Assembly: GCA_015146655.1 (NCBI GenBank) | Contig: VKHL01000106.1 | Span: 1 to 64,000 of the forward strand | Source: Ochromonas danica | Taxonomy: Eukaryota > Sar > Chrysophyceae > Chromulinales > Chromulinaceae | Direction: 5' to 3' | DNA: 64,000 bases | Shown: positions 1-64,000 of the stretch, piece after piece | Layout of the letters: each line of letters opens with the position of its first letter | Numbering within the stretch: the first letter of the stretch is position 1 | Notes under the pieces: model-generated | The model's input: the letters and a program-made list of their open reading frames with translations, nothing else | What the model was told of the DNA's origin: nothing | Databases searched by the model: none | Translations under genes and position numbers: made by a program

Positions 1-77
<77 letters not shown>
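1..77. repeat. (AC)n microsatellite
   Basis: About 76 bases of almost pure AC dinucleotide start the window and break up at 'catacacacc'. The repeat continues past the left edge, so its full length is unknown. It lies downstream of the splice donor of the minus-strand NDC1-like gene, so it most likely sits inside that gene's first intron. Confidence 0.97.
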
Positions 78-82
<5 letters not shown>

Positions 83-161
83 ACCAACAGCAATTAGTTG
101 TCAATCAGTCACTATTTTCACTTTCCTTGTTCAATCTAAACAATCAATACTCAACACTTAC

Positions 162-1024
162 CTTTCAGCAGCATTACGATTGAAATCTGAGGAGGTGGCC
201 ATGATTCGATTATTACGATCCACAATCGTCACAAGTGAGCGATCTTGACCTAATTCTTGCACCACATTAGTAGCTAATTCAACACCACTATAACCTCCAC
301 CCAATACTGTTACTCGTACAAATCCTCTCTTACTTCGTTTCAATGTTTGTAACTTATTGTTCAGTTTGTTGGCATCATTAACAGAATAGAAAGGTAAGCT
401 ATGTTCTTTAGCACCAGGAATAAGATCTAATCGAGGTTCATTGCCTGTAGCAAGTACTAAGTAATCATAATATAAACCAACTTTATGGTTCTTCCCAGTA
501 TCACTTGTTAGGTTACCATGTTGTTGTTGTAGTGGTGAGATAGTACAGAGGCGATGTTGGAAGTCAATCTCCTCTACACGTCCTTGTATAAAGTCAATCT
601 TAGACCCTGATAACAGATCCTTATAGAAAGGTGCTACTTCTACTGTAGATGCTGTACCACTGGCCAGTTCAAATAGAAGAGGAAGGAAAACAAAACGTTC
701 CTTGGGATCAATGAGGTAGATCTTTATCGAACAGTCTTCCTTTTGTAACGTATGACTCATCTTTAAAGCAGTATATAATCCACCAAATCCACCACCTACA
801 ATACAAATAGTTTTCTCTTCTTTTCTGTCTATCACTTCTTCAAGATGGGTATTGTCATTATTTTTTGTATTGAGTAGAGTTAGCTTAGTTGTAGTAGTTG
901 TAGTGTGAGCTTGTCTTTTCATCCAAGATGGTGTTGTGAGAAAAGAATGTATAATGGGGAGGTGGAGAAGCAATACAAGAGACAATAGCTGCTGTAAGAA
1001 GATGAGAGATGATATGCACTTCAT
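162..1024 (-). CDS. NDC1: Plastid type-II NAD(P)H dehydrogenase, NDC1-like (first exon only)
   Basis: Flavoprotein of the NDH-2 family. Plant NDC1 reduces plastid quinones, including the phylloquinone precursor and plastoquinone, with NAD(P)H. The exon encodes 287 residues from an ATG at 1024. Residues 1-27 form a signal peptide ending 'IIHSF', with Phe at the expected cleavage point, then a Thr-rich stretch, as in leaders for secondary red plastids. The FAD-binding Rossmann motif GGGFGGLY is at about 77-84, 'ERFVFLPLLFELASG' follows, and the second dinucleotide motif GGGYSGVEL is at 242-250. The frame stops at a splice donor (reverse-strand GTAAGT ending at 161), so the C-terminal half lies beyond the left edge. 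The order and wording of the motifs match plant NDC1 better than mitochondrial NDH-2. The start is divergent from PDX1. Confidence 0.86.
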
Positions 1025-1648
1025 GACTGACTGTGATGGTATGATATGATTTGGTATGATATGGTATGGTATGATATCACTAGAGAGAAGTCACTTGGGA
1101 TTGACTATGTTGTGTTCTATACTACTAGCAACAGCCTGTAATATACTTTTGTACTGTCTGACTTCACTGTTGTTCTTGAGTCTGCCACGCCAGCAAACCT
1201 TCTCACTTTGTCATGGCCTTGGTTGGCTATCTGACTGTCTCTCCTTGATGACGAAGTTAACTTATTATTGTGGTGCGTGGGAGTTTTTTCCTCTCCCTTG
1301 TCCTTGTCCTTGTCCTTGTCCGTCTATTCTTATATTTTGCACTGGTTCAAGAAGTCCTTGATTGGGGCCTCTCACCCTCACAAAGAAATGTTTGATGGTG
1401 TCTTCAAAGCATGGAAGGATGCTGTGGATGACTGGGAGTGGCAGGGCCAAGTTGGTTATTGTTGGGATGAGTGGGAAGAAGATATTCCCAGAGTGAGTTT
1501 GCAGTAATTGCACGCAGACAGCACAGAGCAGAGCGAACAGTTGAGAGGAGGGAGCACTACCGAGGAATTCCTTCTGACTCACAACCAAACAAGATTCTTT
1601 GTCCTCACCACACATTTTTCAACTCTTTTATTACACTAGAGAAGAAAG
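1025..1648. other. Divergent intergenic region between NDC1-like and PDX1
   Basis: The 624-bp spacer must hold both promoters. It contains a run of degenerate TATGATAT/GGTATGAT units at about 1034-1079, just upstream of the minus-strand gene, and four tandem CCTTGT hexamers at 1296-1319. Open frames on both strands here have no recognisable domain and odd composition; I treat them as chance. Confidence 0.6.
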
Positions 1649-2713
1649 ATGGATTATCATCCTGCTCATGGTGAAGGAAATTTCGTGGTGAAGGCTGGTC
1701 TTGCCAGAATGTTGAAAGGTGGTGTGATCATGGATGTCATGAATGTGGAACAAGCCAAGATCGCTGAAGCTGCTGGAGCTGTTGCTGTCATGGCTTTGGA
1801 AAGAATCCCTGCTGATATTCGTGTGCAAGGTGGTGTGGCTAGAATGAGTGACCCTCAGATGATCAAGGAGATCAAGGCTGCCGTCACCATTCCTGTCATG
1901 GCCAAGGTATCTACTAGCATGACCATTCTGCCACCCTTTACTCTTTACTAACCGCTGATCTTGATGTTAATTTGGTGTTGTGTTGTTGTCAACTCCTAGG
2001 CTCGCATTGGCCATTTCGTCGAAGCACAAATCCTTCAAGCCATTGAGATCGACTACATCGACGAGAGTGAAGTGCTTACCATGGCAGACGAGGAAAACCA
2101 CATTAACAAGCATGACTTCCAAGTTCCTTTCGTTTGTGGATGTAGAGATCTTGGAGAAGCTTTACGTCGTGTCACTGAAGGTGCTGCTATGCTTCGCACG
2201 AAGGGTGAGGCTGGTACAGGTAATGTTGTGGAAGCTGTTAGACACGCCAGAGCCGTACAAAGCGGAATCAAGAAGTTGCAAAACATGGACAAGAATGAGC
2301 TCTTTGTTGCAGCAAAGGAACTGCGTGCTCCTTATGACTTGGTGAAGTGGGTGGCCGAGCATGGCCGCTTGCCTGTGGTCAACTTCGCTGCTGGAGGTGT
2401 GGCTACCCCTGCTGATGCTGCTTTGATGATGCAGTTGGGTTTGGATGGCGTGTTTGTTGGTTCTGGCATCTTTAAATCAGCCAATCCAGCTAAGAGAGCC
2501 CGTGCTATTGTACAAGCTGTGGCTCATTTCCAGGATGCCAAGGTATTGGCTGAAGTCAGCTCTGATTTGGGTCCTGCCATGGTGGGAATTACTGATTTGG
2601 CCAATGATCCAGTGAATTTCCGCGATCGTGAGGGCGGAGAGAAGGCACCAAAGAAGTACACGGAAGCTCATATGCATGGCTCCAGTTGGAACTCTACCGA
2701 AACCAAATTTTAG
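1649..2713 (+). CDS. PDX1: Pyridoxal 5'-phosphate synthase lyase subunit PDX1/PdxS
   Basis: This subunit makes vitamin B6 (PLP) from ribose 5-phosphate and glyceraldehyde 3-phosphate, with ammonia from the PDX2 glutaminase, as a dodecamer in the cytosol. There are two exons, 1649-1906 and 2000-2713, with a 93-nt GT-AG intron. The joined product is 323 residues, close to the usual ~295-310. The catalytic residues are all present: Asp29 in 'VIMDVMN', Lys86 in 'IPVMAK' and Lys154 in '[11 protein letters not shown]'. Each is five positions after its bacterial counterpart (24, 81, 149). The intron falls directly after Lys86. No targeting leader is seen, which fits a cytosolic enzyme. PDX2 is not in this window. 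Conservation runs end to end, so the assignment is firm. Confidence 0.97.
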
Positions 2714-2941
2714 GCACTACATCTGATCCGAAACCCAATTGATAGCTAGCAGTAGACGAGTCCTGCATAGAGTTATTTTGCACCACCCCACATTCCCTAT
2801 TGTGATGTGCCTCAGCATAGTTACATTCGGAGTAATTTTTGCACTTTACTCCTTCTGTAATGATTAACAGCCCAAACAGTAATTATAATAATTCCCACAA
2901 TGCTTGCATCCAAATCGGAGCTGACTTTACCAATAGCTTAG

Positions 2942-3856
2942 CTTCACACACTTGCTGGCCACTATATATATATTTTTCGTGGAGTACCTCATATTGATAA
3001 ATCTAGACTTGAAAGTGTCTTGAACAACATCCCTGACCTATTTATTATAGATAAGATTCGCCATAATGGCTATATTGACAGAGAGGCTTGTGTAATGCCC
3101 AAGCAAGACCCTTGGAAGATCTACCTCAACCCTCTTCTCCTGCTCGAAATGCAAGATAAAGAGCGGGAAGGTAATGAACTAGTGAACATCCAAAATCAAC
3201 CTTACTCTATTGATTCTGTTGAACCCTTTACAGACGATCAACAACCAGTCAGAAGAAGGCATGATGCAATCATGTATGCTCGTCAAGTGGGAATGTTACT
3301 AGAAGAAGAAGGATCAACAGAAGGACAATCATCAGCGACAAGCGACATTCCTGTTTGTGTTAAACATGTTCTTATGCTTGCTATCCTTCTCGTACATGAA
3401 GCATGTCATTTGCTCAACTTCCATCTCAGCAGCAACTTCTCAAATAGAGATAACAGCAACTTCTTGACATCTCAAAGATACTTTCCTGTAGAGAATGGTC
3501 TGATCAAAAGAACTTTTGACGACTTTGGACATATGGTGGAAAAGGTTGTATTTGGATACGTTATCCAACATACTTTCGACTCCCTTCTCCCATCGCGTTT
3601 TGCCATTGACGAGATTGTTGGCATGTTTGGTCAATATGACATAGTTGGAATAGCATTGCAACCAAATCCTTCTCTTTTAGGATTAATTACTAACCTACTG
3701 GATAATGCAGGAATGGGCATTACGATCAATAATGAAATGTTCCCCTCGATGTTGCAAGTAATGTTGCGATCGAGCCTGGGTAAGCAAACAATAGAGAAAA
3801 AGGAAAAGAATGGGCCACTCTTCGTTTCAACCAGTGCTATTCGTTCAAAAAGTTAG
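2942..3856 (+). CDS. HExxH-containing protein, possible zinc metallopeptidase (5' end unresolved)
   Basis: I do not recognise the family. The frame is open from 2942, just after a TAG that could also be a splice acceptor, to the stop at 3854-3856. There is no in-frame ATG before 3095, so either an upstream exon is missing from view, or the protein starts at that Met, or this is a 5'-truncated copy. A His-Glu-Ala-Cys-His motif at 3395-3409 follows a hydrophobic helix ('HVLMLAILLV'), as in gluzincin active sites. About 40 residues later comes 'FGHMVEKVVFG', where a Glu could be the third ligand. The region between is polar and poorly conserved in style. Activity is an inference from one motif. 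Confidence 0.5.
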   Translation, partial: LHTLAGHYIYIFRGVPHIDKSRLESVLNNIPDLFIIDKIRHNGYIDREACVMPKQDPWKIYLNPLLLLEMQDKEREGNELVNIQNQPYSIDSVEPFTDDQQPVRRRHDAIMYARQVGMLLEEEGSTEGQSSATSDIPVCVKHVLMLAILLVHEACHLLNFHLSSNFSNRDNSNFLTSQRYFPVENGLIKRTFDDFGHMVEKVVFGYVIQHTFDSLLPSRFAIDEIVGMFGQYDIVGIALQPNPSLLGLITNLLDNAGMGITINNEMFPSMLQVMLRSSLGKQTIEKKEKNGPLFVSTSAIRSKS

Positions 3857-4119
3857 CGAAGACTTGCGAAGAGGAGACAGGACAAGCAGCTATGACCTTT
3901 TTAGGCTCTCGGGTAGAGTGTAAATAATGCAATTCGTGCATACTGTACTCGTTGTTGCAGTTGTAGTTACACTAGACTATGTAACACTTCCAAACATAAC
4001 CCACAAAGTGGCAAAGCAGCATTCATTGTGGGCATCAACGCTCCAATAATCAAACGGAAGATCTGCTCCAAAGGCGATAGAGATCACTAAGTTGGTGAGG
4101 AAGTGCAGACCATTCTCTA

Positions 4120-4755
4120 GAGCTGAGAGCTCTGCAAACAGTCGGCTTCATCCACCAACTCGGGACATTCACAGCCCAGGTTATTGAAGTAGCTCATCAC
4201 CTGATCTCGGGAACCATCTTCGGTCAGCAAAATGATGTCCGAGTGTGGGCGAAGGCGCACACAAAGTTGACGATATCATAAGCTATCATCGTATTCAGAC
4301 CGTTCGAGATGCAGTCCATCAGCTGTATGGGACGAGGAGACATCATCATCTCTCCGATCGTCACTCTCCGCTTCTGCCCACCTGAGATACCTCGGATCAT
4401 CGCATTTCCCAAAGAAGTGCCCTTGCAGCCCTTGAGACTCAGCACAGCGATCGTGTTCTGCACCATCGCATATGCCGCATCGTCCTTCCTCAGGATCTCC
4501 GCAGCTGCCTCATCACGAACCACACCATAACATTATCATGCGAACTTGAATGTCTCGTCCACAGAGAGGATGGTTTCATGGGTATCTTCTTGATCGATAT
4601 AGCTACAGTTGTAGTCGGTCACTTTCCACTATGCACACTATGGGAACAAACATTCCACTAAGGACACTGTCTCCTTCGAAATAGACCTCTCCAGCAAGAA
4701 ATACAGCAAGACTACCGCCTTCAGCCAGACTAAAGAAGAGGAAGGAACCCGAGCG
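4120..4755 (-). pseudogene. Decayed ABCG/PDR-type ABC transporter fragment
   Basis: The reverse strand encodes pieces of the first nucleotide-binding domain of a pleiotropic-drug-resistance ABC transporter, in order. They are 'AGEVYFEGDSVLSG' near the high end, a 'DQEDTHETILSVDETFKF' block, the ABC signature 'RGISGGQKRRVTIGEMM', then 'IQLMDCISNGLNT' where functional genes have LMDE and GLD, and finally 'MSYFNNLGCECPELVDEAD'. Two adjacent stop codons (TGA TAA) follow the second block, and the last block is in a different frame. Walker B Glu is replaced by Cys. There is no membrane domain and no Walker A in view. This is a host transporter relic and cannot make a transporter. Confidence 0.85.
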
Positions 4756-4986
4756 ATTGACATATCTCAATCAGATTGAGCGAGTCACAATCAATCATAC
4801 GCAGTCGTTGTTCGATGTTATTATCCAAAATCCCTCAAGATTTTCTATCAAATACAACCTCATCATGATGAAGTGTTGACAAACAGCGGAAGAGAGATAA
4901 GGAATTTCATAAATGAAAATCAACCGTTGGAAGAGGAAAATCAACACAAGAATGAGAGACAACAATAGAAAAGGAATAGAAAAGGA

Positions 4987-6234
4987 ATGAATTCTTGGAG
5001 TGATATACAAGAAGAGGGGTTTATAAAATGTTTAAGAGAGATCGAAAAATCTTATCTTCATCTACCCAAACATTTACGTATTCGTACAGAGAAATGGGTA
5101 GAGAAATTAGTCAATACAGGATCTAACCTTACCTGGAGAAAACAACGTAATGCCTATGCGCGTCTGTTATTAAACCATGTGATGACCAAATCCTTTGCTG
5201 AACCTTTCCATACCTTACCACCTGATGGACCATTGCCTTCTTTCCCAGCACATGTCAAAGCATATGGTAAAGACATGTTAGGACCACATGAAAGTAAATT
5301 TTGGAGGGATTTATATGATCGTGTACAAGATATCTCCAAGGAAAATCCTTCTTATCGAGAAGGTAATAATGACTCTAGTCTGACTATATCGAAGGAGTCA
5401 ATGGTTAACAAAGAGATTCGTCAACTAAACCTTCTCATACGAGATCAAGCACAACGTATTACACTATTAGAACAACAACTCAAGGATGAACGAGTTAAAC
5501 ATGAGTTAGAGATACAAAGAATCCATCTGTCTTATAAAGTGGATCTAAGTCGAATCAATACTATTCGACAGGGTAGTGTTGGTGTGGGGCAGGAGGGGAA
5601 GGAGAACGAGATGATGATGATGCTGGCAGGTAGACCTGGTCTGAATCCCTCTGCCACCTCCTCTACTGCCACTACTGGCTATTTCACAGCTCCGACAAAC
5701 CCCTCTCTTCCACAGCCTCAGCCTTCTCAAAGTCCCATGACCAGGGACAAGCTCAATGATAGTCGTCATCGCTATTTGGATAACAGTCGACTATTTGATA
5801 GTTTTGGTGGACCTCCTATACGACCGCCTCCTCCTGATCCATTTCCTTCTTTCTCCAAAGAAGAGCGGACAAGTAATATCAATATCCCTATGGCTACTAG
5901 TTTTAGCGATCTTCTCTCTGGAGTAGCAGTAGACGGGCATGCTACTCGGTCAGTGGAGAATGACAACAACACAAGACAATCACTACAGAACTTTCAACCA
6001 TCACTGGACTTAACCAACTACCACTCTACAGTGGATCTACTTCCTAAGCCACGGATATCAACTGACTCTTTGTCTATGGCAAGTCAAGGAAATGATCATC
6101 CCACCATGGCAGTGACAGTCACAGGCAAGGAGTCTCTCTCTGCCTCCTCTGCAACTGTTGACGAGGATTTCCTCCAATATATTGACCAATTTCAAAATGA
6201 GCTGCGTCAATTTAAATTGGAAGATCCTGTTTAA
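4987..6234 (+). CDS. DUF4485-domain coiled-coil protein (CEP112-like N-terminus)
   Basis: Single-exon gene for 415 residues. Residues about 8-95 carry the DUF4485 pattern: a hydrophobic helix, 'TEKWVEKLVN', 'WRKQRNAYARLLLNHV' and then 'PFHTLPPDGPLPSFP'. In animals this domain opens the centrosomal protein CEP112. Residues about 135-190 form a charged helix with heptad character ('LLIRDQAQRITLLEQQL'), likely a coiled coil. The rest is rich in Pro, Ser, Thr and Asn and is probably disordered, with an acidic, hydrophobic end ('FLQYIDQFQNELRQFK'). A centrosome or basal-body role is inferred from the domain only. It converges on the pterin dehydratase gene across an AT-rich spacer. Confidence 0.75.
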   Translation: MNSWSDIQEEGFIKCLREIEKSYLHLPKHLRIRTEKWVEKLVNTGSNLTWRKQRNAYARLLLNHVMTKSFAEPFHTLPPDGPLPSFPAHVKAYGKDMLGPHESKFWRDLYDRVQDISKENPSYREGNNDSSLTISKESMVNKEIRQLNLLIRDQAQRITLLEQQLKDERVKHELEIQRIHLSYKVDLSRINTIRQGSVGVGQEGKENEMMMMLAGRPGLNPSATSSTATTGYFTAPTNPSLPQPQPSQSPMTRDKLNDSRHRYLDNSRLFDSFGGPPIRPPPPDPFPSFSKEERTSNINIPMATSFSDLLSGVAVDGHATRSVENDNNTRQSLQNFQPSLDLTNYHSTVDLLPKPRISTDSLSMASQGNDHPTMAVTVTGKESLSASSATVDEDFLQYIDQFQNELRQFKLEDPV

Positions 6235-6344
6235 CAAGAGTATTTACAAAAGGACTGATAGACGACTAATTAATTAATTTTATTAAATATAATTTAATTA
6301 AATATGAATTAATTCGTCAATATGACTAATAGTGAGATTCTTCA

Positions 6345-6773
6345 TCATGCCTTGCTGTTATATTTCGCATACTCTTGATCCATGATACCTGCTAACTCTA
6401 GATCCAATCCAGAGAGTCCACCACAGTCATGTGTAGAGAGTGTGACTTGCAGTTGGTTGTAGACATTGAACCACTCAGGATGATGTTGAAGACGTTCAGC
6501 ATGCGTTGCGATTTCAGTCATGAAAGAGAAGGCTTCTTTGAAGTCTTTGAAAAAGAAGACCCTATGAATAGCATCTCTGTTCTCCACTAGCTTCCATCCA
6601 TTATTCAACTTGCCTTGCAAATGATGTTTACGTTCAAAGGAATCAAGCAATCTTGCTGAAGAAAGAGAAGCTTGAGTAAGTCTAGAAAACGCTTTCGTTC
6701 TAAATGTCTGAAAGCTCAATGATGAGGAGAGAAGGAGCATGACTATGACAAAGAAGAAGAGCAGCTGCATCAT
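6345..6773 (-). CDS. Pterin-4a-carbinolamine dehydratase, plastid/ER-targeted
   Basis: The enzyme dehydrates 4a-hydroxytetrahydropterin so that the cofactor can be recycled after aromatic amino-acid hydroxylation; some plastid forms support molybdopterin or pterin metabolism. The first in-frame ATG is at 6773, giving 142 residues. The upstream extension of the frame has no ATG. Residues 1-20 are a strong signal peptide ending 'SSLSF', then 'QTFRTKAF': Phe at the cleavage point again suggests a plastid leader. The mature part has the full family signature: 'GWKLVENRDAIHRVFFFKDF', 'AFSFMTEIATHAERLQHHPE', 'WFNVYNQ', 'LSTHDCGGLSGLDLELA'. The catalytic His pair and the His of 'THD' are present. 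The length of the catalytic part (~95 residues) is normal. Confidence 0.93.
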   Translation of the reverse strand: MMQLLFFFVIVMLLLSSSLSFQTFRTKAFSRLTQASLSSARLLDSFERKHHLQGKLNNGWKLVENRDAIHRVFFFKDFKEAFSFMTEIATHAERLQHHPEWFNVYNQLQVTLSTHDCGGLSGLDLELAGIMDQEYAKYNSKA

Positions 6774-7276
6774 GGCTTTGTTTGTCTTCTTCTTGCCCTT
6801 GTGTTGGGTGAGGTGGCAGAGTTCAGACTGCCAGAAAGCCAAATCTTGCAACCACTACAATATCCAAAATCCCTTACAAATCACCCACTCACTCTCTGAG
6901 CTAGTCTACCTATTATTTGAAAATTGCACATGATCAAATACAGCATGCTAAAAAGAGTAATAAGAGTATTTGGTGGTCCTTCCCACGTCTCCTCCTCCTC
7001 CTCCTGTGCGCATCGATCAGCAACGCTGTGATTTGCTGAGCGCCGAGGCATTGTCTGCACCTGTGAAGGTGGATCAGTTGCCCTTTGATCCTCTGGTGTT
7101 CTCTTTCAAGACATGATAAGCGCCACCAAGTTCCCTGGGGACTTTTAACTGAACATGTAATTATTTACAGAACGCCTTTTTCCCACTTCTTTAGGCCATC
7201 AAGTGGAAAGGGAGTGATGATCTTAGTTTTGGCAATCCAACGGGGAAAACCATTCTTATAGTAACTAGCCACCATC
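6774..7276. other. Intergenic, with an unexplained 50-codon open stretch
   Basis: No complete gene is seen. On the plus strand 6964-7116 is open and codes for a Pro run followed by 'VRIDQQRCDLLSAEALSAP' and 'VKVDQLPFDPLVFSFKT', then a stop. Its higher GC content and codon-like periodicity differ from the flanks. It has no ATG and may be the last exon or relic of a lost gene. Its other end is not visible upstream. Confidence 0.35.
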
Positions 7277-9008
7277 TTAAAAGATGAAAATTTCACCATC
7301 CTGCCATCCCTTACATGTCGAAGCTTTGTGCCATCCGAGTGAGTTTGGTTTGTATTCGAACTCAAACATATCTTCATCAGGTGAACCAATTTGACCTTTT
7401 CTCAAACATGATGGCCATCTCACATCTTCACTGCGCAGTAGAGAAACAATATCTGCTTCGCTTGCTCTGAGCAAATCAAACTTCACACTCCTCAGTCTAG
7501 AAAGATGCTGTGCAGCACACAAAATGCTCTGACATCCGACACCAGAGACTTCCAACACCTCCAACAATGGACACCTTCTAATCACATCACATATCGTCTC
7601 CTCGCTGTATTCGAAAATGTCAGCACCAGCAAAGTAGGAAAATTCAGTCAAGTTCTGTCCGTGTTCTGCTATAGACGACAGACAGTTTTCACTCCTTTTC
7701 AAGTCGTATCTATCGAGCACGTTCAATATCTTCAAACGAGGAAAATTCGTGACAAAGTCTATTAAAATGTCTTCAGGGATTTGGCCTTCTAAAGAAGTCA
7801 GGACTGGTCCTAATTTGCTCTTTATTATTTATTACACTCCATTCACTATCCGCCAGCTCGACATCTTCGTTTATTACGGATAGTCCCACATGAGTGCACG
7901 GCCTTCTTTGTAATGCAAGGAACAAACACTCGATACTATCCTTCATATTGACTGGTTGATCAAGAATACTCAGACACATTCTGTTCTTATCTTCATCCAC
8001 ATCAATCATACACACTTCTCGAAGATTAAAGTACTTGAGGTTGGGACACAGATGATAGATCAAGGATCGCTTAATAATTTCATCTGAATTAAGCTCCTCC
8101 ACATCGCATGACAACCTCTCCAACTTCGGACAAGATCTGCCTATAGATAGAAAACTCTCGCTCAAAGAGATGTCTTCTTCCCCAAAACAATTGGCTTTTA
8201 AAGTTTCCAGAAACATTCCCGCTGAAGACAGATATTGAAACAAGGAAGGGAGGATGGTGCGGTTAACACTTCTAACCATCATGTTAATATCTAATGCTCG
8301 CAAAGCATGTTTTGACTTGATAAGATTCCCTAACAAATGAGCTAATCCAGGATTATCGTTAGACCAGTCACGCACTGCAAGTTCTTTCAAACTTTTGTCA
8401 TGCTTGGACAACAAAGTACCCACTTTATCAATCAATATGTTATCGTTCTGATGAAAGAAGACCCCCAATTTCACTAATTGATTGTCTTGTAAATGCTTAT
8501 TCAATGCCGCGTACAGAATATTGCTCCACTTTACACATCCCTCGTGATTATGGCCCGATTGGACCTCATTCACTCCTTCCAGATGACTACAGTGACTCAA
8601 AAAACATGACAAAGAAGACTCCAATCTAGAATCATCCCGTGATGCCGTTTGTTTATTCTCTTTTAATATCAATATAGAGCGTAGAGCAGGACAGAAGGTC
8701 ACAGGGTCACAATAGTGAAGAAGATCTTCTAATACAGACAGTCGCATAGGAAATTTATCCCTCACTAATACTTTACGACTGCCTAGCCATTTATAGTAGT
8801 TGACCAGTTTCTTATTGCGAGTATGGATATATTCTGTTTTCATCAAGCAACAAGCCTCTGTCATCAACAAGGAAGATACCGAAGACAACCATTCTTCTCG
8901 ATCCTTACTACTCAGACAAGCAATGTCCAAGATTGAAAGATCTGACCAAATCAGCCACTCAGAATAAACATAATGAAGAATATCTCTTGGAAGATAATGC
9001 CAGATCAT
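7277..9008 (-). CDS. F-box/leucine-rich-repeat-like protein
   Basis: The start is the ATG at 9008, because the longer frame begins only with GTG. The N-terminus 'WHYLPRDILHYVYSEWLIW' resembles an F-box helix (LPxDIL). The rest has irregular leucine-rich segments such as 'SCPKLERLSCDVEEL', 'CPNLKYFNLREV' and 'RCPLLEVLEVSGVG', in the style of F-box/LRR (AMN1-like) substrate receptors of SCF ubiquitin ligases. The frame closes near 7773 and resumes one base out. A GT-AG intron of 49 nt, donor GTGTAA after 'DSEW' and acceptor CTTCTTTAG, would join the halves as 'EWKGQIPEDILIDF'; a 28-nt alternative also keeps frame. A true frameshift is the other possibility. The 3' end is uncertain, since another open frame runs on to 7165. 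Confidence 0.6.
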
Positions 9009-9311
9009 TTTGGGATTGGCTTGATTGCCACTCACACTTCACTTTCATAGGGCATCCAGATATTATTGTTTGCGTGTGATAAAGGTGACTCAGTGATATT
9101 GCAGTTTGCGTGGGGAGGCCCTCTCAGCAGCAGAGAGCAGTCCTTGATAACAATTTGATCAGATCTCCCTGGCTTCGATTGGTTTGCTCTACCTTGAGAG
9201 CTTGTCCAACCAAGTTTGAAGTCAGTCAAGTAGTAGTAGATTCTTCCACTCTACTAAAATCCGTCATCCTTATTTTCGAATACTTTCCTTTCCTTTATAA
9301 AAAACACAATT
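9009..9311. other. Divergent promoter region
   Basis: About 300 bp between the starts of the minus-strand F-box-like gene and the plus-strand PX gene. Nothing coding is convincing. The last 60 bp before the PX start are AT-rich. Confidence 0.5.
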
Positions 9312-11419
9312 ATGACCGAAAATAATACCTTATTAGGTAAATGGAAATTAGTTAAAACAGGATCAGATTTTTTACCTGGTTTAGAGAATTTAACTGATGG
9401 TCCATTAGTTTTAAAACTATTAGGAAATTCTGATATTGAATTCTTTAAAATTGAGAAAAAGAAATATCATGATATTGAAGAAGTACATTTGACTTACGTC
9501 ACAAAGAATCTTTCTCTTAGTAGAAGTTATCAATTATGTTCTTTAAATATTGAACAAGTCAATGGAAATGATGTTATGTTAGCTATTGTCAAATCATGTA
9601 ATGAAGATTTTTCTGAAATGACACTTTGTCGATTAGGACCCAAAACAGGTCAAGGAAGGTAAGCCTGACTGACTGAGACGTACTATTACTATAGTCTTCT
9701 ATGTGTGTATTTGTGAGTGACTGATTGTTGATCCACATTGCTTTGTTCTAGTATGGAGTCATATAAGCTTGATGTTGGTAATGGTGAAATACGATTAAAA
9801 GTGGAAGTCTCCACAGCAGATGGAACAAGATTTAATCTCATCAAGTATTTGACTCGATTTGATGACTCTGGTGCTATACCCTTGGGTAATAATGAACCTG
9901 TCTTTACCTTGGGTAAATATACTATGGGATGGTCATTTTTTGATTTTTGGCCATCGACCATGTTATCCAATGCCACTATCTCTATTGTGAAGGCGATCAA
10001 AGTCCATAGTCAAGATAGTAAAAGTAACGCGAAGATCTTAGAGACTGCATGGACATTAGCAAGTTTCCAAGGAGAGGCACCAATTGACTTCTATGCGATT
10101 ACACGTTCTATGGGAGGAGTACTAAATGATGGTGAAGATGTCTACATGTTTGTAATCAAAGTGATTGTAGGGGATAGTAGTTGGTTTGTTGCTCATCGTT
10201 ATCGTGAATTTGATGCCCTGAGAAAGTATCTCTTGGCTCAAAGTCCTTTCGTGACATCATTCCAAGAAAATGATGCACGCTTTCCACGGAAAACACTTTT
10301 TCATTCCCCTACTGTCTTGGAGAGTCGAGCCAAAGCGTTGGATGAATTTATCTCTGTCTATCTTAAAGATGCTCGTATTTGTAGACAGAACTCTATTGAT
10401 GCCATCTGTTCATTCTTGCAGGTAAGAATAGTATTTTTGTGATATGACTAGCTGTCTCGTCAGATTGATTCATTGATTCATTGTTTGATCTTACTGGTGG
10501 TGTTCAGCTGCCGGAACATCTTTATGAAGTTGCTTTGGCGAAGAGGCTAGTCCCCCCACCTGAGCCAACAGTTACGACTATATCTGCACCTGCTTCTTCT
10601 CACAATGCAAGTGCTCAACCATCTCCCGCTCGAAGTCAAAATGTTTCCCAGCCTGCTTCTGCACACACCTCTTCCTCTTCGCTCCATATTCTTGGACGGC
10701 CAGCAGCCCCTCTTCCTGCTGCGCCATCTGAAGCCGCTACCAGCATCGATGAAGGTGACCCTAATATTGGTATGGGCAGAGTTTCAGTCGCATCTTTCTT
10801 CCCTGGTGTGGAAGAACGAGCAGGTACACGAGAAAGTATCAGCGACGTGAACAAACCAGCTGTACGAAAAGCCCTCCAAGTTTCCGCTCCAAAGGCTCGA
10901 TTGATGTCCGCTATGGGAGAAGAGGGTATGCAGATAATTAAACATGGCCGACAAGGTGCTCCAAAACGCCGTTCTCTTTTTATTTCTCCTGATGGAGTGC
11001 ATTTAATTATTCAAGCTGAAGATCATTATAAGGTCGTCAAATTTGCTTCAATCACATCTATTCGTCTTGGTACAGATATTGATCCAGCTACACCAGCCTC
11101 GGTGTTAAAGAAGATTGAAGGTGAAGATCCAGAAGAATTGAATAAAAGACGGTCAACACGTCGTGGTACTTTATCTGGAGTATTGAGAGGTAACAAAGAT
11201 GTATTATTTGGCACGGCAACCTTGAGAAGATCATGTGATCCAAGCAAATTCGATAAGTGCATTTCTTTTATCACTCCTAATCGCACAGTGGATATCGAGT
11301 GCTTAAATGTTGAGGATTTGCGCGTCCTGCATGACACTATGACAGAGATCTGCCGACATAACAACACCATAAGCAACAAAGAAGAAATTGCAAGTGTCCG
11401 AAATGATGATGGTAGATAA
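9312..11419 (+). CDS. PX-domain phosphoinositide-binding protein
   Basis: Three exons: 9312-9658, 9752-10421 and 10508-11419. The introns are 93 and 86 nt with good GTAAG donors. The joined product is 642 residues. The N-terminal ~200 residues are unrecognised but look like a lipocalin/START-style beta-rich domain. A PX domain follows around 245-340: 'SSWFVAHRYREFDALRKYL', a central 'FPRKTLF' and 'LESRAKALDEFISVYL'. PX domains bind PI3P-type lipids on endosomes. After a Ser/Ala/Pro-rich linker, the last ~180 residues ('KRRSLFISPDGVHLIIQ', 'ITSIRLGTD', 'CISFITPNRTVDIECLNVED') have the strand pattern of a PH-like domain. A membrane-traffic or signalling role is inferred. The exact PX boundaries are approximate. 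Confidence 0.82.
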
Positions 11420-11730
11420 GATAAGAGAACATGACAAATAAAGTGCATTGCTCGCTGCTTGTTGGTGAGACTATTTTTGTTGGTTTTGGTTTTAATTGTC
11501 TTGTGAGTATCAGTAGACCAGCTGGTAGTAAAATGACCGAGACAAGCAACTTTTGTTAAAGTCAATTATTATGATGATAAATATAGACTATCTCTCCAAG
11601 AATTAAGAATTGGTGATGAAGTAGTATTTCTCAATTGTTAGATTAAATGAATTCTGTCACGTATGAAGATCAATCCTTCTAACCTCTTTTCTTTCCACAT
11701 AGCTACTCATCACAACAGTGTGTATTGTAC
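11420..11730. other. Convergent 3' spacer
   Basis: 311 bp between two converging genes; presumably both 3' UTRs. Nothing else is seen. Confidence 0.5.
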
Positions 11731-13519
11731 TTATTTATGATAACGTGAATCACTTTTAGCATCACTATACTTGGACTCTGACAATTTGCTTTCCTCTTTG
11801 CGACCTTTCTTGAGATCGGGGAAGGCTGAGGGAGGGAGATGTCGATTCTGATCATAAATGTCGACATCTTCTTCAAAGTCATCTTCATATTCTTCTTCTT
11901 GCATTGTACTAACAGGTCGACGACCATACTGGTAAGGTACTTGTTGAGGAGGCTGTTGCATAAACGATGAAGAAAAGCTGCCAGATGATGTGAAAGGATT
12001 GAGACGACGTTGGGATTGATTCATTGACAAAGACATTGCCATCCCATCTTCTGAACCCCAAGTACCAGACATGTCAAAGCTACTCTTTGGTAATCGGATG
12101 TCGGCCCGTGGAGGTTGAGCTTGAGATTGAGGAGGTAATGGCTGAGCAGGTTTACTGGGAGGACCCATTTTACGTTGACGATCAACATCTTTCAACCAGC
12201 TCTTAATAACCTAAGATCATTTAACACCAAACACCATCAGTCTCGTAAACAAGGAAGTGTACACGTTAATATTCCCACACAAACTCACCTCATGAGCTGT
12301 TTCCAGGTCTGTGAATTGATGTGTTTGAAACCATGAACAATCGCGAATCAATTCTAAACAAGAAGATCGTTCAGCAGGATCCTTTGCCAAAGTTGATCGA
12401 ATAAAAGGTCTCATAGAGGAAGGATAAACAGAGCTTTTAGAAAAAGAGTAGACATCAAAGGTCTCGAAAGTGGCCGAGAGATGGACTGGTGTTTCCGCAG
12501 ATTTCTGAAAGGGATATGCCTTTGTCCATAATTGGACAATACTGAGTCCCACTGACCATACATCTGCTGATGAGTCATATTTCTCACCTAAGAGTCGCTC
12601 AGGACTCATGTAGATATATGTCCCAACAGAGGAATGAGACATTGCTGTGGAATGTTCCAATTCTTTGGAAATACCAAAATCAGACAGTTTAACATGTCCC
12701 AAAGAGTTCATTAGCGCATTAGCAGGTTTAATATCACGATGAATTTGCTTTTCATGATGTAAATATCCCAATCCCCAAACCATTTGGAAAGCAATTGCTG
12801 CCAGGACAGGTTCTGGTAGTACCACACTGGGGTTGAGAATCCACTCCAAGTTACCTCGATCCATATACTCTAAGATAATACCAATACTACCTGAATCATG
12901 GAATGCACCTTTTAAGGAGATAAGAGCATCACATGAGAAGGTAGTTAATAACAAGATCTCATTGTAGAGTTGAGAGGCTTGATCGCGATCGAAGATGTTG
13001 AACAGTTTGATAGCGTAGGTCTCTCCTGTTCGTCGATGTTGTGCCAAGTTAACAGAAGAACATGCACCATGACCTATACGCTTGCCAAGGATAAGGTCAT
13101 TATAGGAGACTTCCATCTAATACATACATTATCCCAGAGAGATGATGAACGATGAACATTGAAAACAATTAGGAGGGGATGAGAAGGAATAGGAGGAGAA
13201 GGAGGATAGACTCACTTCAACTTCTTCTCCATAGAGTCTCTATAACAAGTCATTCAATATGAGTGAGTCAGGAGGCAGTCAAAGCATGAGCTTGTAGCAG
13301 AACAGACTCACTCACCATATGGTCGGCACCAACAGATAATCCTTCATCACGATAAGTTGCTTCAAGAGTATCATCATTCTGACGTAAACTAAGATCAAGC
13401 CTGAGACTATTCATTTACCAATATTATTTAAAAATTGACCAAGAAAGGAGAGAATGACTAGACAATGTCATGTGACTTCCTCACTCAAACAAGGCAATCG
13501 TTTCCGTCGGTTGCGCCAT
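11731..13519 (-). CDS. MAP2K-like Ser/Thr protein kinase
   Basis: Five inferred exons: 13485-13519, 13316-13400, 13216-13239 (a 24-nt microexon), 12289-13116 and 11731-12210. All junctions are GT-AG and keep frame, giving 483 residues. The kinase domain has the glycine loop 'GKRIGHGACSSV', Lys85 in 'YAIKLF', Asp176 in 'IHRDIKPAN', DFG at 195-197, and 'VGTYIYMSPERLLGEKYD', the MAP2K form of the APE motif. Ser/Thr residues between DFG and 'VGT' sit where MAP3Ks phosphorylate. The ~160-residue C-terminal tail is Pro/Gln/Ser-rich, then acidic and basic ('EEEYEDDFEEDVDIYDQ'), and looks disordered. The N-terminus 'QNDDTLEATYRDEGLSVGA' is plausible but has no docking motif I can assert. Exons 1-2 are the least certain. 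Confidence 0.85.
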
Positions 13520-14361
13520 TTTACCACTTTGGGCACCCTATTTTACCTGTTCTGGCAGTTGAAGGACTAAACATGATGAGATCTGATCTTGCGACATAGT
13601 TACAACATCATGTACATGTGAGTATTTTATTGGAATGTAGTAAACTGACTTCCGTTGTGATGATCGGATTAATTTCACTGCTTCCATTATTTTCGGTTCC
13701 CTTTTGTATGTCCAGTTCCGGTACACAAGAAATATGCTCTGGGCGAGCGGCATAAATATGATTTCGAGCGGCGTAAATCAGCCTAACACATTGATACGTG
13801 ATGACGACAATAGATTTATAAAAATAATTCGCATGGAAATCCACCCACTCATTTTGCGACAGTAGAGTTTTGCGGAGAGATGCGATGTAGTGTGTATGAC
13901 TTTCAACCTCCAAAATGTGAGATTTCTCATCGCAAAGGTGGAGGTAGAACCCCCGCATAAATTCTCACTACAGCACTGTACCACCTCACTAGCCACAGTA
14001 GCTAAGCGATCTCTGATCTGTCTGCTTCTCCTGTTGGTCAATCAGATACAGATCAAATTGAACTCTCTTGACAATTTCATCATCTCATAATAGCAACAAA
14101 AGCAACCTTTAAATAAGACAGATCTTTAAACATAGTTTATAAAGATTACAAAGATTCATTTCTATCTTCCGGATAACAACATCATATCACATCATATCAT
14201 ACATACTACCAAACCAAACTGTGTCATTCTTCAGATATTATTGAATTATTTCTTCTTCCCCTTTTCCCTCTCTCACCCCTCACCGCCATTTTTTAGGTCA
14301 TCATCTTTTTTTGCTTTTCTATTGTAATTATTTTTGGGTTTCTCTTTTTTAATCCTCCTCA
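13520..14361. other. 842-bp divergent intergenic region
   Basis: This separates the starts of the kinase and the RRM gene. Several medium open frames occur on the minus strand (13538-14041), but none has a domain, a good start or consistent codon use. Short CATCATATCA repeats lie at about 14181-14200, and pyrimidine-rich runs precede the RRM gene start. Confidence 0.5.
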
Positions 14362-16921
14362 ATGAGTATTTTCACCTCAGCCCAAGCGTTCCAACAAACT
14401 CGTCATGCACGAAGATTATATGTTGGTGGTATTCCACCTAACTATACAGATGAAGAAGAATTGAAATTATTTTTAAATACTGTTATTTCGAAAGGATTAA
14501 ATGAAGAAAATGATAGTTCTTTTGTATTATCAATTTATATAAATCAAAAGAAATGTTTTGCTTTCATTGAGTTACGATCAATCGAATTAGCAACAGCTTG
14601 TCTTGCTTTGGATGGTATTATTTTCAAGAAAGTTCCTTTAAAGGTGCTTCGTGCTAATGAATATAAACCAGAACTAATTCCACCTTCATTGACTAATAAA
14701 CCTCTTGTCTTGGACCTCTCAAGTTTTGCTTTTGGTAATTCTGGATCTAACCCTCCTTCAGCTAAACTGACCCCTCTTCCTGATATCAAGATTGTGGAAG
14801 GCAAGATTGACTCTATTATCAAGTTCACTCCTCTTGTGTCTCTTGAGCTGGGAACATTAACTGTGATTGGCTATCCATTTGATGGAAACAATCAACGAGA
14901 CTCGCTTCCTAAAGTTGCTGCAAATGGTGCTGCAACCACTGTTTTAGCATCGAAAGGATGTGCTAGTACCCCTCGTTATCTGAGAAATCAATTGAAAAAG
15001 TACAAGTTTGGTAGCTTAGAGAATCCTGAATATGAAGTTGACATGACCAATATGAAGATAATGGACATTGGAGATGTCGTAGCGGGTAAAACCCCAGAGG
15101 AATCCTTGACTCATCTAACAACAGTTGTGGAAGAAGTGGCGAGGCTAGGTGGTTCTGCGTTTTATATTGGTGGATCTTGTGATATATTTAGTGCCATCGC
15201 TGGAGGACTTCTAAAAGTCACGGGTGATCACGGTTTAGGAGCAATAGTTATAAGTGCGCATATGCGCGATTTACAAGATGAAACATCTATTTTATTGAAT
15301 GATTCATGTGTTAGTCATGTTCGTTTGGCCGCTCAGGTGACTGCCTTTTTCTCTTCTGATTTATTGGTTCTGATAAGCTAACCTTGCGATCAAATAGGGA
15401 TCTCTTTGCACGGCTGATATTGTCTCCAACGTTCAGGCATCTCATGGGAAAATTATTTGGTTGTCCAAAGACATTCGAGGACAAGGTTTTGCTGCGACTG
15501 GCAACATGGAGAAAGCAACACACACTAGAAGAGCCCTGAATGCATTCCATGATGCCTTGAACTTCGTCTCTGAAGGATGTCAATTCCCTAAACCTATCAT
15601 GGTTGCATTAGATATGAGCGCGGCGTGCAGTGGAGTGGGTGGCTCTGCACTGGCAGGTTCTGGTCCTCAGGGTCTCAACACAGAGGAATTGTTGGAAATA
15701 GCGATGGCTGCAGGTGCTGATAGTCGAGTCATTGCTTTGGCTATTTCTGACTTCCAGCCTGGTCAAGACGATACGCGTGACAACCTGATGCTTTCTGAGA
15801 TTTTCTATCGGTTCGCAATGGGAGTATCAACTCGCTCTGATAGCTTACGACCTATTTCACCACCTCCAGCCTCCAGCGTCGCCAATATGTCTCTCGCTGC
15901 AGCAAGTGAGTTGCTTTCTTTTTCGCTGTATTCTGGAGGAGGGAGTACTCCTCCCTCTGGGTCTAATGGTGGTGGCTTGGATAGCAATCGCTCTAGTGCT
16001 AATATCAGCCAAGCGTCTTCAACTTCTCTTCCTCCCTCCGGAGATCGCGGAGGAGGGTCATTACGCGCAATTATGGCTCTTAATGGTGGTATCACCAATA
16101 ATACCAGGCATTCTTATCTTGGAGTGGACTTTGGCTCCACATCTGCTGATAATTCAGCTGCCAGTTCAATCCGCTTGAGTGCTAGTGGCATCCCACAATC
16201 CGAAGATACTATGAACGGTATGCACAACATGTCAGCCTCCAGATCTAATTCCTATGCTGTTCCATCAAGAGTTTCTGATCCGAGCATGATGCTCAATTCT
16301 TACCAGTCTGGTGAAGATATCGACATGCATGATGCCAACAACAAGCGTATGGGGAGAAAGATGGAGCCCATCAATATGAATGATGGGTTAGTTGAACATT
16401 CCATGCAATACGCTCAATATAATAAAGCCAATCCTTTAAATACATCCGCCATGATGAATCAAGAACTGGAGTTACTAGATTCTCTGTTGCCACCATCTGA
16501 AAAACGTACAAATAACAGCCCTTATTACCCTGCCGCCTTCCCAACTTCCGCACCTCCTAACTATGAGCAGAGGAGGGGAGGTTTCCGTCTTTCTGGCGGT
16601 GGCCATATGGCTGCAAGTCAGACGCGAGTACTACCCCGGACTTTCTCCGGGGCATCAGGTGGTACCAGTGTTTCTGATACCTATGGTTATGAAGATGGTG
16701 AAGGTTATTATTCTTCTCCCCCAAGCTATTCTAGTACAGGTGGCGGTATGGCAAGCAATACCTTCGCTCTTGATTGTGCGGTAGCTGCTATGGGTAACAC
16801 AAACGGCAGTAATGGTGGTGCTGGTGGTAGTGGTGCTGGAAGCTCTCCTTTAAGTGGCGATCTGTTGCCTGGATTGCGTGGATTACTAAGTGATTCTGTT
16901 CCTTCATATTGGAAGCGTTAG
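14362..16921 (+). CDS. RRM (U2AF65-like) fused to a ureohydrolase-fold pseudoenzyme
   Basis: Two exons, 14362-15336 and 15398-16921, with a 61-nt intron; 832 residues. Residues 17-105 are an RRM: RNP2 'RLYVGGIP', RNP1 'KCFAFIEL', 'LALDGIIFKKVPLKVLR' and then 'EYKPEL'. The last two are the wording of RRM1 of splicing factor U2AF65. Residues ~160-490 follow the arginase/agmatinase plan: 'LTVIGYPFDG', 'STPRYLRNQLK', 'MKIMDIGDV', 'AFYIGGSCD', 'AIVISAHMRD', 'IMVALDMSA', 'GLNTEELLEIAMAAG'. The metal ligands are largely lost: GGDH is GGSC, DAHxD is SAHMR, and DxD has kept only its first Asp. The remaining ~340 residues are Ser/Gly/Asn-rich and probably disordered. Catalysis is unlikely; an RNA-binding scaffold or metabolite sensor is a guess. 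Confidence 0.83.
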
Positions 16922-17686
16922 TGATTTACTCAGACAGTTATTGCCACCTATCTTAGTCTCTTCTTTCCTTCTTGCATCTGAGTGTTGAAAAACTTGAATT
17001 CTAATAGTTGCAAGAGCAGCCCATTAGTGTGTTAGGCTATATATATTTTTTTATTTTCATGTGCTGCCCATTATTTCTCGCGGCTCTCGCCTTTTCTCTT
17101 TCATTTTTCTGGCTGAGCTCTTTGCTATTTGTAGAACCACTTGAGTTGTCTGTCGTTGGAGCAAATGCTCGTTACTGTTGTGACTTTTAAAGTTGTGTCC
17201 AAGTTCTACTGTCATCATCGCCCCTCCTCAGCGTTCTCTATTATTGAGTTCATGTCAGCTGTCAACGATAAATTGCGTTGAAGGAGGTGTGGCTGCTGTG
17301 CTGTCTTCTCTGTGGTAGTTGCAATAGGATAGTGTAAGTTGCTTAGTTTCTCAGTTCTCTATGGTTGAATAGATTAGCTGTTCAGACCATTGCAGGGGAT
17401 GTTGAGTCTTCTTCGGTTTGCTAATTAACGAGCGACGTCTATTGAATTTCCATCATGGAACGTGTGCACCTTTCTTTGAGCTTGGCTGAGACTATCAACT
17501 CTGACTACTATAGCAATGATTGCAATCACGAAGGAAGCTACAGAATGTGGTGCATGGCGGAGTTTCTTAGAAAGCAGCATTGAAAGAAATTCCCCAAAAT
17601 AAATTGTTCGCATCCTAAACAATATCTTAACCTCTTATCCTTCATTGCACTATGTTTATGTATATCCGAATCTCTTTCTCTCTCCA
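16922..17686. other. 765-bp convergent spacer
   Basis: 3' regions of the RRM fusion and of the C9orf78-like gene. No supported gene. The stretch is T-rich around 17040-17110. Confidence 0.5.
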
Positions 17687-18654
17687 TTAAAAGCGAACCA
17701 TCTCCTGTTGTTTCTGTTAAACAAGAAAAAGCATCAGTATCATTAACCACAACGTGTCCAATATTGTGCATGTCTCACCTTTTTATACTGTGAGAAGACT
17801 TTATCATCCGATGCTCTTTGAGGTCTGACTCCCTTCAATCGAATGGAATCTGTTGGCAAATTGCTGCTGTCTTGAGTAGTACTAGCCTCTTTTGATTGTA
17901 AGACCGTGGGTGGCACCATCGAATCATAGGGTACATGGAAGCGCTGAAAGCCTCCTTTAATCTCATTAGAAAGACGGTTCTGCCTGCGTCTATCTTCCTC
18001 TTCTTGTTGCCGCCGCCTGGCAGCTGCTTCGGTGTCTTTGATATTCTTTGCCTTGAAAGAAGATGGCAAGACCACTTCTGCAATACCAGTACTCCATGTC
18101 GCAACTACCTCTTCTTCATGTTCACCTTTCTTGGTAGTAGAAGAGAAAGGAAGACCTTTTAGTTCCTCTGGGATCTTGTAGATGTCATCATCAGGTAGTT
18201 TTCTTGTTGATTGCCTGGAATCAGATTGACTGGAGGAATAATAGACAATTAGCTATCGACATTGAGTGGTAAAGGGAATATCATACTACCTGTCATTCTC
18301 CAAGAGACCAAGCTTCTCATTGATATAAGCTTCCATGATCTTCTCATGTGGCACAGTTGTGCCAAGCCCATGAGAAGAAAATTGAGAACCCAGCATAGTC
18401 TCTACAGTCTTCTCAGTCGTCTTATTACTCGATCCTTCTTTCAAGGAGGAGGAAGAAGAAGAAGATTGCTGAGAATGAGCTAATTCTTCTGCTGAGATTC
18501 CATTCTTTCGTGTGCGACTATCTTGTAAATGCTTCACTTCGCGCAGTTTAGCCAAGGCCAAGTCTTCTTCTTCTGTCTCTGTGTCCACTTTACGCTTACG
18601 AACATTTCCACCATTTGCTTGAGGTAAAGATCGTTTCTTAAATGTAGTGTTCAT
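17687..18654 (-). CDS. C9orf78/Tls1-family spliceosome-associated protein
   Basis: Three exons: 18290-18654, 17779-18229 and 17687-17713. The last adds only eight residues and the stop. Total 280 residues; human C9orf78 has 289. Matches run along the whole protein: 'LREVKHLQDSRTRKNGISAE' (human LEETREVQNLRKRPNGVSA), 'EAYINEKLG' (KYIETELKK), 'DDDIYKIPEELKG' (CLYELPENIR), 'GIAEVVLPSSFKAKNIKDTE' (GIPEVDLGIDAKIKNIISTE) and, at the end, 'RASDDKVFSQYKK' (KATDDYHYEKFKK). Family members bind the U5 helicase BRR2 and affect 3' splice-site choice; the fission yeast Tls1 also influences telomeric silencing. The protein is basic/acidic mixed and mostly helical. Nuclear location is inferred. Confidence 0.85.
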
Positions 18655-19022
18655 GGCTGGTCATTGGCTAATAATGATGTGATGAAGGCATTTATTGAAG
18701 GGGCAGTGTGAAGTTAAAGTTAACTACCAAACACAGAAAAATGGTTTTTGGGTTGGCAAGTGTAAGTCTACATAGTCCAACATATATTGATGTTCAGAGG
18801 ATTATGTATCGCCGATTAACAACTATTGCTTAATCATCATCTTGATTGATAAGCTACCAGAGGGAGCATATAAAGTATTACTCAATATCCTGAGCAGTGA
18901 AGATAAAAAACCAGCTGTGTAATTATAAGGTCGCAGCAGGCTTTTGAACTGAAAAATGGACTGCCGGCTGTATGTTTATCGGGTATGCTTAACTTCACAG
19001 AAAGACAAACAAAAAGGCAATC
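18655..19022. other. Divergent promoter region
   Basis: 368 bp between the C9orf78-like and MiaB-fusion starts. No coding signal. AAAGTTAACT at about 18716 resembles a GTTAAC pair near 23270, which may be chance. Confidence 0.45.
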
Positions 19023-20975
19023 ATGACAACAACGATGCAAAGCTCTACAGGAACTAAAGTCCTTATCTTCTATCTTCTTCTTCTATTGACTTTTCATGTA
19101 TTTCCAAGTGATGGATTCTATCTTCTATCTGCCAATAATAATCTTCAGAGAATAGATGATTTTTCAACAAGAAGATGGATGGAAACTCCAACAAAGCGCA
19201 CAATTCCTGATTTGAAAGATGTCCCCACACGAATACGAGATATGATCCCACCTTCCAATATTCATTCTTTCCAACTAAGACATATCCAACTATCAAGTAA
19301 AGCAATGGCCGAAGAATGCAAAGGGATGATCAGTCGTGGCGAGACAACATTTGAAGAGCTGGCATCTTCCCTCTCAACATGCACACTCTCCAAAGCTCAA
19401 GGTGGATTGTTGGGATGGATTGACGTTAGTCAGCATGAAGCTACTTCTCCATCCTATCTCATTCCTTCGGAGTTGGTTCAGGCAGCTTATAATATGAGCA
19501 AAGGGGACCTGCGAATTGTGTCCACTGATCTTGAAAACCATTGGCATCTATTGCAGCTTGTCGATATTATTACTAAGCTTTCACCCTTTGTAAAGAAGAG
19601 GAAGATCCAGCAAGTACGTGATCTACTCTCTGGCGTAGATAATGACATTGGCACGAAGAAGCGGAAGTACTATATCGAAACCATGGGTTGTCAGATGAAT
19701 ACAGCTGATTCTGAGCGTATGGAAGCACAACTTACAGACTTTGGCTATGAGAAAACAACCAATTCCTCTGAGGCAAACATCGTGATATTTAATACATGCT
19801 CTATACGTGATCATGCTGAACAAAAGGTCTACTCCTATGTTGGTCCCCATGCAGCTAGAAGACGTGCAGGTCAACCAGTATCCATCCTTGTTGCTGGTTG
19901 TGTCGCACAACAAGAAGGTGAAACCTTACTACGGCGATTTCCAGAGATAGATGCCGTTGTTGGCCCTCAGTATGCCAATCGACTAGGCGATTTGTTGCCT
20001 TTGCTTGCTTCAGGTCAACAAGTGGTTGCCACTGAGCCAGTCCATCAATCCGAAGACACTTTGCCAGCACTAAGAAGTAATGATATTTCTGCATATGTTA
20101 ATGTTATTTATGGTTGTAATGAACGTTGTACTTATTGTGTCGTACCGTCGACACGTGGTGTGGAACAAAGTCGCACCAAGGAAGCCATTGTAGCAGAAGT
20201 GAAGGGATTGGTAGCTGAAGGCTATCAAGAAGTTACTCTCCTGGGACAGAATATCGATTCCTGGGGGAGAGATATGAATCCAAAGCAACGCTTTGCTGAC
20301 CTATTAGCTGCAGTAGCACAAGTCGATGGGATTCATCGAGTGCGATTCCTCACCAGTCATCCCAAGTACATGTCTGAGCGAGTAGTTCGTGCGGTTGCGA
20401 CTTATCCGCAACTAATGCCATGCTTTAACGTGCCTTTCCAAAGCGGAGACAATGAAGTGTTGAAATGGATGCGACGTGGTTATAGTCGAGAACGTTATTT
20501 GGAAATTGTGCGAATGATTCGCTCCGCACTACCCGATGCTGCTATTACTGCTGACTGTATAGTCGGCTTTCCTGGAGAGACAGAAGAACAATTTCAGCAG
20601 ACGTTGTCTCTCATGGAAGAAGTTCACTTTGATATGCTCAATACCGCAGCTTATTCTCCTCGTCCTAATACACCTGCTGCCTTATGGGACAATCAATTGC
20701 CTGAAGATGTTAAACAAGATCGCTTACAAAGAATTAACATACTGGCTAATGCACATGCATTGGAGAGATCGAGACGATTTGTTGGTCGTGTTCAACCTGT
20801 TTTGGTGGAAGAAGTCAATCTGAAGTCTCCTAATCAAGTCATAGGACGTAATCCACACTCTCGCTTGGTTTACTTCCGTGGTGACTTTAGTCAATTGAAA
20901 GGCAAGATTGTTGATGTACGAATAGTTGAGGCAAGACCTTATAGTCTTATTGGAGAGTTAGTGGAAACATTGTAA
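19023..20975 (+). CDS. MIAB: Parvulin-like domain fused to plastid tRNA methylthiotransferase MiaB
   Basis: Single exon, 650 residues. MiaB adds the 2-methylthio group to N6-isopentenyl-A37 of tRNAs using two iron-sulphur clusters and SAM. Residues 1-31 are a signal peptide ending 'PSDGF', a plastid-type leader. Residues ~83-185 match a PpiC/parvulin rotamase: 'FQLRHIQLSSKAMAEE', 'TTFEELASSLSTC', 'AQGGLLGWIDV', 'LIPSELVQAAYNMSKGDLR', 'HWHLLQLVDI'. MiaB starts at ~215. The N-terminal cluster Cys lie in 'ETMGCQMN', 'FNTCSIRDHAEQK' and 'VAGCVAQQEG'; radical-SAM Cys are in 'YGCNERCTYCVVPSTRG'. A C-terminal TRAM domain ends 'RIVEARPYSLIGEL', which reads like bacterial or cyanobacterial MiaB rather than mitochondrial CDK5RAP1. 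A plastid origin by endosymbiotic transfer is inferred. Confidence 0.92.
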   Translation: MTTTMQSSTGTKVLIFYLLLLLTFHVFPSDGFYLLSANNNLQRIDDFSTRRWMETPTKRTIPDLKDVPTRIRDMIPPSNIHSFQLRHIQLSSKAMAEECKGMISRGETTFEELASSLSTCTLSKAQGGLLGWIDVSQHEATSPSYLIPSELVQAAYNMSKGDLRIVSTDLENHWHLLQLVDIITKLSPFVKKRKIQQVRDLLSGVDNDIGTKKRKYYIETMGCQMNTADSERMEAQLTDFGYEKTTNSSEANIVIFNTCSIRDHAEQKVYSYVGPHAARRRAGQPVSILVAGCVAQQEGETLLRRFPEIDAVVGPQYANRLGDLLPLLASGQQVVATEPVHQSEDTLPALRSNDISAYVNVIYGCNERCTYCVVPSTRGVEQSRTKEAIVAEVKGLVAEGYQEVTLLGQNIDSWGRDMNPKQRFADLLAAVAQVDGIHRVRFLTSHPKYMSERVVRAVATYPQLMPCFNVPFQSGDNEVLKWMRRGYSRERYLEIVRMIRSALPDAAITADCIVGFPGETEEQFQQTLSLMEEVHFDMLNTAAYSPRPNTPAALWDNQLPEDVKQDRLQRINILANAHALERSRRFVGRVQPVLVEEVNLKSPNQVIGRNPHSRLVYFRGDFSQLKGKIVDVRIVEARPYSLIGELVETL

Positions 20976-21414
20976 ACTACAGTAAACTATTAGACTATTA
21001 GCATTAGCTATCATATCGACTGGTGTAGTCAAGGTGTACTTTATTGATGCACTCATTCAAGAGTGTTTGGAACGATGCAAAACCCACTTCTACAACAATC
21101 AAACATGACAATGAAGTTACTTTGCTCAGCTTAATCATATATTAACCACACCTATGATCTCAACGTTCCTTTTAAAAGAAATTATGAAATACCTTAATTT
21201 TCTCCCAGGCGACAAGTTAATGGCTGGTTGAATTATGAAATACCTTACCTCCTCTTGAGTGTGTGTGGGCCTCCTTGAGGGGGCAGCAGCAGTGCATGAC
21301 AAAGACATCTAGAGCAGGCATTGATTAGTCTAGACGACTTGGGATTGCTTCTTCTTGGTCTTGCTTGTTGTTCTACTTCTCTCACCTTGATACTACTGGG
21401 AAGTCATTGCAAAC
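20976..21414. other. Intergenic with a spaced direct repeat
   Basis: 439 bp. The 16-mer ATTATGAAATACCTTA occurs at 21181-21196 and again at 21232-21247, 51 bp apart. Nothing coding is seen. Confidence 0.55.
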
Positions 21415-22981
21415 ATGTCGAATCCTTCAATATTTGGAACAGATACTTTTGTGGATTCAGAAGATTTGATGAGTTGGTTATTACTCAATCCAGAGATGGA
21501 CTTTGACCTTCCGCAGTGGGCGACCACCACCACCACCACCACCTCAAACAATCCCTGTGATAATATGCTACCTCCTCTACCACCACAGTCTACTATACAT
21601 TTTGCCAATGGTTATGATGAAGTTGGTTATTCTTCTGTCCCGTCTGACAATGTGCCACATCAACAATCCTTGATGAGTAGTAGCACTTCCGTTACCTCGT
21701 TGTCTATGCCACCTGTCACAGGCACAGCGCCAGTCACAGGAACACAACCACAACAGCAACAACAGTCTATACAGTCACTACCACAAGTACTGTCGTCACT
21801 AAAACAAGAACCACAACAACAACAGCCGCCACAGCCGCAGTCTCATCAGCCATTGACTGTCAACACAGGCAGCACACACTATCCTCATAGCCTTGCCAGC
21901 TCTGCTTCTCAGAGTACCTTGATGTCTACAAAGGAGACCACACCAAGAGGCAGTAAAAAGACTGTCGCAAGCAAAACAGCCACTGCTGCTGCTGCTGCTG
22001 CTGTGAAGAAGCGACCACGTGAATCTGTTGAAGACTTGGAAGCTCGTGTGAATGCATTAAAAGCAGAGAATGCCGACCTTCATGCACATCTATTGAACGT
22101 CACTCAACGTACCACTGAAGTTCAAAAACAACGTGTTGCTATGGAAAAGCTAATGGCACAAAAGTTAGCAGAACTTGGTGATAGAGATGATAGCGATCAG
22201 AGTGAGTTAGCTAACTTGGTCAAGCAATACACAGATATCTATGCTGATTATGGCAAATGTAGGCAACGAGAGGTACTGTGACTGTATAGTCTTCATATGC
22301 CTCTTAAAGAACTTGTCTAATCAGTGTGATTGTGATTGTTAGGTTGCTTTCCATTTGCAGCAGTTGGAGAAACTAATTGTCCCCACGACTACTACGAAGA
22401 TGTCATTGTGGACATTACAACAAGATCGTTCATTTTATCAACGCAACAAGTCACCTATGTATGATATGCTTGCGAAGGAATTGGAAATAACACCTGAGCA
22501 AACGGATAAGATCCAAGAGCGAAGGTAAATGAATCACTGCTATTTAATTGAGATGGTTGTTGGTGCTGACTTGGTGTTGTGTTGCTTGGTATACAGGGAG
22601 AAAATCTCGAGTCTTCTGAATCAGTTACGAGACAGTCTACAACTATTGCAGTCTCTCAAGGTGGCTATTGAGAAAAAACATGCTTCTTTTGATGCTGTCT
22701 GTGGGCGAGTCCAAGCTGCCGCCACGCCAAAACAGATCGTTCAATTCCAAATGTGGATTACTAAAAATGCTGAGATGCTAGGGAAGTATATACCTGGATT
22801 CTCTCGTACCGCCCATCATATCCCTAATGCACAATTTGTGGAGTTACCTTCCTCCACGCCGTCATCGTCGTCGTCTTCTTCTGCCCAACAGACAGCAGCC
22901 ACAGCAGGTGCTGGAGGAGGTCGTGGTATCAAGCGATCAAGTAGTGGTCAGCCGCTTCTTTCATCTGCTAATTCTTCCTAA
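21415..22981 (+). CDS. bZIP-like transcription regulator of stramenopile type
   Basis: Three exons: 21415-22272, 22343-22524 and 22597-22981 (introns of 70 and 72 nt); 474 residues. The first ~190 residues are Gln/Pro/Ser/Thr-rich with an acidic start. A basic patch 'KKRPRE' leads into a leucine zipper ('VEDLEARVNALKAENADLHA'). The usual NxxAAxxSR basic region is absent, so DNA binding is uncertain. After the zipper come two related blocks, 'VPTTTTKMSLWTLQQ' and 'TPKQIVQFQMWITKN', separated by 'LEITPEQTDKIQERREK'. Many diatom and oomycete bZIP proteins have this PxQ...W pattern after the zipper, and it resembles the DOG1 region of plant TGA factors. The family assignment rests on my memory of that pattern. 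Confidence 0.7.
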
Positions 22982-23417
22982 GAGTTCGTTCTTTGTGTTT
23001 GTTGACTTTGTAGTCTTGTCTCAGTAAATAGTAGATGTAGTGGTGGTGCCTTAGCCTTGTTGTATTACCATGGATTCCAAGGAATAATTGGTTGGTGGAA
23101 TAGTGGCAATAGATATCTCGTTAACCTAACCTATGGAATTGGATAGGTAACCTACACAGGAACCTGTTGACCTAGTTAGTGTCAATCACACTGTCCTAGA
23201 CCAGTCTACTACAAGTACAGTACTCCGCACGACAACGAACCCTTCCTGTCATGTTAAACATCACGAAAGTTAACTTTAAAAGAGAATGTTAACTTAAGAG
23301 GAGATACCCAAGAGGAATTGAATTGAATTTTGAACCAATCTGACAATTCAATTCAATTGTCTTTTCATTAAATCAATAAAAAGAAGAAGAAATTCTCAAA
23401 AGGATAATACACGAGAA
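22982..23417. other. Intergenic region; 5' leader with hairpin
   Basis: 436 bp. Just upstream of DNAJC9 lies a perfect inverted repeat: AATTGAATTGAATT at 23316-23329 and AATTCAATTCAATT at 23345-23358, with a 15-nt loop, 60 bp before the ATG. It could fold in the 5' UTR. A second small GTTAAC pair lies at about 23268-23294. Confidence 0.55.
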
Positions 23418-24335
23418 ATGACCGAAACAGCAGTAAATGATGACCATCACAGTGCACGTCTGATTCAGAAAGTGTTTGGTCATAGTGATCTCTACGCTAT
23501 TTTGGAAGTCGACCGCACAGCATCTTCTGTGGCCATTAAGAAAGCTTACATTCGTGCTGCTTTAAAACATCATCCAGACAAAGGAGGAGAGAAAGAGACT
23601 TTCCAAGCTCTCTGCCTAGCTCATGCTATTCTAGGAGATGAAGAGAGGAGGAAAGTCTATGACGAGCAAGGCCTTGTCAACGACTGCTTCGATGACGACA
23701 ATGACAATGTCTCAGGAGGTGGAGGAGAAGGAAATGAGAAGTCTTTTGCCTATTGGTATGATTATTTTCGAAAGCTAACTCCTGCAGTCACCATCGAGTC
23801 AATTGATAACTTGCAGATGTCTTATGTTGGTTCAGAGGAAGAACGCAATGACATCATCACTGCCTATCAAACACAGAATGGTGATCTTTTCAAAGTTATG
23901 GATTGTATACTCTTTGCAGAGAAAGGTACTGAGAGACATATCATTGAGATCATTGATGATGTGATTGAAGAAGGATTGATTAAGTCAACGAAGAAGTATC
24001 GCTTGACAAAAGCCAAGGCATTAGAAACTGTTGACAAGAACGAGAGAAAGAATAACAACAACAAGAAGAAGAAGAATGTCAAGGCAAAGGGAGTAGAGGA
24101 AGAAGAAGAGGAAGAAGAGAAAGCACAAGACTTGGCACTTCTAATTCGAAATCGTCAAAAGTCACGGGCAGCTGCTTTGGGTTCTATTTTAGCTAAATAT
24201 GGAGGAGATGCTGCCATTGAGGAAGAAGAAGCTGAAGAAGATAACGAAAATGATGATGATAAAGAAGAGGAAGAAGCAAGAGCGACAACAAGTCGTTCTT
24301 CTAAACGAAGGCGTCCTAATCCCAAGAAGAAGTAA
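23418..24335 (+). CDS. DNAJC9: DNAJC9-like J-domain histone co-chaperone
   Basis: Single exon, 305 residues (human DNAJC9 has 260). The J domain spans ~22-92 with HPD at 52-54, preceded by 'DLYAILEVDRTASSVAIKKA'. The middle matches DNAJC9 specifically: 'YWYDYFRKLTPAVTIESID', 'YVGSEEERNDIITAYQTQNG', 'HIIEIIDDVIEEGLI', and later 'LALLIRNRQKSRAAALGS' (human LKAAIQSRQKDRQKEMDN). Human DNAJC9 holds histone H3-H4 dimers and recruits HSP70. Long Lys- and Glu-rich runs near the end, and a terminal 'SSKRRRPNPKKK', look like a nuclear signal. Confidence 0.9.
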   Translation: MTETAVNDDHHSARLIQKVFGHSDLYAILEVDRTASSVAIKKAYIRAALKHHPDKGGEKETFQALCLAHAILGDEERRKVYDEQGLVNDCFDDDNDNVSGGGGEGNEKSFAYWYDYFRKLTPAVTIESIDNLQMSYVGSEEERNDIITAYQTQNGDLFKVMDCILFAEKGTERHIIEIIDDVIEEGLIKSTKKYRLTKAKALETVDKNERKNNNNKKKKNVKAKGVEEEEEEEEKAQDLALLIRNRQKSRAAALGSILAKYGGDAAIEEEEAEEDNENDDDKEEEEARATTSRSSKRRRPNPKKK

Positions 24336-24809
24336 ACTACGTTACTAACTTCTCCCAAGATGTTGTAAATCAATGCATCCAACCAATCTCAAGCACCTTG
24401 ACTAGCTGTTGTTGTGGTAATCGTAGCGGTTGTTGTTGTAATCAGAGGCAAGTTGACAAATTTACACGCGGACTGGCTAAAGGCAACAACCTCAAGCATT
24501 TCCTCATTCTACCATCATCACCACTACCAGTGCCACTGTGGCTCGAACTACTACCACTGCTGTCACTGTCTCCACCTAATGCCATCCCAGCACTGGTAGG
24601 CCTGACTCGAGCAGGTAATCAACAACAATCAAGCAGCACGCACCACAAACCTATTATCATTCAGTCAATCCGAAATAATCCAACACACTTCAGAAAAGAG
24701 GGACAAACAGAAACAATCGGAAGCTTTTTTGATAAAGTAATGAGATAGACATCTACATTATTCATTTCTTTTTCCTTCTAATGAAGAAAAAAGAATGAAT
24801 GAGATGAGG
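24336..24809. other. Convergent spacer between DNAJC9 and poly(A) polymerase
   Basis: 474 bp. The minus strand has an open stretch (roughly 24600-24450) beginning MALGGDSDSSGSSSSHSG, which could be a small exon or chance, given the GTT/GTA repeats here. I do not call a gene. The plus-strand Cys-rich frame over the same bases comes from GTTGTTGTT repeats. Confidence 0.35.
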
Positions 24810-27800
24810 CTACTTCTTTTGACTTTGACTGCCAACACTGTGAGTGCTATTACTTCCTCGACTCGAATCTCGACCATTATTTCCTCCTTCACGTCGACTA
24901 TAAGGTCCATCTTTATAACCACTTGTGTTACTGTTATTGTTGTTGTTATTATTGCGATATCGTTTGGGAGAAGTTGAATGTGTGCTACCCAGCAGGGCAT
25001 TACTGCGACTCTCAGGCATGAGACCAACTCCCAAGCCTGGTGGAGGAAGACAACCGCGCTGCGACGACATGGAGTTAGCAGGACCGCTACCACTACTACT
25101 CACTCCACTACTAACCATACTTGCTCCAGGAGGGCGATATTGTGCGCAAGCACTGAGATAGTCCATGCTTGCCGAACGATTTGCAAAGGCAAAGGATTCT
25201 GCAGCTTGACGCTGTCGAAAATTCGTCTCAGATACTGCTCGACGTGGAACAGGCTGCGCTAGTCCACCTGGTGCATTAATATAGCCTGGTGGTGGTTGAT
25301 GCTGTTGCTGGGTATGTCTTCTGTTCTGGTTATTGTTGTTGTTTTTCGAGAGTCGCCTGTCCTCCAATTCATCTCCTTCTACACGCTCATCTTGAGGGGG
25401 AGCATTAGATGAACCTTTTATCCGCCGTGAAGGAGTATTCGGAGCACTGTGGTTATAAACAGCTGGCTGACGAAAATCAGGTGGTAATGGTGATGGCATA
25501 CTCGCATCATCGCGAGTATATTGATGTTGTACACTTAACTCAGGACTAGGCCGTGAGTAGCGCATGGAAGGTTGAGATTGTGAGGAAGGAGAAGGGGCGG
25601 ACCGTCGCTGTCTAGAATATTGCACGGGAGCAGAGGAATTCATGGATGGATTAGTACCCGACATCGCCGGATAACCACTACTGCCATCATAGATAGGACG
25701 AGGAGCAGCAAAATACAAATATGGAGAATTATCTGCTTTATTCATATTTTGCAGACCAGTCAATGGATTACCAGTAAACCATGCACTATCAGAAGGCTGC
25801 TGCGTTGCGGGATAATGACGAACAACATTGGCATAACTCAATGTGGGGGCAGGCATCGATGTTACAGACGAATTCATCACATTTGGGCTGCTATTACTAC
25901 GAACACTGCCATCTCCAGATATACTATTGGATCGAACTATCTCATGAGGCAGGACTCGATGATGGAGCACGTGTGGAGCGTGATGTGAATGCTGTTGCAG
26001 GTGTTCTTGCATACTTTGTATTTGGGTTTGATGATGATGGCGATGCTGGTGTTGATTATGGTTATGTTGATGTTGCTGGTTTTGCCGCTGCTGTTGCTTT
26101 TCTTGTTCTATTCCACTTGTAGGCTCATTGTTGAGCGAGGGAGTGATAGTGACTGACTGCGTGCTGTTTTCATTGCTGCTCAAACTACCCGTTTCGTTGG
26201 GATCAGATACTATCTCTGAATCATCTTCCTCGGCAGTAAAGCTGCACTCATAGTCATGTGCTCCTAAGTTGTGCAACTGTAGGTCTTCTAGCAGTTGATG
26301 AAGTCCTCCCATGGAGTACAAAGTGTCACTGCGAGGTTTACGACCAAGCCGAACTTCTTTAGGTGTACAGCTCTTGATATTGCTAGGCTCAGCCTTCGTC
26401 GAATAAACGAAGGATGGGACACGTTTTGCGTTAAATGAAGATATGGACAAAGCCATTTCCTCCTTCTTGTTTGGCCAATTTGTCACCTTTTCTTCAAACT
26501 CCTAACATACAAGCCAATAGTCATCAGACATGATTTCGACCATTTGATAGGAAAAGACTTTCTACCTTTATAGCAGGTGTGATATCAATCTTTGCAGGAG
26601 CAGGTTGATTCGGTACTTTATGAAATGACAAACCAATGAAAAAGGAAGAAATGTACAACGAATTGGGCGACGGAGAGGGCGACCGATTCTCTGACTTCGT
26701 CGGGGTCCTCAGATTAACATTCTCCACATCCTTCATACCCTCATTTTTGTTTCGCAATCCTTTATCTACTATTACTTCCTCTTCTTCCTCCTGCTGAGGC
26801 TCCTCATCCACTTCTTGCCGTTGCAAATCATCGGAGGGACGATCTTCTGTTGTAAAAGACTCGAAAACAAAAGTTGGCGAACCGCTCTCAACAGAACTAG
26901 AAAAAGAGACTTCCAGAGGGTGATCCTCTACTTCTTCTCCTTTCCGCCCTTTCTCCTCTATTACATTCTCCTCATTCCGCAGCTCAAAAGAGGAACTATC
27001 AACTTGAATATCTGCAACATTTGTCTCTTCCAATCTCATCTCCAAGCTCCGCCGTTTCTCCTCCTCTATTTGCATATGGACTTCCTCCAATAGTTGTTGT
27101 CGTAGTATTTCATATTGTCGTTCTTCTTCAAGCTCTCGTTCTTGTTCTTTGGTCAGTTGCTGATTATTAGGAGGATGGCGATGGAAGCAGTTGGCCGTCG
27201 GATGCGAACAAATAGCAGGAGGTTTATCCAAAGCCATAATAAGCAAGCGAAGCCGAGACTCCACCCAGCCAAACCATATCCGATGGTCAGCAACTGTCTT
27301 AGCCGAGATGTCAATCTGGTTTACCACATCATCGTGAGGAAATGCAGTCACAATAATTCACACAATTGTTCAATTATTTCATTACCTGGATATATCGGGG
27401 ATAACGACGAAAGAAGTCAATAGTGGAAGGCTCACAGAGAGTCGCCCACGGGAAACCCATGCCACGAGTATGTTTTTGGAAGAGAACATAACCACGCACA
27501 ATTTCACTCTGTAATACAAAGATGATACGAAGAGGCAAAATACATATATCAATTAGACAAATGAATGACGAACAACACAGAATTTGCCACAAACCTGCAT
27601 ACTACGGAATTGAGGGAAGGCTACATTATATGCTGAGTTCATAGCAGGATAAGCTGGTGTTATTATAGGCATTAAATGAGTAGCATCTCGTCGATTCACA
27701 AATGGATTCCAAACAGGCAAATATCGTCCATCAGAATCTGTAAAGCGCAAATCTTCAAACTCTCTCAACATAACTGGAGTGGGCCATCGCCAACCAGTAT

Positions 27801-28623
27801 ACATAGCAAAGAATTGCTTAACAAGGGTATATGGACAAGCATTCACACAACACTGACAAACTAATGCAACCAGAAGAGCATAGTTTATTCCACCTAAAAA
27901 GCCTAACACATTGGAATAAAGACCTCGTTGCTTTGCCCAATGTTTGATCACGCGTAAAGCGATCTGATATGCTTTAACATCAGGAACAAGCTTACAGATC
28001 CATTCTGCAACTCGCAATCCATTCAGAGAGCGTACCGATGCCTCATCTAATCCTCTCAAACATTTCAATTCCAAGACATCAACTTGAGGTGGTAAAGTGG
28101 CCATTTGCAAGGAAGCAAAGACCATATCAACTAATTGTCCTTCCAATCCAAACTTAACAACCGGTGTATAAGCTTCAGGTAAGGATAATAAAGAGTCTAC
28201 TTCAGATGATTTCGATAACTTCTCACAGAAGGACGTGAAAAAATCTGTCCGTGTGATATAGGAGGGAGCCATACAAAGCATGTCAATATCAGAATCACTA
28301 TTATGAACACCTAACTTCATTGAACCAAAGATTTGTACTTGTATCCCACCACCATTGGTTAATAACTCTAATGAGACACCTTTTGACAAACCAATTTCTA
28401 CCGCCCATTCACGTAACATGTTTTGAACTTTTTCAATCACAAGCCATCGTTTCTCAGATCCTTCTTGTGTATCATGCATACCACAGACTTTCATTAGATA
28501 TGTTTCCATCTCACTACTCGCAATTAAATCTTCAGTAGTTGGTAAAGAACGATCATATGGTGGTGGTTTGGAAGCATCCACAAAGGAAGAAGTAGTATTC
28601 CGATTTCCTTCTTCACTTAACAT
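24810..28623 (-). CDS. Canonical poly(A) polymerase with long disordered C-terminal tail
   Basis: Four exons: 27595-28623, 27386-27508, 26566-27315 and 24810-26501; 1197 residues, about twice the usual length. It adds poly(A) to pre-mRNA 3' ends in the nucleus. The nucleotidyltransferase core has 'FGSMKLGVHNSDSDIDMLC' with Asp112 and Asp114, and the third Asp (166) in 'QLVDMVFA'. 'RVIKHWAKQRGLYSNVLGFL' and 'WRWPTPV' are diagnostic of the central domain. The RNA-binding domain begins 'WFGWVESRLRLLIMALDK'. It is interrupted by ~170 residues of Glu/Gln-rich coiled-coil-like sequence, then resumes 'SLYISSFFIGLSFHK', 'IDITPAIKEFEEKVTNWPNK'. The last ~520 residues are Gln/Asn/Ser/Pro-rich with runs of Asn and His-Gln. 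All introns are short GT-AG. Confidence 0.92.
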
Positions 28624-29426
28624 TTAGATCACCTGAAAATTCCCTTCGAGAGATAAGATGAAAGAGAGTAGATAGGATAGAATGTGTATCAAGAGGGAGG
28701 AAAGGCAAGGGTTGTTCTCTCAGCAGGACAAGGAGACTGTCAGGTAATGATGGGAGGCTGCCTCAAGCAGACAACAACAAGGCCATCGGCATTCCCATTC
28801 CCCACACACAGCCTACTGCTGTTTAACTTCCCAACAAAACCTCCAGACTTCCAGATCTGGAAGATGATGCTGATGGTGCGTAAGTCCAATGCTTGTTGGC
28901 ATTGTTGTCCTTATAACATATGAAGTTGTACGGAAGTCAGAAATAACTGTGATTCCTGTCCATCAACTATACCATATGTTATAAGGACAACTATGCAAAC
29001 ATTGGGCTTACGCCAGCACTGGAGGTTTTGTTTGGAAGCGGAAGTTAAGTTGCTGGAAGAACAGCGACTTCCTCTTTCAAGAAAAATTCGCCGAAGATGC
29101 CGCGAACGAAGCGCAATATCGAAAAAGGAATCAAATGAGACGACAATAAAGAATAACTCGTTAAAGTTTCAACCCCACCCGTTAACTAAAGTTCGCTAAT
29201 CTTAAAGACAAAAAATACAGGATACTGCACAGACAAACTATCGAAGGTTCACCCTTCAGATTGTCTATCTTAGTCCATAGTAATCACCATGAGTCGAGAT
29301 GTCGGAGGAGAGTGTGGTTGTAGTGTAGACAGAAAGAAGCTGTGTTGATGATTTATTGCAGGACCAACAGTTCTCGTGATGCGACGGATCCTGTGAGGAA
29401 CAATTGTTGAAGAATTGTTCATTCAT
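28624..29426. other. 803-bp intergenic region containing a fold-back
   Basis: This lies between the poly(A) polymerase start and the RNR2 stop. The middle is the fold-back at 28816-29055. To its right on the plus strand, 29080-29155 reads 'QEKFAEDAANEAQYRKRNQM' before a stop, possibly a coding relic. No intact gene. Confidence 0.5.
28816..29055. repeat. Fold-back (inverted repeat) element, MITE-like
   Basis: Two arms, 28816-28922 and 28973-29055, flank a 50-nt loop. They match in four collinear blocks. The inner block is 19 nt and perfect (28904-28922 with 28973-28991, GTTGTCCTTATAACATATG). Next are 11 of 12 (28880-28891 with 29000-29011), 14 perfect (28833-28846 with 29019-29032) and 9 perfect (28823-28831 with 29040-29048). 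The left arm carries an extra ~20 nt including the perfect 16-nt palindrome CTTCCAGATCTGGAAG (28848-28863). No open frame for a transposase. It could be a non-autonomous DNA transposon remnant or a hairpin RNA source. Confidence 0.75.
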
Positions 29427-30604
29427 TTAGAAGTCTTCATCGAAGGCCAACTTATTCTGTTCTGCTGAAACTCCAACTCCACTCTTCGCGTATTCAGACA
29501 CTCTTTTCTCGAAGAAGTTCGTCTTGCCTTGCAGAGAAATCATGTCCATCCAATCGAAAGGATTGGCGGACAGGTAATGCTTGGGGCAACCGAGAGCCAC
29601 AAGTAGTCGATCAGCACAAAATTCAATGTATCTCGCCATGAGAGAGGAGTTCATGCCAATGAGCTCCACTGGCAGAGCATCTCGCAAGAACTCGCATTCA
29701 ATCGAGACGGCATCACAGATGATCTCAAGAATACGAGCTTGAGGAAGCTTATTCACCAACTTGGAGTAGATCAAGCAGGCAAAGTCGCAATGAAGACCTT
29801 CATCACGAGAGATAAACTCATTTGAAGAGCAAAGACCAGGCATCATTCCTCTCTTTTTCAACCAGAAAATAGCACAGAAAGAGCCAGAGAAGAAGATTCC
29901 CTCAACCGCAGCAAAAGCAACAATACGCTCTGCGAAAGAACTAAAGTCGCGATTGCACCACCTGAGGGCCCAATTGGCCTTCTTGCGAACACAAGGAACA
30001 GTCTCGATGGCATTCAGCAGACGATCCTTCTCAGAGGGGTCTTTTACATAAGTGTCGATGAGCAGAGAATACATTTCAGAATGGATATTCTCAATAGCAA
30101 TTTGAAAGCCATAAAAGCAACGAGCCTCAGCACATTGAACCTCACTACAAAAGTTCATAGCAAGATTCTCGTTAACGATGCCATCAGATGCAGCGAAGAA
30201 TGCCAAGACATGAGTAATAAAGTGGCGCTCATTGTCAGAAAGCTTTTCCCAGTATTTCTTATCATCATTTAAGTCAATCTCTTCAACTGTCCAAAAGGAA
30301 GCTTCTGATTTCTTGTACATTTGCCAGATCTGCCAATTCAAATTTGAATTAGCAGGGGGAGATGAGAGTCAGTAGTTCAAAGACTTACATCAGGTTGCTT
30401 GATAGGGAAAAGCACAAAGCGAGACTTGTCTTCAAGGAGAATAGGCTCAGGAAGAAGCTCTCCATTGAGTTCTTTCATCTTAAAATCGGATGGATGGCTC
30501 ATGTCATTCAAAGCAGGTAATTCACGATTAATCAAATTCTTCACAAAATCAACTTCAGGAAAAGACTCCAAAGAAGTGTCACTACTTTCTCTTTCCATCT
30601 TCAT
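29427..30604 (-). CDS. RNR2: Ribonucleoside-diphosphate reductase small subunit (class I R2)
   Basis: Makes deoxyribonucleotides with the R1 subunit, using a di-iron tyrosyl radical. Two exons, 30389-30604 and 29427-30329, intron 59 nt; 372 residues. The ATG at 30604 is used, since the frame before it has only TTG. Iron ligands are in place: Asp in '[11 protein letters not shown]', Glu and His in '[20 protein letters not shown]' (the Tyr there is the radical site), Glu in '[10 protein letters not shown]' and Glu/His in '[13 protein letters not shown]'. The R1-binding tail is 'AFDEDF' (FTLDADF in mouse). Sequence is very close to animal and plant R2. No targeting leader, so cytosolic. Confidence 0.98.
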
Positions 30605-31043
30605 ATTCAAGTTTGCTTAGGGTTGTTTAGTGGGGGACCTTTCTTTATTCGAATGATTGCCTGCTGTTGGCTTTGGTTTTCAATTCTGAGTGAGTTGGAG
30701 GCCTTTGAGTTCAAATCGACCACGCAGGCAGGCGCATGCAATTGAAAAAAACAGGAAAATGCAGTGCGCTTAACCCCTCAACGACTCCTTTTTGAAAAAT
30801 TAAACAAATTCAAATTTAACAACAACGACGCATTTTCCATTTTGAATTTTCGATTATGGAAGTGGTCTAGATTATGTGGTCTGTTTTGCCTGTAGCATTT
30901 CATTATCATAAAGAGAGATTGAAATCCACGAATGGACGTCCCGCTCTCTATATATCAACGAAGAAAATCATCAGCGTAAATAAATCAAAGCTAATCATAA
31001 TAGCGTTTCTGACATCTCAGATATTAATGTTACATGACAGCAT
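30605..31043. other. Spacer between RNR2 start and the LRR gene's 3' end
   Basis: 439 bp holding the RNR2 promoter and the upstream-lying 3' end of another minus-strand gene. No E2F-like TTTSGCGC site is evident. An open plus-strand frame from 30874 overlaps the neighbouring gene and is not supported. Confidence 0.45.
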
Positions 31044-34000
31044 CTACACAGTTGGGTCATTTCCAATTTCTAAGCAAGCGCTTTTGCATTCTTCAATCAA
31101 CTTTGTGGTTAAATTGCGCGCCTCAGTGCAAAATCTCCATTTCCTCTTTCTTGCAAGCATGTTTGTACGGCGGAAGAGTACTGTGACAAACAAAGCATTT
31201 TCTTCCGCAAATATTTGATGGATATCTTTCAATTGATAGCTGTCAATAACAGCTAGCTCAACACGATTACTTTGCAGGTTCTCACGACATAACATGATAG
31301 AGGATTGTGTAATAATAACTGTTCTTGGCAAACGAACTGTTGGCCTTTCTTTAAAGACTTGATAGACCATTTGATAGTGCATGATATCGTCTCTCGCCGT
31401 TCCGAGAGAGTGGATGTACTTCAAGGTCTGCTCCAATAACTGCGCATCATTATTCTCAATCTTGACGTTTGTCAACTTCAACAGCGAGTGACTGGCACGC
31501 TGTAGATTTGCCACCTGAGGGATTTTGGTAATCATAGGATAGGTCCGAGCCTTATCTCGGGTGAGCATAAGGTACACAGCCTTTTTACCCACGTTCTGGG
31601 CGCCAGGATTTTCAAAGAAAGTCAACGAAAAGCGCTGGAATCCGAAAAATATTGTCAATCCACTATAACGAAAATACAAAAAACGATCAGGTAACACCTA
31701 ACATATCATAAGAAAGGCTCTTACCAAAGTGTATATAAAGGATGCGCCTTCATCACCGAAAAGACTGGTGCTTCATCGAAGTGAACTTTACGAGATAATA
31801 TTTCATTGTGATCAAGGATGTAAAGCCCAACATCTGTGAGGATAACAGTGACTAACAACTCCTTAACTGGGTCTTCATCATCTTCTGCATATCCTTCATC
31901 AGCAGGAATATTCTTTCGTCCTCTACCCTTGTTCGAAGAGACAGTCGTCGAAGTCGTTCGAGCAAAACTACTAGAAAAAGAGGCCGTGCTCCCTATAATA
32001 TCAGTCAACTCGATCATTCGCTCAGTATAGATACAAACTAATTTTTCATCAGCCTCATAAGGTTGTAACAAGACCTCCTCAGACAGTGGTGCATTCAAAC
32101 TGTTTGGATTCTTAAGATGAAATCGAGGGAAGCAAGGGCGACGAACAGAGAATACTTGCTCGCGGAAATAAAGATCCAAGTTCTCAGAAACTATCAGATC
32201 ACGATACTGAGCATCACCAACGTAGGTTGAAATAGGTAATTTGCTTCCGTCGGAAAAACCTCTGATGTCCCTAGTTGGTTTGAAGGAACCAAAAGAAGAA
32301 TTTGGCAGACTGTTTGCAAACCCATCAGAATTTGCAGCTTCAACACCGTTTAGAGCCATTTTGGAAATATTGCTTTCGTCAATAGATCCGATCACAGGCA
32401 CGTTGGGAGACGCAGCAAAGCTAGAGGCAGTGGAGAAACTGGCCATACGAGGAGAAATCTTGGCATTATTGTTGTATCCGGGCATCAACTGGCCCTTTCG
32501 ACTCTCTTCTTCGTGGCTAATCTCAGTGGAGTAACTTGCACTGATTGACCTCTCGACCAGCTGAGCGGGAAGCGAATTGGATTCTGCCATATCACTACTT
32601 TTGCCCATGCTGAGGTCCATTCGTCCAGCACCATTCAACGCAGCCGTTAATGCAGAAGGAGGTTCAAATTGACTAGTCGAATCCGCCCTGTTGGCCGTGT
32701 CCAACGAAATAGTTTTGGAAGAACTCTCCAGAACAGGTTCATTGAGGGACATAATTGTTTCCCCATTTCTTTTTGAACTGACAGCAGCCACAGGATCAAT
32801 CAGATAGTGAAAACCATACTCAGCAACCATATCATTCAACTTTAGTTGAATGTCGTTGAAAGAAGGTCGGTAATTCTTGTCGGAACTATCAAGGATTTCC
32901 ACTCGGTGCTTCTCACGAATTCGGGGTCGAACTTTCATCGGACTTTTCCGAACAAAAGAACTACTTAATGATGCTCGGCGATTGGGAACAGCATCCGACA
33001 AAGCAGTGGAAAATCGTGCCAATCTGGATTCGATACTGAGTCTCTTTCCTCCGCGATCTCGACCAACTGACAAGCGCGCACTGCTATTTCGTCTGTCCAT
33101 TCTCCCCATGCTATTAACGCTACCAGTGCGCTTAAGAGACAGACTGCGCCTTCCAACACTGCGAACTTCAGGATACATCGCATTTGCGAGCTCTCCAATT
33201 CGAATTTTCTGAGAGTTTTGAGAGTCTTCCATGTTTACCTCTTCACCGTTCCCTTCATCATACGGATTATCCTCTTCCGCGGCATCTTCTTCCATATTAT
33301 CGCCATCTCCCATATCGAACATGCTAAAATCTTGAAATAATTCATTAGTATCAACGATCGTGCTTTCTGCAAGATTGTTGACTGGAGATCGAAAAGTTAA
33401 CTTCCTGTTGAACACATTGACGATGTTACATAGAAAAATCAAAGACGGAGTACACACAACTTACCGTAATTGCTTTTGCTCGATATTAGATATAGAAAAC
33501 TTATCTAAGACGGGAAATGACCTGTTTCCGTTCATTATTGAACCAACCTGGATAAATATGCCAAAAACACGCAACCGATAATGAGGCAATTCAGCGATTG
33601 GGTTCTTTTGAAGAATCAACTGCTCCAAGCATGGCAATCTACCGAGATGATGCACTTCAGTAATATCACCAACAAAGTTGCTGGAGATATCAAAATGTTC
33701 CAGCGAGTAAACTTTGTCCAGGCCATCCAGACTTTCGATCTCATTATGGCTCAAATTAAGCCATTTGACTTTACCAAGCACGCGTTCAAGATTGGACAGG
33801 ACTCGAATGCGATTGTGTGATAGATTAAGCTTTTCAAGTTGGTAACAATCTTGCAAATGAGCAATGTGCATAATCTGATTGTTGCTCAGATCCAAATTGA
33901 CCAAAGATGGAAAGAAATGCATCGCTTCATCAATTCGGACTAATCCACAATTAGTGATTTTTAAAACTGTTAGAAAGGACCAGCAATATTTATTTGGAAC

Positions 34001-34480
34001 AATGGGGGCCTTTTCTGATAAAATCATGGGCTGTAAAGCTCTCAAGAGAGATCGCTTTGCCGGGGCAAGAACATCCGCCAAGTCAGTGACACCAGAATAC
34101 TCGATGATTAATCGAATTAGGTTCTTTCTTAATGAATAGAGTCCTAATACAGTAGATGGTGGACACTGGTATAACCATAACTCTTCTAATTCCATATATG
34201 GCATTACGGTGAAACGATGTTGGGAAGTGGAAGGAGAGTAGACAGACATGCCACGAATCATTTCCAACTTATTCTTGAGCTTGGCTTGAATTAACTCTAA
34301 CTTATCATTGTATTGCTTCCGTGTAGCAGCTTGAAGCAATAAAAGAGTTTCACTAATATAATTGGCAACATCAGAACGCAGATGAATACAATGCTCCGAA
34401 TTGATTAAAGTCGTGATCATTTCCAATAATTCTTGACCTCTTCTCAAAAGAGAAGAGGTAGACATACTCCCACGTGACAT
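31044..34480 (-). CDS. STK11IP/nischarin-like leucine-rich-repeat protein
   Basis: Three exons: 33465-34480, 31725-33404 and 31044-31662; 1104 residues. The N-terminal 110 residues are helical. 'YMELEELWLYQCPPSTVLGL' followed by about five SDS22-type repeats ('LVNLDLSNNQIMHIAHL', 'LEKLNLSHNRIRVLSNL', 'VKWLNLSHNEIESLDGL', 'LEHFDISSNFVGDI', 'LEQLILQKNPIAELPHYR') is the layout of the LKB1-interacting protein STK11IP. STK11IP binds kinase LKB1 and lysosomal partners in animals. The centre is Ser/Asn-rich with an acidic patch. The C-terminal ~350 residues alternate strands and helices ('LLVTVILTDVGLYILDHNEI', 'PRTVIITQSSIMLCREN'), like the PH-type domains of that family. A vesicle or polarity role is inferred. 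Confidence 0.72.
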
Positions 34481-34868
34481 GGTGTTAATGGAATAGTGTC
34501 ACGGACATGAAAGGAGAGATCTTTTCTTGTTCTTCGAGGAGAGCTCCTTCGTTCTCCACCGACCGCCTTGCACATTCCCAACAGCTTTAACTTCACAAAG
34601 CATGCGGAAGTCGTGATCCTCCAATACTTCCGCTGTGGAGGGGTGCAACTTGTACTGATTCGGTCTGTTTCTCCGTTACAGGGCCAAGTTGCGTATGCTT
34701 TGCATTAACTATGAATAGATAACAGACAGGAACAGTGCAGTTCGCAAGAGGTACATATCGTAAGTCGTGCAAAGAAATGTTGAACTCATCAACTGCAATT
34801 GGACGAATAATAGTCTCCTTAACAATAGAACGACGCAACGTGCAGTCAAGAAAAGGAAGACGCTATGA
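34481..34868. other. Spacer with an open minus-strand stretch
   Basis: 388 bp between two minus-strand genes. 34593-34838 is open on the minus strand and contains 'LANCTVPVCYLFIVNAKH', which looks protein-like. It has no ATG and follows the stop of the ERD2-like gene. It may be an alternative last exon of that gene or chance. Confidence 0.35.
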
Positions 34869-35858
34869 CTAGACGTAAGAGGTGTAGGTGGAGGGTAGCT
34901 CCATGGGCAATCCTCGAGAGATTGACTTGAAGTAATAATAAAAGAAGTCAGCCATGATCACCAGATGTCCAATCTGAGAGAGGAGGACAATGTAACCTGG
35001 ATAGCGCCCTCCAGCATGATCAGCAAGTTCTCTAAAGGAGCCTAACCAGAAGATCAACTCAAAAATTCGAGAAGCACCCACAGCAAACATTGTATGTCCA
35101 ATCAAAGGCTGGCAACAAGAGGATTAGTTCGCACACATCACGAGAAAATTGCATCAAAAATTCTCACCTCAATCGTTCCTCCCTCATCACTGGCTTGTCG
35201 TTGAAACATATACAGCTGCGGAAGCATTGCCACCGCCTCCACGTACATGGATAATGTCCAGCACGTGTCCGAGAAAAACTCACGATTCAAATTGCTAAAC
35301 GACACACACAAGCGCATTGTTATCACGCATTTTCTGACACACATAGCCGGACAAAACTTACGGATGGAATAGTAAAGCTAATATCAGGCAAGGACCAAGA
35401 AGATAGGCCGCTCCGAATTCGCTGGGTACGTGAAGATTGCCAAAGCGATCGTGCTTCTCAGCATAAGTGGAGATTAAAGGACCAAAAGACCCGTAGAGTA
35501 CCAAGAAAACACTGGCTAAGCTGGCAATTTCCACAAAATGGTAAAACCAATCTCCAGTCTTGTCGAAAGGCAGATATCCTTGATGACGAAGGATGGATAA
35601 TAGGCGTGCAATAAAAGTCACCGTGTAGAGCTCCAAGGTCTTCACAGAAACCCCTGCCACCGACTTTGCCGACCAAATCTTATAATTTAATAAGCAAAAT
35701 CCAAAGCATCTCATGAGAGATGCATAGGTTAAGAGGAAGGAGAAGTCTCCACTTGAGAGGAAGTAGTAAACCAGAAGTGACAAGGTGATAAAGCCCACCC
35801 ATATACGAATATTCGCTGTGTGCTTTTGAAAAGTATTAGCTAATGCTCTAATAAACAT
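34869..35858 (-). CDS. ERD2-like membrane protein (KDEL-receptor family, plant ERP type)
   Basis: Three exons: 35362-35858, 35168-35294 and 34869-35108; 287 residues with about seven hydrophobic segments. KDEL receptors return ER proteins from the Golgi and have ~212 residues. This one has a ~60-residue N-terminal addition with an extra membrane segment, as in plant ERD2-related proteins of ~273 residues. 'LLNYKIWSAKSVAGVSVKTL' followed by 'ELYTVTFIARLL' corresponds to the KxxxCxGxSxKSQEL region. 'CWTLSMYVEAVAMLPQLYMF' and 'ADFFYYYFKSISRGLPMELP' are the second half. Residues that bind the retrieval signal in ERD2 are not clearly conserved, so ligand binding is uncertain. Confidence 0.88.
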
Positions 35859-36304
35859 TCAGTGATTTTTCATAAATTGTTAAAATAAAATATCGCAAAT
35901 GGTCAGTGTGGCAACAACAAGAAGAGATGACAGAAACACTCACTTCTTTGTGTCCTCTAGGTTTATGCTCATCTTTCTCTCTTACTTTCTCTCTGTGTAT
36001 ACTATGAAATCTTCTCAATCAATATTATTGTGGATCTTCTTCAGTACCTCTTTGTTCTTGTCACTCGACAGATGAGAGATGACAAGGAAGGATGAAGAAG
36101 AAACGCGCTAGACAACGAAATAAACACTTTCTCCTAGGTGTTTCCCACCTTGCTGAGCGTTTTTCTTTTTCAGCAACAATTCCAAATTAATAAATTTAAA
36201 TTAAATTATATAAATTAAATAGTTACTCCTCGAAAGAGTCGATCTCTTGAATGAATGACGAAAAATAACATTCTTATTATTATTCCTCTTCTTAATATTT
36301 AAAA
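35859..36304. other. Divergent promoter region
   Basis: 446 bp between the ERD2-like gene and the IQ-repeat gene. The last 130 bp are very AT-rich (AAATTTAAATTAAATTATA near 36190). No gene seen. Confidence 0.5.
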
Positions 36305-39300
36305 ATGGATCTTCTGTCTGAGTCAAGAATCTTTCCATCTGATCATCAACAACAACTGGAAAACCAATTTCGACAGCGTGCAACAGAAGCTTATCATGCA
36401 GGACAACTAAAGATTGCCTTAGTCTATCTTCGTAAACTAACTCAATGGGATATCTCTACTATTGAAATCTTAATTCAAAGTGCTTATCGATTATGGCAAG
36501 ATAGTTACGGAAAAGCTGATGTAGACGAGAGGGAATTGGAAGAAACAATTCAATCAGCTTTTACCTTGTTACTCAATGGCAGTGTTCCCTATGAACTCCT
36601 TCAACCTAAAGACTATCTCATGCTGACTCATATCTATTGCTGCCAAGGAAATCTCATCAGTGCCTTCCAAATCTTGTCACTGGCCACAGCACGCGGGCAC
36701 ATGGAAAGCGCGGCTATTATCATACAAATGTGGGCTGTTTTAACTCGGCTGAACCGAGAAAAGGATGCGAATGATTGCATGATGTTCTTGTTGTCGTCCA
36801 TTACCATTGTATCCTCCAAACTAGGAGCTGTGAAGTCAGAGGATGAGAAAGACAGCATCCCCATGCTCGAGAATTGTGGCATTCCGTTTTACTTCGCCTA
36901 TCTGCATGTTATCAATTACCTTATGAACCAAACGATTGAAATGCCGAAAACGTCTCCCAAGAGGCTGGAAAAGATGAAAGAAATCCATGCATTACTCGCT
37001 GAGTGTTACTTCCTGGCCACAGGCGACAAAAAGGAGAAGCTGGTGGAGCTGATAGCATGGTTCAATGATTACAATTTGTGGATGGATGTGGGTAGTAGAT
37101 GTGAGGGTACAACTTTCTTTCTTCTTGGTGAAGATTCGTATTGGGAGGCATTTCGTCGAAGACCCTTAGACAACATTTCTTTGCAGGCCTTGGTAAAGAG
37201 CATGGTGACCTTTCATCGTGAAGAAGATGTACCACGATTGCTTACCAAGGCTATCACCCTAAACCCTTGGAATATCTATTGTCGTGAAGCACTTCTCCAC
37301 TATGAAGGTAAAATGGTGAAAGTTGCTCATGAACGGCGCTGGAAACTGTTGTTTGAGGCCGAGGAACGAGAACTATGTCGTATCCAGGCACTTATTCGTG
37401 GTCATCAACAGCGTGGCCGTTGGCCAATCATGCAGGAAGAACTTATTGTAATTAAAGAGCATTTCTTTCGGAAGATGGCGTTGGCTGATCGTTATTACGA
37501 GAAGTTCTGGTTACAATATATTTCACAACTTATTGATCGTTGGTTGATATATAACCAAGAACTAAGAGAACTCAAGTATATTTCCGCAACAAAAATCCAA
37601 ACATGGATGAGGAAGATATTGGCAGTGATGAAGTTCAGAAAGTACAAGCGTCGTGTGGCATCTGCTAATGGCCTTTTTTTGACATTAGTTAATAACAAAC
37701 GAAATCGGCGTTGCTTACAAGCTCTTCACCAATGGCATGACTATTATCGTCTCTGTGTAAAGCGACGTGCTGCAACGATACTTTCTGACGTCATCTGGCT
37801 ACATGGATATAATCAATACCTCGTCCGTGGCATGAATGAGCTGTTGAAAGGTCTGAGAGTGCATAATAAGCACGTGAAGAAAAGAGCCATGGCTTTCTGG
37901 GTGCAGAGGTACAAAGATCGACAAGTCAAGCACGCCACTGTGACCATTCGTTTCTTTATTCGTGGAATTTATCAACGTAAAGCTGATCAACAAGCTGAGG
38001 AAGAGTTAGTAGAAGTTGAACAGATGATTGTAGAGAAACAAACAGTCGCCTTCCAATCTAAATATCTGACCATTTTGAGAGAGATGTGGTCACGATGGAG
38101 GAAGAAATATCTTATGATTGCTGCTGAGAGAAAGGTACAAAGGATGATTGTTGTCATCCAGCATGCATTCTATCGTAAAAAGGCAGTAAGTTTGTTCCGA
38201 CAAAGAAGAGTTCGTTTGGAATGTCAACAAGCCTATGCTGCTCGTTATACTTATTTGTGGAAAGAGCGTGTTTTTAAAATTTGGCGATGTCATCAATCTT
38301 CTCGTGTGATACAAAGAGCTGTACGTTGTTATCAAGCAAGAAGAAGACTTAAGCGGTTGCAATTGATTCATGAAGGAGTTGGTAAACAACGCTCTCGCTT
38401 GCACTTCAAAATTAGACAACATTACTTTGGAAGATATCGTAAATTTGTCTATTTGGCACGTAGGGAAAGACTAAGAGCGGTTCTCAAAATAGTAATAGTC
38501 ATGCGAAAACATGCCCAATTGACAAAGTTGCGTGTAGTTTTGAAAAGGAAGATGCGTTATGGTCTATTCGCTCATCAGTTGAATAAAATCCACACAGCTC
38601 ATTCTTTCCGTCAGCTTCGATTTGCTTATCTTTATAGAACGAAGTACCAGTCCCTTTCTATCCTATTTAAAGTCCTGACCAGACTATTACTGAAATGGTC
38701 TTTCAGCAAACTCATCCATCAGACTCTTCGGCAATCGGTAATGAAGAAGCTACGTGATTTGCTCATTAGGCAGCATATTTCGAATAGAATTTATCCAGAT
38801 GCGTATCAAAGTGTCCGTGTTATTGCCAATGATGCAGGTGTAATGCCTCTTCGACATGATCACAAGCAAAATCTGCCAGGCATGACTTCTGACAGTGAAG
38901 AGGCTCTTGCAGTGTGGGAGCAACTCGTTGTGCCCAAGAAACGATTGCTGAGCATTGAAACCTTGCATTATTATAAGGCTTTCGCCTCCTGGATGGCAGT
39001 TTTCCGTTTGGCTCAGCATTATCGACGGGGAAATGCCCTACATATTAGCCGAGGTGTAATGGAAAAGTTGATTTTGCAACTGGGAAGGCGAAGAGAAGCT
39101 GTCGCACGTATTCAACCCTTTTGGCGAGGAACACTAGCTCGCATGAAGTTTTGTTTGATAGTTTCTCAAATGCGTCGAAGGGTTGAGTTCCAATTACGAA
39201 AGCGGTTGGATCGTACGCGAATAGTTCTCCACAGAATGCTTTTGCTTACCTCTACAAGACATGCGAGTAGACAGATATTACAACGAGCAGTGCGTGTGTT

Positions 39301-40775
39301 TCTATCTGGTCGTAGATTGAATCATAGACGGCGAGTCGTCGCTTTTCTTCAAGAGAATGAAAATAAGTTGAATCGATCTGAGATGCAAAAGTATCTGTGT
39401 CGACAATATTTCCAGTTTTGGTATGAGACCCTTTTGCAGGCGGTCTTAGACAAACTATTTGATATTAAATGCGACTTTGATGAATATGCGTCCACTTTTC
39501 AAAGAAGAGTTCGTAAAGGAGGTGAAGATCTTCATCATGATGAAGAAGAGGATAATGATGAAGGCTATTCTTCTAATTTGAAAGCCATTGAAAGGTATCA
39601 CAAACGATTAGACAGACAGAAGAATAAAAGTGCTCTCACAACTACTACTGTTCAATCAACAAAGTCTTCCAAATCTTCACTTCCTTCTCTGGGAAGAAAT
39701 AAGAATCATTTAGGCCCTGCTCCTTCTCTCTTTCCTTCATCTAGTGCGATGTTCTTTCAATCAGATATCTTTCATCGAACTTTTTCTCAAATTCGATCAT
39801 CTCATATTTTCATACTGTCCTCTCAACTTCTTTCTCAATTACCTTTACAAGAGTTACAATATTGTCTCTTTCATAGTGATGTAGTAGTTGTACAAGGGGT
39901 AGAGAAGACGATGCTGAAGATTGTGTGTGAGTGTTTCAGAGGTAAAAAGGTCATATTTAATTATGGAAGAGTTTCGGATAAATCTACTGTAGAATTGATT
40001 ATCGATCTGGCTACTTCCAGGCAATTGCTGGACTCCGTTGTTATTGATCGATCAAAGTGGCCACTCACCTTACCCACTCAACGTGGAGGAGGAAACCAAG
40101 AGCTTGCCATCGAATCCGACGAAGGATTTGCGTTGGTTTTTCAGCATGTTGACATGAATTGGATGAGCTCACTTCGTCTAGCCAGGGCACTCGCTATCTA
40201 CGGCGAAGAGATTGCATTGCAATTAAGACTTCGAAGTTATGCCTCAAATGATCGAGTTGCTCCATCAACAGAGAAACTGTTATCAGAACTGATTCTTGAT
40301 GTTAATAGCTTCGGTTGGACAGGGTTGCTTGTAATCCTACATTCTCTTCGCAGCTATGCTTCCTTGATTAAGCTGACTATTGAGCAGAACAGCGAGCAAG
40401 TGCCTTCCACTTTAAAGGCGGCGCTAACCAGCCTTGCTGGTCATACACAATTAAAGGTAAATCATTTTTAGTCATGCTGTGTGTAACTATCTTCAACATT
40501 TGATGGCTGTTCGTTTGGTGTAGGTTTTGGTCCTCAAGGGTTGGTTTCCCGCCTCAATTTATTGCCATATGTCGGACCTATTGGAAAAAGCAAGTGGTTT
40601 CTCTGCTCTTACTCGCCTGGAGTTGCAAGAAGGCTATCAGCGAGAATCACGTCACGAGGGATTGGACGAAGCTGAACGAGCCGCAGCAATAGATCGAATA
40701 GTGCACTGGGCGAAGATAAGAGCCTATTCCAACTCTGCTATTGGGTTGTCTGTAGTTTCAGACTTCATTCAATAG
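36305..40775 (+). CDS. Large IQ-motif/Sfi1-like repeat protein
   Basis: Two exons, 36305-40456 and 40524-40775 (67-nt intron); 1467 residues. The first ~340 residues are helical and TPR-like ('ATEAYHAGQLKIALVYLRKL'). From ~355 to ~1000 there are at least seven IQ-type calmodulin/centrin-binding helices, for example 'CRIQALIRGHQQRGRW' (~357), 'ATKIQTWMRKILAVMKFRKY' (~428), 'SRVIQRAVRCYQARRRLKRL' (~666) and 'VARIQPFWRGTLARMKF' (~933). Between them are Trp-centred repeats such as 'MAFWVQRYKDR', 'MWSRWRKKY' and 'RVFKIWRCH', like those of centrin-binding Sfi1. The C-terminus is globular with leucine-rich character. A basal-body, flagellar or cytoskeletal role is inferred. No motor domain is present. 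Confidence 0.78.
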
Positions 40776-41095
40776 TAACATACTGTCCTATACTGTCCTA
40801 CCATTGTATTTATGTATAAACGTATTAAGTTCTTCTTCATCGATTAGTATCCTAAACAGTAATGAGGTTGCAATCAGTTTGATATTCCCTAGATTAAGTC
40901 TAAGAAGTCCCGGCAGTCTATACAGTAGGAACCGCAGTCTTTTATACCCATGACTGTAGGGTACTGTAGGGTGCTGTGCTTGTAATGAACAGATGCAGTC
41001 TGGACGTCTGAGTCTGGCACCCTGGCCTTCTGGCCCTGCTGAGGTGTCAGCAGCAGAGTGCCACCCACAGAAACAACAAGACCGCAACCCATGCC
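40776..41095. other. Short intergenic region with small direct repeats
   Basis: 320 bp. CTGTCCTA is repeated at 40783-40800 and GTAGGGT(A/G)CTGT at about 40957-40977. It must hold the EGY-like promoter. Otherwise nothing is seen. Confidence 0.45.
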
Positions 41096-44000
41096 ATGCC
41101 ATCAAAAAAGAAAAGCATGTTGACTTGCCAGCTCTTGCTCTTTCTGCTACTCCTTATCCTAGATGGAAGACTAGCCTTCCATCCTTCTCTTCCTTCTTCT
41201 CCACAACACCAGAGAGTACTACTCTGTCGTGCAGTTTCTCGAGGACTAGTTGTGGGGGTGAGGAGAAAAGAGACAACAGCAGTAGGAAGAAGCAGAAGCA
41301 GCAGATTCTCTCTCTCCACTCTCTATGCCCATCATCATCAGCAACAGCAGGATGTAGAAGAAGATGATAACAGACAAGCAAGTGATAATAGTTCAACAAG
41401 GTTTTCCAATCAGAGCAAGCTGTTAGAGCAAGCCAAGAAGCTTCGTGCTGAAGCAGAGTCCATGGAACGTGCAGGAAAAGAAGAATTGAAACAACAACAG
41501 CACCAGCAAGAAAAGGAAGAAGATGATGGGAGAATAATACCTCCTACTTCTTCTTCCTTTCTAGAAGCTTTTGCATCAAATCGTGATCTCACCAAACTAA
41601 AACAACAATTTGACAAAAATTATAATAAGAAGAATAATATATCAGAGAAGATATATGTTGCAGAAGAAAAGGAACTATTACTTGATTTGAAGGAGATTCT
41701 TTCTTCACGATCAGATAGTAATTCTTCTTCTTTACCATCTCTTGTGGTGACTATCAAGACTGATGATTCCTTACCATCTCTAACAACAACTGCCCCAACC
41801 ACTACGACTACGACACACTTACCTATAGCACCTTCTCCTTCTCCACGGAGAGTTCGTATCAACTATGCGGAAGCTTCAGAGGAGTTATTGAAAGAGTATG
41901 GTCTAGCCAAAATGTTCATTAAAATGGCGGTTAACAATCTGGTACAGAGTGTAGAAGATCCGAAACTTCGACAGATCTACTACTATTGCCTACTGAAGGA
42001 GATATTGAAAGTGTCTGGTTCTGATGATGTTCCTCTAGGGAAGCTTGGAGAAAAGTTTAGTGAAAATGGTGAAGGTTGGCTGGAAGTAGAAAAACATGTT
42101 CAAGAGATTCTCGCTGAAGAGGCAGCCATAGAGGAAGAGGAAGAGGAAGAAGATGATGAGGAAGATAGACAACTTCAACACAGCGTAACTCATTCTATAA
42201 GAAGCTCTGATACTATTGCCAAGAAAGAAGAAACAGTCAGGAGTACTTTAAATGTTGATCTGGCTCTGGAGAATAATGTCAACCTTCTCAACCAATTGGA
42301 AGCAGCTAACAAGGCAGCTGAAAATGGCACTCCTGTGGTAGTGAATAATGTCTCACTCGCAGCACTCAGAGATATTGTCAAGCTTAACACTGTTTTCTTG
42401 GAAAGCTCTCAAGCCATGACAGAGAAAGGAGGAAATATTGAAGAAGCATTGCAAGCCTATCTTAAGGTTTATAACACTAGCATGAACGAGAAGCAGAACG
42501 AGATCAACAACAGCATGGAGGTTCTAAAGAAGAAGGATGATAACAACAAGGATGCTAAAGTCAACAATAATGATAACAAGGACAAAGATGCTAAACAACC
42601 ATTCCTACTGTTTGATCGTAGTGCGAATACTCCAGATTGGGTGAATGTTTCCTCTGCATCAGAAGAATTTCTTCGTTTAGCATTTCCTTCAGAAAGTCGA
42701 CAAAAGGGTGAAGAAATTACTCGTAAAGGAGCTGGTCTATTACAAGCTGTCTTATTGAAGGATTTGTTTACAACCTATTCTGTACGTCGTTTTGATGGTG
42801 CTGTCATATTTAATGGAGAAATGAATCGAGGATATACACCTGAAACCTTACAAGCGAATATTACAGAACGTTTAAAACAATACAATCTAACTGAAGCATT
42901 AGATTTTTCAATCTTAGAAGATGATGTCTATCCACCATCGGATAGTATGGATCTAGAAACTATCATGACGTATGTTGTAGAAGATCCCACCACAGCCGTC
43001 GTTCTCTATCCAGCTAGTTGGACACCCAGGGCGAATATGGTTTATGATCAACCTAATAAGATGATACGTTCTTTTCTAACCGCATTTGCTTTTGGAACTT
43101 CTGTTAGCTTTGCTATCAGTTGTAGTAATATTATCACCCCACAAGGTCTTCGATTAGATGACCTATGGACATCATTTTTCCCACTCTTATTTGGTATCTC
43201 AGGTATTAACTTCTTAACTGAGATAGTTGAACTTACAGTCGCTTCTATGAAATCCGTTAAATTGGATATTACTCGTGTACCTTCTCTAAATCTCTTTAAC
43301 TTTGGTACAAGAAGTGTCTTAACTACTTTAGCACGTGATCGTAAGGATATCTTTGACTTAGCCTGGTTTTCCTGGTCAACAGGTACAGTCACTTCCTTCA
43401 TCGCTGTGCTATTGGGTATTTACTTTACCAAGACAGCAAGTCCTGAGATGGTGCAAAGCTTTCCAACGATTCCTTCTTCGATCTTCGAGTTAAATACAAT
43501 TATACGCCAACTCTTTAATGGATTAATGCCCAATGTATTGGCAGTCTCCGAAGCGGGCAAAGCAGAAACAAATGTTCATCTTCATTGGTTAGCAATTGTA
43601 GGGATGAGTGGATTCATATCACAAGTCTTCCAGTTACTTCCTCTTGATTCCAGTGCAGGAAGTAAGATGACTTTAGGAGCTCTAGGTGCTCAACTACATC
43701 GTATATCCAGGGGGTTGATGAATCTAACCAAGATCATCTTCATGGTAGCGGTCTTGTTGAATATCAAGGCCATTACCTCCATTCCTCAGACATTTGATAT
43801 AGAAGCTGTTACAATTGATTTCTTTCTCTTTTCTCAGCTTTGTGGATTAGAGTTGGTAAGATGATCTATCTTTCTGTTTCATATGATGATGTTGATGCCT
43901 TGTTGTTGATGATTGTTAGGACTTGCCTGTAAGAAATGCTATGACACCCATCGGAGATCTACGCATGGTGGCTTATTTTGCAGCTGTGTCGATTTTGGTT

Positions 44001-44102
44001 ATTTCCTTCGTCCCCGTGGACAATATCAATCAGCACAGCTTGCAATCTGCATATGATTCAGCGGCGTCTTTCTTCTCCAGCTTCCAACACTATCTACCTT
44101 AG
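41096..44102 (+). CDS. EGY-type plastid site-2-protease homologue lacking HExxH (EGY3-like)
   Basis: Two exons, 41096-43855 and 43920-44102 (64-nt intron); 980 residues. The leader is a signal peptide ending 'DGRLAF' then 'HPSLPSSPQ', a bipartite plastid leader. A ~550-residue Gln/Glu/Asn-rich and coiled-coil region follows. The C-terminal ~330 residues follow M50 proteases of the EGY family, with about seven membrane helices. The active-site helix 'LLFGISGINFLTEIVELTVA' has TEIVE where EGY1/2 have HExGH. The second motif 'FQLLPLDSSAGSKMTLGALG' replaces NxxPxxxxDGGR. 'FDLAWFSWSTGTVTSFIAVL' and 'VHLHWLAIVGMSGFI' keep the family framework. It is thus a thylakoid or envelope pseudoprotease, like plant EGY3. 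Its leader is shared with the gene at 56453-58190. Confidence 0.8.
41154..41535 (+). repeat. 382-bp leader block, inverted copy at 57760-58141
   Basis: These 382 bases equal the reverse complement of 57760-58141 with one substitution that I can see (Glu codon GAA here, Asp codon GAT there) and no gaps. It covers codons 20-147 of the EGY-like gene, from the end of the signal peptide through the plastid transit region and a Gln-rich helix. Identity stops abruptly at both ends inside coding sequence, with no repeat or target-site signature at the edges. Confidence 0.95.
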
Positions 44103-44313
44103 ACCCTCTTTTTCTTTTTAACACATGTAATTATGATATAGTCCAGAGGTTGTTGATGCTATTCATGGTGTTTTATTGTCGTACAGTAGATGTGCAGAGC
44201 AGTGGCAAAGGGTTTTCAAGGACAGGAGGACGGAGGATGAAGTTATCATCATTACCATTAAGACGTGACTACAACACAATATGGTGGTCAAATAGAGGAA
44301 CGGGTCTGTCTGT

Positions 44314-46400
44314 TTAGGTGGCCTTTGGAGTTGTCCATCCGGCAGCCACGGGGCCTTGATCATAAATGATCTCACGATGGCAAGACCATACAAGCTGGAT
44401 AGCTTCAGGTGTACCAATACCAGCAGCTCTAATCACAACAGCACATGAGAACAGCACGGATTACAACAAACGAATTTCACCATAACATACCTGGGATCAC
44501 CAGCAGGTCCGAACCAATGGTTCTGAGGAGCACCTGTCGTGCGGGCACGAATACCACTATAGGTCGTACCATTCACCGTGTTGCTCAAGACATAGTTCTG
44601 GAACTGAATGTCTCTTGAAACAACTGCAGCTGTGAGATGTGCTTCAGTGCGTTCCAAAGCCTCCAATACTTGGTCTAACTCTCCATCTTTGTATTCCACA
44701 ACAATCTACAAGTATAAAGAAAAATAAGATGCTCACTTTATATTGGCAGGGATAATAGCTAGTTTGCATACCTGGAAAGGTCCAAAGATCTCAGTGGTGC
44801 ACAAGGCGTAATGCTCCTTCTTAAGCAACTCCTTCAGGGGAATCTATCATATCAACGAGATGGAATTACTTCTAAAACAATGGTAACATAGCGGTGTGTT
44901 TCAAGGAATAACCTTAATGGCGGTTGGTTTCCAAGAGCCATAGCAATCAGGGATCTTGTGATTAGTCTGTAAGTCACCACCGAACAGTAACTCAGCTCCA
45001 GGAACCTTCAACAAAGCATCGACGTGAGCAAGGAATCTAACCATCAGAAACAAAAGGCAGTGGGTTAACAAGCAATTGAAAGCATATCTAGAAGAGACAC
45101 AAAGTCAACCTGCTGTTGGGCACAGTGAGGACAGGCCCCAAAGTGAGATCATCCAACTTCCTTCTCTCTGCCAACTTCTGAATACGACCTAACAATCCAG
45201 CTTTAACCCAATTAGCATGGACAAACAGCGCTGATTGAGCAGAGCACTTTTGTCCTGAATATGCGTAAGCATCTTGATCACAGACCCAAGCCACATAATC
45301 GATATCATGGACATCTGGACCCAAGACCTAACCAACACAACAATCGCCTTCACCATTTGATTGAGAGAAATGAAAGAGAAAGTAATACGTACCTTCCAAT
45401 CCCATCCAGCATCTTCTAACTTAACCTTTCCATTGAGTTCCTTCGCTAAGAACTCTCCCACTTTAGAGGAGCCAGTGAACTGAGTGACACGAGGCTTGGC
45501 TTGAAGAAGCAGCTTGTGCATGACAGGTCCATCACAATTGATGAAGTCCACATCTCTAGCTGGCAAGCCGCAGTGAATAAGCATGCGTAATGTCTGCTCT
45601 AATACAACAGACACCCTGGAATCTCCTTTGATCAAGACTTTGTTACCCATGAACAAAGCACCCATCAATTGTAAGATTGGAATCTCAATAGGAAAGTTGA
45701 AAGGAGCAATAATGGCAATATTGCCATATGGCCATCGATAACCAGATGACAGTTGACCTCCATGATCACCGGGTACTTGGAAACCTTGTGCTAAAAAGCG
45801 TACATTATCACCACTAAAATTCTGGAAGAATCTTTCTGTAACATGTAATTCTGCTTTAGCTTGATCGTAACTTTTGGGAGCAACACGTTGGATGAGTTTA
45901 ATAAAGAATTCACGAACATCTTCTTTACGTAACATAGCAGCTGCTTCCGCACAGACAGTACCATAGTGTAAGTAACGTTCAGGATGCTTGAAAGGATTGT
46001 GTAATCCGGACTTAGGCACGGCATGCGCATTTTCAACAAAAGGACGAAGATCACTTTCCTTCGAATCAGACACTTTCATGAAAATATCGCCATTTAAAGG
46101 GTCAGGTAAATTCAAGAGATGATCGGCAGTCTTCCACTCTCCAGACACTATTCCATTTCATGTCCATTTCCAAAACACATAATCGCCCGGTAAATTCCAG
46201 ACAATCACAAAGCAAATGATGTAAAGAGACTTACCAAGATTCTGAACCACATGAACATGTTTACCAGAGAGTTTGAAAGGATCAACAGTAGCAAAAGCTT
46301 CTACATTAGAATGTTTCATTTGAATACGTGTTTTCAAGAATTGATTCTTTATCAATGATGATGTCTTTGGTAGTCGTTGTACTAAATTAGTCGTCAACAT
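44314..46400 (-). CDS. ALDH12A1: Delta-1-pyrroline-5-carboxylate dehydrogenase (ALDH12 family)
   Basis: Oxidises P5C to glutamate with NAD+, the last step of proline breakdown in mitochondria. Seven exons: 46235-46400, 45393-46147, 45110-45327, 44913-45036, 44772-44843, 44491-44705 and 44314-44428. All have GT-AG borders and keep frame. Total 554 residues; the plant enzyme has about 556. The N-terminus is rich in Leu, Arg, Lys and Ser without acids, like a mitochondrial presequence. 'YGNIAIIAPFNFPIEIPILQ', 'FTGSSKVGEFLAKEL', 'KLEDAGWDWKVLGPDV' (catalytic Glu) and 'YSGQKCSAQSALFVH' (catalytic Cys) are family hallmarks. This is the most intron-rich gene in the window. Confidence 0.97.
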
Positions 46401-46899
46401 ATCTGATATGGAATTATAATAGCTTCAAGAGTGGATCTAGTAGAAGACAGTGGTGGTAAGGTGGTAACAAAGTAGTGTTAGTAGTTGGCAATAGTCTAAT
46501 AGCTATCTTAGACTAGTCTATCTGTTGCTGTTGTTCTTATTGTTTTGTTGTCCTGCGAACAGTTCTGCTTGAGGTTGCCAGCCAGGATTCTTGCCCTCTA
46601 AACCTCAACAAAACAGAGTTAAAAGTCCACTTCTTGGATGAACTTTAAGTGTTCAACATCCGACATCTTCTGCCTTGTTGCCTTTGATTCACTACATGTA
46701 CTTGTAGAACGGAAGTTGAGTTGTCATCATTTGTTTGATTTGTTACATTACAAACTAACCCTAAAATAGAAATATTAAAACTTTAACCTCAATAGATATA
46801 ATAAGTCTAAATAACGATCTTGGCGTAGGTGAATCATGGAGGATAATTGGGATAGTTGTGGTGATACTACTGTAAATACCGAGTTACGTCATGGCAGAC
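46401..46899. other. Spacer carrying the left edge of the duplicated unit
   Basis: 499 bp. Similarity to the second duplication unit begins near 46722 (TGTCATCATTTGTTTGATTT), in the 3' flank of the Cys-rich gene. Nothing coding. Confidence 0.5.
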
Positions 46900-48087
46900 T
46901 TAAACCATGTTGGGATCTTTCACGGGAGGAGCAGAAGCATTAGCGGTCAAAACTGTCCCCTCCGCATAAACATATGTTGGCTGAGCTGGTGCAGCCTCGG
47001 CGTATTGAACAGAAGAGTGGGGGGCGACTTCTTGAGCTGGTTGCTGAATGTAGACCACTTGGGCAGGTTGAGGGGTTTGAACGATATTATGAACTACAAT
47101 TGTTTGAGCAGGAGGAGGTGGCACTGGAGCATTGGCGCCGCGGCCAGTGAGCTGACCCACGGATAAGCAGCATGCCATTTTGCACTCTCCTTGAACGCAA
47201 CAGACACAGAAAGGCAAACAAGTATACATGCAAGGTACCTCTTCATCACAAGGAAAGGCACAGCGACGATCAAGACAGAAGTTTTGATCCATGCATTTGA
47301 TACAGGTTGTTGGCGTGGAATAACAAACCGCGTTAGATTTGGCCAATAAGCAGCACGAGCGCTGCTTCTCTCTCTCTTTATCCCAACACAAGGGCTTCAT
47401 GTAAATAGCAGTATTCTTAACGCATAGACACTGCTGACGCTGTACGCAACCAATACAAGCAGGGAAGCTGCAGAAGCAGGAGTCGATGGTGCAGCAAGTG
47501 GCACTGTGAATGTCCAGAAACACATTATCAGTGAGATCGAAAATATACCAAGATAGGATGCAAAGGAAACTCACTTGCAAGGGACGGCGTCGTACACATT
47601 AGAGAGACCCTCCTTGGACTCTACATTACGCAACATCTCCCCAGGCTGGAGCATGGACTCATCCAATGGGCAACCACATACCCATTCAAAGCAGAAGCAT
47701 TGGCGATATAGTTTACATCTGCATTCCGGATTGGTCAAATCTGAAACACCAGATCCCAATAAAAAGCAGACGTTCTGTTCGTTGTTGGCAGGTGTGCACT
47801 TGCAACTATAGTATTCATCCTCAATGCACAAGAACTGAGTGGCTCCTTTGCAACCAAAGCAATGTGGCCAATCCAGATAGTCACAGCGGAAGGCACAGTA
47901 AATGGGATCCAAACTAAATCATACCAATTTGGTGATATGGTCTTAGTGGATGCAGTATTTTCAGAAGAAGAAAATAAAAATATTCTTACCGGATAAAATT
48001 TGGTGGAAGACCAGGGTTTACAACTGGCGTAGCAGGTTGATTCTCTACGATAATGGTAGTGGTAGTAGTGGTAGTAGTAGTGTCCAT
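46900..48087 (-). CDS. Cys-rich protein A
   Basis: Three exons: 47990-48087, 47575-47913 and 46900-47503; 346 residues. I do not recognise a named family. A Thr-rich start ('MDTTTTTTTTTIIVENQP') is followed by ~210 residues with over 40 Cys. This part seems internally duplicated: 'HCFGCKGATQFLCIEDEYYS' aligns with 'ACIGCVQRQQCLCVKNTAIY', then 'VCFLLGSGV' with 'SCCLLAKSN', 'LYRQCFCFEWVCGCPLDES' with 'MDQNFCLDRRCAFPCDEEV'. It then has 'PCMYTCLPFCVCCVQGECK'. The last ~90 residues are Pro/Gln/Val-rich ('VVYIQQPAQEVAPHSSVQYA'). No signal peptide or membrane segment. Metal binding or disulphide stacking is a guess. Copy B lies next door. Confidence 0.82.
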
Positions 48088-48791
48088 GATTTGACGAGGA
48101 AATCCAAATGATCGAAAGCGGTTGGATTGTGGTGCTGGGGTATCTTGGATATTAAAACGCGTTGTTCAAAATTTTAATGAATAAACAGGTTTCCATTTCC
48201 CTGTCATTTTCGTTTTGTTTCGTCGCCTTGTTGACATGAAACAGAAATAGTAATAAATTGTATAGATGGCTGTTAACTAGAATGTCCATGACGAACAAAT
48301 TAAATGGAGAAGAAAGAGTTCACCAAGCTGAAGTTCAAGCAATTTGAGATTGCTCAAATTTGTACTTTGTTGATTTAAACCACCGATCGCACAGACTTAG
48401 CCCTGGCGAAGAAACTTCGAGCAGAATTCTGTCGTCTCTTGTTTAGTACTGAATTGAAAGATTGACAACGTTCTATTAGTGGGATAAATAATGATAGATA
48501 ATAAACGCAGCAAGTCTCATCGATCACCAGTTAACGTAACTAAGAGGTGTGTGTTTCTTGAGGTTGATAACCAGGATTTACAAGTCAGACTCACTTCCCT
48601 CAAGAACATTCTTTGAAGTGTCATCATTTATTTGATTTGTTACAGTATCAACTAATCCTAAGATAGAAAGTTCAAAACTTAACCTCAATAGATAATATTC
48701 TAAATAATGTAGCTCTAGGCTTAAGACATGGAGGATGATTGGGATAGTTGCGATGGTACTACTGTAAATACCGATTTACGTCATGGTCAGT
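48088..48791. other. Spacer at the duplication junction
   Basis: 704 bp: the 5' flank of Cys-rich gene A, a decayed exon (48288-48506), then about 110 bp of unduplicated junction DNA before unit B starts near 48619. Confidence 0.6.
48288..48506 (+). pseudogene. Decayed copy of first exon of the receiver-TPR-CNB gene
   Basis: It matches 50530-50745 closely at DNA level, for example around 48320-48350 and the run GTCGTCTCTTGTTTAGTACT. It has lost the frame near its start, contains in-frame stops such as a TGA replacing TGT within 'KDCQR', and has no downstream exons. It is the truncated end of duplication unit A. Confidence 0.9.
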
Positions 48792-50297
48792 TTAAACCAT
48801 GTTGGGATCTTTCACAGGAGGAGCAGGAGCATTACTGTTCAAAACCGCACTCTGCGCATATGCATATGTTGGTTGACCTGGTGTAGCCATAACGTACTGA
48901 ACAGGTTGAGGTGCAGCTTGAGGTGGTTGCTGAACGTAGACCATTTGCACAGGAGGAGGGGAAGGTGCGACGTTGTGAACAGCCATTGTTTGGTCAGTAG
49001 GAGTTGGTGGCACTGAAGCATTGTCGCCGCGTTGACCTGGTGTACCCATAACGTACTGAACAGGCTGAGGTGCACCTTGAGGTGGTTGCTGAACGTAGAC
49101 CATTTGCACAGAAGGAGGATGGGAATGTACGACGTTGTGAACAGCCATTGTTTCATCCGTAGGAGCTGGTGGCACTGGAGCATTGGCTCCGCGTTGACCT
49201 GGTGCAGTCATAACGTACTGAACCGGTTGAGGTGCTCCTTGAGGTGGCTGCTGAACATAGACCACTTGCACTTCTTTGCCATGAAGAGGGGGATGAGTGA
49301 TGTTGTGAACAGCCATTGTTTCTTCAGTAAGAGGTGGTGGCACTGGAGCCTTGGCACCGCGGCCAGTGAGCTGACCCACGGACATGCAGCACGACATCTT
49401 GCACTCTCCTTGAACACAACAGACACAGAAGGGCAAACAAGTACACAAGCAAGGTACCTCTTCATCACAAGGAATGGCACAGCGGCGATCAATACAGAAG
49501 GTTTGATCCATGCATTTGATACAGGTTGTTGGCTTGGAAAAACAAACCGCCTTTGATTTTCCCAACAAGCAGCACGAGCGCGGGTTTTCTCTTTCTTTCT
49601 CCCAACACAAGGGCTTCATGTAAATAGCTGCGATATCAACACATAGACACTGTTGACGCCGCACACAGCCACAACAGGCAGGGAAGCTGCAGAAGCAGGA
49701 GTCGAAGAAGCAGCAAGCGGCACTGTGAATATTCAGAAATACATATCAGATGAACTCAAAAGAAAACCAAAACGACAGGACACTCACTTGCAAGGGACGG
49801 CGTCGTACACATTGGAGAGACCCTCCTTGGACTCTACATTACGCAACATGTCTCCAGGCTGGAGCATGGACTCATCCAATGGAAAGCCACAAACCAATTC
49901 AACGCAGAAGCATTGGCGATATAGTTTACATCTCAATTCTGGCTGGGTCAAATCTGAAACGCCAGATGCCAATAAAAAGCAGACGTTCTGTTCGTTGTTG
50001 GGAGGAGGGCATTTGCAAATATAGTGTTCATCCTCAACGCACAAGAACTGAGTGGCTCCTTTGCAACCAAAGCAATGTGGCCAATCCAGATAGTCACAAC
50101 GATAGGCACAGTGAATGGAATCTAGGCTAAATCATAACAATTTCTGTTACTTTGTTCGTATGGGATGCACTTTTTTGAGAAAGAAAATAAGTTCTCTCTT
50201 ACCGGATAAAACTTGAAGGAAGACCAGGGTTTACAACAGGAGTATCAGGTTGATTCTCTACGATAACGGTAGTAGCGGTAGTGGTTGTAGTGTCCAT
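48792..50297 (-). CDS. Cys-rich protein B (with an apparent +1 base)
   Basis: Paralogue of the gene at 46900-48087 with the same three-exon plan: 50203-50297, 49788-50127 and 48792-49722. The Cys framework is nearly identical. Exon 2 has one base more than in copy A, near 50100 (plus strand TAGTCACAACCGATAGGCAC against TAGTCACAGCGGAAGGCAC). Read literally this shifts the frame to an early stop soon after the exon start. Either the copy is newly inactivated, or the base is an assembly error, or splicing differs. Exon 3 stays open for 310 codons with no damage, which favours an error or a very recent event. The C-terminus has three ~54-residue repeats where copy A has one. Without the extra base it would have about 454 residues. 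Confidence 0.72.
48872..49360. repeat. Three in-frame tandem repeats of 159-168 bp
   Basis: Units 48872-49030, 49031-49192 and 49193-49360 lie within exon 3 of Cys-rich gene B. Each encodes ~53-56 residues of the form 'RGANAPVPPAPTDETMAVHN' then 'VYVQQPPQGAPQPVQYVM'. Lengths are multiples of three, so expansion kept the frame. Copy A has one diverged unit. Confidence 0.9.
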
Positions 50298-50529
50298 GGT
50301 TTAACGAGGAAATCCAAAAGGTTTAGAAGCGGATTGTAATGATGATTGTGATTGGATTGTTCTGCTGTATTAGGGGAGGGTAGTTTCTTGGAAAGTAAAA
50401 ACGCGTTGTTGAATAAACGAACAAGCAAGTTTCAGCCGTTTTGTTGTTTTGCAAATGGAGTGGTTATAGTATGAATTGATAATAGATATGGATATAGATG
50501 TTTGAACTATTTCAACAACTAGAATATCC

Positions 50530-53500
50530 ATGAAGAATCAATCAGATTTAGAAGAGTTCACGAAGCTGAAGTTTAAGCAATTGGAGATTGCTCAAAGTTG
50601 TACTTTGTTAATCTACACGCGTGATCGTACAGACTTAGCGCTGGCAAAGAAACTTCGACCAGAATTCCGTCGTCTCTTGTTTAGTACTGAATTGAAAGAT
50701 TGTCAACGATCTATTAGTCGTATAACCAATGATAATAAAGAGGAAGCGCCTGTTGATATTGTAAGTCATCACTCACTGTGACTAACTTGTTGTGATTGTG
50801 TATTAGGTATTAGTTTACATGGCCTGGCTTTGCTTTGGTTTGTATTGAATGGAAGTGTGTTGGTTTACATGGTCTTGCTTGTGTTGACCTTGCTTGTGTT
50901 TGTGTTCAATGGAAGTGATAACGTCAATCATGGTTTGTGTTGTTTTGTTTGTTTTTAGGTTTTGGCTGACTTTGATTTAAGTATTCCCAAGTTTATTGAT
51001 TATATTAATAAACGACCAAGTCAAGCAGAAACTAATCTTTGCCCTTTAATTCCAGTTGTCATCTTAGCTAAAGAGACTTCTATTAAAGATGTTGAAGATC
51101 ATCTCTTACCTTTTGGTGGTGTCAATAAGATATTAGACCCACCATTCAAAAGTCATACAGTCTTTAACGTTCTCTTAGAAGCATTATATAATCGTAATAA
51201 AGTTGAAGAAACGTTCAATTATATCAAGAAAGTACCAACTAAAGCAGCAAAATATCCTTTTCTTTCAATTTTTGAAGCTAAACCACCTTTAAAGAATAAA
51301 GAAACAGAAGAGATTACAAAGAATTCTATTCTTACAGGATCAACTTCATTACATGCTGCTGATCATGTTGTATTAGATGAATTAGATGCTGCATCAGAGA
51401 GTTCTAGTATGTTACCAGATTGTGTCAAAGTTGCACGACGGAAACATCCTGAACTAAACAATCAATATGAATCACCTGAATTAGATGAGATGCAGGACAA
51501 TCTTGGTAATGGATTATCTGGAGGTGTTAAGAGACCTGGCACTCCTCCACCTGCAAGTATTCTTAAGAAACAGTCTAGCTTTGGACGACAACCTTCTCTG
51601 TCAGCATTTCGTCAACGATCTTCGAAGAGGTTTAACTTTGGTGATTTACAACATGTTAATCAAGATGAGGAAGAAGAAGAAAAGGCAAAAGTGGATAAGC
51701 TAGTCTTACCAGATGAACAATGGAATTCTATCAAGTAAGATGAATTGCCTTTCGTGTGTTTGTTTGGTGGATGATAAGGATTGTATCTGATGAATGTTTG
51801 TATCCTCTTATTGTTATGGTTATTGTTATGGTTATTGTTTTTGTTGTTGTTGTGGTGGTTTAGTATGTTAGATTCACAAGAGGCAAGAAGAGGTTCACTA
51901 ATGCTATTCTCAGACGATAGTCTCAGTAATAACAATTCACATGAAGGAATGTCAGTTAGTACTACAATGGATGGAGAAACTCTCAAGAAGAAACTTGCCA
52001 CTATGGGTGTTCAGAATGAAGTTCTTATGGATTCTGTTCATCGTCCAGTATGGAAGGAATCAAAGCAAGCAGGTAGACAATCACTACTACCCATGCCACT
52101 ATCCACTATCGCAATGACTCACCCACATCTGACCTGTGACTATTGTAGAGAGACAACTAAGACGTACAGGAGGGAAAGTGGTTCATGACTTTTCTCATTT
52201 CTTAGAGAAACAACCACCAGCATTGAATAAAGTACGAACTGTCAGTGGTCTAGATCGTAAAGTTTGTCAACAAGCATGGAGAGCAATTAAACGACCTCTC
52301 ACATCCAGTGCTATTGATCTTCGTAGTGGTAAGAAGGTTTACTCCTCACTCACACATGATGTCTTCTTCACTTTGTCTGTTCATCACAATGATTTAATAG
52401 AGAAAAGTGGTTTGCCAAGATTAGACACACTTCGAGTTGTTACTGAAGGCTCAACACCAAAAGGCACACCAAAGAGCTCATCAATGAAAGGTTCATCAGA
52501 AAGGATTATAACACTTCGTAAAGATGATTCCTTTTTATTACAAGTTACTAACAACTCAACAGGTAAAAATACACCAACAAAAGCAATGATGAAAAGTCGT
52601 GCAGATAGTATTCATAGTGGAATATCTGGAGAAGGTGATCATATCTCAATAGTACAAGAAGATGATCGAAGTTGGTTAAAGAAGTCTGGAGGTGGTAGTG
52701 ATTTAAGTTTAAGTTGTTTTTCACAAGATCCAAGAAATACATCAAAATACTATCGACGTATAGCACAAGTTGCTAAACAAAATATTCCTGATTTACAAGT
52801 TAGTGAATTATTAGATATTGATTTTACAAATCAACGTATTAATTTAGGAGAAAAGGATATGTTAGAAAGAGGTCTTAGTTTACAAAAATCAGGTGATATG
52901 GAATCAGCTGCAATCTATTATACACGTGCTGGTGCACATAGTAAAGATCAAGAAATTAGTCGAATGTTATTAGGTAATTTAAATTATAATTTAAAGAGAT
53001 TATTATCAGCTTTGAAATATTATGATCAAGCTATTCATATTATTGAATCCAAACCAATAGGAGTACGTCCTAGACAACATGCTTTCTTAGCTTATTATAA
53101 TCGTGCTATTATCTATTTCCGTCTTGGTGATGATGATGATGGTATTCGTGATATTACAACAGCTTTAGAATATAATAATGAACATTTACAAGCACGAGAG
53201 ATTCTATCACTTGCTAAACGTCGACTTGGTCTATATGGACAAGCAATTGATGAAGCAATTAAACATAAAAATTTGAAAGTTGATTTACATGTTAAAGAGA
53301 TTGAAAAACAAAGAAAAGCATTCGAAGCATCACAAAAGCTTCGTATGGTTAAAGGCAATACTACTAACAACAATAACAATGATCATGATAATAATAACAA
53401 CAACTATGATGATGATGATATAGTTCATCCTATTGGAGAAATTCAACATAGCAGTCATTTACTTCAATCTGCTATTAGTCGACGTGGTGAAAGTATGTTA

Positions 53501-56252
53501 AGTAAAGGTAGTAATAACGGTGGTGGTATTAAGACAATGCAAATTGAAGTACCAGAATCATCATGTCGAAGTTCTTTACGTGATCGTGTAGCAGCACATC
53601 GTGGTAGTAACAATGCCTTTGGTGCTAAAGATAATGATAACAATGATGATGAAGAAAGAGGGAATAGTACAGAATTAGCTGATGGTTATTTGAAATTATT
53701 TAAAATGCAACATAATATTAAATTAGAATTATTTGATGAAATTTTTAATAAACCAAATGATATTCAAAGTTCATTATTAATTGAACCACTGAAACGAAAA
53801 TCATCTGATATTAAAATTATTGCTAATTATTTAGAATTTTTTCCTTTTCTTTATCCTTTAGGAGAAGGTTTATTAGAAGAATTATCACAATGTGTTGAAT
53901 ATCGTGCAATATGTAATCCACAATTAGTGTCACAAAATAATCGTCTATTTGGTCAAAATCAAGATCCTTATGCTGTTTGTCTATTAATGAAAGGTCATAT
54001 TCAAACACGTTTAGATTATAGTACACATCAATCAATGACCAATCTCTTCTTAGATGATTATTATGAAAATGAAGTATTTGGACATATTGATTATCTTTTC
54101 AATATTATGAGTCGTCCTTTAGTGAAAGTGATTGAAGAAACACTTCTATTACATCCAAAACATCGTAAAAATACATCTTCTCTCTTTAATACAGCAAGTA
54201 TTTCTAATCTTGGTTCATCATTATTACCATCTTCTCATGGTGATGGAAATGATAGTCTACCAAGTGATTCTAGTGATGATGATACGGATGTATTATTATC
54301 TAAAGTTGATGATAACAATGAAGCTCATCAAGCTCTACTACAAGAATTACATAGTCTATTAGCCATTGCAGAAGGGAAACAAGGGAATAATGCACAAAAT
54401 GCAATTTCTCCAACTAGCAGACTTCAACGCAATGGTACTGGACTTAGTTCTGCTCCACCTGAATTACCCACTACTATCTCACGTGCTATTCGACCTGGCA
54501 TGTTTGCAACCTATTGTTTAGCTTCACCATGTGAGTTATTAATGTTCTCTAAGAGAGATTATTATTGTCATTTATATGCACCAGCATTAGAAGAATTTCG
54601 ATCGCGTTTAGAAGCGATTAAAGCATGTGGAATATTTTCACGTTGGAGACCAGAAGAAATGATACGACTTGCTCGTATGGGACGTATCTTACATGTTAAA
54701 CGTGGTACAATTATTATTGAACAAGGAGAAAAACCAAAACATTTATTTATTATTATGAAAGGAATGTGTAAAGTGAACAAGAAACCAAATCGTACAGAAA
54801 TGCTTTTACAAAAATTGGAGATTGCAAGAGAAAAAGCACATCAACATGATCTTAAATATCTATTCCATCATAAACCTCTTCATTTAGGTATTGAAAGTTC
54901 TCCTCCAATTCAACGTAAAGCAGAAGAAAATGTTGATTGGGATAGTAAAGACAATAGTGAAGATGAGTTGTTAATAGCAGCAGATAATACAATGACAGCA
55001 ACTCTGTCATCATCATCAAAGCCTTCTAGTCCTAATAAAGGACGAAATCAGAAACCATCAACACCTATGACACAAAAGATACATAAAGGTCAAATTGCTG
55101 GTGGACTAAGCAGATCTCAAAGTGGTTCTGCGCCAAATACTCCGGTATCTAAGAAACATTTGGCTAAACAAGGTGAGCATCATCTTAACTCTCCGATTCA
55201 ATCCAAACCAGCAAGTGCTACTATGACAACTTCGAATACAAACACATCCAAATTGGTAGTGAACGCCGCCTCGACTCTACCACGAGTTGATCACCATCAC
55301 TCATCAGCTACAAGCACAACAACAGCAGCAACAACAACAGCAGCAGGTCCATCCTCAACTGCCAATACTAAACCACCTCTTAACAAGTCCTTAACAAGAT
55401 CTGCTCCTCCTTCTTCTCAAAACAATCATTTTACTTTTCCTAATACAACTCCTTCCACGAAGAAGAAATCTCAAAACAAACTATCACATGAACAAAAGTC
55501 TTCTCATTCTCTTCATGATGTCAAACATTTCCCAACAGTCATTGATTTACCTCCTGCTTCACCAACATCTGCTGAAAAGGAAAGAAGAGAATTACAAATA
55601 GAAATTGAGAAATTAGAAGATCTTATCTCTCAAGCTCGTTTACAAGATGCTTTTGAAAATCACAGACAAAATGGTGGTGGAAGTGCAAGTATTAGTCGAA
55701 TCCATTCTACTGACAATCTTCATGATCGTGTTGTTCAAGGGAATAGACCTTTTACTCGTGCATCTGTTAATATGGATCAACCAGGTGATAAAGAAGCTCG
55801 TGAATTAGCAGTGACGTTAGGTAATATTGATGCAGAGATTGCAACGTTGCAATGGCCTATGATCTTTGGTGAAGCTTGTATTCTTGATCCTGAGCATGGC
55901 TTTAGTCGAGGGTCAGTCGTGGCTGACACTAGTTTAGAACTCTTTGTTCTTCATAAGACACAAATACAAACCTTCCAAATTGATGATGCATTCCTTGACA
56001 GAGTAAAAGGTAAGGAGAATATCTGTCTGTCTGTCATCGTATTGATCTCTTGTATCATCATTTGACTCTGATTCTTCTCTGTGGATGTTCTGTTTAATAG
56101 GAAAAGGTGTTGTTTTCCCAAGCGATCCTGATATTGTTGTCGATCTTTATCATAAGCAACTTTGGGGAGGTTATTGTAAAGATGTCATGAAGGATATTTC
56201 CACGAATAAGTGGCCCAAATCTCTTAAATCCCATGAACCCTTTAGTGTTTAG
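50530..56252 (+). CDS. Receiver-like/TPR/cyclic-nucleotide-binding multidomain protein
   Basis: Five exons: 50530-50760, 50959-51734, 51864-52072, 52149-56009 and 56101-56252; 1742 residues. Residues ~15-135 follow a response-regulator receiver: 'CTLLIYTRD', 'VDIVLADFDLSIPKFIDYI' (Asp at the phospho-acceptor strand), 'IPVVILAKE', 'GGVNKILDPPFKS' (Lys-Pro region). A Ser-rich linker precedes TPR repeats ('GDMESAAIYYTRAGAHSKD', 'AFLAYYNRAIIYFRLGD'). Two cyclic-nucleotide-binding-type folds follow. The first is 'DPYAVCLLMKGHIQTRL', 'NEVFGHIDYL', 'YCLASPCELLMFSKRDYY'. The second is 'GTIIIEQGEKPKHLFIIMKG', then ~340 low-complexity residues, then 'IFGEACILDPEHGFSRGSVV' as phosphate-binding cassette. 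Arg in 'FSRGSVVA' could bind a cyclic nucleotide phosphate. Signalling role inferred. Confidence 0.8.
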
Positions 56253-56452
56253 AGGCTGAAGATTGGATTGTAACAACTATGAGAACTCATACTAATGTTG
56301 TTTTGTATAATATAACCTGTAACTTAGAAAATAGAACACAAAGAAGAAATACATTTAGTACTGACTATTTACACTTCCAATCAACCCATATATCCAAACA
56401 TTCATTCATTCACTCACCATTCCACTCAACTGATGGTAACAAATTGGTAATA

Positions 56453-57180
56453 CTATTTCCCATTGTTATTGTCACGATGATTTTCAATCTCAGCCTTTGC
56501 CTCCAAGAAAATCCCCCTGGATTCTTGAATCTTCGTCACAAAGGCTTTTAACCCTTCTTCCATGATTTCTTCTTCTGTGATTGTTTTCATGGCTAGTAAG
56601 AAGGCAATGTTTGCTTCTATAACAGAAACAAGAAGACTGAGCTCTCGACCAGTCAACAAGGAATTGCTTCCATCGATTGGATATGGAAGAGTGTCGTGCA
56701 AGATTCTCTCATTGATAGCTTTCATTGTTGACAATAATTCAACAGCAGCCCGTCTTCCAGCTTCTCCTTCTAATGGTAGCACGATGCTGGCAACAATTCG
56801 ATCATATTCTTCTTTGATCGAAGTGACCAATCTCTGCATGCGATCATTAACTTTGTCCACAAAGTCAGGGCCCATGTTCCACACGTTATCAACCTTTCTT
56901 AACTCTGCCATCTAACAAACACAATCAGATAACATGCATATGCAATAAGATGAATCAATGGAATGGAATTCATAGTCTAACCTCTGATAGAATGCAGTGA
57001 GTGATGATGATCTTGTCAAATGGATCATCACTTTCACTACACACAGCTTTAATTGCCTTCTCATAACATTCTGCCCCCATGGGATCTTTGAGAAACTTGA
57101 CCTTCCGTCGAAGCTCTTCCACTTCCTTTTCCAATTGCATTTGTTGCTCTTTTGTAACTAACACAACACAATAATTGTCG

Positions 57181-57227
<47 letters not shown>

Positions 57228-58190
57228 TTCATCCTCCTCATCATCATCTTTTATTTCATCTTCCTTTGACTCTCTTTCCATCACTTGACCCTCTTTCGAC
57301 TTCTTGGGTAATTCTTGAGCAATCAGCTTTTCAGCCCGCTGAATGACTCTCTCATCTAGTTCATCCTCTCCATTAGCCAACTTAGCCAATTCAATAGGAC
57401 CTAGCATAGCAATCTTCTTCATCTCTAGTAACATACTATATCGATAAATCTCTTGTTCTCGTGGATCAGTTGTAAAGTCTACAACTCGATCTAAACCAGG
57501 TTTGAAAACAATTTGATAAAGAAGTTTGTTTTCTCCAATAATCTCTTTTTCTAATCCTATACTTGCTTCTGTATAGTTAACAAGGTTTACTTGATTAATG
57601 ATTGTTGGAGTGTTTGTTATGGTCTGTTGGAAAATCTCATTCTTGTCACTGCCCTGTACATTCTCTACCAGTTCTTGTTTCCAATGCATTAGATTGCGTT
57701 TCACTGCAAAAGCATCTACAAAGGAACCAGAACCATTAGATGAAACTCTATGAGTAAGAATTCTCCCATCATCTTCTTCCTTTTCTTGCTGGTGCTGCTG
57801 TTGTTTCAATTCTTCTTTTCCTGCACGATCCATGGACTCTGCTTCAGCACGAAGCTTCTTGGCTTGCTCTAACAGCTTGCTCTGATTGGAAAACCTTGTT
57901 GAACTATTATCACTTGCTTGTCTGTTATCATCTTCTTCTACATCCTGCTGTTGCTGATGATGATGGGCATAGAGAGTGGAGAGAGAGAATCTGCTGCTTC
58001 TGCTTCTTCCTACTGCTGTTGTCTCTTTTCTCCTCACCCCCACAACTAGTCCTCGAGAAACTGCACGACAGAGTAGTACTCTCTGGTGTTGTGGAGAAGA
58101 AGGAAGAGAAGGATGGAAGGCTAGTCTTCCATCTAGGATAAACAATAGTAATAGAAGGAAGAGCCAAAGTGTCCGAAAGGCAGTCAACAT
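56453..58190 (-). CDS. Soluble plastid paralogue of the EGY-like protein's N-terminal region
   Basis: Two exons, 56982-58190 and 56453-56911 (70-nt intron); 555 residues. A signal peptide ('TLWLFLLLLLFILDGRLAF') and transit region are the same as in the EGY-like gene at 41096. Beyond the 382-bp shared block the two proteins are clearly homologous but diverged: 'VNYTEASIGLEKEIIGENKL' against 'INYAEASEELLKEYGLAKMF', and 'DPREQEIYRYSMLLEMKKIA' against 'DPKLRQIYYYCLLKEILKVS'. A run of ~16 Asp from a (TCA)n repeat follows, then coiled-coil helices. It ends without any membrane domain ('MAELRKVDNVWNMGPDF' opens exon 2). I know no function; a stromal partner or regulator of the membrane paralogue is a guess. 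Confidence 0.78.
57181..57227. repeat. (TCA)n trinucleotide repeat encoding poly-Asp
   Basis: About 15 TCA units in frame in the minus-strand gene, read as GAT codons. Likely length-variable. Confidence 0.95.
57760..58141 (-). repeat. 382-bp leader block, inverted copy of 41154-41535
   Basis: Reverse complement of 41154-41535 with one mismatch seen. Here it covers codons 17-144 of the soluble paralogue, so it occupies the same relative place after the signal peptide in both genes. The signal peptide cores just outside the block differ in sequence. Confidence 0.95.
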
Positions 58191-58357
58191 CTTTGCTTTG
58201 CATTCTGTGTTGAAGTGAGAAGGTATCCCCTGAAACTAACCTCCTTCACTTACCAAACTCTAAACCTGGCCAGTATAAACCTTATAGTTATTGCTGTGCG
58301 TGTTAGCACCTTGGATGAAACGAATCCATTTGATTGTTTTGATTGTCATAAGCAACA

Positions 58358-59258
58358 ATGACAGAAGAATTGGATAATAATGAGGAATTCTTTCAATCTA
58401 TGCCTCGAATAGGTCTTGGTGCCTTTAGCTTAGATTCTGAAGAATTGACAATAGAGAGATTTAAAGAGTTTCTTGAAAATGGTGGCCGTTTAATTGAAAT
58501 TGCCGAACTTTTCAGCAATTTCCAACATCTCTTACCCGCTCTTGATCAATGTGGTATCTTACGAGAAGAGCTAATTCTCATTGTACGTATCTGGCCACAA
58601 AACTATAGTCCCACAGCTTTACAAAGTCGTATTGAACGATTTCTGGAGTTATCCAAATTCTTGTACATTGACATCCTCCTCACACATGCACCTATTGATA
58701 TTGCGAATCGATTTGAACAATGGCAAGCATTAGAAGCTTGTAAACGTAAAGGACTTGTACGTGCCTTAGGTCTATCGAACATGTCTCTAAATCAGTTGCT
58801 AACGGTTATCAAAGATGCCACCATCTTGCCATCTTTCTTTTTCACTGAAATTAGTCCTTTTAAACAGCAACGTGAATTAATTGACTATTGTCAAGTTGCT
58901 TCCATAGTAGTTATTAATGTTGAACCATGCTGTAAAGGTATTCGTAATCGATTACCAAAGGTGATGGAACTTTGTCAACGTCTTCAAGCCTCTCCTGAAC
59001 AGGTACACCATCACATATCATATCCTACGCTCACTCATCTATGCTGTTCCTCACGGTTGATGTTGATGTCTATAGATCTTATTTCGATGGTCACTTACCA
59101 AGGGATATGTTACACTAATCCCATCGACCAACAAGTCTGTAGGTTTGGATCCAATCTTCCTCAACAAGCCTTTACCAGAAGACATCATGACTATAATGGA
59201 AGAGTGGGATGAAGATAAAGGCAGTGCTTGGGCTCCTATCGTAGATGAGGATAACTAA
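58358..59258 (+). CDS. Aldo/keto reductase-fold protein, catalytic tetrad lost
   Basis: Two exons, 58358-59002 and 59076-59258 (73-nt intron); 275 residues, a normal AKR length. The barrel order is recognisable: 'MPRIGLGAFSL', 'GGRLIEIAELFSNFQHLLPA', 'LILIVRIWPQNYS', 'YIDILLTHAP', 'GLVRALGLSNMSLNQLL', 'FFFTEISPFKQQRELIDYC' and 'GYVTLIPSTNKSV', the NADPH-binding end. Of the catalytic tetrad Asp-Tyr-Lys-His only His ('LLTHAP') is kept. Asp is Glu, Tyr is Phe ('ELF' for xLY) and Lys is Arg ('VRIW' for xKxW). The cofactor site looks partly kept. A reductase reaction is unlikely; it may be a regulatory or binding protein, like the Kv-beta or GCLM-type AKR relatives. Confidence 0.85.
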
Positions 59259-59473
59259 TAAGAGAAAGTTGGTGTGGTAAGAAAACGAAAATCCGTAACA
59301 ATGGGCACAATAACCACACGTTGTGTTAACAAAACACGAAGCGACTATTCTGACAAGTCCTGCAAGAATTGTCAGCATACCTGTTAACTACAAAACAAAA
59401 CACACCATATAATACTAAAAAACAAACGCACCACCGTAGGCGACACACTGGAAACACACGCTCTGTTATTCAC

Positions 59474-61746
59474 TCAACGTTTGGCCTTTAATGAGCTTGT
59501 AGCTCCTCCTGCCCCTCTTTTCAAGGCACTGGGTTTAGCCACAATGCTTTGACATTTAGGAATATGACGTTCAGCTGCTTTTTCATTGAAGCGTCTGCCA
59601 CAGTGAGGACAGAGAATCAGGGAAGGGTCGGGCGCTGTTACGACTGGAGGAGGCAAAGGATCTCCCGCAGCTTTCGCCTTGTTATATTCACGCATAGCTT
59701 GCATTGCTTGACGGAAGGCACTGGATTGAGCTTTCCATTTTGGTAGTCCTCCACCATTCTCAGCAGGTTTAATGGGTCTCTGATCATTCATAGGAGGGCC
59801 TGCAGCCATAGGCGCCTGTTTGGCCTTTTTGGCTTCTTCTTTCTTTGCTTTCATATTCAACTTAAGTAACTCAGGATCATCTTTGACACGCATCTTTGTC
59901 GAATCAAAGACCTTACGCTTCTTCAAGAAAACTTTCTCGCAAATTTTCACATGTTTGGAGAAGGCGATAGGATTGAATTTTCGTTCACAATGTGGGCATT
60001 GCTGTAACTCACCATCCATTGCTTGCCCTTCATCTGCACTATCCTGAGCAAACGATTCATCATTGTATCGATTGTCATCGTCAGATTCTTGCGATGAATA
60101 CTTTCCATATGATTGGCTAGGAGGTTGAGGATTACCGAAACCCTTTGCTCCACCATTCCGTGCCTGTTGAGGAGGAATCGCTGCTTCCTCAACCACATTG
60201 CGACCCATATTGCTACGAGAGCTGCGTGTTGGGACAGCTGCTTCCTCAACTACATTGTGATTTCTGTTGTTTTGAGAATTTCTTGACATACTTGATTGGT
60301 TTCCAGGCTGCTGTCTGCTATTGTAATAACTATTGCTATTCACTTCTTCAACAGGTTGGGGTTGAGGTTGAGTTCGACTTCTTCTGGCAGGGACAATAAC
60401 TTCAACCATTTCTTCATCCTCTTCTTCTTGTTCTCTTCTCTTAGAATAGGAGGACCGAGCCGGTGCATCAGCTATGCCATTGCTACCATTACCATACCCA
60501 CTTCTTCGTTGCTCTCTAGCTGGATTGAATTGATACGAATTCTCCAAGTTATCCGGTGCTGTTCGTCGACCAATGGACGGTTGAAATTCTTCATTGTTAT
60601 TCAAAGTCAGTCCAGCTCCAGTGGATCTATTGAAAGAGCGACTGCTTGATCCACTGCTTTCGGACTGTCGAATCTTATTCTTCAATAATGACAAGGCAGG
60701 TTTCGCCATAGCAAGCTCATTAGCTCTTGGAGATGTCCTCAAACCATTACTGCGATTCTCAATAGCATCTTCCACGAATCGACTATTACCATTAAGAGGA
60801 GCATCAGAATAGGAACTAAAACTATTGGCACGCGGTGAAACATTTCTCTCAAAGCCACCCACAGCCCTTCGACCTTCGACAAAGTCACTTTGTACTCGCT
60901 CCATAACTGGAGGAGCACCACGGAAAGCAGATGATCGAGCAGTTGTTTCAGGCTTTTTGTCATTTTCTGTTTTAGGTTTATTGTTACCCGATTGACGACG
61001 TTTAACTTGTCCAAATCCTCTAAATGTGGTGTCATCATTCCATCCAGGACCCATATCTCCTTTGCCATCATTACGAAGCATAGAAGAGAATGTCTCATCT
61101 GTATCCACAGCAGGAGATGATTGGTTATTATTGTTGTTGCTATTGCTGTGTTGATTACTCCTTTCGTCTTCATATTGTCGTAAGAATTGACTTTTGTACT
61201 TATCACTGTTTGAATTGGAATTGATTGAAGAGGCACCTGCTGAAGGGCGAGGAGGGGCTCGACTATTTTGTGCTGCAACAGGTCCGCCAAACTTCTTGAG
61301 CTCCTTGCCAAGAGCATCTGAATTGGGTGAAGGCGGCAGATCACTGACCAACGATTGATTCTTATTCCGCTGAGCTGGCAGAGGCATCTCCATGACATCA
61401 TTATTAGATGGACGAGCAACTTCGACTAATCGATCCAAGGAATCCACAGCACCACCTTTGAAGCTGTTATTCCCATTGGCACCAACAGCACCAGATCGCT
61501 TGGGATTAATTGAAGGAGCAAAGGTATCGCCTTCATGTAAAACATTTTTCCTTTCTTCACGTATTTGTTTTGCTCTTTCTACAGCAGCCTTTATCAGACA
61601 AACACAATATTAATTAATTAATGAAGAGAATAGTTAATGTGGAGTTAGAAGAAGATTGTTTGTTGGAAGGTGGAATAAAAGCAAAATCTGATTTAATGCG
61701 CTACCTTTCTTCGATTTGCCCATTCTGTCGGATCAGCTGACTTCAT
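59474..61746 (-). CDS. C2HC zinc-finger protein (ZC2HC1/FAM164-like)
   Basis: Two exons, 61705-61746 and 59474-61588 (116-nt intron); 718 residues. The first exon gives 'MKSADPTEWANRRK', which continues 'AAVERAKQIREERKN' after splicing; more N-terminal sequence ('NKNYLSDSKG') is possible if another exon lies upstream. Most of the protein is Ser/Asn/Arg-rich and disordered. Two C2HC fingers lie at the C-terminus: 'CPHCERKFNPIAFSKHVKIC' followed by 'KKRKVFDSTKMR', and 'CPHCGRRFNEKAAERHIPKC'. The spacing, and the KRKxFDSxxxR after the first finger, are hallmarks of the ZC2HC1 family, several members of which are ciliary or testis proteins. Function unknown. Confidence 0.88.
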
Positions 61747-62025
61747 CCCTTTGGAATCAGAAAGATAGTTCTTATTTTCTATTCTTTAACTGACCAAGAC
61801 ACAGTGTCTTCTTTGGAGGATGGTGATTGATGAGTTGATGCGATGGCCGTTATTGTATCGCGCGCGCACTCACTCAGATCGGCTTTAACTTCACAAACCG
61901 TTTCGTGATTTTCATGTCGTGTGCATGCAAAAGGAGACCAACAACAGAGGGTCAGGGAAAGGTGATTTAGGCTGTTGTTATCATTATTATTGTGAGACCC
62001 ATTAATTTGGATTATCATATTAATC
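61747..62025. promoter_or_regulatory. Divergent promoter region
   Basis: 279 bp between two divergent starts. A near-palindrome TGCCTGTTACAGGCA straddles the first codons of the plus-strand gene (62027-62041). Alternating GCGCGCGC at 61861-61868 stands out from the AT-rich surroundings. Confidence 0.4.
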
Positions 62026-63885
62026 ATGCCTGTTACAGGCACGATAGGAGGTATATCTGGTCATACCAACAAGAAATATCTCCCACAACAACAACAAACG
62101 CGCCAACACAACAACAATGCCTATACATTCTCAAGCACAGATCAAGCACCGCCACCTATGTGGCCGAGTGAGGAAGCTAGTGAGATCTCTATTCTTGGCA
62201 ATCATTTCGCACAAGCTGTCGCAGTCGTTAGCATTGGACTTGGTGAGGAAGTCTTAAAAGCCAATAAGCGTCTCCCCACAAAGAAAATCTTCTTTGAAGA
62301 GCCACAGTACAATCCTGCTATTGCTAATACACATATTGATCATGAATATGATGCTCATTTTAATGAAGAAACACGCTATTGGGCTAAACGAGGAACAGTT
62401 TTCCCTACCGCGAAAAGGAATTGTCAAGTACCACAGCCCAAGAGATTCATCAAAACAGGTCCTGATGTCAATCATGGAGAGAAGATCTTTGGTAGAACAC
62501 GGCAAGTGCATCAACTTTCGGGAAGGAAGAAGTTGCTAACTGAGTCCATGTATCATGATACAGTAAGTACTCCCTTGTTGGTTCGCATGGTTAAACAATG
62601 ATTTCTCATTCTATTGCTTTTCTCTTTGTGTACGTCTCTCATCTGTACAGTCAGTTGTTGAAGCGATGAAAGCACGGACTGAAAGTATAGGACCAACGAC
62701 CTATTCCATCTCTGATCCATGGATGCAATTAACAAAACCTGTATGCGGAGAAATTCCTGGTAGTTCTGCCTTCAAAAGCTCTACAGAGAGATTTAAGGAA
62801 TCTCCTCGACCTGGCGGTCCTCGTAGTCCACCAAGAAGTCCATCGCCTTCTCGTTTCACTCCTTCTCGTCACACTACTCCTGCTCATGGGATAACCCTTC
62901 CTATGCCTTCTCTTCTGATATCACCCGCATTATCGGTAGTGACCGAGAAAGATGGAAGTCATCCTTTTATCGATGGAAAAGATAGTTGGGATAGCCTGTC
63001 TTTCGATAGAAGAGGCTATCCATCTAGTCCACCAAGTCTTGCATCTGGCTCACCTGATCTAGTGATAACACCTCTTCAGCCGCAATTATCCACTGTTCAA
63101 GATTCTCCTATTCCTTTAGTTGGTTCACCTGGAACGAGTTTACGTAATCGAGTGCGAAGTGCAGATATCGTACACTCGAAAAAGCCTGGCCATAGCTTTG
63201 GTCGACGCTATGGCCCAGATGGAGTGGATATGATGCTCCCTTTTCCTTTTGAATCTCAAGGTCATGAGAATATTGTCTCTCGAGTGGAGGTAAGTGAAGT
63301 AGGATGATGATTAAGTTTGTGGTTTAGTTCTTTTCTAATGCGATCAACAATGTCAATGTTACTGAGCAGAGATATGATCTCACTGCTATGAGAGTGGAGA
63401 GTCCCACTGCCAGTCCTAGGCATAATCAAAGTCCGCCGAAATCTGCTCCTGTTGGTATCTCGCGAAATAACCTCAAAGAAATTACATCTGAACGAATAGG
63501 AAGTTCTCCCAATAGGAGGCGATCTAATCCAGAATTCTCTACGATTGATGTATTGCCACCTTCTTCTTCCATGTCAGCTCTCACTCATGCCACAGAAGAA
63601 TCCTCTCATCAGCGGAACATTACCGGTCGATGGAATCCTCCACTATGCTATTCGAAAAAGCCTCTTCATGAAAAGATTCTTCAAGAGCAAAGAGAGTTAA
63701 AGCAGTTGCAATTATCCTCTATTGAGGAATTGCGTTCATATGAACATGAGAGCATTAACAAGATGTCAATGCGTCCAAGAGCGCAAACTTCAATGGACAG
63801 TCTACCAGGAGGAAGTCATCGAAAAGAACTAAGTCAACGCCAACGGCAAAGTCAACGCCCATATACGTCCTCCGGATTGCTCTGA
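62026..63885 (+). CDS. Ser/Pro-rich protein of unknown function
   Basis: Three exons: 62026-62562, 62651-63289 and 63328-63885. The 38-nt last intron could instead end at 63369, also in frame. About 577 residues. I recognise no domain. The N-terminal 180 residues are partly ordered: 'EISILGNHFAQAVAVVSIGL' is a hydrophobic helix and 'YDAHFNEETRYWAKRGTVFP' is aromatic-rich. The rest has many SP and RSPP motifs ('PRSPPRSPSPSRFTPSRH'), candidate sites for proline-directed kinases. A helical Gln/Glu stretch ('KILQEQRELKQLQLSSIEEL') lies near the end. Nothing in the sequence decides its location. Confidence 0.65.
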
Positions 63886-64000
63886 TGCTTTTGCTGGATA
63901 CACTGTTTTGTTTTCTTGTCTATATATTTCCGCTACGGAATCAATTTCCTCTTATTTCCTTTGTAACGATAAATTTATGCGAAGTCTTCCGCCCTATCGA

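Follow-up and report, generated by a model that had tools for sequence, protein, structure and literature searches.

A near-identical 382-bp block shared by two diverged, inverted paralogues of Ochromonas danica is probably a recent gene-conversion tract

The window analysed here, namely, the first 64,000 nucleotides of contig VKHL01000106.1 (C106) of Ochromonas danica, holds two genes in convergent orientation, gene A (41096-44102, plus strand) and gene B (58190-56453, minus strand). Both gene models need the addition of a second exon, and given the intron inferred for gene B this gene has two exons and encodes 555 amino acids. The features discussed in what follows are these:

41096..43855, plus strand: gene A exon 1, encoding an EGY-like membrane protein without the M50 zinc-binding motif
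41117, plus strand: alternative start Met of gene A, the start that aligns with gene B
41117..41153, plus strand: beginning of the putative gene A signal peptide with most of its hydrophobic core; it precedes the block and differs from gene B
41154..41535, plus strand: putative conversion block of gene A, spanning codons 20-147 (frame starting at 41096), with the predicted signal-peptide end, Ala-Phe cleavage motif RLAF/HPS, transit-peptide-like stretch and acidic/Gln-rich linker
41536..42157, plus strand: flank in gene A (SFLEAFA..., NYAEAS..., DPKLRQIYYYCLLKE...), diverged from but homologous to gene B 57759-57255, with which it aligns
43920..44102, plus strand: gene A exon 2, after an intron at 43856-43919 according to the EukProt model P0001
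56453..56911, minus strand: gene B exon 2, after an intron at 56981-56912 (GT...AG) inferred from sequence
56982..58190, minus strand: gene B exon 1
57760..58141, minus strand: putative conversion block of gene B (codons 17-144), which matches the reverse complement of 41154-41535 at 380/382 positions
58142..58190, minus strand: beginning of the putative gene B signal peptide with most of its hydrophobic core; it likewise precedes the block

Gene A is related to the EGY / M50 site-2-protease family of plastids. In a search of the genome it matched a locus on another contig, C120 (E = 4.6e-7; 32/116 identical residues), whose protein matches PF02163 at 3.5e-13 and which is a genuine M50 gene of this genome. 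Unlike that family, gene A has T and E aligned with the two histidines of the HDGAH of C120, and by eye its LLPLDSSAGSK stands where C120 has NSLPIGRLDGGR; neither HExxH nor the C-terminal Asp-containing zinc motif was found in gene A, nor, by eye, a DG motif. Pfam gave no match for the gene A frame or for P0001, and only matches below cut-off for gene B, in which nothing resembling the C-terminal membrane part of gene A was seen. NCBIfam matched neither P0001 nor the C120 protein, and a solved-structure search with gene A returned matches at chance level only. Protein searches with gene A, gene B and the EGY-like part of gene A returned P0001 or nothing, and no relative, among about 8,000 candidates scored each; these were the candidates sharing most words, so that poly-Q, poly-E and poly-D words may have crowded out relatives. 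Scans of viral and prokaryotic contigs, with gene A only, gave no relative either.

P0001 was taken to be the same gene A. As read from the sequence, it begins at position 40993 and splices 40993-41043 onto 41342, by which a 298-bp intron (41044-41341) takes out most of the leader. We judged this intron to be a prediction error, because the open frame, the hydrophobic run and the Ala-Phe motif are intact, and because the two other introns of these genes measure 64 and 70 bp. If the intron were right, gene A would not be plastid-targeted. The region is thus hard to annotate, since the sole gene A model that a protein search provides splices out most of its leader.

At the beginning of both genes, LILDGRLAF/HPS follows a hydrophobic run, which we judged by eye to represent a signal peptide, an Ala-Phe-type cleavage motif and a transit-peptide-like stretch. 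We read the Ala-Phe motif as the signature of an ochrophyte-type plastid leader, and both genes would accordingly carry a predicted bipartite plastid-targeting leader of this type. One pair of LHC genes of this genome (L047/L048) carries ASAFAP, a leader that presumably makes the host an ochrophyte. The block begins after residue 12 of gene A, with the Met at 41117 as residue 1, and after residue 16 of gene B, and it runs some 60 codons beyond the transit-peptide-like part, by reading of the sequence. The hydrophobic cores of the predicted signal peptides, MLTCQLLLFLLL and MLTAFRTLWLFLLLLL, lie mostly outside it and differ between the genes, which suggests that both already had a homologous leader, of which an internal part was overwritten.

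Self-BLAST of the window aligned 41154-41535 (plus) with 58141-57760 (minus) over 382 bp without gaps and with 2 mismatches, and a base-by-base check against the reverse complement of 57760-58141 gave 380/382. The original prediction of an inverted, gap-free block was right as to the block, and its codon range of 20-147 is correct for the 922-codon frame from 41096, but the count of 381/382 must be lowered by one. Both mismatches fall on third codon positions towards one end of the block: first, 41467/57828 (A/T; GAA Glu, GAT Asp), and second, 41497/57798 (A/G; CAA/CAG), which is silent. The longest exact run is 313 bp, whereas 2,000 column shuffles of the codon alignment reached a maximum of 32. 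When 41100-41700 was used as DNA query against the 31.19-Mb genome, only the gene A and gene B loci were matched. In this search the match grew to 405 bp at 97%, since agreement persists at 14/23 positions immediately upstream of the block; the upstream edge is thus softer than the downstream edge. At both ends, identity is back at background within about 25 bases.

Beyond both edges the two genes are homologous, yet diverged to synonymous saturation. Downstream of the block the amino acid is kept in 92/280 aligned codons and 403/840 nucleotides are identical; upstream, where the codon alignment comprises 13 codons only, the figures are 8/13 and 24/39. This bears out the earlier observation that protein identity outside the block is only scattered. 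A local alignment with acidic, Asn and Thr runs masked recovered the downstream homology with a score of 92, whereas none of 1,000 shuffles exceeded 62. Where residues are identical, the same codon is used in 123/124 cases inside the block and in 45/92 downstream of it, with 44% expected. The excess of likeness at silent sites is therefore unexplained by protein selection, as had been claimed from the identity at third positions.

These results are best explained by interlocus gene conversion, recent and most simply in a single event, between old, convergent, inverted paralogues, a reading to which we give a probability of about 0.84. The paralogues are old and would have shared a bipartite plastid-targeting N-terminus before the event, in which some 380 bp of leader plus linker of one gene would have been copied over the matching, already diverged part of the other. 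Several observations argue for it. First, the ungapped block, with its long exact run, occupies the same homologous position in both genes. Second, homology goes on outside it with near-random codon choice. Third, 382 bp is an ordinary tract length: in the sections of PMC3924818 consulted, tracts of a few hundred bp are reported, with averages in yeast of 200-300 bp and, in one study, of about 500 bp. Against this, the flanks are now near 50% nucleotide identity, whereas conversion becomes rarer as paralogues diverge, according to the portion of PMC3966223 consulted; the softer upstream edge also counts against it.

The same anatomy was found at a second place in the genome, where two pyruvate phosphate dikinase (PPDK) paralogues lie inverted and 3.9 kb apart on contig C1. 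They share 347 bp at 98.8%, with an exact core of 317 bp and diverged flanks (same codon downstream in 22/43, 40% expected); mismatches lie near both block ends, and identity is again at background within about 25 bases of these. The direction can be read in this pair, because PPDK from T. brucei (2x0s) provides an outside sequence for comparison with both copies. Within the block each copy is identical to it at 56/108 residues; after the block, the canonical copy keeps 48/100 and the diverged copy 29/103, which points to the canonical copy as the putative donor. With a near-identical, in-register island in a saturated homologous pair, and a second, polarised case, the part of the original interpretation that proposed very recent conversion between inverted paralogues is well supported, in contrast to its alternative of a ready-made leader, considered below.

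Gene conversion is a known process, of which the block is a further example. Interlocus conversion between paralogues is described for C. elegans col-12/col-13 and inverted hsp gene pairs, and in both direct and inverted orientation, in the portion of PMC3966223 consulted. As in these cases, a near-identical tract joins neighbours with low flanking similarity. Unlike in them, the coding flanks of genes A and B are also synonymously saturated, such that the tract stands out as an island, and it cuts through a predicted plastid-targeting leader.

It is tempting to speculate that nearby inverted paralogues of this alga keep swapping patches of about 320-380 bp after flank identity is almost lost, by template switching through short conserved patches rather than by homology-dependent conversion, although we regard this as doubtful. 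Template switching between nearby inverted repeats is described for restarted replication forks in the portions of PMC9701231 and PMC6358216 consulted. Genes A and B resemble that situation in that inverted copies lie close to each other and could serve as donor and recipient. Fork template-switch assays use engineered, highly similar repeats; genes A and B, unlike these, share only short patches of identity outside the block. In favour, all three non-tandem exact repeats longer than 100 bp in the 262 kb surveyed for further cases (0.84% of the genome) are inverted (313, 317 and 242 bp), whereas the three direct ones measure 50-61 bp; the count excludes low-complexity repeats and also tandem copies, of which one measures 177 bp. 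However, the numbers are small, the same sample has a direct pair of 325 bp at 96% on C1, LHC genes are alike in direct orientation and between contigs, and the worm survey suggests, in the portion consulted, that conversion favours the same orientation (PMC3966223). If true, inverted gene pairs would continually supply in-frame swaps of domains and leaders, and were the inverted bias genome-wide, one could test directly in an alga how much homology conversion needs at minimum.

Somewhat less probable still is continuous concerted evolution, by which repeated conversion would have kept the interval alike since duplication while the flanks escaped. As a sub-form of conversion it overlaps with the preferred reading, and the odds given to the two do not sum to one. 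It accounts for conversion starting despite saturated flanks, and agrees with the softer upstream edge (14/23) and with the position of the mismatches, towards one block end in genes A and B and near both ends in the PPDK pair. However, many events should leave longer graded edges than the return to background seen in both pairs.

An assembly artefact, where gap filling or consensus building put gene A sequence into gene B or the reverse, is unlikely. Near-identical blocks between neighbours are indeed spots where assemblers can err, but the copies differ at two sites, both have an open frame with homologous flanks on either side, and flanks near 50% identity would leave consensus building or polishing little to confuse. 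Neither the window nor the rest of C106 contains an N. A perfect 1,070-bp inverted repeat with a 171-bp spacer is kept apart in the assembly of C166, which suggests long reads, if this palindrome is not itself an artefact. The polarised patch of the PPDK pair also speaks against an error of this kind.

Very unlikely is that a ready-made plastid leader moved onto a gene without one, by insertion or by a capture akin to exon shuffling; the transfer of a ready-made leader was the alternative offered in the original prediction. Presequence acquisition by exon shuffling occurs in secondary plastids, and the block, which spans the predicted cleavage motif and the transit-peptide-like part, likewise concerns the copying of plastid leaders. 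However, its start falls within the signal peptide, so that the homologous signal-peptide starts and most of the diverged hydrophobic cores remain outside; it extends past the leader; and it lies in register and gap-free between homologous flanks, with frames open through its edges, where hence no intron is needed. The block would thus be a homologous replacement of an internal part in a recipient that already had a leader, and not a leader given to a leaderless gene. Selection on a DNA, RNA or antisense product holding the 382 bp identical can practically be dismissed, for although the antisense strand has an open frame of 126 codons across the block, this frame gives no sign of being a gene, Rfam has no family at cut-off in the window, the genome search gave two places only, silent sites hardly vary, whichever codon is involved, and the boundary is sharp within one reading frame.

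With gene conversion as the preferred reading, the window would offer a clean case between anciently diverged paralogues, and the small part of the genome sampled contains a second one. Gene trees can be misled by such islands, which would also show that overwriting may affect a targeting region and leave the mature protein aside.

Other repeats of the genome show a varied picture. In DNA searches with 70 kb, two of the 78 best matches listed reached at least 95% identity, both in cis and inverted, namely, the two blocks of genes A and B. An inverted pair on C5 is a mosaic, with 96-100% identity, then 62-65% over about 200 bp, then 100%, a pattern that also favours conversion. Among LHC genes, L043 and L045 on different contigs are 95.9% identical over 666 bp, two on the same strand of C23, 62 kb apart, 96.1% over 666 bp, and a direct pair on C10, 17 kb apart, 99.6% over 752 bp; together with the direct pair on C1, this likeness in direct orientation and between contigs counters a purely local or inverted-only pattern. 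The genome has 47 LHC matches, which mark the organism as photosynthetic, and a GC content of 41%.

Genes A and B, two convergent genes of the window, share an inverted block of near-identical sequence.

41096-43855 and 43920-44102, + strand: gene A, EGY-like, whose Met at 41117 aligns with gene B
58190-56982 and 56911-56453, - strand: gene B, its soluble paralogue (555 aa, putative GT-AG intron)

BLAST of the window against itself, together with a base-by-base check, placed the block at 41154-41535 (+) and 58141-57760 (-), without gaps and with 380 of 382 positions identical. The block thus exists, ungapped and inverted, as in the original prediction, which had however counted one mismatch instead of two. 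Both fall at third codon positions, 41467/57828 being a Glu/Asp difference and 41497/57798 silent. The longest exact match spans 313 bp; 313 identical columns compare with at most 32 in 2,000 shuffles, and a genome search with the block region as query found two places in all. Downstream the block ends more sharply than upstream, where 14 of the adjoining 23 bases still match.

Once the block was removed and runs of acidic residues, Asn and Thr were masked, the sequences of A and B downstream of it aligned with a score of 92, against a maximum of 62 in 1,000 shuffles. In the codon alignment the two proteins agree at 92/280 residues downstream and at 8/13 upstream. Where they agree, Met and Trp excluded, the same codon is used at 123/124 inside the block, 45/92 downstream (44% expected from the codon usage of the window) and 3/7 upstream. 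Judged from these sequences, a young block sits in an old pair of paralogues.

The C-terminal part of A matched, in a genome search (E = 4.6e-7; 32/116 identical in the alignment), a bona fide M50 gene of contig C120, whose protein matches Peptidase_M50 at 3.5e-13. The earlier description of A as an EGY-like pseudoprotease is fair, since in the alignment T and E replace the two histidines of the C120 protein and no Asp-Gly motif was seen in A by eye, though a Pfam search with A itself matched no model. No counterpart of the membrane part of A was seen in B. The EukProt model of A (P0001), compared with 40993-41350, treats 41044-41341 as a 298-bp intron, so that most of the plastid leader is lost; the model is probably mistaken here.

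The first 12 residues of A (from 41117) and the first 16 of B, which include most of the hydrophobic core, lie ahead of the block, and its other end is just past the acidic linker. By this comparison, a homologous signal peptide was already present in both genes before the event, which would have replaced everything from the last part of that peptide through the cleavage motif and the transit-like stretch to the linker. Transfer of a ready-made leader, also proposed originally, is not supported, because the block begins inside signal peptides that are homologous in both genes.

A second case was found on contig C1, among pyruvate phosphate dikinase (PPDK) genes.

C1:28610-42562 (L029-L031), alternating orientation: four PPDK paralogues

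The inverted pair at 36611-39257 (-) and 39987-42562 (+) shares 347 bp at 98.8%, with an exact core of 317 bp; outside this island BLASTN returned two scraps only (25 and 46 bp), and among the other five pairs of the cluster no matches. The same codon is used at 109/111 inside the island, 22/43 downstream (40% expected) and 2/5 upstream. Against T. brucei PPDK (2x0s), the canonical copy is identical at 56/108 positions of the block and 48/100 of those that follow, the diverged copy at 56/108 and 29/103. The canonical gene was probably the donor, because the diverged copy equals its 2x0s identity in the block and falls below it afterwards.

An assembly artefact as the source of the A/B block is very improbable: its copies differ twice, both reading frames are intact, the flanks are homologous, the contig of the window has no N, the same assembly keeps a perfect kilobase inverted repeat, and the PPDK pair provides a second, polarised case. 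Recent gene conversion between A and B, the most probable explanation, would belong to a known kind of event: neighbouring paralogues undergo conversion in direct as well as inverted orientation, over tracts of a few hundred bp (PMC3966223, PMC3924818). Searches on gene conversion in diatoms, ochrophytes, algae, presequences and light-harvesting found no such case by title or abstract start. What is unusual here is the extent of partner divergence, which may require a different mechanism, namely, template switch to an inverted copy.

Exact repeats of at least 40 bp, excluding low complexity and tandem copies, were scanned in 262,418 of 31,187,593 bases (the whole contig of the window plus 160 kb of C1, 2,500 of these N). 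Six pairs were found: inverted of 313, 317 and 242 bp, and direct of 60, 50 and 61 bp, the last two being parts of one 325-bp pair at 96%. These six hint at an inverted bias. However, light-harvesting (LHC) likeness outside the sample includes direct and inter-contig cases, contrary to a purely inverted pattern, and a worm survey suggested that conversion is commoner in the same orientation and rarer with divergence (PMC3966223), which speaks against generalising the bias.

Other repeats were observed. An LHC direct pair on C10 spans 752 bp at 99.6%, and C166:18300-21100 (L046) has two perfectly identical inverted arms of 1,070 bp, separated by a 171-bp spacer and each with an LHC match. An inverted tRNA-Glu pair lies in 242-bp identical arms (L040:8473-8799, C1). 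Between A and B, 46716-50738 is a direct-repeat cluster (~76-87% identity), whose repeat-bearing protein (48792-49619, -) matched no Pfam family at E 0.01. The gene at 7109-9034, also without Pfam match, has related stretches (~66-89%) on C5, C27, C94 and other contigs, four copies on C94 scoring identically. Lastly, inverted 2.5-kb pieces of C5 (L049, 27000-29500; L050, 49300-51800), with facing ends 19.8 kb apart, show mosaic identity: mostly 100%, 62-65% over ~200 bp near one end, and 96-100% beyond.
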